Shown here: positions 1-64,000 of the stretch, one piece after another
How positions within the stretch are numbered: the first letter of the stretch is position 1
Layout: every line of letters starts with the position of its first letter
NCBI GenBank assembly: GCA_004519485.1
Contig: CP038135.1
Span: 1-64,000, forward strand
From: Nannochloropsis oceanica
Lineage: Eukaryota; Sar; Eustigmatophyceae; Eustigmatales; Monodopsidaceae
Direction: 5' to 3'
DNA: 64,000 nt
Notes under the pieces: model-generated
Databases searched by the model: none
Told to the model about the DNA's origin: nothing
Seen by the model: the letters and a program-made list of their open reading frames with translations, nothing else
Program-made: the position numbers and the translations under genes

Positions 1-206
1 CTAACCCTAACCCTAACCCTAACCCTAACCCTAACCCTAACCCTAACCCTAACCCTAACCCTAACCCTAACCCTAACCCTAACCCTAACCCTAACCCTAA
101 CCCTAACCCTAACCCTAACCCTAACCCTAACCCTAACCCTAACCCTAACCCTAACCCTAACCCTAACCCTAACCCTAACCCTAACCCTAACCCTAACCCT
201 AACCCT
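1..206. repeat. Telomere, (CCCTAA)n
   Basis: About 34 uninterrupted copies of CCCTAA run from the first base to 206, after which the sequence changes abruptly. Read outward this is the TTAGGG type of telomere, with the G-rich strand pointing off the chromosome end, so base 1 side is the physical tip. No variant repeat is seen inside the tract. The telomere type is shared by animals, fungi and many protists and does not fix the lineage. Confidence 0.97.
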
Positions 207-625
207 CGTTGTCCCTGTTAAGTTGGTCGCCTTATGATGATGGGCTCCACTGTAACAACCCAGTAACAGCATAGAATCAACCGTATAAGTAAACTAATAG
301 GCCGAGCACTACTTATAGAGAACTCTTTTATTTTAACTTTTTAAAACCAACTTTTCAATATCAACCCTCCTCTACTCTTTCTTGTATATCTTCCCTCCTC
401 TCTACTCTCCCTAATTCCTCCTCCTTTATCCTTTCGTAATCCTTCTCCCTCCCTCCTTTCTACTTTATCCGTTCTCCTTTACAGCCGAGTTCCCTCCGAA
501 CATCTGAGAATATATTATAGGAATGTTCTGGGTGAGCGTTTCAACCCCTCGAAGCCAGGGTAGTGCCGAGTGTGTAGAGGCAAAAGGTGCTTAGTCGAAG
601 CCCGTCTCCTACTATCTGTACGGAC
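207..625. other. Subtelomeric spacer without a gene
   Basis: This spacer lies between the telomere and the last exon of the propeller gene. Roughly 340-500 is pyrimidine-rich on the plus strand (runs of CTCC and TTCC). No open frame of note, RNA gene or transposon end is visible. It must hold the 3' end of the propeller-gene transcript, but I cannot point to a clear polyadenylation signal. Confidence 0.5.
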
Positions 626-3600
626 CTATGGCGAGGTGTAGATGTAGCCTCCTTCCACCACGGCGGCAAGTTTCTGTGAGTGGTGGATAATGGACAGTCG
701 ACAGTACAGGATCAGTAGATGACGACCCTTGATAATGCATCAATTCACGATGTGACCAGCATTTACAACCATGGTGTCGTGCACCTTGCATAATGCCGTG
801 CATTAGATCACGTACCGTGCCGTCGGATGAGGATACAATCGACTGCCAATCACGTGCACCACTGCTGTTTCGCTCAGTCCAGGTGACGCCCGAGTCGGTC
901 GACGTATAGGTGTAGCCTCCATCTACCACGGCGGCAAGTTTCTGTGTGTGATTGCGTAACCAGTGGGTCGTGACGCGCGTCAGATTGAGCCTTACGTCGG
1001 AAGTCTTGACGAGATATTCATTCATAACGTAATCTGAATTTTTGATGGTGACGTCGTGCACATTTTATCATTATTAACAGAGCCTTACGTCGAAATTCTT
1101 GACGAGACATTCATTCATGATGTAATCTGAATTCCTAATGGTGACGTCGTGCACATTTTATCATGACCTGTGTTCGAACACGTACCGTGCCATCGGATGA
1201 GGAGGCGATCGAATGCCAGCCACGTTCACCACTGCTTTGCTGCGTCCAGGCAACGCCCGAGTCGGTCGACGTATAAATGTAGCCGCCATCTACCGCAGCA
1301 GCAAGTTTCTGTTGATCATTGAAAGTAGCACACGTGGATGAGATTAAGCTATACTTTACGACCCTTGAAAAAAAATAGACACATTTATCATACAACCAGC
1401 TTTCACAAAGACGTGTCGAGCATCTTGAAAGATGCCCCACATTCGTGCACGCACCGTGCCATCCGATGAGGACGAAACTGAATGCCAGTTTTCCGAACCA
1501 CTGCTGCTTTGCTGTATCCAGGTAAGGCCCGAGTCGGTCGATGTGTAGATGAAGCCTCCAAAATTAACTCCAGCAGCAAGTTTCTGGGTAGTTGAGTAGG
1601 TAGTCGAGCTTATGAGATGGAGAAATACACCGCGACAAGAAGTTGCCACACTCTGCGAATAGCATTCACACCGATTACGTCATGCATCATGTCTATTGTC
1701 CTGCAATACACTTACCGTGCCATTGGACGAGGATGCGATCGAATACCACAAACGTGAACCGCTGTCGGCTCGCTCCGTCCAGGTGACGCCCGAGTCGGTG
1801 GACGTATAGATGAAGCCTCCAAGTACGACGGCGGCAAGTTTCTGTGGGCAGTTGGATAGTCGATTGAATTCGATATTTGAGAAACAAGACATCACGAACC
1901 TTGACGTGACATCGAGCCACTAGCTTTCAGAACTCTATCGTCGTACATCTTGTGTAATGTCCTGCATTCAAATACGTACCGTGCCATCGGATGAGGACGC
2001 AATAGAAATCCAGCTACGTGAGTCACTGTTGTTTTGCTGCGTCCAGGTAACACCCGTGTCAGTCGACGTATAGATATAGCCTCCTTGTACCACGGCGGCA
2101 AGTTTCTGTGGGCAGTTGGATGCGCAGTTGAACTTGAGTACGAAATTGCGACCTATGACGAGATATCCACACACCATGCAACTTATATTTACGACGTCGA
2201 TGTCCTGCATCTTGCATGATGTCCTGCATTCAAATACGTACCGTGCCATCGGATGAGGACGCGATCGATAACCAGTTGCGTGAGTCACTGTTGTTTTGCT
2301 GCGTCCAGGTAACACCCGTGTCAGTCGACGTATAGATATAGCCTCCTTGCACCACGGCGGCAAGTTTCTGTGGGCAGTTGGATGCGCAGTTGAATACGGC
2401 GCGTGAAGTTGAGTACGAAATTGCGACCTATGACGAGATATCCACACACCATGCAACTTATATTTACGACGTCGATATCCTGCATCTTGCATGATGTCCT
2501 GCATTCAAATACGTACCGTGCCATCGGATGAAGATGTTATGGAAAACCAGTCACGTATATCACTGTTGTTTTGCTGCGTCCACGTGACGCCTGGTGCTGG
2601 TGTCGGTGCTGTCGTGGGGCTCTGTGTCGGTGCTGTCGTGGGGCTTTGTGTTGGTGCTGTCGTAGGGCTCTTTGTCGGTGCTGTCGTGGGACTTAGCGTC
2701 GGTGCTGTTGTAGGGCTCATTGTTGGTGCTGTCGTAGGTTTTTGTGTTGGTGCTGTCGTAGGGCTTTGTGTCGGTGCTGTTGTGGGGCTCTGTGTCGGTG
2801 CTGTCGTAGGGCTCAATGTCGGTGCTGCCGTAGGGCTCAGTGTCGGACCTGCTGTCGTAGGGCTCAGTGTCGGTGCTGCCGTAGGGCTCAGTGTCGGAGC
2901 TGATGTTGTGGGGCTCTGTGTTGGTGCTGCTGTTGTGGGGCTCTGTGTCGGTGCTGCCGTAGGGCTCAGTGTCGGTGAAGTCGGAGATGAAGTAGGCGTA
3001 GCGGTCGGAGGTGGAGATGTCGGAGACTGAGTTGGACCAGCTGATGGATAAGCCGAGGGGTTGCTTGTCGGGCTTATGGAAGGAGATGCTGAGGGGGCTC
3101 CAGTAGCAGCCTCGACCACCTTGAAGGCTTCAAAATCAGGGTCAAGAATCAGAGTGCACTCTCCACCGCAGCAAAAGCACTGATTTGTTACCGTATTCCA
3201 GTTGAAGAAAAATGGAGTCGATTCATTCCCGTTGATCGAGCAATATTCGAAGCACTCCGTCGAGGTATCAATCTGCTCAGGATCCAGTCGGCGATGCTTG
3301 CCATTTATGTCACTGAGCGATTGCGGGTCATCCTCCGCATCCTTTGGTTCCAATATACGGCGACCTGGAGCAAAAGGCGCCAATTGTCCAGCCTCCAAGC
3401 ATCGCTGCCCCTCTCCAAAAAGTTGAAAGGGAATTGTGGGATTTCCGCTAGGGGCCGGGGTTGGAGCGCACGTGACAGGCTTCGACGAAGCGTGTTTGCC
3501 CACCTTGTCGCCTGGATATCGCACACGCAAGACTGTGGGCTCGGCCAAAGGTACATCACAGTAAGTGGACAAGTCCGTCGCGTTGACAAGATACGCCAAG

Positions 3601-4007
3601 GCCGTGACATCAAGCACCTCAGGTGCACAGTTGTCGGCGATAACCATTGCCTGGAAGATGCGCTTGGAGTTCTTTTTGACATGAAAGTCCGTCCAGTAGA
3701 CGGCCGTTGTCCCATCCGGGTTCTCAACGCTCTGTGCCGGGGAGAAGACGCGGGACGGGCGAGCCCTCAGCTTAACCGCAGACAAGCCAGCGGGCAGAAC
3801 CATCTTGAAATTAACGTCTTGCGCGGCTTGCTTGCTTTGGACTCTGACGGTGATCTTGGCCTTCTGTCGGCCTGCCACGATCCCGCGCTTGAAATTGGGG
3901 CGTGCCTTGGCGTCAAGAACCAGACGGGGACAGTCCTCGGCGACGGCAGGCGGTGCCCAGGCGCCGCCTAGGGCTGCAAGCAGGGAGAGTATCACGGGCA
4001 GGTGCAT
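626..4007 (-). CDS. Secreted Pro/Thr-stalk protein with Asp-box beta-propeller
   Basis: Hand-spliced to 8 exons and 764 residues: 2517-4007, 2242-2367, 1980-2105, 1716-1841, 1455-1583, 1186-1308, 816-941, 626-673. All junctions are phase 0. A signal peptide (residues 1 to about 23, cut near AVA/E) leads a region resembling bacterial DUF11-type Ig-like folds. A short Cys cluster follows (about 247-285, ECFEYC then CFCCGGEC), somewhat like a WSC domain. Next is a stalk of SPTTAPTQ-type repeats (about 300-470), probably O-glycosylated. The C-terminus has Asp-box repeats (S-x-D-x-G-x-x-W, as TSTDSGVTW). Each middle exon encodes one 41-43-residue repeat running from KLAAVV to SSSDGT. Exon 1 ends with the second half of a repeat. 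Exon 8 encodes only the first half (KLAAVVEGGYIYTSP) and then stops. The domain order suggests a cell-surface or wall adhesin or sugar-binding protein. Ligand unknown. Confidence 0.75.
816..2517 (-). repeat. Tandem array of Asp-box exon plus intron units
   Basis: Exon 3' ends lie at 2517, 2242, 1980, 1716, 1455, 1186 and 816, so the unit is about 261-275 bp, apart from a 370-bp interval. Exons are 123-129 bp and start and end in phase 0, so whole units can be gained or lost without shifting the frame. The introns are copied along with the exons. The units ending at 2242 and 1980 and their introns are almost identical apart from an indel of about 19 bp. Units nearer the telomere are more diverged. 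Confidence 0.85.
987..1164. repeat. Duplicated 85-bp segment inside a propeller-gene intron
   Basis: Positions 987-1071 and 1080-1164 are the same 85-bp sequence with scattered differences, 93 bp apart. They lie wholly in the intron between the exons 1186-1308 and 816-941. The extra copy accounts for most of the 370-bp interval in an array whose other units are near 265 bp. Confidence 0.85.
2591..2976 (-). repeat. 24-bp minisatellite encoding the SPTTAPTQ stalk
   Basis: Units of about 24 bp, each encoding eight residues of the type S-P-T-T-A-P-T-x, with some units lengthened or varied (SPTAAPTL, SPTTAGPTL). The period is a multiple of three, so copy-number change alters stalk length but not frame. 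The complementary strand is also open (GAVVGL repeats), a by-product of the repeat. Confidence 0.85.
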
Positions 4008-4261
4008 GTCTTCCGGTTGGGCTCAGGCTTATGAAATGGCGTATACCTGTGAGACAAAAATGATTTGATATATGTAGTGTGTGAGGGAGATGCGTAAAGA
4101 GGATTCAGTGTAGAATTGGAGAATGAGCGTACGCGTGTGACACAAAATACGTTGCTAGGGAGAAAGGTGCAAATGAAATGATTTCATCGCATCCGCTCGG
4201 TGAGGGGTAGAGGCGCAAAAAGCACAGAAGCGTCTTTTCTTGATACACCGGACATTTGATT

Positions 4262-4574
4262 CCGTAGAGCTCTATATCACTTGATGCTTCCGAGTAGCTC
4301 CTTGTTGGGGCTGCTGTGGGGCTTCGATTCGGTGCTGCCTTCGGGCTCTGTAACAATATCGGCCTGCAAAGGTGCTTTCTGGCTCTCATTCGATGCTTCT
4401 CGGTGCTCTTCGTGTCGGTAACAGGGAGCTTGCAAAGACCATTAGTGGCGGCGAGGCGCTAATACACTTACAAAGAACTCTTGCTGGAGGCAAATACCTG
4501 ACACCCTGTGATAGTAGGATGCGCTGCTGGTATCTTACTGAGTCCTCCGCACAGTAATCATAGCATTCCTGGTC
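4262..4574 (-). pseudogene. Eroded fragment related to the propeller/stalk gene
   Basis: Minus-strand frames here hold short pieces matching parts of the gene just downstream: a Cys cluster (ECYDYC, then CKC) like its ECFEYC/CFC region, and Pro/Thr stalk-like pieces (SPTAAPTRS, PNRSPTAAPT). The pieces are in different frames, and I see no signal peptide or Asp-box sequence with them. An alternative is a short exon set of a still active gene, since plausible splice sites flank a 33-base gap between the two Cys pieces. That would be very short for an intron, so a remnant is preferred. Confidence 0.4.
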
Positions 4575-5098
4575 AGTCCCCCCCCCCTTCCTCCTCTCCC
4601 ACATCCTCTTCCTTCTCGCTATTCTCCTCTCCTCCCTCCCCTCCTCCACTCCTTCTCCTGATTGTCCTTACCCCCTTTCTTCTTTTCATCATCCTCCTTC
4701 TCTGTCCTTTCCACTTTACTCCTTCACATCCTCCTTTCCCACTTTTTCCTCTCCCTCTCACCCCCTAATTCTCCTCCTTCTTGTTACCCTGCCCCCTCCC
4801 GTTTCCCCCTTTCTCCTTTCCTTCTCTTCCTCTCCTTCTCCTTACCTCCCTCCTCCTCCTCTCCCCTCTTTTTCCCACCTCCTCTACGTGTTCCTCCTCC
4901 TCCCGTGCTTCAGCTCAGCAACCTCTTTCCTCTACTTTTTATTCTTTTCCTCCTTCCGTCCTTCCTCGTCCTCCGAGCCTCTCCCCGCCTCCTCCCTCTT
5001 CGTCCTCACCCTTGTCCTTCTCCTCCACCTCCTCATTTAATCCTTTCCTTCTCTCCCTTTTCTCCTCCTCCCCTCCTCCTCTCCTCTTCCGTTTGAGC
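4575..5098. repeat. Long pyrimidine tract (plus strand C/T)
   Basis: About 520 bases that are almost wholly C and T on the plus strand, an irregular mix of CTCC, TTCC and CCCT without a fixed period. Open frames of over 100 codons run through it, but they encode only Pro, Ser, Leu and Phe and arise from composition. It starts right beside the gene remnant. Confidence 0.85.
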
Positions 5099-5360
5099 TG
5101 GTTTTTCTACTTCTCATATTGCACTGGCTCTTCAATTCATTTCCCCTTGTAAACCTATCAGCATTTCCAACTACAGGATTTGTGCATCTCCAACCCTTAC
5201 ATTTGTGTATGTAGAGGCATATAGGCTCTATTCACTAATGCTTGAATTTTATTTGAATTTACATCGAAGACAATGTGTGAAGAGCGGGGGACTTTTAATA
5301 ATCCCCTGATGATGGCTTTTTGATCGACTTCTTAGTTCGTCACATCAACTAGACGAGTGC

Positions 5361-5928
5361 CTCCTCCCCTTCCACTCCACCATTTGTCCTCCTCTTCTAC
5401 CCTCCTTTCACCTCACCTCTCCTTCTACAGCTCCTTCCCTCCCCTTCCTTCCTTATATCTGATCCCCTCCCCTGCCCTCCCTCCCTACCCTCCTCCCCCT
5501 GTCCTCCTCCATTCCCCTTTTGCCCTCCCCCTCCTGTCCTTCCCTTCTCCCTTTACCTCTTCCCCCCTTCCCCATCTTCTCTCTTATCCCTTTTCCCCCT
5601 TCCCCTCGTCTCCTTCTCAAGACCCCTTCGCCTCTTCATCCCTCTTTCCTTTTACCTCCTCTCCTTTCTTTCCCCTCCTCCTGTTCTTTCCTCCTTTCCT
5701 CCTCTCATTCCGTCTTTCTCTTCATTCCCCTTCCTCCACTTCTCCTTGATTTGCTTTCTCTCCTCCCTTTCCCTCTTTTCCTCTTTCACTTCCCCTCCTT
5801 CCCCCTCCTCTATTTCCTGCCCTCCTCTCCCTCCCTTCATCCTCTTTCTCTCTTTCTGCTTCCCCTCTTTTCTCACCTTTCCCTCCTTTCTCCTCATGTC
5901 CTTCTCCCTTACTCTCCTCACAAAGCAT
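5361..5928. repeat. Second long pyrimidine tract (plus strand C/T)
   Basis: About 570 bases of nearly pure C/T on the plus strand, separated from the first tract by about 260 bases of mixed sequence (5099-5360). The low-complexity frames in it are not credible proteins. Confidence 0.85.
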
Positions 5929-6428
5929 TCTTCTCAAAGGCGCCGTGCTTATCGCTATCATATTTGATGTGCAATATGACAACAAGGAGAGGTTTACTGA
6001 ATAAAATTACAACCGGCCATGCCTTGGCAAATGATAAAGTTATCGTTGTTTCACTCAGCCGCACCCATAAACTTCACGGTGACGTCTTTTGAGTCTTTAA
6101 GCTCTGCAGTCACCGAGGAGTGACCAACTAAGGTACCATAATTCCCATAAGAATCGTTGAGGCAGCCCTAGACACTCCATTTATCCTTGTTGGCCTTACT
6201 GATGTTAAAATCTTGGTTGAGGTACGAATCTACGTCGGGTGAGCCATCGTGAGGGCGAAGATGATACCAAGGATAGGCCATGAAAATGCGCGATCTATGG
6301 TGTTTCACACGGGAGTTTTTTTTGCTGTACTGGTGTGAAGCGTTAATAAGAGGAAGTTTAGTGCTTTTACTTCTAGAGTAGCTGCTTGACCAAATACTTT
6401 GCTACATACGATTTAAGTTCCGTCTGGG
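5929..6428. other. Mixed-composition spacer between opposite-strand tracts
   Basis: Ordinary, fairly AT-rich sequence between the pyrimidine tract and the purine tract. I see no gene, RNA or repeat in it. It would be the loop if the two flanking tracts paired with each other. Confidence 0.4.
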
Positions 6429-6860
6429 ATGAGGAAGAGGGAAGAAAGAGAAGACGAAATGGGAGGAGGAGGAAGAATTTTATTAGAAATGTGAAAAAGA
6501 GGAGAGGGGGATAAAGTGAGAAAGAAGAAGAGAGGGAGAGAAAGTAAGAAAGAGAAGAGGATGACATCCAGCGGCAAAAAAGGACAGGAGGAGGGGGGAT
6601 GTGGAGGGAAAAGGAGGGAGAGGGAGAGGAGGAGTGCAGGAGGGAGAAAGGTGAGGGAGAAGAGAATAGGAAGAAGGGTGGAGGAGGAAAAGTGAATAAG
6701 TGGAAAGGAGAAAGGGGAGTGAAGAGGGAAGTAGGAAAGTCTGGGAAATGAGGACAGGGAAGAAGAAGGGCAACGAAGAGGGAAAAGGGAAGCTTCTGAA
6801 AGGAGGACTGAGATCAGGAGGAGAGAAGGAAGAAAGAAAGGAAAGAGCGGGGGAGAAGAT
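6429..6860. repeat. Long purine tract (plus strand G/A), opposite polarity
   Basis: About 430 bases that are almost all G and A on the plus strand, the reverse polarity of the two tracts before it. The unit is irregular (GGAGAGG, GAAGAGG). The minus-strand frames through it (Ser/Leu/Pro/Phe) are compositional. Confidence 0.85.
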
Positions 6861-7262
6861 GCGTTCGGGTTCGTACATGTGCGACGCAAATCAGCACGCC
6901 TTCTGATGGCTGCCTTGAAGTGTTGTGGTGCCAATTTCATCTCGGGCCCCTCAAGTGCCCTGCGCAGTAGATGGGTTACGCCACTGCGCCGAGGTGGCGA
7001 GACTAGCCGCAATCCACCATGAGTCCAAATCAGTCGGTTTGAAGAGAGTGCTGTACGTAATGTGTAGAATGGGTTCAATGGATACGGCTATGTGTGCATG
7101 GGTACATAAAAGAGAAAGAGGGGGTCCAGTTATAAAAGAGGGAGAAGACGGGTAAACAGACGGCAGATTTGGAACCCTGAGACGGGTGCGGGAGGCGGGT
7201 ACATGGGCCGTTAACGACGCCTCGCACCGCCGCGCACCGTGGGTACAGATATGATTGCTGGC

Positions 7263-7270
7263 TATAAATA
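7263..7270 (+). promoter_or_regulatory. TATA-like box TATAAATA
   Basis: A perfect TATAAATA flanked by G/C-rich sequence, the usual look of a core promoter element. No recognised gene follows it. The basic 148-codon frame that overlaps it starts upstream of the box, so it is not an obvious target. It could drive an unrecognised RNA or be chance. Confidence 0.25.
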
Positions 7271-7865
7271 GCGCACACAAACGTACTTTCGACGTCGATC
7301 ACAGAGCTTTGTCACAAACGTGGGTACCGAAAAGGGAGGGGGCGAGAGAAGGAAACCCCCGCATCGTAAACGCGAGAGGGGAGACACAGCGAGCACAACC
7401 AAAGAAACGAGCTGGACCTACTTCGCGTCCTACAAGGCGTGCATTGGATGTCATGGCTCTTGAGAGACCAAACACAAGCTTTGACAAATACAATGTACAG
7501 AAAAAGTACAAGAGAAAAAGGAGAGTGGTGCAGTTTTGTATGCAAACCAACGAAAAAGCACAATGCTTAGTAGTTTTTTTTTTGACGCAAACGTTCGTTT
7601 TAACGTTTTTTTCGTCCCCCCGGCCCCCCCGGGCCCCCCCTTTAAAGTCTTTTCCTTCACACCCAAAGCCGGTACAGGTACGCCCGAAAGATGTAAGATA
7701 GATCGTTCAAAACGCTGGTGGTGATGGTTACTTTCTGATGCTAGTGATGGTGGTGGTGCAGTAGTATTGGTACTTCTGCTCACTGCTTGAGGCGTTTTTT
7801 AGTTACCTGAAAACCTAGAAGAAACTTATTTTCCACCAAAATAAAAAACAACACACTGGACTCTG

Positions 7866-7877
7866 TTAGGGTTAGGG
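7866..7877 (+). repeat. Short interstitial telomere motif, (TTAGGG)2
   Basis: Two exact TTAGGG units followed by TTTT. The orientation is opposite to the terminal array, since the G-rich strand is plus. It may be a scar of end repair, or a telo-box-like transcription-factor site (AACCCTAA on the other strand). Confidence 0.5.
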
Positions 7878-9074
7878 TTTTCCAAAAGACCTACACAGCT
7901 GACCAGCTCAACAAGTCACACTTTTAAACACTTTTAGCAATCTGCATCTTGTTCCTGCACGAAACCTAGAGAGCAGGAGAGAAGTTTCGTGCAAGCCACG
8001 TTCTAACTGGCCGATCTCTTCGTCAACGTAGCGGAGGGAGGTATTGAGTCCATCGATCGTGATTTGTTTTTCAGGGAGAGAAGGAAGGAGGGAGGGAAGG
8101 AAGGAGGGAAATCACTGTCAGCGCTTCAACCCCAATATGAGTAATTGACGCCATAGACCATACTTGCCCTTTACTCTCTCAACAAAATATAATTTACGAA
8201 CACAGCATGAAGAATACCAATGTGATATATCTGGTCATCATTCATGTCTCAATTCTCCTTTTACGTGAACGCACACACTTTCTAACTCTGGTCATCCCGA
8301 TCCCGCCTTTCGATCTTCATTTTTCACACGCTGCACCGAGCCTGATTTATTAGCTTACGGTGTCATGGATCTCTATCACTTTCACTGCACGCCGTCCACA
8401 ACTTAGGCATTTCATCTTCCTCATAACAAATGACACTCGCTTTCCCCGGAAGCTCAATCTTTTGCGCACGACAAATACAAGAATTTTGTCACAAGGCGAG
8501 CAAGGTGAAGGAATTCGCCGTCAAATCGTAATATTTTATTTACATGCACGGGGATTTTCCCCCACGTACACAATATTCAAGGCATTCAGTACTACAGCTT
8601 TTCGAATCCACGCATTACGCATTCATATTGGACGTAAGGATAACTCCATGGGAGTAGTCCTGCCGAGAGGCGAGTGGCTCCTCTTCACGCACCATCGATG
8701 CAGGTTTGTGGCGAGGTCCATGACCCGGTCCCGCTCCCCCACCAGCACCTGATGTTTGTTGTCGGGTGTTAACTAGAGCTGGTTTTAAATATAGATCAAG
8801 GGACGCCACGTGTTGCTGTTCTCTAGCAGAGGTACCTACGCACCATTATTAGGGGGGATGATTGAGAGCAATGTATGACAGTCGACAGTCGACACGTTGA
8901 GCTTGACATGGGAAAACATATGAGGTGCCTCACTACCCTGCTTTTTCACGCCTTCTCGGCCACACCGACACACCCCCGTACAGACGTAGGTAGCGGACAC
9001 ATTTCCCCCTACCTCCAGCCTCTTCATGCCGCGCCAATCGTCGTCCTCGCAATTGTGAGCTTCACCATCATCCT

Positions 9075-11530
9075 ATGAGACTATCTCTCTTGCAAACACC
9101 AAATTCCATGCAGGTCGCTCTCCTAGACGAGACGAGCACACACAGCATGATCCCTCCCGACAAATACAATATGGCCTATGGTACGTGCAGGCGGTGGTAC
9201 CCGCGTGCATTTGGTGTTTTCCGAGGTGTGCGTATGGCACACTCCTTTTCAAACTGATCTTTCCCTGCTCCCCGTTTTCGATTCGGTGCATGTGCTTTGA
9301 TAGTACGCCGAGCACGATATCGGGGCTGTGTTTGCGTGCAGTCGGTAGACATGATCTCTGTTCCATGCCACAAATTATACTCATAGGCACACAATTTCTT
9401 GCTCTGTCCCTTCCCGCCTACCTCACAGCCATCTTCTACCTAAACGGCATTGCCCAGCTCTACCCTTGGAATGGTAGGTGATCTTTCAGGGTGGTGATTA
9501 TTCCTCTTATCGAAGCATCTGCTCTACGTGTTTTGACTTTCTCGTAGTCTCAAAATGTCTTCCCGTCCCGTCCAATACTCCACACACACTTCGGCAGCAT
9601 TTATCACCGCGGCTAGCTACTACGCTCAGCGCTTCTGTGGCACCGCTCGCCAACACGATTTTGAGAACTGTACGTTTTATTCCTCCTCGTGTAATAATTA
9701 CCAGGAAAAGTCAGGGAGCTACCCTATTGGTTGTGTCTCTCCGGCCATTTGGTTGGGGTATTGAGGTGTGTTTTGCTTGTCCACCCCCCTTAATCTCCTC
9801 GTCGTGCTTGTCACCAATCTTGAACCCCCCTTATCACTTCACAATCGTTCTTCCCCTCCTTCGCAACAATCCATTTCCCAGTCTTCTCCCTGACCTTTAT
9901 GGCCAGCAATCTGCTCTTCCAAGCCCTCCTCGTCCGCCACGCCAAGGCTGCTGCCGAGCACAGTCTCACCCGCCGCATCGTCCTCCCCCTGGCCCTCCTC
10001 CTCGCCCTCTTTGCCGCCACCGCCGCCCTGGTCCTCGTCATAGACATCCCTCGCAATTTTCTCTTCGCTTTTACTGCTATCTGCGTGGCGCTATGCGGGC
10101 TTTGCACGTCGCTCCTCCAGGCGGCCATCTTCGGGTATGCCGCTGTCTTCCCGCCCAGGTACACCCAGGCCATGATGGCGGGGCAGGGGCTCGCTGGCCT
10201 GATTGTGGCCTCAGCGGGCCTAGTTACGGCGGTGATCAGTCGAGCAAATGACGTGTGCGTGAGCGTGCGGTCGAAGGCGGACGTGCAGAGCGGGGGGGAG
10301 GAAGGAGAGCCGGAGGCGGTGTGTGCGGGCTACAAGCAAGTGGACTTGAGCGCCTTCGCCTACTTCGGGACGGCCGTGCTGGTCCTGGGCGTGTGCATAA
10401 TCTCATTTCTCTTCCTCGAGAGAATGCCCCTAGCCCAATACTACACCAGCAAAAGCAAGCTCTTGGCTGCAGATGCCGAGGCAGGAACAGCAGCAGCAGC
10501 AGCAGCGGGAGGGTTGGAAGGGGTGGAAAGAGGGCAGGCAAGGGCCACAGTAGCGAGTAAAAGCGGTACTAGCAGCGGTACCAGCAGTGACAGCAGGAGT
10601 AGCAGCGGAGATAACACCGAGGATGCGGGCACCCCGCGCAGCGACGAGGAGCTAGGGAAGGGAGGGAAGTCAGGAGAAGATCAAACGGAGGAGTGGGAGG
10701 AGGAGGAGGAGGAAGAGGAGGAGGACAGCGACGATGAAGGTAGTATTGGAACACTCGTTGGTATCTTGCCGGCCCTGGATCCTTGCGCGGCCCTCCCACA
10801 CTTGGAGCCATCTTCTCCGCTGCTGAGGGCGGAGGAAGGGGAGGATGGGCAGGTACTCGAGAAGAGCGTCATCCGTCAGCATAAAAGCAATGCACCGATT
10901 TTTCTGCTTGACTCTACCACTGAGGCTTGTGCGCATCATTCCAACCGCCACCACGGCCATCACCCTCACCAGCACGTGGCTTTTGTGGACCTCCTTCGGC
11001 TCCTGGGTTCGCCGGGCGTGGCCGTGTTCCTGGTCTTCTTTGTAACCCTGGCCCTCTTCCCCTCCACTACAGTACACATCTTCTCCGTCTCCCGATGCGA
11101 GAGTGACAGCATTTTCTTTAACCAGGCATTCGTTCCCTTTCAATTCCTTCTTTTCAATCTGGGGGATTGGGGCGGCCGGACTCTAGCGGGTCACCTGCCT
11201 TCGCGCTTCCTCCCCCCCTTCCATCGCCTGGGCTTGTACGCTGCTGCCCGCGTGATGTTTTTTCCCCTTTTCCTCCTCTGCAATGTGGAAGGCTCGGCGT
11301 TTCCGGTTGTCTTCGCCGAGGACTGGTGGCCCACCCTCTTCATGATTGCTTTCTCTTTCAGCAATGGTTACCTCTCTTCCTTGGCCATGATGACGGGACC
11401 AGCGCAGTTGCCACCAGCTTTGGCGGAACGAGGGGGGAATGTGATGGTGCTGCTGATGACGGGAGGATTGAGTGCCGGCTCGCTGTTGTCATTCGTGGTC
11501 TCGGCGATTAGTCTGGGGAAGAAGATGTAG
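9075..11530 (+). CDS. ENT: Equilibrative nucleoside transporter (SLC29/ENT family)
   Basis: Hand-spliced exons 9075-9180, 9429-9473, 9598-9669 and 9882-11530 give 623 residues in one frame. The joined N-terminus reads PPDKYNMAY / AIFYLNGIAQLYPWNA / FITAASYYAQRF, which matches the ENT first membrane segment and its conserved PWN motif. Further on, FPPRYTQAMMAGQG followed by LAGL matches the ENT TM4-5 hallmark (SGQGLAG in animals). About ten or eleven hydrophobic segments are expected. Between TM6 and TM7 lies a long hydrophilic loop with an Ala run, a Ser/Gly tract and a glutamate run (about 10480-10730). ENT proteins carry their large cytoplasmic loop in this place. Start: ATG at 9075 or the in-frame ATG at 9108. 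It probably moves nucleosides or nucleobases across the plasma or an internal membrane. All three introns lie in the first 223 coding bases. Confidence 0.88.
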
Positions 11531-12428
11531 GAAATGAGGGCTGGAGGGAATACGTAAGGACTCCGTGGGAGGGATGGGGGGGAGAAAATGGGGAGTGAGA
11601 ATTAGAAGCTTGGTAATGCTGTGCATGGAGCGGGGGAAGTGTGTACATAGCATCTTTATGTGATAAATTGTCCACTGAGTTTTGCGCATAGCGAATATGT
11701 AAAGACAAATCGAATAGCGGAAAAAGTGAAGCAGTTGTACTTATGATTGTGTTCCTTCTTTTCTTCGTCTTTTCATCGCCATTTCTAATCCCTTGTTCCT
11801 CGTCAAGTTCTCCCAGTTACACATCCTCCTATCAGTCCATCCTTTTCCTCTTATCTTCCACGTACACATGGTGGCACCCACCAGGATGAAGGCGCGGTCT
11901 CATAATAGGTCGGCTCTTCGTGGCCATTATCTCTACTCGTGGTGTGCACAAGCTCCCGCTCATCCTTGTCCCTAGATCCAATCATCTGGGGCCGTCATGG
12001 CATCATTGTCCATGAATATCAGGGTAGCGAGGGTGGGGTACCCAACTATTTTGCTTGAGGACAGATATTTAAGAGCTGCGCTTGCAATACCAAAAAAAGT
12101 AAATTATTTAGTTGAGTTAAGTTGATTTTCCCCATGGGCCCAGAGGTCAACCTCCTCCCCCATCCTGTCCTGTACTTCGTCGACCATCACATCATCATAC
12201 GGCCTCCACTCCTTTCCATTACTCTAGAGACTAAAAAATAACGCCACCTTCTTTCCATGTCGTTCATTGTCTTACAAACAGCTTCGAGGTAGCTGACGGG
12301 CAGCCTCCGAAAGAGAAAACTCAGCGCACTTGACACGAATTCAGCGAGACGTTCCTTCATCATGCATCCGCGTTTTTCGTTCTCACACGTCCCACCCCAT
12401 CCATACTCTCGATTACCACAGGAGAACT
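11531..12428. other. Intergenic spacer before the ATM gene
   Basis: About 900 bases between two plus-strand genes. It should contain the transporter 3' end and the ATM promoter and leader. The frame upstream of the ATM start stays open to an earlier ATG at 12330, which I treat as leader because the conserved N-terminus begins at 12429. No RNA gene or repeat is seen. Confidence 0.4.
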
Positions 12429-15400
12429 ATGGCGGGCAGCCGTAAGGCTATGGCCATCTCCTCGTTGAATGAGGCGCTGTATGCATTGGTCCAGCCAGGT
12501 TCTCGGGCCGTGGATAAAAAGGAAGCGGTGCGTTACATCACAGAAGTCGCCTCCGACCCCAAACGTGCAGCCACCATCCTCACCAAGGCGGGTCGCTGGG
12601 AGGAAGTCGTGCAAACAGCTCTTACATACGTACAAGATGAGGTCCGGAACAGCAAGAGCAAGCGAGCCCAGCAAGAAGACGTGGGCTTATTCCTTCTGGG
12701 GCTGGTCCGACGTGCCCCCCTCAAGGAAGGAGCCTGGCCTCTGGTGGCGCATGTCGAGGCCTTAGTCACAGACGCGCTGGTCCGGATAGACCACACGACT
12801 ACAGCGGGAAGTGCACTTCAACTACTGGAGCTTGTTTTGAAAGAGCCCAAGTATTGCGAGGGCCTAAGTCGACGGTTGGCGGAACATTGTCTGGACTGGT
12901 TGATCCGGTCCCTGGAGGACGACGACGAGGAGGGGGGAGTATTAGGAGCGTCCACTGCCACGCGGGCGAAAGCTCTGGCCAATTTGGTGGCCAATTATCG
13001 GCGAGACTTTACCTCAGGAGGGGATTGGAGCGGCGGCGGGTCGTCTGCTAACGGCAACGCACGGTTGATACGGATGGTGGTGCGATTTGCGGGCAAGTGG
13101 GCAGGACGGCATGGGATCGCGGAGGCCCGCAAGGCCGGTGTCAACGTATTTCCGGACGTAGCAGAAGAGGTGCTTACGACGTTAAACACCCTGCTGCTGA
13201 AATATGGGGTTGACTGCGCGCCCCATCTAACCCTGGGAGAGCACGACCTAGACATGAGCTACGGGGAGGCCGTCTTGAACCTGGCCCTGCAATGCTGCCC
13301 CTACATGCACGCATCCAAGCGGCCCACCTTCCTCGAGCACCTCCGTCTCCAGCTACATCTTGCACGAGCGCGACTGGCCTTGGCTCATCCCTGGGCTCTC
13401 GACCCGAGTGACTACGTGTCGTCACATCTCGACCAGATGTGGGAGGTGGCGCTGCAGGACTGTGTGGGCAACGCGGGGCAGCATGCGCGGGCCACAGTTC
13501 ATGGCGTGGGGGGCAGAAAGGGAAGGGGAGAGACATGGTTGCCTTTGGAGTACAGGGAGCGGTTGGCGCTGGTGCTGGCAGCGGAGGTGTTATTAGCCAT
13601 GCGGGTGAAGAATGCGACGAGCAGGGCGGGGGGGAAGCAGGCGGGGAAGAGGAGGAGGAGGAGACCACAGGAAGGAGGGGGTCCGGGCCTTGGGAGGGAG
13701 ACGACCTTGGAGATGGCGGGGGATAGAGAAATAGCTCATGGAACTTGGTCTCGTGGGAGGGGTTCGGCACTTGGAGCGTCGTCTCAGGTCAATAAGCACC
13801 CACGGATGGAGCCTGCGAGGGGCAGCATTGTGGGTTTTGCACGAGGAGGAGGAGGAAAAGGAGGAGGGAAATTTGGAGAAGAAGGGTCAACTGCCACATA
13901 CAGCTCCTATCTGGAGGAGCAAGACCCGGTGGACCGTATCTTGGAAGCGCTAGGCACAGCTTTTAAGGGTAATCTGTGTAGTAGCAGCAGCAGCGGGCGT
14001 CCTGCCTTGGGACGTGGCCCTTTGTTCATGGGTTGTGGTAGTGGTGGAAGAGTAGGTCCGACACAAGTGACACAAGGCGGCGGCGGAGAAGGAGGGGGAA
14101 TCACGCAGTCTACACTTGGGAGCAGCGTTGGGGGGAGAGGAGAAGGGGCTGGAGGAGGAAGGGGGGGTTCGAATTCTACGCTTGCTTATTTGCAGATATT
14201 GACGGCGGTGTTGGAGAATCTGCCGGTGGGGGGGGAGGGATGGGTGCTGGACGGCAGTGTGCAGGGTAAGGGCTTGCTGGATATGGTGGCGTTGCTAGAG
14301 GGGGGCTTAGCGTCACGAGGAGAGGGCGTTCTCTTGATGTGGACCGTGGCCGCTCTGCTAGCCTTGGCACAAGTGTGCATCCGGCGTCCGGCAGTCACTG
14401 CATCTCCAACCCAACTCCGCGCGGCGTGGAGCAGCGTGCTGCATATCCTCCTTCGACCCGACCTGAAGTGCTGGTCGACAACGGGCCGGCTGGACGTGCA
14501 TGGCCTAGGGCTGGGGGAGGGGGTCCTCCGCCTGCTGGCCATCATGGTGAGGCATCCTGTGCTTCTCGGTGATACAGACCTGGCTCGAGCGCGAGACCAA
14601 TTGTGGGGCTTGCCGGCTTTTCACACAGTGCAAGACTCGGCGGGGTCCTTGGCGTTGCTGCATGCCTTGCTGCGACGGGGGGGGGTGTTGGACGGGCCGG
14701 ATGGAGTGGCGTCGAGATTGTCCTTGGGCGGAAACATTGGCGGGCGGGTGTCGTGTGGGTTTTTGGATCACTCTCCTGTGGAAGGCGATTGGGGGGATTA
14801 TGGAGTAGAGAGAGAGGGAGAGAGCAATGGAGCAGTAGCAGTGGCGCAACGGCAGCGGCGGAGCTTGCCGCAGCCGGGGAGTCGAGTGGAGCGTGTAGGA
14901 GATTATTTGATGGCTTTGGTCTGTCGGCAACTGCTCTTGTCGCGTGCAACGGTAAGAGATAGATCCAAAGCTATCTTTAGGGCGTTGGCAGCGTTGGTGG
15001 ATTTGCTAGAGGCCTCGCGTTATCAGTTGTCGCCTTTGGGGGTTGGTGAAAATGAGAGAAAAGGAGGAGGAGGAGAATGTGGAGGCGGAGAGGAGGGAAA
15101 GCCATCATCATCCTTGTCATCTTTTATGGTAGGGAAGCTGAAATGGTCATTGACGAGTCCATGGAGGACGCTGGCAGAGCAACAGGGGCAGAGGCAGCTG
15201 ACAGCGTTTCTAGAAGGAGGAAAAAGGAATGAAAATGGTGACAGCAGCATCAGCAGTGGTTCTGAGGGTGATGGAGGGGAGAGTGGGGCGGTCAGGATGC
15301 ATTTTTGTTTGCATGGACAGCGCAACTTATGGCGGGGCGGGAGTATAATTGGGAGTGGCGAGGCTGGCACGTCATTCTCCTTGGCCGTCGCCACAGGCGC

Positions 15401-18400
15401 AGCAGGAGCAGCAGGAGCAGCAGCAGCAACAGCGGCGGGCGCTGGAGCCTCGATTTACCCGAGGGGATTAAGTCCTGCTTTGCAGGGTGTTACGGTCAGA
15501 TCAGGAGCTGTAGCAGCAGTAGTGCCCAAAGTGTGCTCGGCTGGAGGGCAGCCCTTGCGACGGCGACGACGAGGAGGAGGTAGTGGTGGAGGAAGGTGGG
15601 GGCTGGGAGCAGGGGGGGGAGGGGTAGCGGGAAGAGGAAGCGCACCAGTACAGGTAGGAGGGGTGGCTCTGCGGGTGGTCCGGCACCTGGAGGCATTGAC
15701 AGAGGCGGCCTGCACGTCTTTGTTTGGCATCAACGACAGCAGCAACGGGGTAGGGATAACAGCTGGCAGTAGTCAGGGTACTACCTCTCTGTCAATAGGC
15801 TCGGCACTGTCTTCCACACAAGGGGCGGGGGGTGATGCTTCTGCTTTGAGCGGGGAGGGCGCTCGGGTGGCCTTGCTTCTGCTTGTAAAGACTATGTTTG
15901 TCTTGTTGGCTGTCAAGTTGGATCAAGCCACCGTGGAGACAGGTTATGATTGGGACGAAACAATGATTGACGCTCTGGAGGATTTCCCACCAGGTGTCCC
16001 CCGCATTATGTCTTTGGCTACACGCGTACAGGAATTGCTCGGGAGGCTGGCTGAATGCTTGGATCGAATGCCTTGGCCCAGGCTGGAGAACAGTAGCCGA
16101 CGACGAGGGGGAGGAAAAGGGGGAAGAGGAGCGAACCCTGACGAGGTGGTGGAGGCGGGTGCCTTGGTGTTGGATGTTTTTAGTTCTCTCCTGGAAGATC
16201 TGCCTTTGACTTTTGAGGGGCATGGATACGGGGATTTGGAGCAGGTAGGGTTGTGGGTGGAGAACGGAGAGGGAGGGATGAGGAGCGCGGGCTGGGGGGA
16301 GGAGAGGTTGCCTCGCGAGGCACTGAGTGTATTGCGTTTTTTCAAGAAGCGGGTAGATGATGCATTGACGTTGATGTTGCCAAGGGGGTTGGGAGAGGTA
16401 ACTGCTGGCGCTCGTGGAGAAAGGGATGAGGGGGATGGGGAGGAGGAGGATGACCTGATGGATGACGATGAGGACGAGGTATTTTCTGTGGCGCAGCGTC
16501 ACTTGTATGCCTCGAGTCGCACAGAGGACGACATGCTCATGGACGAAGAAGACAAGGACGAGGACGATGGCCAGGAGCAGCAACAGCGGATGCAGCAGCG
16601 GCAACGTCGGGAAAAGGGCGGGCGGGGACGGGGTGTAGGAGTTATACAGCGCGGAGACTGTGCCTTGGCATATGAGATTGCAGCCACTGGACGGTTCTCC
16701 GCGCGGGAATTGGCTTCGTACTCCCGTGTAGCCCTCGTAATCGATCCTAACAACTTGTACGCGCATCGTTTCGTCAAGGCGGTAAGCTCCCTATTGCTGG
16801 ACGAGCCGGGTTTGGATCTGGCAAGGTTGTGGCACGATGTCTTTTTCCTACTCGCGGACCCCGAGGAGTACGTCACGCACCTAGCGGAGCTCCAGCGATG
16901 GGTAAGTCAGGACCCCACTGCAGTGGCTAACTCTGCCTGGCGTGAGAGCTTGTCGAGGGCCGTGTCTGGTAGTAACTGCACGGAGGAGGGCGTGACGGTG
17001 GGACAAGAGATTCGGTTGCATCATTTATGGCGCATGCTGCAGCATTTGGGGAGCCGTCAGAGCCCCCGATGGCTAGTGGAGGGACTCGCCCCGGTCCAGG
17101 ATCGATTGTGGTCTTCATTTGAGCTTGTGGGGCGGAAGGAGTTGAGTTGGTATAATCGGAGCTTGGAAACGGATACACGAAAGGCTCTTTTTGAAGTGTC
17201 GGAGTCCGTGCGGGGCGACAATACCTCGCGCAAGCTTTTTTTGACTTGCTTGGTGCACAGCTCGAGGCACTGGGACAGCGAGGTCCGTTTTTCAGCTTCT
17301 CGGGCTTTGCCTGCCGTCTTTTCGGTGTACCCCAATAGCTTGAGTGTTTGGGAGCAGTATCGTCGCCAGGGCGTCTTGTCAGGGCCCGGAGAAGGCCCAG
17401 GTGCTGATGAGGCGGTTGATGTGGCGTCTCTTCCCCCCAACACCTCATCTCCGATTACCCCTTTCCCGATCGATTCGTTGCAGAGACGCCTGGGCCAGCT
17501 GATGGCGTTTGGGACTGCGGGACGGGCGTCGAACAAGGTAGCGAGATTGGCTGCTCTGGTACTGTGTCGATGGTGGGGAGCACCGGCAGGCGCGCCAGTA
17601 GCAGGCTCATCGTCTTCTCGCGAGGCGATTACAGCTGCAGCACGGGCGAGGGCAGCGAGAGTAGTGCAACCGATGGTGGAGGTAGTGTTGTCATCATTGG
17701 CCGGAGGTTTGGGCTACCCTTCGACGGCAAGCTTGCTACAGGAGCACTTGCTTTTCTTGATGCATGAGTGGTTGGTCGTCTTGCGTTTGCCATTGGGGGA
17801 TTTCCCACTTCATTTGGTATTGATGGGTGGGCGGAAGAGAGGAGCACATGAGATGATTGTTGCTTACGGCGAAGCTGCTACTGCTATACGAAAGAGGAGA
17901 AAAGGAGACGGACTTTCTGAGAATGGGGAAGGGGAGGGAGAGGAGGATGAAAAGGAGGGCGACCCATTTGAAGCTACAACGGCGAGATCAAGGGATGATC
18001 AGGAGGAAGAGACCGAGAATGCAGCTGCGCGGCAAGAACGATTGCTTAGGGCCTTTGTACGTGACGCATTGCCCATATTGGTGCCTCTAGCGTGCTTGGC
18101 TGGTGGCGGCTACTCGCTCACATATCGCCTCGAGTTGTTGGATTCTCTGGCTTTGGCCGCGGGGCTACCGTCCAAAGAGCTTCTCCAGCGACAGAAATTG
18201 ATGTTCGCGATCAATGAGGGGGAGGGCTTGCAGATTGAGGCTTGTCCGCGCAAGGATCGTCAGCAATCACGGCAGCAGCAGCAGCAGTCGGTTGTGCTTC
18301 GGGAGGGACGTGTGGCGGATGTTTTGGAGACACACATGGTGGAACTCAAGGCCCTTGAGCTACTGCTTTTAGCAGAATCCTCTCTCCACAACGCAGCCGC

Positions 18401-21400
18401 CGCGCAACTAGCAGACCTTCAGGCCTTTCTCTGTCGGTGCCTTCCTAAGGCCAAGAAGGAAGATTTGGAGAGCGGACTGGGGCTTGACGTGGCCAGGTAC
18501 CCGCAAGATGTGGTGGTGGCCATGATCGACATGCTCGGGCCTGAACCACCGGCTCTTCCCCCTGCATCTTCGAACACCACCAGCGGCAACAGTGCTTTGT
18601 ACACGCTTAAGCCCGCAGCCTTGGGTCCCGCCCTCCAAGCATTGGCTGAGCGGGTTTTGTACGCGCCACGGCTTCCTGCTACTGCTAGCGGTGAGGGAGG
18701 AGGAGGAGAGGTAGGGAAGGAAGGGTTGCAGATGGTAGATTTGACAGTGCTTTGGTCACAATGCAATCCCGTTGAGCTCCTGCTCCATCTCAAGGTGCGC
18801 CTCGCGCAAACCACGAGTCCTGCCCATGCCCGTCGCCTGCTAGAGCTCACCAAAGAGTTGCTATCAATGCTGGGGCGAGCAGGGCAAGAGCCTGCCGTGC
18901 TGTACATAGGGCTTCATCTACTGCTATGGGCTTTGGAGCGACACCCTGATACCCTCACCCTCCCTGGACTAGACTTATTGGAGACCTACCTTGATGCCAC
19001 TTTAAGTGACACCAGCGGCAGCAGCAGTAGTGGCGGTGGGGTCGGGCGTTTGGGTCCCCATATGGGGGCTTTGGTTGTCTCGCTGTTTACTGTCTTAGTG
19101 CGTCTGCGGGGCCAGCGGTATCAACATCGCGATGGGAGAGGAAAAGCGACGGAGCAGGAGGAGGAAGAAGAGCTGCTCTGCGGAGGGTCGTTATTCTTTC
19201 TTTCTGGTGGAGAACGGTCCGCTTCTAAGTTCTCGGAGGAAGAGGGTAAGGCGATTGCGGCCAAGGTGGTGGGGCTGTTGAAGCATCTGGTTATCGAGGA
19301 ACGTGGACTCAAGCCATACCTCGGTGAGCTTGATCCACTTCCAAGGCTTGGGGGAGGAGGGTGGTTGGGGGAGGAAGACGTGGAGCATGGGCTGGAGGAG
19401 GTGCGTAAAGCGATTGCACGTGTCACAGCCTCAGCCTCCGGCACCTCGTCGGCACGTTATCGTCATATGGGCGCCATTGATGAAGATCGACATCAGCAGC
19501 TTGTTGTGCACGCCAAGCGCTTTGCTGCTACCTTGGTTAGGAGCACGGGGCAAGGAAGGGCAGGGCAAGTAACGCGCCTGGTAGCTCTCAAGGCGCTGTT
19601 GACACGTCTTTCTCCCGTCTCTGCAATCACGTGTCAGCTCTCCTCTCAACGCAGTCCGCCAAAAGACCCAGGACCAGAGGTGCGGCGATTATTGGTTCCG
19701 GCATTGCTGGCTCTGTGTCGCGGTGGAGGTGAACAAGGAAGGGCTGCTACTGCTACAAGTGAAAATGATTTGAATGGGGGAGGGAGTGAGAACAATTCTT
19801 CGTCCAGCAGCCTCGAGGAGATGGCCGTACGTATTGACGCGGCGCGTGCTTTAGGGGCTTTAGGGACTGTGCCCCCTTGTGAATTGGTATTGTGGATGCC
19901 TTCAAGCAATGCACGAACATCTGTTCTACCTTCGCCCGCTTCCAGCAGCCGCGACAGCATAAAATCGACCTCCCGTCGTTCCTCGGGTGCTTCGTCCGCC
20001 ACTTCCTCCACGCCGTCATCCCTCGCATCTCCTTGTCAAGTCAGGGTGGGGAAAGCTATCAAGATTCTGCTAGGGATGATTACGGGCTCAGATGCCCGTG
20101 CTGTACAATTGGCGGTGGAGACGTTGCGGGCCACGCTGCTTCGTCCCGTTAACAACAGCGGGGAGGAGGAGTATTGGAGCGCAGGGTCTGCGCCAGTGCC
20201 ATGGGAGATTCGGCCTTGGGTGGAAACGGTATGGACGTCGGATGGGGAGGAGTTGGGGTTTGAGGCGCAAGATGCGGGTTTGTTGCGGTCGTTTGCCCGG
20301 TCCTCCAGCAAGCATAGCAGCCAGGCCGCAGATACTGTCTGGCAGTGGCAGCAACGAGAGGCCGAGGAAGCAGAGGCGGCCGTTGCATCTTCCCTGAGCT
20401 CGCCGCTCAAGCGGGCTGAAGCTGCACGTGCAGCCTCCGCACAGCAGCAGCGCTCTAATAGCAGCACGTTGTGGAGTCGGGGCGCGTGGGATCCAAGGCG
20501 ATGGTCTTACGAGCAGTGGATCACACAATTAGTTTGGACGCTGATAAGAGAGGGCATTATGACCAGGTTGTCAGCTGAGAAGGCGGAGGAGGCGCAGGAG
20601 GACGATGAAATGGTGGCTGTCCGGAGATTTTTAATTCAGTGCGGCGGGGCTTGTCGGAGCCAGCCAGCATTGGCCGAAGCCTTGTTCCCCCTTGTCTTAC
20701 TTTGTCTCCTGCGCCTGGAACCAAAATCATCTCTCATCGATTCGCTAGCCACCGGCACTCAGTTTAACAAAGGCGACAGCATGGGCGGTCGACTCCACCA
20801 ACAGTCGTCGATCCAACATAGCTTGACCCGAGAACGAGTGAATCTCCACCTTACGCGGTGTCTGCAATGGTGCCTTCCTCGGGCAGGGCCTCGACCGCTA
20901 CAAACCCTGATTGCTGCATTGGTCTTCCTCCGTACTCAAAGCATCCATGAAGCATTGCTACATTCCTCGCTCTCTACTGGGAGCGGGAGCAAGACGTCCC
21001 GATATCGTGGTGGGGTCGCATCGAGTTCTGCAGAAGCGGACCCCGCATCTCAACCACTAAGGGCACGCGAGGCCGTGGCAGCAGTGGGAGGGATGATGGG
21101 CTTAGGGTTGAACAAGTTGGAAGTGGTACGGGCAGCTTTGCGGTGTGGAGCGCTGACAGCGGCAGCGTTGTACTTGGAATTGCACGTGGAAGATGAGCAG
21201 CAACGTCATCAGGCTCAAGCCAATGACCACAGCGATGGCAGTGGTGGTGCTTGCAGGGAGAAAATTGGCGCTGGTAGCAGTTGCAGTGGTCGCAACAGCA
21301 ACGTCCCTACCACTACCAAGGAGCAGACACAACAGCACAAGCAAGAGCAAGCCGCCTTGTTGATGAACGAGTTAGGGGAGGTTCGTTCTCTTCTTCTTCG

Positions 21401-24400
21401 TATATCCGGGCGACTCGCGGAGCCCGACGGTGCGGAGGGCGTTCAAGCGGGCACGGGCCTCGAGGGGCGAACACGGGCGGCGGCTGCTCGCGAGAGTCCT
21501 GACTGGAGGCAAGCACTGGCCGCACACGACTGCCTCGTCCTCCAACGAACCCAAGGTGGAAATGGAGGTAGTACGACAGTTATGAGTGAAACAGGGGGAG
21601 GGAGTGGTGGTAATGGTCTTTTGGCAGGACCAGCGATCGCTTTGCAAAAGTTGGACTTGGGCCATGTGTTGGGTGCATATCTAGCCGGCCTTGAGACGCG
21701 GGCGCAAGCCAGCCATGAGGCAGCATTGAGGGAGCTAGAGTTTGAGACATCATGGCGTGCCTGCCGCTGGCAAAAGTTTGCGATGGGCGGCAGCATCAGC
21801 TCTAGTGGTGGGTCGAGTCCGCCTTCGGCATTACGGGGACCGCATTTGTTCGTGGCACGGCATTTTCCTCCCTCTGCTGCTGACTCATCCTCCTTGAATT
21901 CTCCGGAAGAGATTTTCGCAAGCGCTACCCCGCCTTCAGAGCTTAACGACGATTGCTCTCTTCGGGCATGGCACCGGGAGGGTCGGGCAGAGGAAGACTT
22001 GGTGGGTGGACCGGCGTTGAGCCTGCTTGGCCGACAGCGGTACCACGAGCATGTCCACGGCGGATTGCGCGCTCTTGCAGCTCAAGACCATGCTGGACTC
22101 GCCTATCACTTGCGGACTGCACGGTTGGGGTTGTTGTCGTGCTTAGCGCAGGAAGTGCCATCTGAGCCGAGTCGATTTTTATCGCCTGTGTTAGCGCGCT
22201 TGCAGTCCTTGCGCGAGATAGAGGAGGTAGCGGCGTTGCAGGTCATGGCTAAGGGCGGAAGCAGCAGCCATACCATGGCCGTGAATGACGACGTGGATTC
22301 TGCAATATCAGCTGTAGCAGGCAGCAGCTGCCTTGCCGACAGCAACGTGGACTTGACGTCAACTCGTATTGGGATTATTCGGCGAGGAGAGGCACATGCC
22401 TTGATTGCTGCATGGCACGCTCGGTCGCGAGGGGCAATGGAGGATGATTTTGAGCTGGTTGAACCTATTCTTGCCGTGCGTGAAATTTTGATCCGTGCGC
22501 TCTGCCCTCCCTTGGACGCGCGCCATGCGCTGGTGCGACATTCGCGCGGTCTTGCGGGTGCTGCACGTGCAGCGGGGAACCTGACTATTGCGGCAAGTGT
22601 GATGGATCGGGTGGAAAGCTTGTTGCTGGCGCCTGGGGCCAACACACCGGGAGCCCTGACTGTAGATCGCTGTGCTTGCAAATTAGAGCAAGCCCGCATT
22701 TTGTGGGCTAAGGGCGAAGCGGACTTGGCGATCCGTTCAGCGGCGGCGTTAGGTCCTGCTTTGGAAGCACTGGAGCGGTCGGCATTGGTGATAGAGCCTC
22801 GGACGCGAGGAATTGAGGTTCAAGCGCGGCAACTTGCGGGGCGATGGATGGCAGCAGCACGTTCCGAGGGCACGCAAGGCATTATTGACAGGCATTTGCG
22901 GCCTGCTGTGGAGCGCGCCGTCGAGGGGGGCGGCACATGCACGCAGCGGCGACGGGCGCACTTAACGCTGGCCAATTTTTTGACTGAGCTTCATCAGCGT
23001 CGCTCGGAGCGCCTCAAGTCCGAGGAGATGGTACGACAAGCTGAGCTGCTGCGGCAACGTAAGACGGAGCTGGAGGCGACTCAAAGAGAGTATGAAGGGG
23101 TGGGCGAAAAAGACCCGAAGCGTAGCGACTTGAGACGGCGAATCGGAGGTTTGAGAAAGGAGCTGGCCTTGGACGAGGCCGATTACAAAGCGCAGGTAAA
23201 CTCATTGTCTGGGCTTTCGCTGGATGCGCTGAAACAATTCCGTTTGGCATTGTGCTTGGAAGGGTTACCAGGCGGTGGTAAGGGAGGAGGAGGAGCAGTA
23301 GGGGAAAGAAGGAGCAGTTATGATGGCCATTGTAGCGCTTGTGTTGATGACGCTGACGGGGAGGAAGAGGAGAAGGACATTGGGGATGATAATGATGACG
23401 ACCTAGGGCCTATCTTTCGGGTGGTGGCGCTGTGGTTCGAGCCGGGCAACGCAGACAATCCAGCCGTGAATGCGGAGATGGCCAAGCTGGTGACTGAGGT
23501 GCCCACATATAAGCTTGTGCCTTTGATTTATCAGATTTTGTCTCGGCTTGGCTCTGGTACACCTGACTTTAGCAGTGCCATAGAGACATTGGTATTTCGG
23601 ATTTGTCGAGATCACCCCCACCACACTCTGTTGCAGCTTTATGCTTTGCGGCACGGGAAACGCTTGAATTCAGCGGCGGCGCGAGATACATATAACTGCA
23701 TGCCCCATTTAGAGGAGAAGGTACAGGCGGCGCAAGGAATCTTGGACCGGCTGATGGCCACTGGGAACTCGATACTGGAGGCGCTGGTCAAGAATACGGA
23801 GCGGCTCTTGGAGGGATACATCGGCCTGGCCTCCATCAAGCGCTCGCAGGAGATGAAGGACACTAAGAGCCTGACATTTGCTTCGCTCACGGCCGAGCCG
23901 GCTCTTGTCCGCAGCTTCCCTGACATTTTGCGGCGCGGCGCTGTGGGACCGGTCTGTGGGACTGGCAGCGGTGTAATCTTGGCAGCCTTACCTGCGGTGG
24001 TGAGCAGGATACCCCGGCTTGATCCATTTGCGCGATACGACGTGCAGGACGGAGACGGAAGCAGCAGCAGCCACATGCATGTGGTGCGGGTGGAGCGTTT
24101 CGAATCCCGCTTCATAAATTCAGACTCGGGTTTAAGTCGGCCCATGATCATAACGTGCTTGGGTACGGACGGACGGAAATATCGACAGGTAATCAAGGCG
24201 GACGATGTGCGCTCGGACGCTATAATGATGCAGGTGTTTGAGACAATGAACACCTTGCTCTCTCGCGACCCCCGCGCCCGCCGGCGCGCCCTGCATATTC
24301 GGACGTATCGCGTCCTGCCCTTGACGCCAGAGAGCGGTGTGCTAGAATTTGTGGAAAATACTAGGAATCTGAGCGGGCTACTGGTAGCTTCGAATGATCG

Positions 24401-25313
24401 GGCCATGGCTTTGCACGAGCGCTATAATGGCGACACGGACTTCACCTCGCGGGAGTGTCGGGAGCTCTTGAAGGCAGCGCGAACGAGCGAGGAACGGCGA
24501 GAGGCTTACCAGACCATCACTCAGAATTTCCACCCAGCGTTCCGCTTCTTCTTCCTGGAGACTTTCCCTGACCCCGCGCTCTGGTATCGGAAGCGCCTGC
24601 ACTACACTCGGTCTGTGGCAGTAAGCTCCATCGTTGGCTATGTCTTGGGCATTGGGGATCGGCACGCGAGCAACATTTTGGTGGATCAGGCGACAGCAGG
24701 TCTCGTCCACATTGATTTTGGCTACACGTTTGAACAGGGAAAAATTTTGCCGCAGCCTGAGACAGTACCCTTCCGGTTGACGCGGGACGTGGTGGACGCG
24801 ATGGGGGTGACGGGCACGGAGGGTGTGTTTCGGCAGTGCTGCAATACGACCATGGCCGTGCTCCGGCAGCATGCCCCGTCTTTACTCACCATTTTGGAAG
24901 TGTGTGTCCATGATCCACTGCACAGTTGGGTGCGCGCAGGCGTGCCGCAGGTACTGGCGGCTGGGGAAGCGGCGGGATTGACGACAGTCTTAAGTGGTAG
25001 TGGTGTCAAGGGCGGGGGAGGCACAGACGAAGGGGACGAGGAGGAGGAAGAAGATGTCGGTCGCCGTCGCAAGGCAGTGTATAAGATGATAGGGCGGATC
25101 GATTCGAGGAAAACGGCGGCCGCCATGGAGATGATGCGGCCAACGAGCGACGCGGAGCGGGCTTTGCTGCGCATTCGGCAGAAGCTGAAGGGGTACGAGG
25201 ACCCAGGAGGGGATGCCATGGGCGTGGAGGGCCACGTCAAGTACCTCATTTCGGAAGCCACTGATCCTGACAACCTGTGCCGCATTTTTGTTGGGTGGAG
25301 CCCGTGGTTATAA
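12429..25313 (+). CDS. ATM: ATM/Tel1 checkpoint kinase, intronless
   Basis: A single 4294-codon frame. The C-terminus is that of the PI3K-related kinase ATM, which signals DNA double-strand breaks and protects telomeres. Visible from residue 3900: the ATP-binding lysine in QVIKADD (about 3923), catalytic loop GIGDRHASN (about 4074-4082), metal site HIDFG (Asp about 4096), then EQGKILPQPETVPFRLTRD and MGVTGTEGVFRQCC, close to animal ATM (EQGKILPTPETVPFRLTRD, GVEGVFRRCC). The last ~32 residues are a FATC domain ending in FVGWSPWL. The N-terminus (DKKEAVRYITEVASDP) resembles the Tel1/ATM TAN motif. Between lie helical HEAT-type and FAT regions broken by Gly/Ser/Glu-rich inserts (for example residues 400-620 and 1300-1420). 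The protein is far longer than human ATM (3056). Start chosen at MAGSRKAM; an in-frame ATG lies 99 bases upstream. All catalytic residues are present, so it should be active. Confidence 0.93.
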   Translation: MAGSRKAMAISSLNEALYALVQPGSRAVDKKEAVRYITEVASDPKRAATILTKAGRWEEVVQTALTYVQDEVRNSKSKRAQQEDVGLFLLGLVRRAPLKEGAWPLVAHVEALVTDALVRIDHTTTAGSALQLLELVLKEPKYCEGLSRRLAEHCLDWLIRSLEDDDEEGGVLGASTATRAKALANLVANYRRDFTSGGDWSGGGSSANGNARLIRMVVRFAGKWAGRHGIAEARKAGVNVFPDVAEEVLTTLNTLLLKYGVDCAPHLTLGEHDLDMSYGEAVLNLALQCCPYMHASKRPTFLEHLRLQLHLARARLALAHPWALDPSDYVSSHLDQMWEVALQDCVGNAGQHARATVHGVGGRKGRGETWLPLEYRERLALVLAAEVLLAMRVKNATSRAGGKQAGKRRRRRPQEGGGPGLGRETTLEMAGDREIAHGTWSRGRGSALGASSQVNKHPRMEPARGSIVGFARGGGGKGGGKFGEEGSTATYSSYLEEQDPVDRILEALGTAFKGNLCSSSSSGRPALGRGPLFMGCGSGGRVGPTQVTQGGGGEGGGITQSTLGSSVGGRGEGAGGGRGGSNSTLAYLQILTAVLENLPVGGEGWVLDGSVQGKGLLDMVALLEGGLASRGEGVLLMWTVAALLALAQVCIRRPAVTASPTQLRAAWSSVLHILLRPDLKCWSTTGRLDVHGLGLGEGVLRLLAIMVRHPVLLGDTDLARARDQLWGLPAFHTVQDSAGSLALLHALLRRGGVLDGPDGVASRLSLGGNIGGRVSCGFLDHSPVEGDWGDYGVEREGESNGAVAVAQRQRRSLPQPGSRVERVGDYLMALVCRQLLLSRATVRDRSKAIFRALAALVDLLEASRYQLSPLGVGENERKGGGGECGGGEEGKPSSSLSSFMVGKLKWSLTSPWRTLAEQQGQRQLTAFLEGGKRNENGDSSISSGSEGDGGESGAVRMHFCLHGQRNLWRGGSIIGSGEAGTSFSLAVATGAAGAAGAAAATAAGAGASIYPRGLSPALQGVTVRSGAVAAVVPKVCSAGGQPLRRRRRGGGSGGGRWGLGAGGGGVAGRGSAPVQVGGVALRVVRHLEALTEAACTSLFGINDSSNGVGITAGSSQGTTSLSIGSALSSTQGAGGDASALSGEGARVALLLLVKTMFVLLAVKLDQATVETGYDWDETMIDALEDFPPGVPRIMSLATRVQELLGRLAECLDRMPWPRLENSSRRRGGGKGGRGANPDEVVEAGALVLDVFSSLLEDLPLTFEGHGYGDLEQVGLWVENGEGGMRSAGWGEERLPREALSVLRFFKKRVDDALTLMLPRGLGEVTAGARGERDEGDGEEEDDLMDDDEDEVFSVAQRHLYASSRTEDDMLMDEEDKDEDDGQEQQQRMQQRQRREKGGRGRGVGVIQRGDCALAYEIAATGRFSARELASYSRVALVIDPNNLYAHRFVKAVSSLLLDEPGLDLARLWHDVFFLLADPEEYVTHLAELQRWVSQDPTAVANSAWRESLSRAVSGSNCTEEGVTVGQEIRLHHLWRMLQHLGSRQSPRWLVEGLAPVQDRLWSSFELVGRKELSWYNRSLETDTRKALFEVSESVRGDNTSRKLFLTCLVHSSRHWDSEVRFSASRALPAVFSVYPNSLSVWEQYRRQGVLSGPGEGPGADEAVDVASLPPNTSSPITPFPIDSLQRRLGQLMAFGTAGRASNKVARLAALVLCRWWGAPAGAPVAGSSSSREAITAAARARAARVVQPMVEVVLSSLAGGLGYPSTASLLQEHLLFLMHEWLVVLRLPLGDFPLHLVLMGGRKRGAHEMIVAYGEAATAIRKRRKGDGLSENGEGEGEEDEKEGDPFEATTARSRDDQEEETENAAARQERLLRAFVRDALPILVPLACLAGGGYSLTYRLELLDSLALAAGLPSKELLQRQKLMFAINEGEGLQIEACPRKDRQQSRQQQQQSVVLREGRVADVLETHMVELKALELLLLAESSLHNAAAAQLADLQAFLCRCLPKAKKEDLESGLGLDVARYPQDVVVAMIDMLGPEPPALPPASSNTTSGNSALYTLKPAALGPALQALAERVLYAPRLPATASGEGGGGEVGKEGLQMVDLTVLWSQCNPVELLLHLKVRLAQTTSPAHARRLLELTKELLSMLGRAGQEPAVLYIGLHLLLWALERHPDTLTLPGLDLLETYLDATLSDTSGSSSSGGGVGRLGPHMGALVVSLFTVLVRLRGQRYQHRDGRGKATEQEEEEELLCGGSLFFLSGGERSASKFSEEEGKAIAAKVVGLLKHLVIEERGLKPYLGELDPLPRLGGGGWLGEEDVEHGLEEVRKAIARVTASASGTSSARYRHMGAIDEDRHQQLVVHAKRFAATLVRSTGQGRAGQVTRLVALKALLTRLSPVSAITCQLSSQRSPPKDPGPEVRRLLVPALLALCRGGGEQGRAATATSENDLNGGGSENNSSSSSLEEMAVRIDAARALGALGTVPPCELVLWMPSSNARTSVLPSPASSSRDSIKSTSRRSSGASSATSSTPSSLASPCQVRVGKAIKILLGMITGSDARAVQLAVETLRATLLRPVNNSGEEEYWSAGSAPVPWEIRPWVETVWTSDGEELGFEAQDAGLLRSFARSSSKHSSQAADTVWQWQQREAEEAEAAVASSLSSPLKRAEAARAASAQQQRSNSSTLWSRGAWDPRRWSYEQWITQLVWTLIREGIMTRLSAEKAEEAQEDDEMVAVRRFLIQCGGACRSQPALAEALFPLVLLCLLRLEPKSSLIDSLATGTQFNKGDSMGGRLHQQSSIQHSLTRERVNLHLTRCLQWCLPRAGPRPLQTLIAALVFLRTQSIHEALLHSSLSTGSGSKTSRYRGGVASSSAEADPASQPLRAREAVAAVGGMMGLGLNKLEVVRAALRCGALTAAALYLELHVEDEQQRHQAQANDHSDGSGGACREKIGAGSSCSGRNSNVPTTTKEQTQQHKQEQAALLMNELGEVRSLLLRISGRLAEPDGAEGVQAGTGLEGRTRAAAARESPDWRQALAAHDCLVLQRTQGGNGGSTTVMSETGGGSGGNGLLAGPAIALQKLDLGHVLGAYLAGLETRAQASHEAALRELEFETSWRACRWQKFAMGGSISSSGGSSPPSALRGPHLFVARHFPPSAADSSSLNSPEEIFASATPPSELNDDCSLRAWHREGRAEEDLVGGPALSLLGRQRYHEHVHGGLRALAAQDHAGLAYHLRTARLGLLSCLAQEVPSEPSRFLSPVLARLQSLREIEEVAALQVMAKGGSSSHTMAVNDDVDSAISAVAGSSCLADSNVDLTSTRIGIIRRGEAHALIAAWHARSRGAMEDDFELVEPILAVREILIRALCPPLDARHALVRHSRGLAGAARAAGNLTIAASVMDRVESLLLAPGANTPGALTVDRCACKLEQARILWAKGEADLAIRSAAALGPALEALERSALVIEPRTRGIEVQARQLAGRWMAAARSEGTQGIIDRHLRPAVERAVEGGGTCTQRRRAHLTLANFLTELHQRRSERLKSEEMVRQAELLRQRKTELEATQREYEGVGEKDPKRSDLRRRIGGLRKELALDEADYKAQVNSLSGLSLDALKQFRLALCLEGLPGGGKGGGGAVGERRSSYDGHCSACVDDADGEEEEKDIGDDNDDDLGPIFRVVALWFEPGNADNPAVNAEMAKLVTEVPTYKLVPLIYQILSRLGSGTPDFSSAIETLVFRICRDHPHHTLLQLYALRHGKRLNSAAARDTYNCMPHLEEKVQAAQGILDRLMATGNSILEALVKNTERLLEGYIGLASIKRSQEMKDTKSLTFASLTAEPALVRSFPDILRRGAVGPVCGTGSGVILAALPAVVSRIPRLDPFARYDVQDGDGSSSSHMHVVRVERFESRFINSDSGLSRPMIITCLGTDGRKYRQVIKADDVRSDAIMMQVFETMNTLLSRDPRARRRALHIRTYRVLPLTPESGVLEFVENTRNLSGLLVASNDRAMALHERYNGDTDFTSRECRELLKAARTSEERREAYQTITQNFHPAFRFFFLETFPDPALWYRKRLHYTRSVAVSSIVGYVLGIGDRHASNILVDQATAGLVHIDFGYTFEQGKILPQPETVPFRLTRDVVDAMGVTGTEGVFRQCCNTTMAVLRQHAPSLLTILEVCVHDPLHSWVRAGVPQVLAAGEAAGLTTVLSGSGVKGGGGTDEGDEEEEEDVGRRRKAVYKMIGRIDSRKTAAAMEMMRPTSDAERALLRIRQKLKGYEDPGGDAMGVEGHVKYLISEATDPDNLCRIFVGWSPWL

Positions 25314-25884
25314 TATAGGAGTTTGACGAGGAGGGGAACGAGGATGAGGGAAGGAAATAGGAGTATGGGAGGGAGTAGAGAATAGTTACTAGTGTACACA
25401 ATAATGCCCTTGTGAATGACAATTCGACAGCTAGATAAACAAAGAATATTATAGAGGACAACAGAAAAGTTTGTGCGTTGTTTAAGGGGTGGGCGGGGAC
25501 CAAGTGATAATGGCTTCTCTTGTCCCTCCCTCCTTCCCCTTCCTACTTCTCTCCCTTGCTTTGATTAGCAATAGACTTAGCGTAGCCAGTAGTTTTGAAT
25601 GATTAGAAAATGGGAAGGGAAGGAATAAGTGAAGAATTGATAGAGGGAGGGTGTCAAGAAATGATGTATGAAGAGAAATGAGGCCGCGCAGGAAATAGTG
25701 TTTTACTTCTACGCTCCCATTTCGACGTCATCGCGTGAAGGAGGGCATTGCAGCTTGTGGCGGCTTCTTGACCACCGCAGAATGCACTTGAAGGAACAGA
25801 AATAGTGTGTAGACAAGAGAGCACAACACGCCACGCCAGCATTATCACCTCATGCCTTTGTCAATTCATATCCACCGGACAGGA
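25314..25884. other. Intergenic spacer, ATM to cyclophilin
   Basis: About 570 bases between two plus-strand genes. It is AT-richer than the flanking coding DNA, with GGGA-type purine stretches near 25360 and 25615. No gene or RNA is seen. The short frame from 25852 joins that of the cyclophilin and is treated as leader. Confidence 0.4.
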
Positions 25885-26998
25885 ATGAAACATTCTTCCT
25901 CCGCCACCTTTCTTCTCGTCGCTTGCCTCGTGGTCCTTCACAGCGCCTCTGCCTTCATGTTGCCCCGTGCTTCCGTCTTGGCTTTCCAGCGCGTAGGACC
26001 CTCCATCGCTCGTGCCCCAGCCCATGCTGCCGGCCGCCGTATGATGCTCTCCCGCAGCCTGGCCATGGCCGCGAACCCCAAGGTAAGGTTTGGATTGTAG
26101 TGAAGAAAAGAGAAAAGCGGTCAGATGGACTGCAAAGATACTTAAACCGACTTCCGTCCTCTCCCCTTGCCTCACTTGCACTGTCTTAAGGTGTACTTTG
26201 ACATCGAGATTGGTGGGGAGAAGACCGGCCGCATCATCATGGAGCTTGCTGCCGACGTAGCCCCCAAGACTGCCGGTAAGTGCCAAAACAAATCCCTCAG
26301 TCTGCGACCTCTCCGTTTACCCCGTTCCTTCGACTCGTTCCACCCCCAAGGTCTCACCGCCATTACATTTTCATCTTCTCTCAACCACTTCCGGCACACA
26401 AATAATCACACTTCCAACGTGCAGAGAACTTCCGTCAGATCGCTACGGGGGAGGCCGGTTTCACCTATAAGGGCTCGGCCTTCCACCGCGTGATCCCCGA
26501 CTTCATGCTCCAGGGCGGCGACATTACTCGCGGAGACGGCACCGGCGGCCAGTCTATTTACGGACGCACTTTCCCGGACGAGAACTTCACACTCAAGCAT
26601 AAAGGCGTGGGACTCCTGTCTATGGCCAATGCCGGGCCTAACACTAACGGCTCCCAGTTTTTCATCACTACCGTCGAGACCCCTTGGTACTGTAGCTTAC
26701 GGGTTTGGTTTGAGCCACCCTCCATCTGCCCTTATCTGCTTCGTTTATTTCCTTTTTGCCTAGAGTAGTCGGTCATTCAACCATTCACTTCTGTTTCCCT
26801 GGTTGGCATCTTCCCCTTTCCATTGACTTAAAATTTCCCTCCCACAAACACAACTCATGCAGGTTGGACGGACGGCACACCGTGTTCGGGAAGGTAACGG
26901 AAGGCATGGATGTGGTGCGCAAGGTGGAGGCCGTCGGATCCCCCCGTGGCACTCCCAGCAAGAAGGTTGTCATTGCTGACTCAGGCGAGCTGAAATAG
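25885..26998 (+). CDS. Plastid-targeted cyclophilin-type peptidyl-prolyl isomerase
   Basis: Exons 25885-26082, 26191-26275, 26425-26686 and 26863-26998 join in frame to 226 residues. The mature part is a classic single-domain cyclophilin: [26 protein letters not shown], then [17 protein letters not shown] with the catalytic Arg and the FMLQGGD loop, [12 protein letters not shown], then [14 protein letters not shown] with the Trp that binds cyclosporin. The N-terminus is a signal peptide ending in SASAF, followed by a basic, Ser/Ala-rich stretch. This is the stramenopile plastid presequence with Phe at +1, so the protein probably folds proteins in the stroma or thylakoid lumen. An ATG 33 bases upstream (25852) is in frame, but the hydrophobic signal starts at MKHSSS. 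Its 3' end faces SF3B6. Confidence 0.92.
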
Positions 26999-27417
26999 AG
27001 CAAGGCATGGGATTCATAGGAACAAACGAAGAGGCGGGAAGGCTGTGTCGTGTCGCGGTGTCTTTCAGCGGGGGCGAAGAAATTAGAAAAGACACCGGCA
27101 GGAGGAGGGGAAAAAAAAGAGGAGAAGGAGATCTTGTTCATCTCGTGGATATGTGTAAGGGTGGTAGTCTGTCTGACTGTGGCATGCCCCGCAGTGGCGC
27201 TGCCCTTAACGTTGAGCGTCAATGCATCCCAAGGATTATTGACAATGAAAAAAAACATGGAATTCAAACACATTTACAACACCCCGAGGATATCTCTTCT
27301 ACACTCCTTCTATACATTATTCTCTCCAAAACTTCGCGCGTTCGATATTTTTTCCTTTTCATTTGATCATCCATGTACATTTTCACCCACATCCTCTTCT
27401 GCTCCTTCGTCTGCTCC
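26999..27417. other. Convergent 3' spacer, cyclophilin/SF3B6
   Basis: About 420 bases between two converging genes, holding both transcript ends. The AT-rich stretch around 27240-27370 is the likely place for the poly(A) sites. No gene is visible. Confidence 0.4.
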
Positions 27418-28080
27418 TCATTTCCCCCTGCCGGCATCGACCATTTTCCGTAGCTCCTCGACCTCTTTCCGTTGCTTCTCCAGGTTCACTCGCTTCTGTT
27501 CCTTCTCTGGGTGAAAGTACAGGACCACCAAATACCGGCCGCATACGTTGAAGCCATTCAAGTGCTCGAGGGCGTCCTTGGCATCGTAAATATCCTCGTA
27601 GATGACAAAGGCCTTGCCGCGATTCTCGTTTGCGGCACCAACGCGGATCTGGGTGTAGGGGGAGGGAAAGGGAGGATGCGGAAACACGAGAAAAGGAGGA
27701 AAGTATTCAGTGCCGTGAGCAAAAGAGGTAGGGGAACCGTGACTCGTTGCCGTAAACCGGAGAAGAGAGCAGAACCAAGGGGCGATACACGCCAACATGC
27801 CCCATTGACCGCGCGAGTCACTCAAATCCGGCAATGATATGCAAAAGTGCAGGAAACTCGCATGTATGGCATCACATCCCTTCACACTCACCCTCCTGCT
27901 GCGTTCTCTCCCTCCCACCCCAAAACTCTCAAGACGTACCTGTCTGATAGGACCGTACTTGCCAAAGATATCGTAAAGTTCGTCCGAAGAGAGTTTAAAG
28001 GGCAGATTACGCACGTACAGGATGCGGGTCACGTCGGGCGACAGGCGGTTCCGCTGCCGGAAGTTAGCGGCGTCGGCCAT
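27418..28080 (-). CDS. SF3B6: Splicing factor SF3B6 (p14), SF3b branch-site subunit
   Basis: Two exons, 27940-28080 and 27418-27648, give 123 residues, matching the family length (human 125). One RRM fold: RILYVRNLPFKLSSDELYDI as RNP2 and helix 1, FGKYGPIRQIRVG across the splice junction, GKAFVIYEDIYDAKDALEHL as RNP1, then GFNVCGRYLVVLYFHPEK. The human protein has RILYIRNLPYKIT, FGKYGPIRQIRVG and GFNVCNRYLVVLYY at these places. It sits in the U2 snRNP SF3b complex and contacts the branch-point adenosine. The intron lies exactly between GPIRQ and IRVG. The 5' end is head-to-head with FabG. Confidence 0.96.
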   Translation of the reverse strand: MADAANFRQRNRLSPDVTRILYVRNLPFKLSSDELYDIFGKYGPIRQVRLESFGVGGRERSRRVSVKGCDAIHASFLHFCISLPDLSDSRGQWGMLACIAPWFCSLLRFTATSHGSPTSFAHGTEYFPPFLVFPHPPFPSPYTQIRVGAANENRGKAFVIYEDIYDAKDALEHLNGFNVCGRYLVVLYFHPEKEQKRVNLEKQRKEVEELRKMVDAGRGK

Positions 28081-28694
28081 CTTTGTTGTGATGTTGGGTG
28101 CGACACGGAAGGAGGAAGGATGGAGGGTGACGATGATGCGTTTGGGTTTTGGTGAGAGCGGGGCAAGGGAGGCTGGTACGGGGGATGAGGCTGGGCAGGG
28201 AGCACTAGCACCCTCTCATGCACTCACAAGCCACACAGCCATAGACAGATGACAAACCCGGCTTATGAGGCCAGGCAACAGACAACAGGACAGGGCGTGA
28301 ACGGGAGAAGCTGGGCGTCTCCGGTCATCATTTATGTCTCAATCTACGTGTCCTCCCTCGTCGCCAAGCCGATCACCAAACAACAGACGAGGCAATTCTG
28401 TCTATCACAAACCACCTACAGCCACCGCTATCGGCTGCGTTATGCCCCCCACCTTACCAAGCAGACATAAAACGCTGCTATTCAGCCCCTTGCCGCTGCG
28501 ATGGGCTTCACAATCCACAACGGGTGGTCCCTCCTTACCGCTGCGACGAGAGACACGAGCAACGTCGCCCGTGACGAGACGCGTCCAAACCCGCGCCAGA
28601 CAAAACTCTCACCCTCTTCACGCCGCCATCCCACGCACTACCTGCGACAGGCTCTAATTCTAAGCCAAGGCTGAACTTGCCCTTCTACGCAGAA
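28081..28694. promoter_or_regulatory. Divergent promoter region, SF3B6/FabG
   Basis: About 610 bases between the start codons of two divergent genes, so both promoters must lie here. The SF3B6 side is rich in GGGA-type purines, whereas the FabG side has repeated ACGAGA/GCGACG motifs. I can identify no TATA box. No other gene is seen. Confidence 0.5.
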
Positions 28695-29993
<1,299 letters not shown>

Positions 29994-30980
29994 GCGAGGA
30001 GGACGAGGGAGGGAGGAAGGAGGGAGAAGGGAGGAAGGGAGGGATCGAGGATTTCATAGGGTGGGTGGATGTGATCGTTATTTGTGCTCTTTGTTTCTTG
30101 CGATGTGCGTGGTAGGTAAAGTGTTATTTGTGCTCTCTTTCTTGAGATGTGCGTGGTAGGTAAAGTGTGTGTGTGTATGTGTGTGTTTGCGTGCATGTTT
30201 GGAACGCTTGGGAGTGATCAGGAGAAGCGAGGGAGGGTAAGGAACGCGGAGCTGTGGCGCTGCCGTCGTGATGGCGGGATTGCGTTTAGCCGAGGACGGG
30301 GGAGGAGACTTTTCCCTTCCTTTTTAAAACACGAAAAGGAAAAAAAAATTGGTCCTTTGCCAATAGCTTAGGGGCAGCAGCGTTCTTGCCCTTCTTTTTA
30401 TTCGATTCGTGGGGTCGATTTCCCAACTTCTTTCCTGCTTGCCGCAATGTCGTTGTCGGCATCAATTTTGGTCGTTTCCTCCTCTGAGGCACCATCGAGT
30501 ACTGGAGCGGGTCATGGGTCTTTATCGCTCCTCTTGCTTGGTTACTTATTAATGTTGAAGATACTCAATTCCCTCATCTTTTCCCCTTACTCCCTCTATT
30601 TCGTCTGCGCCCTCTTCGTTTTTCGTGCTAGTGCGCCCCTTTCGTCTGTCTGCATGATGGAGCTCACTATTTTGACTAGAATTGTAAGGAGGGAAAAGAT
30701 CCAAAGGCCACGTGGCTTCCTCTCCTTCCTCTCCACCCGCCCAAATTACCTGCCATCCATCCCCCTCCAAATGGCCTGTTAACCACAAACCCTGGGCAAG
30801 AAATGAATATAGAGACACGACAAATGATTAAAAGAACCCTTCGCCTTCATTCCTCCCTTCCTTCAGGTCTTTTCGTTGTGTCCTCCCTTCTATCAAATTC
30901 GTTCCAAAATCTATCCACCTAAGAAACAAAAAACCTTCTTTCTTTTCCCCCTCCCATCCTCCCCTCAACCATATTCCGTA
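29994..30980. other. Convergent 3' spacer, FabG/Sec24
   Basis: About 990 bases between two converging stop codons. It contains a GGGA-rich purine stretch at 29998-30050, the tandem repeat at 30078-30167, a GTGT run near 30165-30185 and a minus-strand Lys-rich frame of 69 codons (30286-30495) with no recognised family. The spacer is longer than the other convergent ones here, so a small RNA or small gene is possible but not shown. Confidence 0.4.
30078..30167. repeat. Two-copy tandem repeat, about 45 bp
   Basis: 30078-30123 and 30124-30167 are near-identical copies, each ending in GGTAGGTAAAGTG, in the 3' spacer after FabG. They differ by a two-base indel and a few substitutions. No function is suggested. 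Confidence 0.85.
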
Positions 30981-33900
30981 TCATCTCATCCCCCCGGGAG
31001 GCGGACCATGGCCCATCCCGGGCGGCGCCCCCCCCATCGGGGCTCCCCCCATCGGCCCCCCCATGCCTACAGGCGGTCCCCCAACCCCGCCTCCTCCCCC
31101 GGCACCTCGACCCATCATGCCGATAAACTCACTATAGTTGTATTGCCCCCCTGAGAAGGCCGCCCGGTCCTCCACCAGGTTCCAATAAAACGACACAGCC
31201 TCCGGCCCACCTTCTCCCTCTTTCACCACTTGCAGCCCCATCCACCGCAACCCTCTCTCCTCCCTCAAACCCTGCACCAGGGCGTGCACTCTCTTCGCGT
31301 ACTCACTCCCTCCCTCCTTTCCTTCATGGTCCTCGAACACCTGCGCAAGCGCCGCTCCCTCCACCCCGTCCACGCTGGTCATGCCTCCAAACAGGCTCGC
31401 CAGCAGCTGGGGATCCGCCCTCGCCCCTACCCACAGATATAGCGAGACGCCGTTCTCGAGGAGATACAGCCCCTCGGAAACAAAGCGCTCGGCAGACAGG
31501 TTTATCGCTACGGGCAGTTTCACTTGTTTCTTGCCGACGGCAGGAGGGAGGGGGGGGGGAGGCGAGCTCCCGTCCATTGCGGGGGGAGGGGAGGGTGGAA
31601 GGGGAATGCCGACGTCGGGTTCGAGGGTGTGGAGGGCAAAGAGGTTGGGGTAGGTGAAGACGCGCGAAGTCTCCACGTTCATTACGGACAGGAGGTGCAT
31701 CATGTACACGCGCATGTCAGGTCGAATGTCGTTGCCTCCCCGGAAGGCCACGTTCTTGGTCAGTGCCATGGTATAGAGAGGCAGGAGCTGCAGGCTGGGA
31801 GGCAGGCCGGCCGGCTGTTGCTGTTGCTGGTGGTAGCTGCCCGGTCCTTGCGCTTGGTGGGGCATGCAAAATGCACGGCACGAGCGAAGGAGGTCGGCAC
31901 ATTGCTGGGTCAGACGATGCCGAGCAGCGTCCAGGCCTGTTTTGAGCACTACTTCCAACGAGCGCTTGGCCATCAAATTACACAGCGTGTCGACATCCAC
32001 GGAAGCGATCACCTCTTGCAGCACGGCCGTGACGGGCGCTGCCACCGTGTGCACCCGAATGCGGCGTTCTCCCGTGGAGGAGGTGTGGAGCAAGGCAGCC
32101 TGCACACAAATCACCGAGGCCGTCAAAAAAGCTTCGTCGTGTGCCATTTCCACGCCAAACACACTCTCGCTCGAGCAATTCGGCAAGGCCAACAGGTCCG
32201 TTCCTCGAATGTAATAATTACCATAGAATTGCGTTACCTTCAACCCCCTCGTTGCCCTCACCCGCATCACCGCCTCAAAGCCCGTCGGCCTGGTCAATAA
32301 CGAGCCAATCTCCTCCCCCATCTTCCGCCCATCGCCCTTTTCCACGCTGAACCCCGGGTAGTAAAATAAGTTCCCGCCCGTGAACTTGGGCAAAGCCGCC
32401 AGTGACGCCAGGTCTGTATAGGGAGACTGTTGCCCCGCCGGCGCCGCTACAAACAAATCCACCGAAATCTGCACCCGTGAGAACTCAACGGCCTTTGTCC
32501 GATACCAGCTCTCCTCCGGGTTGAGCATGACATGTTCCCTTTCCGTACCCAGCGCCCGCAACTCCTCCCGGTGCTTCAGGCGACCATCCCCCAAAGTGGG
32601 CATGGTGGCGGTGACCACGCACATCTTTCCTCCCACGGGCGCCATGACCCGGTAGGCGCCCGTCAAGGCCGGCCCTAGGGCCGCTTCCATGTCGCGGGTC
32701 TTCTCGTACATGCCCGGGAGGGCTTCCAGGAGGGAGTCGATCACCTCCCGAGACTCCTTTAAATTCACCAGCAAGTCCTCCGGCAGGGGCAAGAAAAGCT
32801 CGGATATGTCAGGGATGACCAGCACCTGGGGCATCTTTAGCGTGGGTTTGAAGTGGTAGAAGTGCACGGTGGAGTCGAATGTGACCAGGCCAAACTGCGT
32901 CCGGGGGTCGCCAGGAAGGGCATCGAGGTGTCTCTTGATGATCTCCACCGTGCAGCCCAGCGCTCCACTTGCCACGGCGCCATACGACACGTCCAGCACA
33001 AACACATACACAGGTGGTTGAGGTGGCCTTACCATATACTCCCCCGGCGCCACCAACTCCACCGAGCCATTCGAAAGCTCCGGCCGCTCGTGCTTATCCC
33101 TCCTCTGGCCCGCTTGGTCAACATGGTGGAAATAAGAGGAAGGGACGTCATTCAAAGTCCCACACACGTTGCACCGCCACCGTCGGCCCGCGTCATGCCA
33201 CGACACAAAGGGGTTGATGTACGTTCTACACTTCTTACAGCGTACGATGCCCGTGGCCCCGAAATTCACCACATCTATCGAATCCTCCCCTGAAGCATCC
33301 AAGGCCATGGGCTGAATCACCACCCCCAACGGCAGCTTCGTCGCGGCCGCGTTGTTCTGACTGTTGGGGATCTTGCTGACCGTGAACCGCATAAATCTTG
33401 GGTTGGAAGCAATCGACAAATCCACTTCCGATAGCATCGGCAACTGGTTGGCATTCTCCATCCCCGGCATGTTGCTGCCTGAGGACATGGAAGGTACGCC
33501 CATCCCCGGCGGAGCACCACCAATTGAGGTATCGAGGGAAGGTGTGCGATAGTGCCCTGGAAAGCCTCCACCGGTACCCGCACCGGCGGGAAGGCCGACC
33601 GTGTCTTGCTGGGGGTAGGGAGAGGCGGAGGGTGGCTTCATCATTGGCGGGGGAGGCGGCTGCTGCTGCTGCTGCTGCTGTTGGGGAGGACGCAAGCCCA
33701 TTTGAGAGAACTGGCCAGCGAGCTGTTGTACTCCAGGGGGTCCTCCTGGTGGAGGTGGGGGTTGCTGCTGCTGCTGTTGCATCATGTTGGGAGAAGGGGA
33801 GGGTCGGCCCATCATAGGAGGAGGGGGATGCCCAGGAGGGGGAGGAGCACTACCACCGGGGACTTGATGGAAGGGAGCGGCGGGGCGAGGGGGGGGGTGT

Positions 33901-34535
33901 TGGGCCATGTGAGTACCAGGGTGAGAAGGAGGAGGGGGAGGGCGGGGAGGGCCATTGGGGCTCATTCCTTGAACGGCGGAGGGAGGCCGCATGGGAGGGG
34001 GAGGAGGCGCCATAGAGCCAGCGGGCATGCCCGCGTGAGGACGGGGAGAGGCCATAGCCATCCCTCTTGGTGGCTGCGAAGGAGGTGGATGCTGCTGCTG
34101 TTGATGCTGTACCTGGCCATACGTGGCATTGGGGGTCGCACCGGGGGCTTTGGGAGGACCGAGAGGCGCTTGCTGCTGGGGTTGGCCACCGTGGAAAGGT
34201 GGAGGGACGGGAGGAGGGACCTTCATCCCCATCCCCCCTGAAGAGGGTGCACCCGGTGGTGGAGGTGGCATTGGCGAGGTAGGGGGGCCGCCGCGTGGGG
34301 CCTGCATCATCATGCGAGGCGGCGCAGGGGCTTGCTGCTGCTGGGGATGGTGGGGAGGCGCACCACCGTAAGGGGCAGGTTGTCCGGGAGGAGGGCGGGG
34401 AGGGCCATACGCGCCAGGACCTGCAGGCGACTGCTGTGACTGATACCCTTGCTGCGGTTGCTGGGGGTAGCCGGGAATGTGGCCCGGCGGTCCGGTGCGG
34501 GGAGGATGTTGCTGCTGGTGCTGGTACTGCTGGGG

Positions 34536-34594
<59 letters not shown>

Positions 34595-34667
34595 GATGAT
34601 GATGCTGCTGCTGAGGGTGGCCATACATGGGCGCCCCGTAATGAGGCGGTGGCGGTGGTTGGGACAT
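30981..34667 (-). CDS. SEC24: COPII coat protein Sec24, intronless
   Basis: A single 1228-codon frame. Sec24 pairs with Sec23 on endoplasmic-reticulum exit sites and selects cargo for COPII vesicles. The first ~400 residues are a disordered Pro/Gln/Gly-rich tail with a pure glutamine run, as in other Sec24 proteins. The folded part starts near LPLGVVIQPMA. The zinc finger follows (about 474-500: VRCKKCRTYINPF, then WRCNVCGTLNDVP). The von Willebrand-like trunk begins with YVFVLDVSYGAV and includes GLVTFDSTVHFYHF. The C-terminal gelsolin-like part has EGLYLLENGVSLYLWVGA. Length is a little above the usual 900-1100 because of the tail. The 5' end is divergent from CAF1. Confidence 0.95.
34536..34595 (-). 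repeat. Pure CAA microsatellite encoding polyglutamine in Sec24
   Basis: Twenty perfect TTG units on the plus strand, read as CAA on the coding strand, give most of the Gln run near the Sec24 N-terminus. A perfect single-codon tract implies slippage and likely length variation between strains. Neighbouring Gln codons are mixed CAG/CAA. Confidence 0.95.
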
Positions 34668-35813
34668 GGCTGCTACCTATGGATGGGTGCGAAAGGGTGG
34701 ATGGTTGGAGAAGGCGTGGGTTGGGGTGTGAAGAGCATAGAAGACAGTTTCCCGTTGGTATGGGCGATTGTGATGATGGTAGAGCTGTTGTTGCCCAAGA
34801 GCAGGCAAACTCCCTCTCAAACACTCGACATGATAGATCATGGGGTCAAAGTGCCATGAGACACTGACCAGGCGAAGGCGCAACACCCACAGGAACAAAC
34901 CCTACGTCGCTAAAGAAGGCTTGGTTTGAAAGTCTCTGGGCATCACTGTGCGACCACCCATGACCAACTGGCAGCAATCAGTGCCACCCCAATGACTAGG
35001 AACTTGCAAACGTACAACAGAGAGACTGCCTGTATAACGTGTGAGGAGAGGTGCAGGGTTTAACGGGGTAATGTGGTTGCGGCTGGTTTTTTGCTGGGCT
35101 TCCTGCCTCTCCTCGACTTCTTACGGCCTGTTATGATGATTGATGAAATCGAAATAATGAAGACAAGAAAGGCGCGAACAAACCAAGCAAACAAGCGGCG
35201 CCCTGGTGTTCTTGTGACCCTCTCACCTCACACATGCTATGGCATCTAATTACAGGCAAACCCACCAACAACAGTACCGTTGTAAGGTGTGTCTTCTCGA
35301 CGTGTGGCGGGCAGCTTCTTTGCCTCACTCGCCCTTTACACATGTCCCCTCCATTCTCACTCCTCCTTTATGAGGAGTACCTTTCTGCATGGAATGATGA
35401 TACTGCCCGTATTTGTCCCTCCCGCAAAGCACTTCCACCAACCCATGCATCTCTACAATCACAGACTCATCCGCGGCGTCGCCTAAATCATCAGGCAGCA
35501 GCAGCAGTAAGGACCTCAAGAAAGGATCAAACGCAAGAGAGCAAGAGGCCAGCCTGGGGTCTCTTCTCTTCCCCGGTCAGTCATTCAGCACATAGCCTCT
35601 TTCCTCGGCCGGCGGCAACCAACCAGCGCCACCTTTTCTACCGCAGAGGGGCAGCAGACAGCAGATTCACCACCAGCACCGCCAGGACCGGCGACCGGGG
35701 ATCAGCAAGGAGGAGGAGGAGGAGGAGGAGGAGGTGGAGGAGGAGGAGGTGGAGGAGGAGGAGGAGGAGGAGGTGGAGGAGGTGGAGGGCAGCAGCAGCA
35801 ACCACACCAGCAA
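34668..35813. promoter_or_regulatory. Divergent region between Sec24 and CAF1
   Basis: It holds the two promoters and probably the first exon or exons of CAF1. 35657-35813 is open and in frame with the CAF1 start used here. It encodes Gly/Gln/Pro-rich sequence and follows a good 3' splice site (ACCGCAG). A matching 5' site (GTAAGG at 35507) ends a Ser-rich frame upstream, but I find no ATG for that frame. The part before about 35200 shows no gene. Confidence 0.5.
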
Positions 35814-38423
35814 ATGGGCATGAATGGCGGCGACATCGGGGGAAGCCAGGAAAGCAGTGCGGGAGAAGGAGGTGAGTGTGATCTATGAGTGACATGCTTG
35901 GTTGCGTTTTTTTCCCCTGTTCAACGGCAAGTGGCACTCATTTCACCCTTTCCTTCCCCCCCTCTCTCTCCCCAATCTAGGCGAGATTCCCGGCATAGGA
36001 CCGACGCGGCACATCTACACGTCGCCCGATGGGAAGCGGATGGAAATCAGGGAGGTCTGGGTCGAAAATTTGGACCTAGAGATGACCGCTATCCGGGAGG
36101 TTGGTGGAGAGGGAGGGAGGGAGGGAGGGCAGGATAAGACACGGAGAGCGAGGTGAAGGACAATAAATTGTCGTGCCAACTTCTTACAGTATCGAAGGTA
36201 CCCACATTTTTATTTTTCACGCATCCTCCTCTTTCTCTCCATCCCTCGCTAAGGTGGTGGAGAGGTATCCATACGTGGCAATGGACACGGAGTTTCCCGG
36301 CGTCGTTGCCCGGCCAGTCGGAGACGTGACGGCCGCAGATTATCAATACAAGACCTTGAAGTGCAATGTGGATTTGCTGAAGGTAAAAGAAGGAGGGAGA
36401 ACAGGAGAGTAGCAGGGAAGGGTTGTGCGTGTTCGACTTCTACCAGACGACCGACATGCGGGCCCCGCCCTCCGTCCCCCACTGCTTCCGTCCCTTTCAT
36501 CTCTCTTAGATCATCCAGCTAGGCCTCTCCTTTGCCGATGCCGAGGGCAACAGCCCCCCAGACTGTCCCACCTGGCAGCTCAACTTCAAATTTTCTCTAA
36601 ACGACGACATGTACGCCGAGGACTCGATCGAGCTGTTGAAGCAGAGCGGGATTGATTTCTCGAAGCATGAGGTGAGAAGGGTGGGAGGGGGAGGGGGAAG
36701 TAGGGAGGGATAACCCTGATTGTGCTGTCAACAAACTGTGCGATATTGACGACCTCTGTCTTCAGCCTCCATTTATTCTCCCCCTCTCCCACCCTCATTC
36801 ATTTCCCCCCGCAGCATCATGGCATCGACGTGCCCCGGTTCGGGGAGCTGCTCATGACTAGCGGCCTGGTGCTGATGGACGATGTGCGTTGGATCTCTTT
36901 TCACTCGGGCTATGACTTCGGATATCTGCTTAAGGTGCTCACCTGCTCCGCCTTGCCCGCCGATGAGAATGGGTGCGTCGTCTCTCCCTTCCTCCCTCCC
37001 TCCCTCCCTCCCTCCCTCCCTCCCTCCCTCCCTCCCTCCATTGTGTATGCGCGTGCGAACAAATCAGCGGACTAGTAGGTGTCACATCAGCGGCCTAGTA
37101 GGTGTCACGTCAGTAATTTGTCTTACACCATTCACCGTTGCCTCCCGTCCCTCCCTCCCTCCCTCCCTTGTCGTCAGATTCTTCGACCTTCTTCGCACTT
37201 ATTTCCCCTGCTTCTACGACATCAAGTATCTCATGACGGCCTGTAATGGCCTACACGGAGGCCTCCAGAAAATCGGTACGTCCTCCCTTCACCCCCCCCC
37301 CCCCCCTCCTTCCCATATCCCCTGAAACAGTCACCTCGTATTGCATCTTCGACTCCCTCTTCCCCTCCATTGCTCTCTCCCTCTGGTGTGGCCTGTGCTA
37401 CCTCCGTACAAGCTGGCAGCAAAACCCTCTGTCTCACATACGCATCGCCCTCCCCCCTTCCCTCCCCCTCTTTCTCTCTGCAGCCGAAGAGCTGTCCGTG
37501 GCACGCATAGGCCCTATGCACCAAGCCGGCAGCGACTCCCTCCTGACCGCACAGACCTTCTTCCGCCTTTGCACCGTCTCCTTCAACGGCCTCGGCAATC
37601 TGAGCGACGAGAAGTTCAAGGGCGAGCTCTTCGGGTGCGTCTCGGTTTCTTCCTTCCCCGTCTTATCCTCTTTCTTCTCGTTGAGTGCTCTCTCTTCCCC
37701 CTATTTACCCACTCCTTTTTTTGGGCCCTATACCCTCCTCTCTCTTCCTTCCTCCCTCCTTAGACTGGGGCATAACCATACGGTGTACCGGAACAAGATG
37801 CAGGCCACCAACCGACAGCAACAAGGCCATGGCCACGGAGGTAAGGAAGCTCACAGACATGTACACTCACCCGACCTGCTCTCTGTCCCCCCTTTTCTCC
37901 GTCCTCTGTCTTTCTTGGTGTGTAAACCTCATTTCTAACAACGTTTCTCTCTTCACTAGCGCAAATGATCCACCTGCCTCTCCCTTTCCTCCCTCCCTCC
38001 ATACTTCCCTCCTTCCCTTCCCTCCCTCTTCCTCTCTCAAGGGCACGGCGGGCATGGACAAGCCCCCCCTGCACTCGAGCGGAATGACTCGACCAGCAGT
38101 TCTCAGTCTGTCGCAGTGTCAACTTCGGCAGCGGGAAAGACAGGTAGGTCAGATAGAGGACATTCGGGAGGGAGGGAAGAGAAAGGGTGGGAGCGGATGC
38201 AGGGCTGGTGCATTTGCTCTGATATCTGTTTTGCTGAACATCTTCCTCCTCAAGTTCCCCACCCATTCCGAGTACTTTACTGGATGCCTTCTCTTATCTT
38301 TAAAATACCACAACACCAGCAGCAGACAGCGCCGCCTCGCCCACGACAACAGGCGCCTCTGGAGGGATTGATGGGGAAGAAAAGCTCGTGCCAGAGGAAT
38401 ACACGGCCACTGGAGGGTCTTGA
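35814..38423 (+). CDS. CAF1: CCR4-NOT deadenylase subunit CAF1/CNOT7
   Basis: Ten exons: 35814-35871, 35981-36099, 36254-36382, 36510-36671, 36815-36972, 37178-37275, 37484-37634, 37764-37840, 38042-38143, 38320-38423. They join in frame to 385 residues from the conservative start. This is a DEDD-type 3' exonuclease that shortens poly(A) tails. The residues are visible: [10 protein letters not shown] (Asp, Glu), [13 protein letters not shown] (Asp), then [16 protein letters not shown] (His, Asp). [13 protein letters not shown] and [12 protein letters not shown] are family signatures that shape the nuclease domain and its NOT1/CCR4 contacts. The C-terminal ~100 residues are Gly/His/Ser-rich and not conserved. 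The true start may lie further upstream, because the first exon continues open through a tract of about 27 glycines. The 3' end faces Tra1. Confidence 0.92.
36991..37038 (+). repeat. (CCCT)n microsatellite in CAF1 intron 5
   Basis: About twelve perfect CCCT units, sense-strand pyrimidine, in the intron between exons 36815-36972 and 37178-37275. The tract starts within 20 bases of the 5' splice site. A 23-bp tandem duplication follows at 37065-37110. Confidence 0.95.
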
Positions 38424-38813
38424 GGAAGAAGCGTTAGAGCGATGACGACGTGTATGTAAAGGAGGTTTGAGGGACCGAGAGGAGGGAAGCAAAAGGAGAA
38501 AAGAGAGTTAGTGGGTGTGAATTGGTTAGGCACTTTATTCCCTAAAAAAGGAAACAGCTCAAGCCGTAACTTATTAACTCGATCGTTTTGAGTCCCCTAT
38601 TGTGGCGATGCGTGCTTCAAGTTCACATTTGCGAGCTCTTTTCACATTCGCGAGCTCTCTCTAGTTCCGAAAATAACGGATATATTTTATGTAGATCGAG
38701 CAGCAACGATGTGGGTTATACCACCAGTATATTTCTATCCCTTTTGCTCATACGATTACCATGTTCACTCTTTTCAATCTGTCTTCTCTTTCGCTTTCTT
38801 TTTACCCATCACT
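38424..38813. other. Convergent 3' spacer, CAF1/Tra1
   Basis: About 390 bases between two converging stop codons, AT-rich from 38520 on. Both transcripts must end here. A direct repeat of TTCACATTTGCGAGCTCT type occurs near 38620-38660. No gene is visible. Confidence 0.4.
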
Positions 38814-41800
38814 CTAAAGCCACGGATGCCAGGTTGGACTCATCTGCGCCACATAATCATGCTTGGCTGCACGTTCTACCAACAACGTCGCCCGCGAATC
38901 CACCAACCCTCCCATGGCAGCTAAGTTCGTCGCCGATCCCATACCAGCTCCGCCAGCCCCTTGCTGCAAGGGGGAGACAAACGGTGCCTTGTCGGTCGGT
39001 AAGGACGGGGCACACACGGTCAGGCGCTCCAGCACCTTGAGTACGTTGCGATTCACACGGTCAACCAGCATGCCTTCCATCTTCTTCTGGTCCAGCATCA
39101 TCTCGCGGGACACAGTCGTTTTAGACATATTCCAGGCTAAGATGTCGTCCTTCAGCATCAGGTGAAGGAAAGGCTGGATGAATTCCCGCTTGTGCGTCAT
39201 TGCCTGCGCGACCGCCGCCATAGTGGGCACAAAGACCCCATCCACCAAGAAAGGAGAGAATACAGCCATTAAATTAGGAGAGAGACGGAACGGCACTTCC
39301 TCGTTGCTCTCCAGATAGCCCTTCATTCCGTATCCCGGTCGCAAGTCCGCCGACTGCACCTTGGCATTCTGCTTGTGGAATACCAGACGGCCTGGCGTGC
39401 GATCCCCACACGTTAAGGCAAAACAGAGAAGACTGGAAATGGCAAGCTGCTGGGCGAAGGTGTGCTGCCACGCCCAGATCGCCTCCGGTTCGCCGCCCAA
39501 GGTGGAGTGGACAAATTGTGTGAGGATATGCTTTGATACTAGGCCCGAGCGAGTCACCTCGTGGAACACCGCCAGGCGTTCTCGCCGCAGATACTCCTCG
39601 ATCTTCTTCGTCTGATATGCAGGCGTCTGTGGCGTCGGTGCTGGAGGCGCGGGCTGCCCAGCAGCTGTCGCTTCCTGAACAGCCGCCGCGTGCCGAGCTT
39701 GCTCAGCCTCCACCTCAGCCGCCAGCTCCTGCTTGGCCAGAGTGATAACTACCGAGCCCCTCACCCGGCTCAACAGCACAGGTGCGTCGGGGTCAAGGCC
39801 GCGCGCGTGCCGCTCTGCCTCATAAACCTCTCCCAAGGAAGTAAAGAGGCGGTGGTCTTCCATCATGCGCAGGCGCGGGGTGATAGGCACAACCACTGGA
39901 ACTCCCACTGCAATGGATCGGCGCTCTGCCATATGCGTCTTCTCCAGAAGCCGGTTGATTAGCCAATGCAATTGCATCATGCGTTCATCAGAGCGGGTCG
40001 TGTAGGGCGTGGCCCCTTGCGCCACAAAGTAATACTTGCGACCGTCGTTCCCTAGAAGGCACAAGCGCCGGTGGAAGGCGTGGTGCCGGTAGAACACTTC
40101 TACTTTAGGATCGAAGCCCAGGAGCTTGGCGTGCATGTCCGGGTGGGGCTGGCCAGGACACGTCGCATACTGCCCGGGAATCTCCACCGGCGTCGACGGC
40201 AACGCTGAGCCTCCCGCCTGCCCTGTCTTCAAGGCCAGCTCCGCCAAGGCATTCACCCCGCCTGTAGCACTGCTGCTGGTCAAGCCCGAGGCGGACAAGG
40301 CCGAGGAGCGAAGGACGGACGGAGGAAGTTCATAACGCATCGTGGCCAGGTGGGGGCTGCACTGGTAGAGTGCCAATGGCTGCTCCCTCAGCGAGGTGCC
40401 GCCGGCGGTCTGCTGGTCCTTCAGGATGCGGTAGAGCAGGAGCTGTTTCCACTTGCGGAGGGTGAGGATAACTTGGTGCAAGGACATGGGTTCTACGGGT
40501 GCCGGTTGGCCCTCGGTAGGCGGCGGTGGGGCTAGGGGAGGAAGGAGCATGAAGTCCTTCTCGAAGGCCTCCTTGAAGGTGCTAACAAATGCAGTCTTTT
40601 TGGCGCGGGCGGCGTGTTCTCCGGGCGTGGGCACAGGGAAGGAACCGGGAGGAGGATGTACAGGGGGCGGGGAGCGGAAAAATTTCTTAGAGACACGAAG
40701 GAGAGTCTCACGCAGGCTTAAGGGCATAGGGTCGTCAAGGTGCATGAAGACAGACTGAAAGCACCGCTGCAGCAGTGTGTGGAGGGTGCCAAGCAGCTCC
40801 TCCTCTTGACGGACACGGAAACGGGTGATGACTTCTTCCAACATGATCTCCATGTCCTGGGCCAGGCCTGGGTGCGACTTGCGGAACAAATTTACAAGCT
40901 CTTCTGCATGTTGGAACGCGCCTATCTCCTGCGTCAACTGCAGAGGCGCAGCACCAGGAGCAGCCGAAGAGGTCGACGGGGGCGGGGGGTTAAGGAGAAG
41001 AGCGCCCTTCTCCAAGACTGCGCGGACCTCAGCTATAGAGCGGCCTGCATCGATTTTCACCGTCATGCCTGCCGTTTGTTGTGGAGGAGGAGGGGGAAGA
41101 GGAGCACCTGGCTGCTGCTGAGGAGGAAGAGGAACAGAAGGTGCAGGTTGACCTGGATAACGCAGAAGTACAGGCCGAGTCAAGGTCCCCGTTGCCGGAT
41201 CCACGAGCACGGCAAGTTGCACGGGCAGACCTGCTACAAGCATGGAGCTCGGTGTGGCCTTTTGGTCCTCCCCACTCGCAGCACCATTTGTGACAGGAGG
41301 ATGAGTGGGGGAAGGAGCACCGGTAGACGCTCTGGCAGAAGCACCGCCACCGGCACCGGCACTAGATGCGCCAGGGGCAGCACTTGGCGCACCGCTATTT
41401 GCTGGTGCTACTGGTGCTGTCGTCGTTGCTGCTGGTACTTGGGCATTAGATGATGCTGCCGCGGCCACAGCTGCCGCCGCTTGAGCTGATGCCGCTGCGG
41501 CTACCGCAGCCATCTGAGGGGTTTGAGGATGAGAGAGCGAGCCTTGCAGGTCCCGGCGCTCTATGAAAAAGGCGCGAATGGTGCAGTAGACGGCTTGAGG
41601 GTAGCTGTTTGTGACTTGCTTGAGGATCCCCTTAACGACGTGGGCGCCAGGGCGGGTAAGGAAGGCAATAAGGGTGGGAATCCATGGTATCCACACCCAG
41701 TCAGGCAATCGTCGACCGTGCCTGTCTAAGACTTTGGCCGCGTTCTCCTCGTCGATCACCAGCATCTGCAACACCCGTGAAAGAAGCAATCGGGCCCCCT

Positions 41801-44800
41801 CTGCATTGTAGGCAACAGCCTCAAGATAGCAAGCCATGGCATTCAACCCTAGTAGCCGCTGCGTCGTCTCCCGCTCAAAAAGCTCATCCGAGTACCTCCC
41901 CCAGGTCAACCATCCCTTCGCGTACTTCCCACAAATCTGCATCGCGTGGCTAAATGCCTGATTAGCATCCAACCTTGAGTCGGCGGCGGACAAGAACAAT
42001 CCTTTCAGCCGAAAGAGCTCTGCCGTCTGCTCCCCTCCAAAGAAGTCTAGGTTCGTGTGATTGATGATATTCAACCCTGCCTGGCCTAGAATCGCCGGTG
42101 TCAAGGTTACATTGCCCGCGCCCGCGCCCGGAATGGCAGCAGGCAGGATGCCCGTGAGGTAGGCCGAGCCAAGAGTGCCAAGCGTTCCGACGGTGCGCAA
42201 AGCCTGGTAGCACACCAGCACCTGCTCTCGGAGCTTGCCAAAGGCATCGGGCACTGCCATGGTCGCCATAGGGATGCGACAAAGCACATTGAGAGCCACG
42301 TCGTTCAGCCCCTGCTTTCGCGCACCCTTAGCTAAGCGCACCATCGTCCAGGCTGTGTCCTGGAATTCAGGCGCCACGCGGGAAGGGTCTGGAGAGACCC
42401 CTCCCGCTACAACCGCCCCACCAGCACTCATCGCCGCCGCTGCGGCAACATCACCATTCGCTGCAGCCAAGCGCCGCTCTTGAATTTTCTGGAAGACCTG
42501 CAGACGCCAATACAAGACGTCATCCCATTCATTCAGCGGATCCCAGGCATTGGGCAAACGATCTCGCCAGAACCTCACCAAGTTATGCAAATGCGTCGCA
42601 GTCGCCGAGGCTGCCCCCGACGACTGCCCTCCCAAGCCCCCCCCTCCGCTCCCTCCATCCCGAATAACGCCAGGCGTCCGCCCCATGGCTGCATCATCCA
42701 TCAAAGTCATCGATTCCTTAATCTCATGGAGCTGGTGCATGACGTGCAGCAAAGGCTTGTGGGAAGGACACCCCTGATAGACCCGCGGTAGCAACTGCCA
42801 CTTGCTCAAAGCTAGCTGGAAAGCCTGTCCTAAGGCCCGCTCGACCTCAAGCGGAGGCCGATTATCAGCAACAGCCAGGCGGGCCTCATGCACACGGTGG
42901 GCCGGGCTCCCCGTTTCCTGCTGCAAGATGAGCTGATTGCTCTGCAGCAGCGAACGGACAGTCTCCCAATCTGCGCTCTTCCATGCACACTCCAAGGCCA
43001 GCTCCGGGTGGACTGTTGATGCCGCAAACTCCCCTAAGGTCGGCCACTGATTCAACTGCTTGCTACACTCAATCCACCGTTCCTCCCACAGCTCTAATTC
43101 AAATTGGGCTAATCCCCGGAACGACGCTGATGCCGCCCCACCTCCTCCCATCCCTCCTCCAAGCCCACCCCCCCGCCCCCCTACTCCATGCCCGTGAAAC
43201 GCCTCTCGCTGAATCAACTCAAAGAAGGCTTGCTGCGCCTCGAGCACCCTCCCATACATCTCTAGCGATAACGCATACTTGCTCTCGGCCAGGGAGCAAA
43301 ATCTCTTGCGCATCGCAGTCCTTAAATCATTCTCGCCCATCATGTGGTAAAGGGTGGAGAGGACTTGCAGCCAGGGTTGTTTCTCCGCGGGCCCCGCCAG
43401 CGTCATGACTTGGTGTTCGATCAATGGCAAGACTGTAGTCCATGCATTGTAGTTCACGGCCAACGCGCCCAGCAGGTCAGGAGGGAGGTTGGGGACGGGA
43501 CGCAGAGAGAGAAAACCCTGGAGGAGGCCTTGCACGGTGTTGATTTGGTGCTGGACGGGGGAGGGATGGTAGGAAGGAAGGGCCAGGGCTTGCCGGTGTG
43601 AGCCGCGGGTGAGCACGGAAACCATCCCGGGAATGAGGGCATTCCGGAGGGCGTTAGGGTCTTCGGTCATTGGGGCGGAAGAAGGAATGGAAGGGACAGG
43701 AGCAGGAGGTTTACCCTGAAGAGCGAGAGCTTCCCACGCGTTCCGCAGCAGGGGAATCCACAATCCTCGAGCCACCGTCAGGTCTGCGTGAAGCAGGAGA
43801 CGGAGGGAGGATAGGAGGGAGTTACCGAGGCCCTGCTTAGAGATACGGAGCTGTTGGCGGGTGGCGAGGTAGGCCTTGGCTACCTCTGTGGGGCTGTCTG
43901 TCGTTGCTGTTGGTGTTAGTGCTGCAAGTAGAGGGGCTTCTACTACCAAAGAGGAGTCAATGCGGCTGAGAGAGGCGCTGGAGGGGGAGAGAGCAGTGAG
44001 GAGAAGATCAACGATGACCACGATCCAATAACGCCCACCGACGGCGTCCCACTCGGATTTGTTCAAGAGATGGATCAGTCGTTCACCGGGGTGGGTGCTG
44101 ACGCCTCGTTCGCGCGGGATGTCGGCGGGGAGATTAAAAAACATTGTGGCGTACTGGTCACGGAGACGGTAGTCGACCGTCATCATCCCTGCTGTCACCG
44201 AGCGAGCCGTGGCTTGGGTTATCCATTGAGGGAGAGGGGCGAAGGGCACTGGCGCAGGAGGGGGAGGGTGAGAAGGAGGAAGAGGAGCAGCCGTAGTAGT
44301 GTCCATAGGTGTAGGGGCTGCCCCGGCTACAGTTGCATCTGCAGAGGGAGCAGGAGCAGGCACAGGTGCAGCTCCACCCTCTGTACTGGGCGTCGCAGTC
44401 ACACCCTCCATAGGCGTGGGCGCAGGCACTCCTGCCGCTGATATAACTACTGTTGGTAGTGGGGCATGCGCGGCTGCTGCAGCAGCCTGGGCCTGTTGCT
44501 GCTGCTGCTGTAGGAATAGGAGGACGAAACGATGATGGAGGGCATGCAGGGGTTGCGAGACCACCTCAGGTGACCTTTCAAGAGCCAAGCTCATCTTGGC
44601 CAGCAACGCCGCTTTCTCTTTCTGCTGTAGGACTGCCCCCAGATTCACATCTAACATCTCCCTCGTCTTCCCTCCCTCCTTTCCTCCCTCTTCGCTCTGG
44701 TCTCCCTCCCTCCTGCCGCCCTCTTTCTCTTCCTCATGTACTCGCAAAGAGTACCCCAACGTCCATTCGGCGACAAGGTGGTAGATGGCGAGAAGCAGAG

Positions 44801-46233
44801 GCATGGAGTCTGACTTGTCCAAGCACGCTCCCATCACTGCGAGGAGGGCCTTTCGTTGGTCAGCGAGTTTGAGAGGGTTCGCACCTATGCACCTCCCCGT
44901 CAATTGGATACAGCGAATCAGCGTCTGAATCGCCTCGTCGGGAGGCTTCATTACCGAAGACGACGAAGGAGGAACAACAGCAGCACCGAAACCTCCCGCA
45001 GCACCCGCTGCCGTCGCCGTTGCTGCAGCAGCAGCGGTGGAGAAGGCTTCGTCGACGATGGCCATGGTGGGTGTTGCCATAAATTGGAGCTGAGCCATGC
45101 CTGGGCGAGCATTCATCATAGCAGCCGAAGTGTGATCGCGGGTGAGACGGGTGGCGAGCTTGAGAAGGACGGGACAGTAAGGCTCAAGCACGGCCTGATT
45201 GATGTTAGGGACTCCACCAAGAGACGGAGCTGCTGTTCCAGACGCAGCAGCAGCGGCAGCTGAGGCTGTGGCTTGCTCGACGATGGTCCGCAAGATCTGA
45301 ACAATCGGAAACGCTGAACACTTTCCCACATCTTTCTGTTGCTGTTGCTGTTGTTGCCCGTTTGCTGCCCTTCCATCCCCATACGTTATGGCTTGCATCA
45401 TTTTTTTCTCCATGATCGCCTTGATCCGAGCATAGAAGGTCACGTTTGGCAGCCCCCCGCTGTTCTGTTCAAGGAACTCGGGAGGAGGAGAATGAGGGGG
45501 CCAGGCCTTGGTGATGAGGGCGAGGACACGCGTGAGCCGGTTGCAGATTTCCGGGTCGGAGGGACAAGCATTAAAACAAGGGACGAGGAAGTGGGCGACG
45601 CGGGCGACGTGCTGCGGGATGAAGGCGGTCGGTTGGATCCCGTTCTCGAGGAGGGCGAGGAGGATATCCAGCACACAAATGAGGATCTGGGGGGTGATCT
45701 CCTTCCCGCTCTGTTGCGGGCCAGTGCTGGAGGACCCGCCGGAGTTGCCAGCGGAGGAGGGAATTTGCTCGGGCATGGAGCCGAGGACGCGCTCGAGATA
45801 GGGGAGGCGGAGCTCGGGGCACGCCCAAAGGGAAAGAGCTGAACCGATGTATTGAAGCGACCGGGTTGAGACTCGCGAGATGTGGGGGTCGCGAGAATCA
45901 GCAGTGGCGATGGCATTCTTAATCAGGAAGTTAAGGACCGCTTCCATTTGGGACACATGTCCGAAGACAGGGATTGAGTCATCGTCGTGGCTAGCGGCTG
46001 TGGTGGAATTCCCCGAGGCTGCCGAGCCCGCTGAAGTGGTGGAGGACGGTTGGTTGGGCGCGGCGGCGGGGGAAGGGGCTGACGGAGGGAGAGGCGAGCC
46101 TGTCTCGCCCTTGGCACGCTTATTGCTCTCATCGCTGCTCCTATCGGAGGGGATGGGAGAGGAGCTGACGGGACGTTTGCTGCCCACCGCTGGTCCTTCT
46201 GCCGCACCTCCTGTTGCTGCACCAGAATCCATG

Positions 46234-46266
<33 letters not shown>

Positions 46267-49200
46267 GCTGCTGCTGCTGCCGCCACGCGCTCCCGCCGAT
46301 GGATCTCCCAGGCGATGAGGAGGTCGGACAGGGCAACACCGAGCTGGCGGACGTCGGTTGTGATCATGGAGGGGATGGAGAGCTTCTGGACGCAGGTGAC
46401 CAGGGGAGGGACGAAGGAGGAGCGGTAGGGGTAGAATAGGGGAGGATGCTGGACCAGAACGTGAGCGAGGTGCGCCATTTGGAAGGTGTGCAGGCCGTCT
46501 TCAAAGAGGGCGCTGGAGGAGACAGGGAGGAGGGGTGGGAGATAGGGAGAAGAAGGAGGAACGGAGGAAAATGAGTCAAGTATATTAGGTGTTAGGGGGC
46601 TCTCGAAAAATCCGCGCACCTCTCCCCACCTTACTCTCCCTGTCACTCACCGTTTGGTGTACCGCACTGCCTTTTGGTAGTCCGGCATGGGAAGGCGCCG
46701 AGGAAGGGCAGGGACGAGGATCTCCAGGGCGGTGCGAACCAGCTCGCGGGTGTCGAGCTGGTAGGCTTTGAGGAGGAAGAGATAGACTTGAAGGATAAGT
46801 GAGGGCAAAATTTCGTACACCTGAAGGAGGGAAGAAAGGATAGAGGGTGGGGAAAAAGGGAGAAAGAAAGTGAGACATTATAAAATGCTGTTGCTGTGCG
46901 TATGGACGGGCGACGAAAATGGGAGGTGGGAAAGGAGGGAGGGAGGGTGGGAACGCGTACCTGGATAAGACGACACACATGGATGTAAGCCCAATGCCGG
47001 AGGAGCAAGTCGTCCTCGCGCTTCAGAAAAGACCAGGCGAATTTAAGCATTTCCTTCTTGTGGTCCATAAACTCACTGGGGAGGAGAAGGAGGGAGGGAG
47101 AAAGGGAGGGAGGGAGGGAGGAAATGCGTGAGTCAATCAATTTTCAGGTATACCATCCCTCCTCTTATTCCCCCCCTCAATTCCTCTCCACCTCGTTCCC
47201 TCGACAGCACGCACCGTCCCATGTACTCTATCAAGAGGGTCGCGAGCTTGTGCAGCTCTACTAACAACCCATTGCTGTACAGCAATGGCCGTTCTTCTGC
47301 TTTTCCGCCTTCCCAGGCTGCCCCCTGAGAGGCATCAAAATGCTTAGGGTGGAAGGCGTGTTGGATCAGACCCTCGATCGCCTTGGCGTCCACGACCGAA
47401 CTGTTGTCCACCGAGGGATTCTCGAACGTCGCGGCCAGCAAGGGGAGGATGAGATGACGCAAGGCCAGGGTCTTGAGCTCCGAGGAGTAGGCAGGGGAGG
47501 GGAGGAGATCTAGGACGAAAGAGGAGAAAAGGGAGCGCTTGGTCTTGGTGGAGGCATCCAAGGCGAGATCTTTGCGGAAGAAATCGCGGACGAAGGTCAG
47601 GTCTGGAGGGAGGGAAGGAAGGGAGGCAAAGACTAAGAAAGATTATTTGCGTGAATAATTAAATTGAAAGGTCGTCGGGTCCCTCCTTCCCTTCCTCCGT
47701 CCCTCCCTCCGTACCCGTGAATGTCGGCCGGGTAAACACCTCCAAAAGAGACACTAGCCCGTCGCTATCCGTGGGGTGGTCCTTGGAGTATAGAAGCAAG
47801 CATTCCAGAATCAGGACCTGATCCGCCTGTGCCCGCGTGTGGGGAATGTCCAGCACTGAGGGAGGGTGCATGGACGGAGCGCCGTAATAGATGATGGTGG
47901 AGGAAGAGAAGGCGGAAGGTCGGTGGAGCGACCAGAGGTAGTGGAGGGCCTGCATCACGGGAGTCTCGCGCGTAGAAAGCAGCCCAGCTTCTCCCCCGCC
48001 CTCGCTCTCCATGTGTAAGAGGGTAGTGAGGAGGAGGAGGCCGTGGTGGGTAAGCACACCAGTGTCGACCTTCGCCCTCTCCTCCTTCAGCTTCTCCACC
48101 GTCCACCCGTCCTTGTGGGGCTTGAGCAGAGGCCAGTCTTCCTTCCCTGCCTCAGTGCCTGGGAGCATACTTCTATCCACGCCGAAGGCTACGGTAAGCA
48201 GGGTATGCAGGCTCGGGGAGGAAAGGAAGAGGAAGCGCAAGTCCTCAGCTTCCGGGGTTTGGAGAACGGATAGGAGGAGGTGGACGATGGGAGCGGAAGT
48301 GAGATTGGTCGGCTCGAGGAAGAAGGAGATGACCTGGGATGGAAGGGAGGGAGAGAGGGAGGGAGGGAGAACGGGTAAAATTAGTTTGGAAGTATCAAAG
48401 AAAGCGAAAAGAACATGATCATTTTACATCCTTCCCCATCCGTCCCTCGGCCCCTCCTTTCTTCCCTGCCTACCTGATCCGAGCACTCCTGCTCCGCCAC
48501 AAAGCGATTCAAAAACTTGGCCAAAGGCACCACAAACGGTGTCGCTGCCACAAAGAGCCGCACCTCCCCTCCCTTTTTTCCTCTCTCCTCCTCCTCCTTT
48601 CCTGCCCCCCCTTCCACCTCCATCATCCCCTTCCCCCGAGCAGCAGCCACTGCCGCTGCCGCTGCTCCTGTCATAAGAGGCAGGGGTCCAGCAGCGGCAG
48701 CAGAAGTAGCGCGCAAGACGAAGTCAGCGGTATCCTTCGCGGGAGCGGACGGAAAATTGTAGCGGTACTTGGGAAGGGCCTTCTGGAGGGAAATGGTGGC
48801 GTGCACCAGTGGGCCGAGAAACTGAGGGAGAAAGGGAGGAAGGGAGGGAGAGAGGAAGGTATGAGTATAAGTTAAGCGACGTTTCATTCTCTTCCTATCC
48901 CGTTCCCACTCCTCCTTCCCCTTTCTTCCTCGTCTCACCAACACTGGCCGAAATTCATTAAAAAAAAAATCGACTGCAGGGTAGACGCCGCACCCATGGC
49001 TCCAGTCCCCCCTCCCTCGCCCCCTGCCTTCATACCTTCTCGCAAAACACCGGCCCTGGTTCAATCAGATGGAACAGATGGAGGATGGAAGCGGCAATCT
49101 CAGGCTCCATCCACACGGGGGGACGCTCCGCGCCGGTGATACCCAGCCGAACCTCACTCAAGATCTTCTCCTCGGGCTCGGTCCAATTCTGCAGGTTGGG

Positions 49201-52200
49201 GGGGGGGGGGGGGGGGGGGATAGGGCGATGGTCAGAGGATGGAGCATCCTAGGGCGATGAAAATCCTAGTTTCGTGGAGGGAGCAAAGGGAGGAGGGAAA
49301 GAAATAGGAAGGGAGGGGGAGAGGGAAAGCCTTACCTGCAGGTGCTCTAAGAGTTTCTCGGGGAAGTTCACGTTGAAAAGGCGCGAAGACAGGTTGGAGA
49401 GTGAGGCTAAGATGCGGAGGAGGCCCTGAAAGGAATCAGGAGGGGAGAGAAGGAAGGAGGTAGGGAGGATAAAACGGGAGGGAAGTGAGAACACTTGCGC
49501 ATGCAGCGTCATGCCATCAGTTTCCTTCTGCTTCCTCCCCCCCCCCATCCTCCCTCCCTCCCTCCCCTCCTACCTGCAAGCTGGACACACTCAGGAGCCG
49601 GTAGTCCTGCACCGATTTGAGGACGGGCCTCAGGCAGTTGTGCAGGGTCTCCTTGGGCAGGTTCCTGTTGATACTCGCTAGAAGGGTCAGCGTCTAGGGG
49701 AGGATAGGAGGACAGAGGGAGGGAGAAAGGGAGAGAGGGAGGGAGCGAGAGAAGGACTAAGACACTACAAACAGGCAGTAAACTGCGGACAGCATCTCAT
49801 CCTCGCCCCCTCCTTCTCCCACCTTCCACCGTCCCTCCTTCCTTCCTCACCTCCAAGGCCATGTCCACGACCGGGTCGCACTGCAGGATGATGGTACGGA
49901 AACATAATACCATCACTCGTTGCCTGAAATCCTTGAAATTCTGTTTTGCAAAAGAAAGAGCGGAGGGAAGGATGGAGGGAGGAAGAGAGGGAACAGGGGG
50001 TTGGTAATGAGAGGGTCGGAGGGAGGGAGGGAAGGAGGGCAAGGCCTACCTCGGCGAATACCACTTGATGCTTGTTCCGCAGAGTGGCGGCGACAAGACG
50101 GAGGGAGTAGAAGCGGAGCTGGAGGAGATAGGGCAAATCGCCTAGGAGGAACATGTCGTTCACGTGGGCGTGTATTCTAAGAAGAGGGAGGGAGGGAGAA
50201 GGGAGGGAGGGATGGAAAGAGGTAGTCAAGTCAGCATACGAACAAAGGGAAGTGACCCCGTGTCCTCCCTTCCCTCCCTCCCTCCCTCCCTCCCTTCCTT
50301 CCTTCCTTCGCAGCAGCATGACCACGTACTTGTTTTGCTCCTCCAGGTACTTTCGAGGGGTGATGTCGTAGGCCCCTCCTCGCCCTCGCCCTCGATCGTC
50401 CGCTGTTCCCGCAATATTGCCTGCCCAAACAGACAAGAAAGGAAGGAATAACAAAGTTCGATTATAAGAGAAAAACCAAAAGTTTTTGAGCCCCTCTCCT
50501 TCCCTCCTTCCCTCCTTCCCTTCTTCACCTACCAGCGGCAGCTGCCATCATGGCGGCGGAGGAGACGGCAGCCCCTGGGCCCATGCCTTGCGAAACCATC
50601 ATTCCTGCACAAAGAACATATATAGTGTTTGAGCACCAATATTCTCCCTGTCCTCCCTCCCGACCTCCTGTCCAGACCTACGATTTATCCTTTATCCACT
50701 CCCTTCCTCCTTTCTTCCTCCTTTCCTTACTCTCTCCTTTCCTACCTCCCCACGGGCCAGGGCCCTGCGAACTCACCTCCCTGACCGGCGACGCCTGCAC
50801 CCATGTCCTCGCGGCAAGATGAATCGAAGACTGGAGGAAGGGAGGGAGGGAGGGAAGGAAGAGAAAGGGACATTATTAAGGGGGGAAAAGGAGGAAAGGG
50901 AAAGAAAGAGGGAAGGAGGGAAAAAATGAGGAGGTGAGAAGGTGGGGGAGAAAGGTACCTTCTACGAGGTGCATCATGAGCTCGGGCGAGAGGTCTACAA
51001 GAGGGAGGGCAAACAGTCGCTTGTGCTTCCTGTCAGAAAGGGAGAAGAGAGGTAGGAGGGAGGGTTGATGGAAAGGATGAATGGAGGGTTGGAGGTAGGA
51101 AGAAAGGAGGCAGGTTTGATCGACAACAACGACACGCACCGTCGTTCTTCCTCCTCCTTTTCGGCTCTCACGGCCTCTGCGGCCTTTCGCTTCACGCTTG
51201 GAAGATCAGTACGGTTGGCATTGGGGGCAACAGAAGGAGGAGCAGGAGCGGAGGCAGAAGTAGGAGCAGGAGCGGCAGAAGGAGGAACAGGTGCAGCAGC
51301 CGCTTCTCCATCCGTCTTTGTCTCTCCCGCACTAACGGTCTCCCCGGGAGCAGGTGCCGAGGGAGGAAGGGCTGGAGGAGGAGAAGTAGGGATGATAGGC
51401 AGGCGGGTCGTGCGGAGGCAGTACGTGAGAGCGTCAATCAGACCTATCTTGGCCGTGCTGGGGTGATGGACCTGGAATGGAGAGAGGAGGGGAGGGAGTG
51501 AGGGAGGAAGGGGTACGTGAGTGGTCTGATACGACATTGATGGCGACGAGGGGGAGAACGATCAGAACGAGGGGGAAGAGAAGGAAAAGGAGGAGGGGAA
51601 GGAGGACCGAGAAGGATAAGGAAGCCCCTCTTTCATTGCCTCTTTCATTGATTCCCTCCCTCCTTCTCACCTTCTTCTCGAGCAGGCGTTTCAGCAGGGA
51701 CTCCTTTCCTTCCGTGAGAAGCCCGTAGACTGTCGCCTTTTCCCCTCCGGCGGTGGAATGTGTGGTTGAGGTGGAGGCATCCACCTCGTCAAGATGGGCA
51801 AGCACAGTCTGTGGAAAGTGATTCAGATATACATTTATGAGGATCTCCTTTTCATTCCTCTTTTCGCGCTTTCTCCTCCGCCCTCTTCCCCTACCTTGAC
51901 CGCTACGCGCACAGCAGCCTTCGCATGCCCCAGGTCCTGGACCACAAGCTCCACCACCCGCCGCAGCATCTCCTCCTTCACCTTGTCCTCGTCCTCCTTC
52001 CTGCCTTCCTTCTCGTCCGCCGGTGCCGTTTCCGGGGCCGGACCGTGGCAAAGGGTGAGGAGGGAGAGGAGCGTAGAGAGAATATCTTCAGTGACGGGCG
52101 CCGAAGCGTCGTTCGGTTGATCCTACACGAGGGAAATAGTGAGGGAGGAAGAAAGGGAGGGAAAGAGGGAGGGAAGTGAGTACGATGGGTAATAAGGGAG

Positions 52201-55200
52201 ATGGCAGTGCTGCTTTTGCCTCTTGCCCTCCGTTACTCCCTCCCCCCCTCCCTCCCTTACCTTGAGCACAAAGAGTAGATCCCTAACAATCAGGACCTCG
52301 TGCCGGCGAGTCCATCGGGCGCCCATGGCCTGACACAAGGATCTTACTCCCTTGGCTGCCCCTAGCTTCGAACGAGGCCGTTTCAGATAAAGGCAGCGGA
52401 GTAGGGAGGATAAGACGTCGTCGAAGAAGGGGTGGAGGGCGGGGGAAGGGAGGAGCTGGAGGGCGATGGAGGAGGTGGCGAGGGTTTGGAGGAACCATAG
52501 GGCAGCGTCCTGAAGGTGGGATTAATGGTTAGATGGTTGTGGGCGATGGAAGCGTCAGAGACAGGATTGATGAGTAGAAAGATGATATAGATACATGAAT
52601 AAACAATAGGACTGCCTCTCTCTCCTTCTGCCATTGCCTGTCTTCCTTCCTCTATGTTTCCTTGAGTCCCTCCTCTCGTTTCCGCCCCACTCCCTCCCTT
52701 TCTTACCTGTACACCCGACCGAGCATCGACCAAGGCGAGCAACACGGCCTCCTTCATCACCAGTGGATTGAGAGATGCCTCAAAGAGAAGGGGATCAAAA
52801 TCACGCTGGGAGAAAGTAAGGGAGAAAGAGGGAGAGAATGAAAGAAAATGAGTTTTAGTGAAAAGAATCCTTATGCTTTCCTCCTTCCTCCTTCCTATTC
52901 TTCCCTTCCCCCCAATACGTACCTCCTCCGTCTCCGGGACCGCCCCCTCCACCTCCATCCCCCCTCCTTCCGCCCTTGCGATCTTCTCGGTATGCGTGCC
53001 CATGACCAGCAAAAAATGCATGCCCAGGCCACGCGCGAACACCCTGGCCGTGGCTCCCAGGTGACTGTCCCCACAAGCCCCCACCACCACCATCCACAAT
53101 TTCCTCAACAAGTCGTTTCCTTTTTCCAGGCAGCGACGGTTCTTCAGGGTCGTGAACAAGAGGGAAGGATCCGCCTCCTTCCCCTCCTCGTTTCTTTCCT
53201 TCTTCCCAGGGGAGGAACCAAAGGGAGGAGGAGAGGCAGGGGTGGAAGAGTGGGAGGAGGAAGGGCGGGAGGGAGGGGGAGAGGGAACAGTGCTGTTGAG
53301 GAGGTCCAAGAACCTGTCATGGACACTCTTGCGCTTCTTCGTCTGGTCGTGGGAGGGCTCGAGGGGGGTCACGGAGGAGGGGTCTGTGTGGTCGGGTTGG
53401 GAGAGTTAATAATGGTAAGAAAAGTTGTTTATCTATGTCTGAGAACCCCTCCCCCCTTCTCCTTTCCTCCCTCCTTCCCTCCTTCCGCACCATCGTCGTC
53501 CTTCACAACCAAGGCAGCCACACATGCCACAACCACCTCCCACGCCGCCTCCTTGTGCTTCCTTAACAACATCTCCGGCGTCAGGAATGCCTTGGGCGAC
53601 AACTCCAAGAACTTCTTCTCCTCTTCCTTTCCCTCTCTCTTTTCCTTCTCTCCGTCTTTCCCCCCGAGCGTCTCGACGAGGAGAGGCCTTGCCGAGGCTA
53701 CGAGCAGTCGGTCCAAGAGGGAGGTGATAGTTTCAATGCACACGTCCAGAGGCAATGCAAACGGCGCTGCCTCTTTCCCTCCCTCCTTCCTCTTCCAATC
53801 AAACACCACGGGGAAGAGCACCTCGCGGACGTGCTCTCCTTCCTCCATCCCATCCCCGCCTCCTTCGAACGAGGCCTCCTTCGTGGAAGCGTCCAAGACA
53901 GAGGGAGTAATGATAAGACCCTCTCCTCCCTTGCGGCAGCCGAGCAGCCCCCCCCCCATGAGGATCCCGCCCTTTCCCCCACCAATCCCCGCACGACCCT
54001 TCTTTGCCTTGGAGGGAGGGAGGGAGGGAGTGAGCGAGTGAGGGAATGTGAGTGAGGGAGAGGAAACATATACATGCATGTGGCGCTCCGGATGGACGGT
54101 TTCTGACGACATCCATCTCTCTCTCCATTCTTCCCCTTTCACTTTCCCTCCCTCAATACCTGCAAGGACGAGGAGGACAGCGAGGGGGGCGGGGCCTGCT
54201 TAAGCAACGTCCGGTTCTTCCCTCCCAATTTGCCTGTGAAGACGAGCACAGCACGGAATAGCCAGTGAGAGTGGTGTGTTATCCGGGAGGGAGGGAAGGA
54301 CCAACATACCTAGGAGACGCGCGGCGAGGTGGCCGTAGGGGTAGGGCTGGGGACGGAGGTGTTCGCACAGGGCAGCGAGGAGGTCGGGGAGGATTGTGGG
54401 CTGCTGCGACAAAATCGGCCACAGGTATTCCTGTTGAAGGGGGGGGAGAGGGAGGGAAGGGTTAAGGCGTTGGAAGACGAGGTTGCCCAGAAACACTGAT
54501 GGCGCAGACTCAAGAGGAGGAATACATCAAATATCAAAGCCCTCTATCTTTCCATTCCTCCCTCCTTCCCTCGAGACCTACCACGTTGAGATTGTCCACC
54601 CAAAACTCCAGCGTCCGGAGCCCGATATGGGCCAGCTCGGGTTTGCTTCGCAGAGCCTGCGAGGAAGGGGGAGGGAAGGAGGGTGGGAGGAGGGGGGGAA
54701 GGACAGAAGGGAAAGAAACGATGATTGGATTTCATCAACATTTAAAGTCCTCTTCATTCCTCTCTCCTCCCTTTCTTCCCTGCCTCCCTCCTCTCCTCCC
54801 TCCCTACCTGCACGATCATCCGCATCAGCAGCGCGACGAAAGGAACCATGGAGGAGAGGCGAGCAGGGACCGTGAGGGAGAGCTCGACCAGCAGCTCCCG
54901 CACATGGTCATCCGTGTCGTCTTCTGTCCGCTCGTGGAGCTTGTAGAAGCCTGCAGGGAGGGGGGGACGGGGGGAGGGAGGGAGGAAAGGAGTAAGGAAC
55001 AAGGTAAGATGAAAAGTCATTAAAGGTAGCTACGGTGTTTGCCATCTAGGTCGCCTGCTGAGTACAGGTGGAGCGTAATGAGACGTGGAGGAGAGAGGAA
55101 GGGAGGGAGGGAGGGAGGGAGAGTGGGAGGAAGGGAGATGCAAAGCTTACCAAACAGGAGCTGGGGGAGGAGCGGGTACATATCGCGCATGAGTCCGTCG

Positions 55201-58200
55201 AGCTTCCCGCCAGAGATGACTCGAAACAGTACCCGGAGGATGCATAGATACTGAAAGGGCTGACGGCACCTGGAGGGAGGGAGGGAGGGAGAGAGGGAGG
55301 GAGGAAGGGAGGAAAGCAGTGAGGGGATGAGTGTGTCTGGGGAGGTCAAGAGGAACGTGCAGGAGAAATAGACGTTGTTCACGATTTTCAGGACGGTAGG
55401 TAGATAAAAAGGAAGGAAGGAAAGCAAGAATGGTAGGGAAGGAGGGAAGCGGAAAGGGAGGACAATGTACCGCAAAGCATGCCGCTGGCAGAGGAGGACG
55501 AGGCGCTTCAGGTGCGGTCGGAGGATGATTTCATTCTCGGGAAACTTGGCGATTGAATGAAGAGCCACCGAGAATACCCGGAAGAGAGTAGGAGCGACTG
55601 CCGAGTTGTTGACGGAGCCCATGAGGGAGGAGGCGGGTGAGGAATGCTCGTTGATGGTGGTGGAGGAGGAGGAGGACGGGAAGGAGACGAGGATAGAGCG
55701 GTGGGGGGAGGTATTTTCCTCTTCGCCGGAAAGAAGATGGATGTGGGCGATCACGAAGTGAACCAGCATGTCGGCCACGGCTGCGGAGACGGCTGGAGGA
55801 AGGGGGGGAGGGAGGGAGGAGAGGAGGTGAGTGGAGGGGTGAGGGGTGTGCTTGTGGTGGCAGGGAGGGGAAAGAGGGAGGGAGGGAAGGAGGGAGGGAG
55901 GACGCACCGGCGTTGTTGGAGGAGACGAGCTGCTGCACAATGGCCAGGAAGTGGAAGTCCTGTTGTTGATAAGAGGCAGATACACATACGAGTCAGTCGC
56001 CCTCCTCTTGCCCTTTCCATCCTTCTCTCCCTCCCTCCCTTTCGTCCACGCTCCCTCCTGCCCTCCCTTGCCTACCTGTAAGACGACATTGAAGTAGAGC
56101 TCAAGATTCCGACCCATTACAGACCGGAGGGTGGGGGCCTCCATCACCTGACGAGGGAGGGAAGAAGAGAAACAGAGGCAAAAAAACGGTAGAGAAGCAG
56201 GGAAGGATGAGAAAGGCGAGGAAGGAAGAGAATCAAAGCGGGAGAGAAGGAGGGAGAAAGGAAGAGAGAGATGGGTACCAGCAGCGCTCCCACGAAGAGC
56301 TCGAAAATTTCCTTGGCTTCGGGACCGGAGGAGCCTGAGGCCTTGCTGTAGATCCGCAGACAGATGAGGGCCCATTCGAAAAAGCTGTGAAGCAGAGCGG
56401 TCTCCTCGGCAGGGAGAGGAAGCGAAGCTGGAGGGAGGGAGGGAGAGAGGGAGGTTGAGAGAGAATGGAAGAGGCAGAGAGGGAGGGAGGGAGGGAGGGA
56501 GGAAGGGGAGGAAGGGACTTACGTGGGTGGGTCCCCGGAGGCGCAGGCTGGCCTTGAGCTCGGGCGGTGGCCTGTTGAGTGACGAGGGGGTGAATAGGCA
56601 AATACAGACGGTGAGGAGGAAGGAGCTGAGGGAGAGAAAGAGGCAGGAAGGAAAGGAGGGAGGGAGGGAGCTACCTGCTGCGGGTTGAGGAGGCACCAGA
56701 TGACGGTCTTGAGGCCGACCATCATTGTCTTGATCAGATCCTTGCCAGAGCGGAGGCTCTCGTTCATCTCGACCCTGGGAGGGGAGGGAGGAATGGAGGG
56801 AGGGAAAGTGAGTTGGCCGGAAAGAGGAGTAATACGGACAAAAACAAGAACAATTAAAAGTTAAAGGGGAAAACATTTAATGAATCAAGCATTAGAACAA
56901 GAATAGGAAAAAGGAGGAGTAGGATTCATGAATGAAGCATTAGAACAAGAATAGGAAAAAGGAGGAGGATTAATGAATCAAGCTTAAGAACAAGGAAGAA
57001 TAGGAAAAAGGAGGAGTAGGATTAATGAATCAAGCATTAGAACAAGAAAGAATAGGAAAAAGGAGGAGTAGGAAAAGGAGGGAAGGAGGGACGACATACC
57101 GTTCAACGCGCTCAACCACTGCAGGATTAGGCTTGCGAAGGCCTCCAGCCGTAGCCAAGCCCGCCGCGGCCAAAGCAGCAACAGCAGCAGCACCACCACC
57201 ACCAGCGACGGCGGCGTTCCCAGGGGCGGTGGCAGATCGGATGGAGGGAGAGGAGGAGGGGGAGGAGGAGGGAAAGGAGGATGACAACTGACGGAGGGCC
57301 CGCTGGTCGTTCGCCTCCTGTTCCACGGCCTTGTGCCGCTCCTGGGCCTCTGGAAGAGGGAGAAATGGGGGTGAGTCCAGGGAGGGAGGGAAGGAGGGAG
57401 GGGGGAAGGAGGGATGGAGGGAGAGGCGTACCGAGCTTGTGGAGGTAGGCGCGGAGGGAGCCGAATTTTTGTACAAGCGTTTGCAAGATCCAGAAGAGGA
57501 GACGCCGCCCCTGTTGATGTGTATCGATTGAAAGGGAATGGAAATCTCCTTGTTTTCCTGCCCTCGCTTCTGCTTCCTTCCCTCCCCCCCACCATCCGTC
57601 CTCCCCGGTAGATGTTATCGCATGAAAATCCATCGCAACCACCCCCTCCCTCCCTCCCTCCCTCCCTCCCTCCCTCCATTTCGTCCTCCTTCAGCCCCTC
57701 CCCGCGTACCTGCTTCGCCCCCTGCTCCGTGGTCGCTCCGCGGCAGATGCTGTCGACCAGGTGCAAGATAACACGGACGGAGAGGGTTTGGGTTGCGAGG
57801 GGGAGGGTCGGGTCTTGAACGTGCTTCGAGAAGAGGTAGATGACGGCCGAGAGCTGCAGGGAGGGAGGGAAGGGGGGAGGGGTTTGGAGTTTAAGAGGCG
57901 TATGGTAAGAGATGGAAAGCCCACGCCTCTCCCCCCTCCCTCCCCACCCCTCATTCCTCCCCCCGCTTTCACTCCCTTACCTGTTGCGTTGTCAGTTTCT
58001 CCCTCAGCGGCGACACAAGTTCACTCAACATGTTCAACGCCGAGGTCCGCAAAGCGTCATGCGGACGTCCTGAGGAGGAGGAGGAGGAGGCAGTGGAAGG
58101 CACGTTTCCTTCAAGGGTGGCCTCGTCGAGGAGAACGTCGACTGAGGATGGGAAAGAGGGATGGAGGGAGGGAGGGAGAAGGGAAGGATGGAAGGATTAG

Positions 58201-60889
58201 AGGGAGGAAGGGAGAGGAGGAGGGAGAGAGGGACGGGAGGAGTGCGTACCATGCACGAGGAAGCCTTCCCGCATCTCGCTTTGAATCATATAACGCATGG
58301 CCGTCAGAAGCTCCTGGGGGAAGGGAGGGAGGGAGGGAGGAAGGGAGGGAGGGAGGGAGGGAGGGATGAGTGTCGTCGTGACCTGGAGAAAGGGACTGAG
58401 GGAAGGAGGAAGGGAAGGAGGGGGGGAAGGAAGTGAGGGCGTACCTTTCGGTTGCTTGCAAATTCACCGGGACAGTTCTGAAGGAGCCAGACGGCGGAAG
58501 CGATCATTGCGTCCTGGTAGGGAACCAGGAGCTTGGCCTGGAAGGAGGGGAGGGCGGGAAGGAAATAGGGCGTGGGGGAGGGTGAGGTGTCGATGGGAAG
58601 AGGAAGGAAGGGAGGGAGGGAGGGAGGGAGGGAGGGAGGGAGGGAGGGAGGGACGTACATGCTGTCGGTTCCAGGAAAGAAAGTTGACGGTTTTGATCTG
58701 AAGGGCCAAAAACTCTCGAAAAAGTGTCCGTTGCTTGATCGCGGCCTGCGTGAGGTCGTAATCACAGTACATCGAGGAACGAATGGATGGATCAGTAAGC
58801 GAACAAAGGATTAAAATATAAACTTCCTCTCCCTTCCCTCCCTCCCTCCCTCCCTTCCCTTCCTCCCCTCCCTCCTTCCCTCTCTTCCCTCCTTCACTTC
58901 CATACCTCCTCAGGCGGACGCAGCTCCAGGCCCTTGACCGCCAAGCCGATCAATTCCGCCACCCACGACTGCCTCTGCACGATATTGCCGTAGTAGGAGG
59001 AGAGGACCATGATCAGGAACGGGCACTCGACCAAGACCTGGGAGGGAGGGAGGGAGGGAGGGAGGGAGGGGGGAGGGAGGGATGAATGTTACGTCACCTT
59101 TGGGAAAAAGCACTTAATCAGGACCGAGGAGGGAGCGATATAGCGACGGAGGAAGGAAGGAAGGGAGGGAGGGAGGGAGGGAGGGAGTGCAGGCTTTGTA
59201 CCGTGGTACCGCGCTGATGCTTCCCTCCCTCCCTCCCTCCCTCCCTCCTTCACTCCTGCTTCCCTACACCACATACCTTGAAGCTCTTCATTCCCGCCGT
59301 GAGAACTTTCTTGCTTTTCTCCAACGACCCTCCCCCTCCTTTTCCTCCACCACCACCACCCGTAGCGCTGCCTTCGGACGCCAGTCGGTCCAGGGAAGGA
59401 GGGGAGGAGGCCACCCCCTCCTCCTTGCTCTGCTCTTCCATGGCAGATGCAGCAGAGGGGGCAAAGGCCTCGCCGACAGCTTCTGGAAGGAGCTGTTGGT
59501 GCATATGGCGGTGATAAGGAGAGAAAATGAGGGAAAGGACACGAAATACAGGAAATGAAACTCCCTCCCTCCCTCCCTCCCCCCCTTTTCCCCCCGCCCT
59601 TCCCCCGCGTCTACCCAGCACTTCCCTCCCTCTCTCCCCCCATCCTCCGCTGGCACCCACGTACCCTATACATATCCAGGACTAGAATAAAACACGGCTG
59701 TACGTGGCTCTCGAGCTTGCCGCGGAAGGCCTTGAACAGGTTGGAGAGAATCTGGGAAGGGAGGGAGGGAGGGAGGACGTGCGAAGAGATCCAGAGCCCT
59801 TGAGCGGAGTGCAATGAAGGCAAAAGGGGAAAGAAATCTGGTAGAAAGGAAGCGGGGAGAAACGAACACAGGGTGGTGGAGCAAGGGAGGGAAGGAAGGA
59901 AAGAAGGAAAGAGGGACGTACCTTGGCCCCGAGTACGGCGTTCTCCTCATTGTCTTTCCGGACCACGTCGAGAGCGAGTGTGAGGAGGCGCTCTTTGTGA
60001 GGACTGAGGGTGTCCGAGGGCAGTAGACGCTCGAGCATGTCGATGATGGCGTGGCTTGTGAGGAGCGGGAGGGAGGGAGACAGGGAGGAGGGGTTAGGCG
60101 AGGGTGGGGAGAAGGGGGATAGGAGAGGCGTCGACGTACCGGATGCCATGCTGCGCATTTTCGACGCTCTGCACGGGGACAGTCTGGATGAGGGACTCGA
60201 AGATAGGCAGGAGGTTTTCCAGAAACGCAGGATACTCCGTCACTGAGGAGCGGACCCAGTGACAGGGCAGGAGGGGAAGGGAGAGGTGGATGAGTACACA
60301 GCAGGAAGGAGGACGTGGACATTCATGCGGGTACACCTTGTTTTAATTCTTCCTCCCTCGTTATTATCTCCCTCCCTCCTTCACTTCCTTCATCCCTCCT
60401 CATCAACTACCTACCCGTGGTGGCGAGCGCCGTCTCGATGACCCGGTCGCGGAGCTCGGTCAACACCGCCACCTGGTCCTCGGGCGTCATGTCCGCTGTG
60501 AGGATTGAATGCATGAAATACAAAAACGTAATCAAGGAAAAAGGAATCCAATCTACTGCGGGGTGTATGTGTGAGATAGCAAGGTATTCTGCACGCCTTT
60601 CCTTTCTTCCTCTTCCCCACTTCTCACCTGCTTTCAATCGTTCAGCCTGAGCTTCCCACATCGTTGTTTTACCAGCAGCCGCTGTGGGCGTCGTCGAAGT
60701 TTTAAAGGGTGGCACAGGAGGGATTGATTGTTGTCCTTGCTGCGGAGGGGTTTGTCCTGCCGGAGCGGCAGGCGCAGCACTGGGAGGAGAAGGAGTAGGG
60801 GCAGGCGCACCACTCGCGGAGGGCGGAGGGGCATCCGGACAAGGGAGAGAAGAACCCGGAGGGGGATTGGGAGAGGGCGGAGGGTTCAT
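38814..60889 (-). CDS. TRA1: TRRAP/Tra1 pseudokinase, SAGA/NuA4 activator-binding subunit
   Basis: Hand-spliced to 47 exons and 5132 residues; all junctions keep frame. Exons: 60628-60889, 60415-60495, 60140-60242, 59922-60054, 59665-59751, 59277-59492, 58906-59037, 58659-58745, 58445-58537, 58250-58313, 57981-58141, 57710-57853, 57432-57510, 57100-57349, 56675-56774, 56523-56571, 56279-56427, 56076-56147, 55908-55959, 55471-55792, 55151-55269, 54808-54950, 54582-54656, 54310-54430, 54160-54233, 53491-54007, 52923-53383, 52707-52805, 52261-52509, 51895-52122, 51671-51808, 51140-51471, 50959-51029, 50777-50830, 50533-50604, 50330-50420, 50050-50176, 49851-49940, 49574-49693, 49336-49425, 49036-49188, 48474-48821, 47715-48333, 47215-47602, 46961-47075, 46651-46820, 38814-46512. 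The N-terminal half is HEAT-like helices with Ala/Pro/Gly inserts. The last exon holds the FAT region, the kinase-like fold and a FATC end (MSPTWHPWL). The catalytic loop reads CGDRTPGR (about 4937) instead of DRHxxN, and the metal-site DFG is lost, as in TRRAP. It scaffolds histone-acetyltransferase complexes. Family members are usually near 3800 residues. Confidence 0.88.
49198..49219 (-). repeat. C22 homopolymer as a 3' splice-site pyrimidine tract
   Basis: Twenty-two G on the plus strand, hence C22 on the Tra1 sense strand, ends about 9 bases before the AG of exon 49036-49188. It stands where the polypyrimidine tract should be. Homopolymers of this length are prone to slippage and to sequencing error, so the exact count is uncertain. 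Confidence 0.85.
58609..58652 (-). repeat. (CCCT)n microsatellite in a Tra1 intron
   Basis: About eleven GGGA units on the plus strand, read as TCCC on the sense strand, begin directly after the 5' splice site GTACGT of exon 58659-58745. It is one of the longest of many such tracts in the Tra1 introns; others lie near 37010, 50280, 55100, 57650, 59045 and 59170. Confidence 0.95.
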
Positions 60890-62031
60890 ACTTGCTACAT
60901 AAGAGGGGAAGAAAGGTATAGTTGGTATGAGAGGAGACTGACTGTCGATGAAAAGTGAAGTGGCCAAGGGTTGCGAAATCGAGGCTTACAATGATGGACC
61001 GAGAGAGACCAAGGCAGGGAGTGCTTTCGATGGCTTCAAGCAAAGGACACGCGCGCACGCACTCGTCTTTATGTTATATTGCTGTTGTTTTGTTGCCTGT
61101 GTTTTTTGGTGTAGTGGTGTCTGTGGGGTCTTCGTACTGGCCGCACACACTCGGACTCGGAAGGCATCGCCAGAACGAAGAAGCGGCAGAAGTGGGGAGG
61201 GCGGGAGCTCTTTTGTGGAGATAACATCGCAGGCAGTACAGTCATGCCAAGCCCACTAAGGTAAAAGTAGCAGCAGACCCCTGTTCTCTTCATCTAGGAG
61301 AGCTCGAATAGTTTTGCTGATTTCCAACATAAAAGAGCAGCATTGGCATCACGGCGCGAGAGGGGGCCGGGCCATAATAGGAGTGTGATCTCGTTTTCGA
61401 ACACTAGCACGCGAGGTACGAAAGCCACGAGGATGTGATAAGGCATCCAGTCTCGACAACTTTTTTTGGCCCGCATTTCAGATATCTAAAGATTACTCTC
61501 ATAATCTCCCGTGTAAAAGACAGGTAAAATAGTCGGAATTACATGCAATTGTTGTTTTTGTTTTTGTTTTTATTTTTTTGCACATCCCGTTTGACACATT
61601 TCCCCAAGTATTTGACCTGAATTGCCGTAAGTCGACAGCCTTCACTCAAGCTTTTCTCTGATCGTCTCATGTAAAGACTGGATCTACAAAAACAGATAGA
61701 CACTTGTGAAAGAAAGAAAGGGAAAGGGAGGAGGAATGGACATGAGGGAGGAGGAATGGACACGAGGGAGGAGAACAGGAAAGCATACTACACAAGAGAA
61801 CATGGTTATGAATGCGGGTCACAAGAATAATTGAAGAGTGCCAAGCAACGACCAATTACGGCCACATTCCTTCAGTCACCTTCGTTTTATCCTTATTTCC
61901 CAATGTCTGCGAAATAAACACCTACCAGGGAACTTGCTTCTTGAGGAACTTATTATTATTTTTCTATATAGTTCTCTTTTGTCTCGCATTCTACCACCTT
62001 CCTCCTTTTCTCCTTTTCTCCCATTCGCTTC
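60890..62031. other. Spacer between the SAP-protein gene and Tra1
   Basis: About 1.1 kb containing the Tra1 promoter and the 3' end of the SAP gene, both on the minus strand. It has a TTTTTG-type T-rich stretch at 61551-61578 and a 20-bp tandem repeat at 61726-61765. The longest frames (plus strand, about 60948-61259) are Arg/Ser-rich and unrecognised. No RNA gene is seen. Confidence 0.4.
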
Positions 62032-64000
62032 TTACTCTGTCGCCTCCCGTAGGCGGGCCTGGAGTTCCCCCTTGGTTCCACTCACCGCCAAGCCCATCGC
62101 CTTGAGCTCAACCTTCAAATCAGCCACCTTCATGCCCGCGATTGCCGAAGGCGAGAGCTTGCTGCTGCTGCTACTGCTACTCTTCGTTGCTGTAGTTGCT
62201 GCTCCTGTTCCCTTCACAATCGTGCTACTGGCGCTGGCCTTGGTTTTCGTCGCTGCCGTCACAGCCTGGGCTTTCTTCTCCCCCTTCTTCCCTGCCCCCA
62301 CGAGCTCCTCCAGCCCCTCCAAGTCGCCCAGCCCTCCCAGGTCCAAATCATTCAACAGCGCCCCCCAATCCTCCACCTCCTCGTCCTCGTCCTCCCCCAT
62401 CCTCCCTCCCTTCTTTCCCCCTATCCCCAATCCCCTCTTCCCTTTTCTCGCCTCCTCCGCAAACAACTTGTCAAGCTTCTCCAAGTCCTCCAAATCGCCC
62501 AAGTCCTCCAACCCACCGAAGAGGTCCTCCTCTCCTTCCTGCCACTCGTCCTCGTCCTCATCCATCCCACCCATTAATCCACCCTTCTTCCCCGCGACAA
62601 CTTTTCCGCCTTCCCTCCCTCCCTCCCTCCCACCTCGCATCTGCATCGGCTCTGCATTTCCGCCAAGAGGATCATCAAACATGAACCCCTGCTTCATTCC
62701 CCCCAATCCCCCCCGTGGCCTGCCCAGGTGCACGGCCTCTTCTAACCCTTCCTCCAAAAACTGACCCGGAGAATCCTCCGGGTCCTCTCCGTATGCACCC
62801 AACAGCAGGTCGTCCCCCTCTCTTTCCCTCCTCTCAGGCCTCCTTCTCCTCTCTTTTCCCCATCCCTCCTCCTCCTCCTCCTCCTCGTCGTCGTCGTCCC
62901 CATCATTTCCCCCATCCTCTCCTTCCTCCTCGCTCCGACTTACAAAATAACGCCTCTTCACCGTCGCCGGCAGCGTGTCATCGTCATCGTCGTCCTCCTC
63001 GTCCTCCTCCCTCCCTCCCCTCCTCTGACTCCTTGAGGAGATCGGAAGTATTTTGGCCCCTGCTCCCCTCGAGCCCACGTCCTCCAGGGCCGACTTCAAC
63101 AAGGTGGCACTATCAAATGACGGCAAAGTTCCGCCGAAGTCCCTCCCCTTTCCTCCCTCCCTCCCTCCCCCCGCCTGCCCTGCTCCCAACCCTCCTGCTA
63201 CTGCTGTTGTTGTTAACTTGTGAGATGCGGGGGTAGGAATGTTCAACTCTGAGAGGAAATCGTCGATCTCCAACGCGGCCTCCGCGCCTCCCTTGGGCAA
63301 GGATTTCACCGTGGTAGGAGTAGGGAAGGAGGCACCTACCCTCCTTCCTTCTCTCCCTCCCTCCCTCGGGTCTCCCGCTCCCGTCCCTGCGGTCGCCCTG
63401 GACTCAGCCGCCTCCAGCTTCGCCAGTAACTCGGCCAACTCCCGATCCACGGCATCGTCGCCTTTCACTGCTTCCCTCCCTCTTTTTCCGCCTTCCTGCG
63501 TATTACTCCCACCACCCTCCCCCAAGCCCAACACCCCCTCCAGCGTCTCCTCTCCCTCGTTCCAGCCCTTCTTCTTTTCCACCTTCAGGCCGTCTGCCCC
63601 CTCTTTATAGTCGGCGTCAAAGCGACTCAGCCACTCATTGAGCTCCTTCTCCTCCTCCGGATCGAGAGTAAACTCCTTCCCTCGCGCCCCAGAAGGAGGC
63701 TTTGCACGCGCCTGTCCCCCCATACCCGGAAGAGTGGAGGTAGGAGCTGCAGGAGCAGCAGGAGTGCGGGGGGAGGAGGAAGAGGTGGCGGCCTTCCCGC
63801 TCGAAATCATACCCAGCCAGACGTCCAGCTCTTTCTGCTCGGCCTCGCTCAGTGTCCCCATTCCTTCTCCTGCTCCTTGCTTCGCTCCTGCCTCTCCCGA
63901 CCGACCGACCTCCCCGCTTCCCTCCCCACCTCGACGGTTAGTCACCACAGGCGGGGCCGAGACAGGCGAGGAATGAATAAGGGCCTCAAGCTCGTCATCA
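62032..64000 (-). CDS. Acidic SAP-domain protein, 5' end cut by window
   Basis: The frame is open from the window edge to a TAA at 62032-62034: 656 residues with the N-terminus missing. The last ~40 residues form a SAP motif (MKVADLKVELKAMGLAVSGT, then KGELQARL), a helix-turn-helix that binds AT-rich DNA or RNA. The rest is low complexity: acidic runs (DDDDEEEE type), Gly/Lys stretches and several short, similar segments with a leucine/tryptophan face (QKELDVWLGMIS, EKELNEWLSRFD, DRELAELLAKLE, EIDDFLSELN). These may be repeated binding motifs. No catalytic domain is seen. A chromatin, nucleolar or organellar nucleoid role is possible, but the family is not recognised. No intron is needed in the part seen. 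Confidence 0.7.
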   Translation of the reverse strand, partial: DDELEALIHSSPVSAPPVVTNRRGGEGSGEVGRSGEAGAKQGAGEGMGTLSEAEQKELDVWLGMISSGKAATSSSSPRTPAAPAAPTSTLPGMGGQARAKPPSGARGKEFTLDPEEEKELNEWLSRFDADYKEGADGLKVEKKKGWNEGEETLEGVLGLGEGGGSNTQEGGKRGREAVKGDDAVDRELAELLAKLEAAESRATAGTGAGDPREGGREGRRVGASFPTPTTVKSLPKGGAEAALEIDDFLSELNIPTPASHKLTTTAVAGGLGAGQAGGGREGGKGRDFGGTLPSFDSATLLKSALEDVGSRGAGAKILPISSRSQRRGGREEDEEDDDDDDTLPATVKRRYFVSRSEEEGEDGGNDGDDDDEEEEEEEGWGKERRRRPERREREGDDLLLGAYGEDPEDSPGQFLEEGLEEAVHLGRPRGGLGGMKQGFMFDDPLGGNAEPMQMRGGREGGREGGKVVAGKKGGLMGGMDEDEDEWQEGEEDLFGGLEDLGDLEDLEKLDKLFAEEARKGKRGLGIGGKKGGRMGEDEDEEVEDWGALLNDLDLGGLGDLEGLEELVGAGKKGEKKAQAVTAATKTKASASSTIVKGTGAATTATKSSSSSSSKLSPSAIAGMKVADLKVELKAMGLAVSGTKGELQARLREATE

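Follow-up and report, generated by a model that had tools for sequence, protein, structure and literature searches.

Organization of the Gene at the Chromosome End

The window analyzed here is a stretch of 64,000 nucleotides of Nannochloropsis oceanica (contig CP038135.1, positions 1 to 64,000). Telomere repeats occupy positions 1-206, and 420 bp away from them lies the end of a minus-strand gene (4007-626) that a scripted splice resolves into eight exons, with 764 codons plus the stop codon and phase 0 at every junction (Table 1). These exons agree exactly with those of the original prediction. Exon 1 (497 codons) starts with a hydrophobic N-terminus and, after a Pro/Thr/Ser-rich stretch, closes with the half repeat GVTWTQQ...SSSDGT, while the final exon (15 codons plus stop) contains the partial repeat KLAAVVEGGYIYTSP followed by the stop, both as had been described. 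The six inner exons measure, in order, 126, 126, 126, 129, 123, and 126 nt, and each of them codes for 41-43 residues with one complete S-x-D-x-G-x-T/A-W box in phase 0, again as expected. The Asp-box motif S/t-x-D/n-x-G-x-T/s-W, in the form given by PMC2716378, was found in all six of these exons, with one box having Ala instead of Thr.

Table 1. Features of the window (positions counted from its first nucleotide).
Feature	Position	Strand	Basis
Exon 1, residues 1-497: hydrophobic N-terminus, N-terminal domain, Pro/Thr/Ser stalk, half repeat	2517-4007	-	Open frame and splice
N-terminal domain "type I," Cys-containing	3108-3938	-	Pfam and PDB profile comparison
Pro/Thr/Ser-rich stalk, about 172 residues	2592-3107	-	Splice; 24-bp tandem repeat at 2600-2977
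Half repeat (closing-blade strand 4 and blade 1 strand 1)	2517-2591	-	Splice; strands from bacterial model
Exon 2, complete repeat unit	2242-2367	-	Splice
Exon 3, complete repeat unit, 94% identity to exon 2	1980-2105	-	Splice, alignment
Exon 4, complete repeat unit	1716-1841	-	Splice
Exon 5, complete repeat unit, 43 codons	1455-1583	-	Splice
Exon 6, complete repeat unit, 41 codons	1186-1308	-	Splice
Exon 7, complete repeat unit	816-941	-	Splice
Exon 8, 15 codons and stop (predicted closing-blade strands 2 and 3)	626-673	-	Splice; similar last exon in six paralogues
Intron 1	2368-2516	-	Splice; 99% identity to intron 2 over 136 aligned bases, 13 gapped
Intron 2	2106-2241	-	Splice, alignment
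Codons 31-33 in exon 1 half repeat (variable, Trp, variable)	2544-2552	-	Counted
Codons 31-33, exon 2	2269-2277	-	Counted
Codons 31-33, exon 3	2007-2015	-	Counted
Codons 31-33, exon 4	1743-1751	-	Counted
Equivalent of codons 31-33, exon 5	1482-1490	-	Counted
Equivalent of codons 31-33, exon 6	1213-1221	-	Counted
Codons 31-33, exon 7	843-851	-	Counted
Direct duplication, period 93 bp, in exon 6-7 intron	987-1164		
Decayed "type II" N-terminal domain remnants with stops	4439-4573; 6018-6212	-	
Nucleoside transporter gene	9824-11527	+	
Gene for PI3/4-kinase-like protein with FATC	12297-25310	+	
Gene for Sec23/Sec24-like protein	30984-34676	-	
Gene for Tra1-like protein	38817-46646	-	

No Pfam match of the window N-terminal domain and no PDB match of its profile was obtained at E<=5. 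In the spliced window protein none of the eight listed Pfam families reaches its cut-off, which is a matter of score and not a structural feature: BNR_6 (PF15899) gave 22.2 bits against a curated cut-off of 27, and PSII_BNR (PF14870) 17.8 bits, also against 27. L040, a contiguous bacterial relative, scores 37.1 bits for BNR_6. The search of the entire genome with BNR_6 gave no match, window gene included, and this blank is uninformative because the 14-position model misses even the window gene.

A direct duplication lies within the exon 6-7 intron, which is the gene's longest. Adjoining the gene upstream are decayed remnants of an N-terminal domain of the type found in the C15 and C6 paralogues (see below). 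The other genes listed in Table 1 are ordinary ones.

Paralogues with the Same Exon Plan

The genome (29.3 Mb in 32 contigs, in which light-harvesting proteins gave 36 matches, pointing to a phototroph) was searched with a two-repeat query. From the 50 matches obtained, inspection of the loci yielded six further genes of the family: three on C13, two on C15, and one on C6. A second genome-wide query recovered the identical arrays and no additional array; isolated weak matches such as C19:243k (35-37% identity) were set aside. All seven loci show the plan in which exon 1 includes part of a repeat, six repeat exons follow, and the last exon is short; its recurrence at six places in the genome besides the window gene argues against its being due to chance. 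In the six intact-looking loci, 34 of the 36 inner exons have 126 nt and all 36 are divisible by three. The C6 gene (L036, C6:1110k) is broken, with a stop in one exon and two exons damaged, and it differs from the other six loci in that its exon 1 piece begins earlier and contains a box of its own. In the C15:840k gene, whose first intron is long, inspection of that intron by eye for an extra hidden exon revealed no further unit.

Forty introns following inner exons could be measured. Retention would bring an in-frame stop from 31 of them and a frameshift from 28, and neither from two. Since GT/AG ends were used in finding the introns, they do not constitute independent proof of splicing; splicing of the repeat exons would instead follow from the conservation of the plan. 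The short last exons stop soon past strand 3 (..TSP, ..TYK, ..THK, ..IYT) at all seven loci. The original prediction had taken the last exon of the window gene for the designed end of the protein, and this proposal gains support from all seven loci, where six inner units are followed by a short last exon whose stop has a similar position. Several contiguous bacterial proteins (L060, L067, L068, and L073) also have their stop at the same place as the algal last exon.

The N-terminal domain of the window gene recurs at 13 other places, three of which are the C13 propeller genes, and as a 22-residue fragment. In one of the two C12 copies (L101, C12:1101846) and in the C14 copy (L103, C14:903945) it is followed by a stalk and then by a Hint-type domain, identified in the C14 copy as Vint (PF14623, E 4e-9). 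A different N-terminal domain, itself copied elsewhere in the genome, heads the C15 and C6 genes. A further paralogue (L038:827-3175, C9:310827-313175) is intronless and joins the same N-terminal domain and stalk to another Asp-box blade family; counted by eye, it has six boxes with split ends and ends in LASSP, five of the six boxes being of a short kind without Gly. The occurrence of shared N-terminal domains before varied modules indicates that propellers and other modules share stalked fronts, and the intronless paralogue indicates that one intron per blade is confined to one propeller lineage. On C16, four neighboring N-terminal domain copies carry very long TPTA stalks (L104-L107, C16:833603-850382), and the second Asp-box blade family was also matched at C23:24326, C23:65701, C7:1034704, and C8:377744.

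Predicted Closure of the Propeller

A ring of 6+1 blades shut by the two chain ends had been proposed for the window gene. This arrangement fits the 1+3 "Velcro" closure described in PMC2716378 as usual in Asp-box propellers, and a closed seven-bladed ring was predicted with a pLDDT of 95.5 for the contiguous bacterial relative L040, which stands here for the spliced algal chain. The closest fold for the predicted L040 structure was Ycf48/HCF136. When the strands are placed by the L040 model, the algal chain has the order of a 1+3 closure, in which a single strand 4 opens the propeller, strands 1-3 end it, and the boxes number n-1. Three exons would contribute to the closing blade, its strand 4 coming from exon 1, its strand 1 from exon 7, and its strands 2 and 3 from exon 8. 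The closure reading is thus supported, and it is standard for the Asp-box fold. The same model places the exon seam between strands 1 and 2. Consequently, what had been described as one blade per exon is a circular permutation of a blade, each inner exon coding for strands 2 to 4 of a blade together with strand 1 of the blade that follows.

Turnover and Number of Repeat Units

A second proposal was growth of the gene through the addition of whole-blade exons. The data do not support this: units have been turned over inside lineages, and yet there are six at every locus. Trees of 34 exons, introns, and whole units, from which copy C (near-identical to B) and the two damaged exons of the broken C6 gene were omitted, grouped them by lineage (window; C13; C15; C6). 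The exon tree supported the window group weakly (47/38) and the unit tree did so more strongly (94/93), and some positional pairs persisted within C13 and C15. Grouping of same-position units across the five genes tested was rejected for each of the four positions examined (2, 3, 4, and 7). Introns 1 and 2 of the window gene are almost identical (Table 1), whereas the remaining pairs among its first four introns share 58-67%. Judged from these sequence comparisons, units have been turned over separately in each lineage while the count stays at six.

The scans outside the alga detected 47 bacterial loci, of which 41 matched with up to 76% identity at E 2e-28 or better, and 14 viral-contig loci; the repeats of these loci sit in contiguous frames. 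With a strict motif, and with redundant and weak loci (L080-L085 among them) included, six boxes were counted in 46 of 59 whole runs of at least five boxes and thirteen in 5 of 59. With a laxer motif, after removal of duplicates and of the weak matches L080-L085, L098, and L099, 37 of 57 whole runs of at least three boxes had six and 8 of 57 had thirteen; the remainder had 3, 4, 5, 7, or 12 boxes, and three of the four sevens are six by the stricter motif. Five-box and seven-box bacterial arrays do occur. For the thirteen-box array L039 the prediction shows two rings (pLDDT 89.3, pTM 0.62), and its residues 4-303 and 304-587 each match seven-bladed chains. The peaks at six and thirteen and the predicted double ring suggest that the number is held and that growth by whole-blade exons is not the pattern of the family; we infer that ring geometry locks the exon number. 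The repeat is widespread in uncultured bacteria, including Patescibacteria (L039-L079 and L086-L097).

Other origins of this organization were considered. The count of six could have been inherited and then maintained by length-neutral gene conversion, ring closure being irrelevant to it; all seven loci may descend from one array, and the C15 pair retains positional pairs at exons 5, 6, and 7. However, the far more diverse bacterial relatives show the same peaks, with the thirteen-box array predicted as two sevens, and the L038 paralogue likewise has six boxes and split ends, by eye, in a different blade family, so that we regard simple inheritance as unlikely. As for the introns, they might be introner elements inserted repeatedly at one site of an intronless repeat, and their mutual likeness across lineages (412 pairs among 40 introns at E<0.01, and none in five letter shuffles) would agree with this. 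Nevertheless, when a single intron was used as query in a limited search, it matched itself and one C13 intron, that is, the family alone, and exon and intron trees share their main lineages, as expected under whole-unit duplication; repeated insertion therefore appears very improbable. The position of the window gene, close to the telomere repeats in unstable sequence and with decayed relatives just upstream, could suggest that its short last exon is a truncation by chromosome-end erosion and the half repeat of exon 1 a deletion relic. Short last exons and exon 1 half repeats are found, though, at the six other loci, all of them internal (C13, C15, and C6), and contiguous bacterial proteins have similar ends. 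Truncation at the chromosome end was rejected on account of the similar ends at internal loci, and there is hardly any chance that it is correct.

Fast Change at Two Codons of the Likely Binding Face

Copy C, the entire broken C6 gene, and exons 5 and 6 of the window gene (129 and 123 nt) were omitted from the codon tests. Pairwise divergence at codons 31 and 33 was 0.63 both in two of the C13 genes and in the C15 pair, and it reached 0.81 in the window gene; the corresponding intron divergences were 0.165, 0.244, and 0.39. This amounts to 2.1 to 3.8 times the introns, with bootstrap values of 3.8 (2.9-5.2) for C13 and 2.6 (2.1-3.2) for C15, in a comparison whose codons were chosen from the same data as the ratio. 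As a check, the three most variable positions in bacteria were 31, 33, and 7 (132 units from 34 loci, weak matches L080-L085 excluded). With these positions the ratios to introns were 3.1, 2.3, and 1.8, the third, that of the window gene, having an interval (0.89-2.65, four units) that spans 1. Within-gene pS values of 0.145-0.157 and 0.256-0.291 agree with the intron values of 0.165 and 0.244 as yardsticks. Non-synonymous changes exceeded the gene-wide synonymous expectation 2.7-fold at codon 31 and 2.9-fold at codon 33 (p 0.0009 and 0.0005, corrected for 42 codons and approximate since units recombine), and Trp32, which is flanked by both codons, is invariant.

In the bacterial model, positions 31 and 33 begin strand 1, the innermost one, position 5 ends strand 2, and positions 7 and 8 lie in loop 2-3. 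In Asp-box propellers the top face has been described as variable and functional, and loops 1-2 and 3-4 as forming the conserved bottom (PMC2716378). The regions of positions 31/33 and 5/7/8 would accordingly belong to the top face, and the exon seams and the chain break to the bottom face. The pairs of residues at 31 and 33 differ in all seven blades in four of five genes, and five different pairs are found in the fifth gene. Codons 31 and 33, on the probable binding face, change fast.

The protein could nevertheless be a structural or adhesive wall protein in which these codons are merely tolerant or prone to mutation and recognize nothing. Pro/Thr stalks are common in surface proteins. A per-site synonymous/non-synonymous test gave no significant codon, with an overall ratio of 0.62, which is purifying-like, and codon 31 has an excess of synonymous change as well (5.7 versus 1.4 expected). 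Moreover, six of the seven differences between exons 2 and 3 of the window gene lie within the 16 bases of nt 90-105, and three of those six are synonymous. The synonymous rise and this clustering leave room for a contribution from a conversion patch or a mutational hot spot, and variation of the same positions in bacteria means that relaxed constraint may explain part of the variability. Tolerance alone, on the other hand, should remain within the neutral rate, whereas codons 31 and 33 jointly surpass the introns in two lineages (C13 and C15) and each of them surpasses the gene-wide synonymous rate, with introns and synonymous sites concurring as yardsticks and the Trp between the variable codons never changing. 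A wall protein devoid of recognition is consequently possible, but we find it doubtful.

Proposed Function and Comparison with Known Systems

We consider it probable that the gene codes for a secreted mosaic protein composed of an N-terminal domain, a Pro/Thr-rich stalk, and a seven-bladed Asp-box beta-propeller, with the latter acting as a recognition ring that works like the fungal HNWD sensors. The protein would be secreted, and the propeller would be closed by 1+3 Velcro between exon 1, with strand 4 of the seventh blade, and exons 7 and 8, with strands 1 to 3. Each inner unit, a phase-0 exon with its own intron, would duplicate, convert, and turn over inside the gene. Because the predicted bottom face holds both the seams, which fall within the conserved 1-2 turn, and the chain break, which falls within the conserved 3-4 turn, exchange of units would preserve frame and fold, and the requirement for ring closure would hold the whole-unit count at six. 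Variation would affect the top face, chiefly the pair of residues on either side of the invariant Trp where strand 1 begins, and since these pairs vary from blade to blade, the ring could present up to seven different pairs around its channel. By analogy with the HNWD sensors, the ring may be a module for recognition of a putative ligand, tuned at codons 31 and 33. The exon plan, the constant count, the unit turnover, and the fast change at both codons can be read from the genomic sequence, and the ring itself is that predicted for the bacterial relatives. Beyond this, we tentatively suggest, with somewhat less than even confidence, that these are closed-ring, exon-shuffled recognition genes, in which interchangeable blade exons, a geometry-locked number of seven, and a hypervariable pair per blade create a gene-specific binding surface, on stalks and N-terminal domains that carry other modules too.

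The algal propeller resembles the Ycf48 and GH74 branches of the Asp-box (BNR) propellers in the Asp-box of the 3-4 turn, the 1+3 Velcro, the seven blades, the conserved bottom, and the variable top, but it differs from them in its near-identical blades, its single exon per unit, and its stalked context. Highly repetitive propellers have been described as amplified from single blades, with blade number varying widely and the Asp-box group making up 5% of the set, and in Bombyx DPPY a blade was doubled via single-exon amplification (PMC9218822). Amplification of blades from one unit is common to those propellers, as presented there, and to the algal family, whereas one exon per blade and a constant count are found on the algal side. 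Among the literature matches listed, no exon-per-blade propeller family was found; one single-exon blade doubling, that of Bombyx DPPY, is known.

Exon-per-repeat recognition genes have been described as LRR genes in brown algae (PMC11378527), and Tetrahymena has exon-per-repeat LRR genes with 90-bp exons whose number varies (PMC6564038). They share with the algal genes one repeat per exon, a uniform phase, unit duplication, and the condition of candidate recognition proteins; they differ in being open solenoids instead of closed rings, in having phase 2 instead of phase 0, and, in Tetrahymena, in a varying exon number. The window protein has no leucine-rich repeats, its repeats being Asp-box ones. 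Thus, the repeat-exon genes named here form open arrays, with lengths that vary in Tetrahymena, whereas the algal array would have to close, so that exon number would directly read protein geometry. With seven loci, unit turnover, and six whole units in each, the control of repeat number becomes testable by exon counts in different strains.

The nearest working analogue, although not of the same class, would be the fungal HNWD sensors (HET-D and HET-E), WD40 proteins with near-identical blades, concerted evolution, and few hypervariable codons at the interaction surface (PMC12222747). Mean amino acid identity among the blades of one algal gene is 69-82% in five genes, compared with over 80% to 100% reported for HNWD in PMC12222747, and the few hypervariable codons on the likely interaction face, with selection seen against gene-wide synonymous change but not per site, may be a further resemblance. 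The HNWD proteins differ, according to that source, in having WD40 instead of Asp-box blades, in being intracellular NLRs with HET and NACHT domains, and in their variable repeat number, and the passages cited mention no introns per blade; HET, NACHT, and WD40 gave no Pfam match in the algal protein. What stands out in the algal family is a probable ring with locked exon number, and new here is the fast change at codons 31 and 33 of its likely binding face. If this face binds ligands, a microalga would possess a diversified family of recognition proteins of the sort hitherto reported in fungi and, as LRRs, in brown algae.
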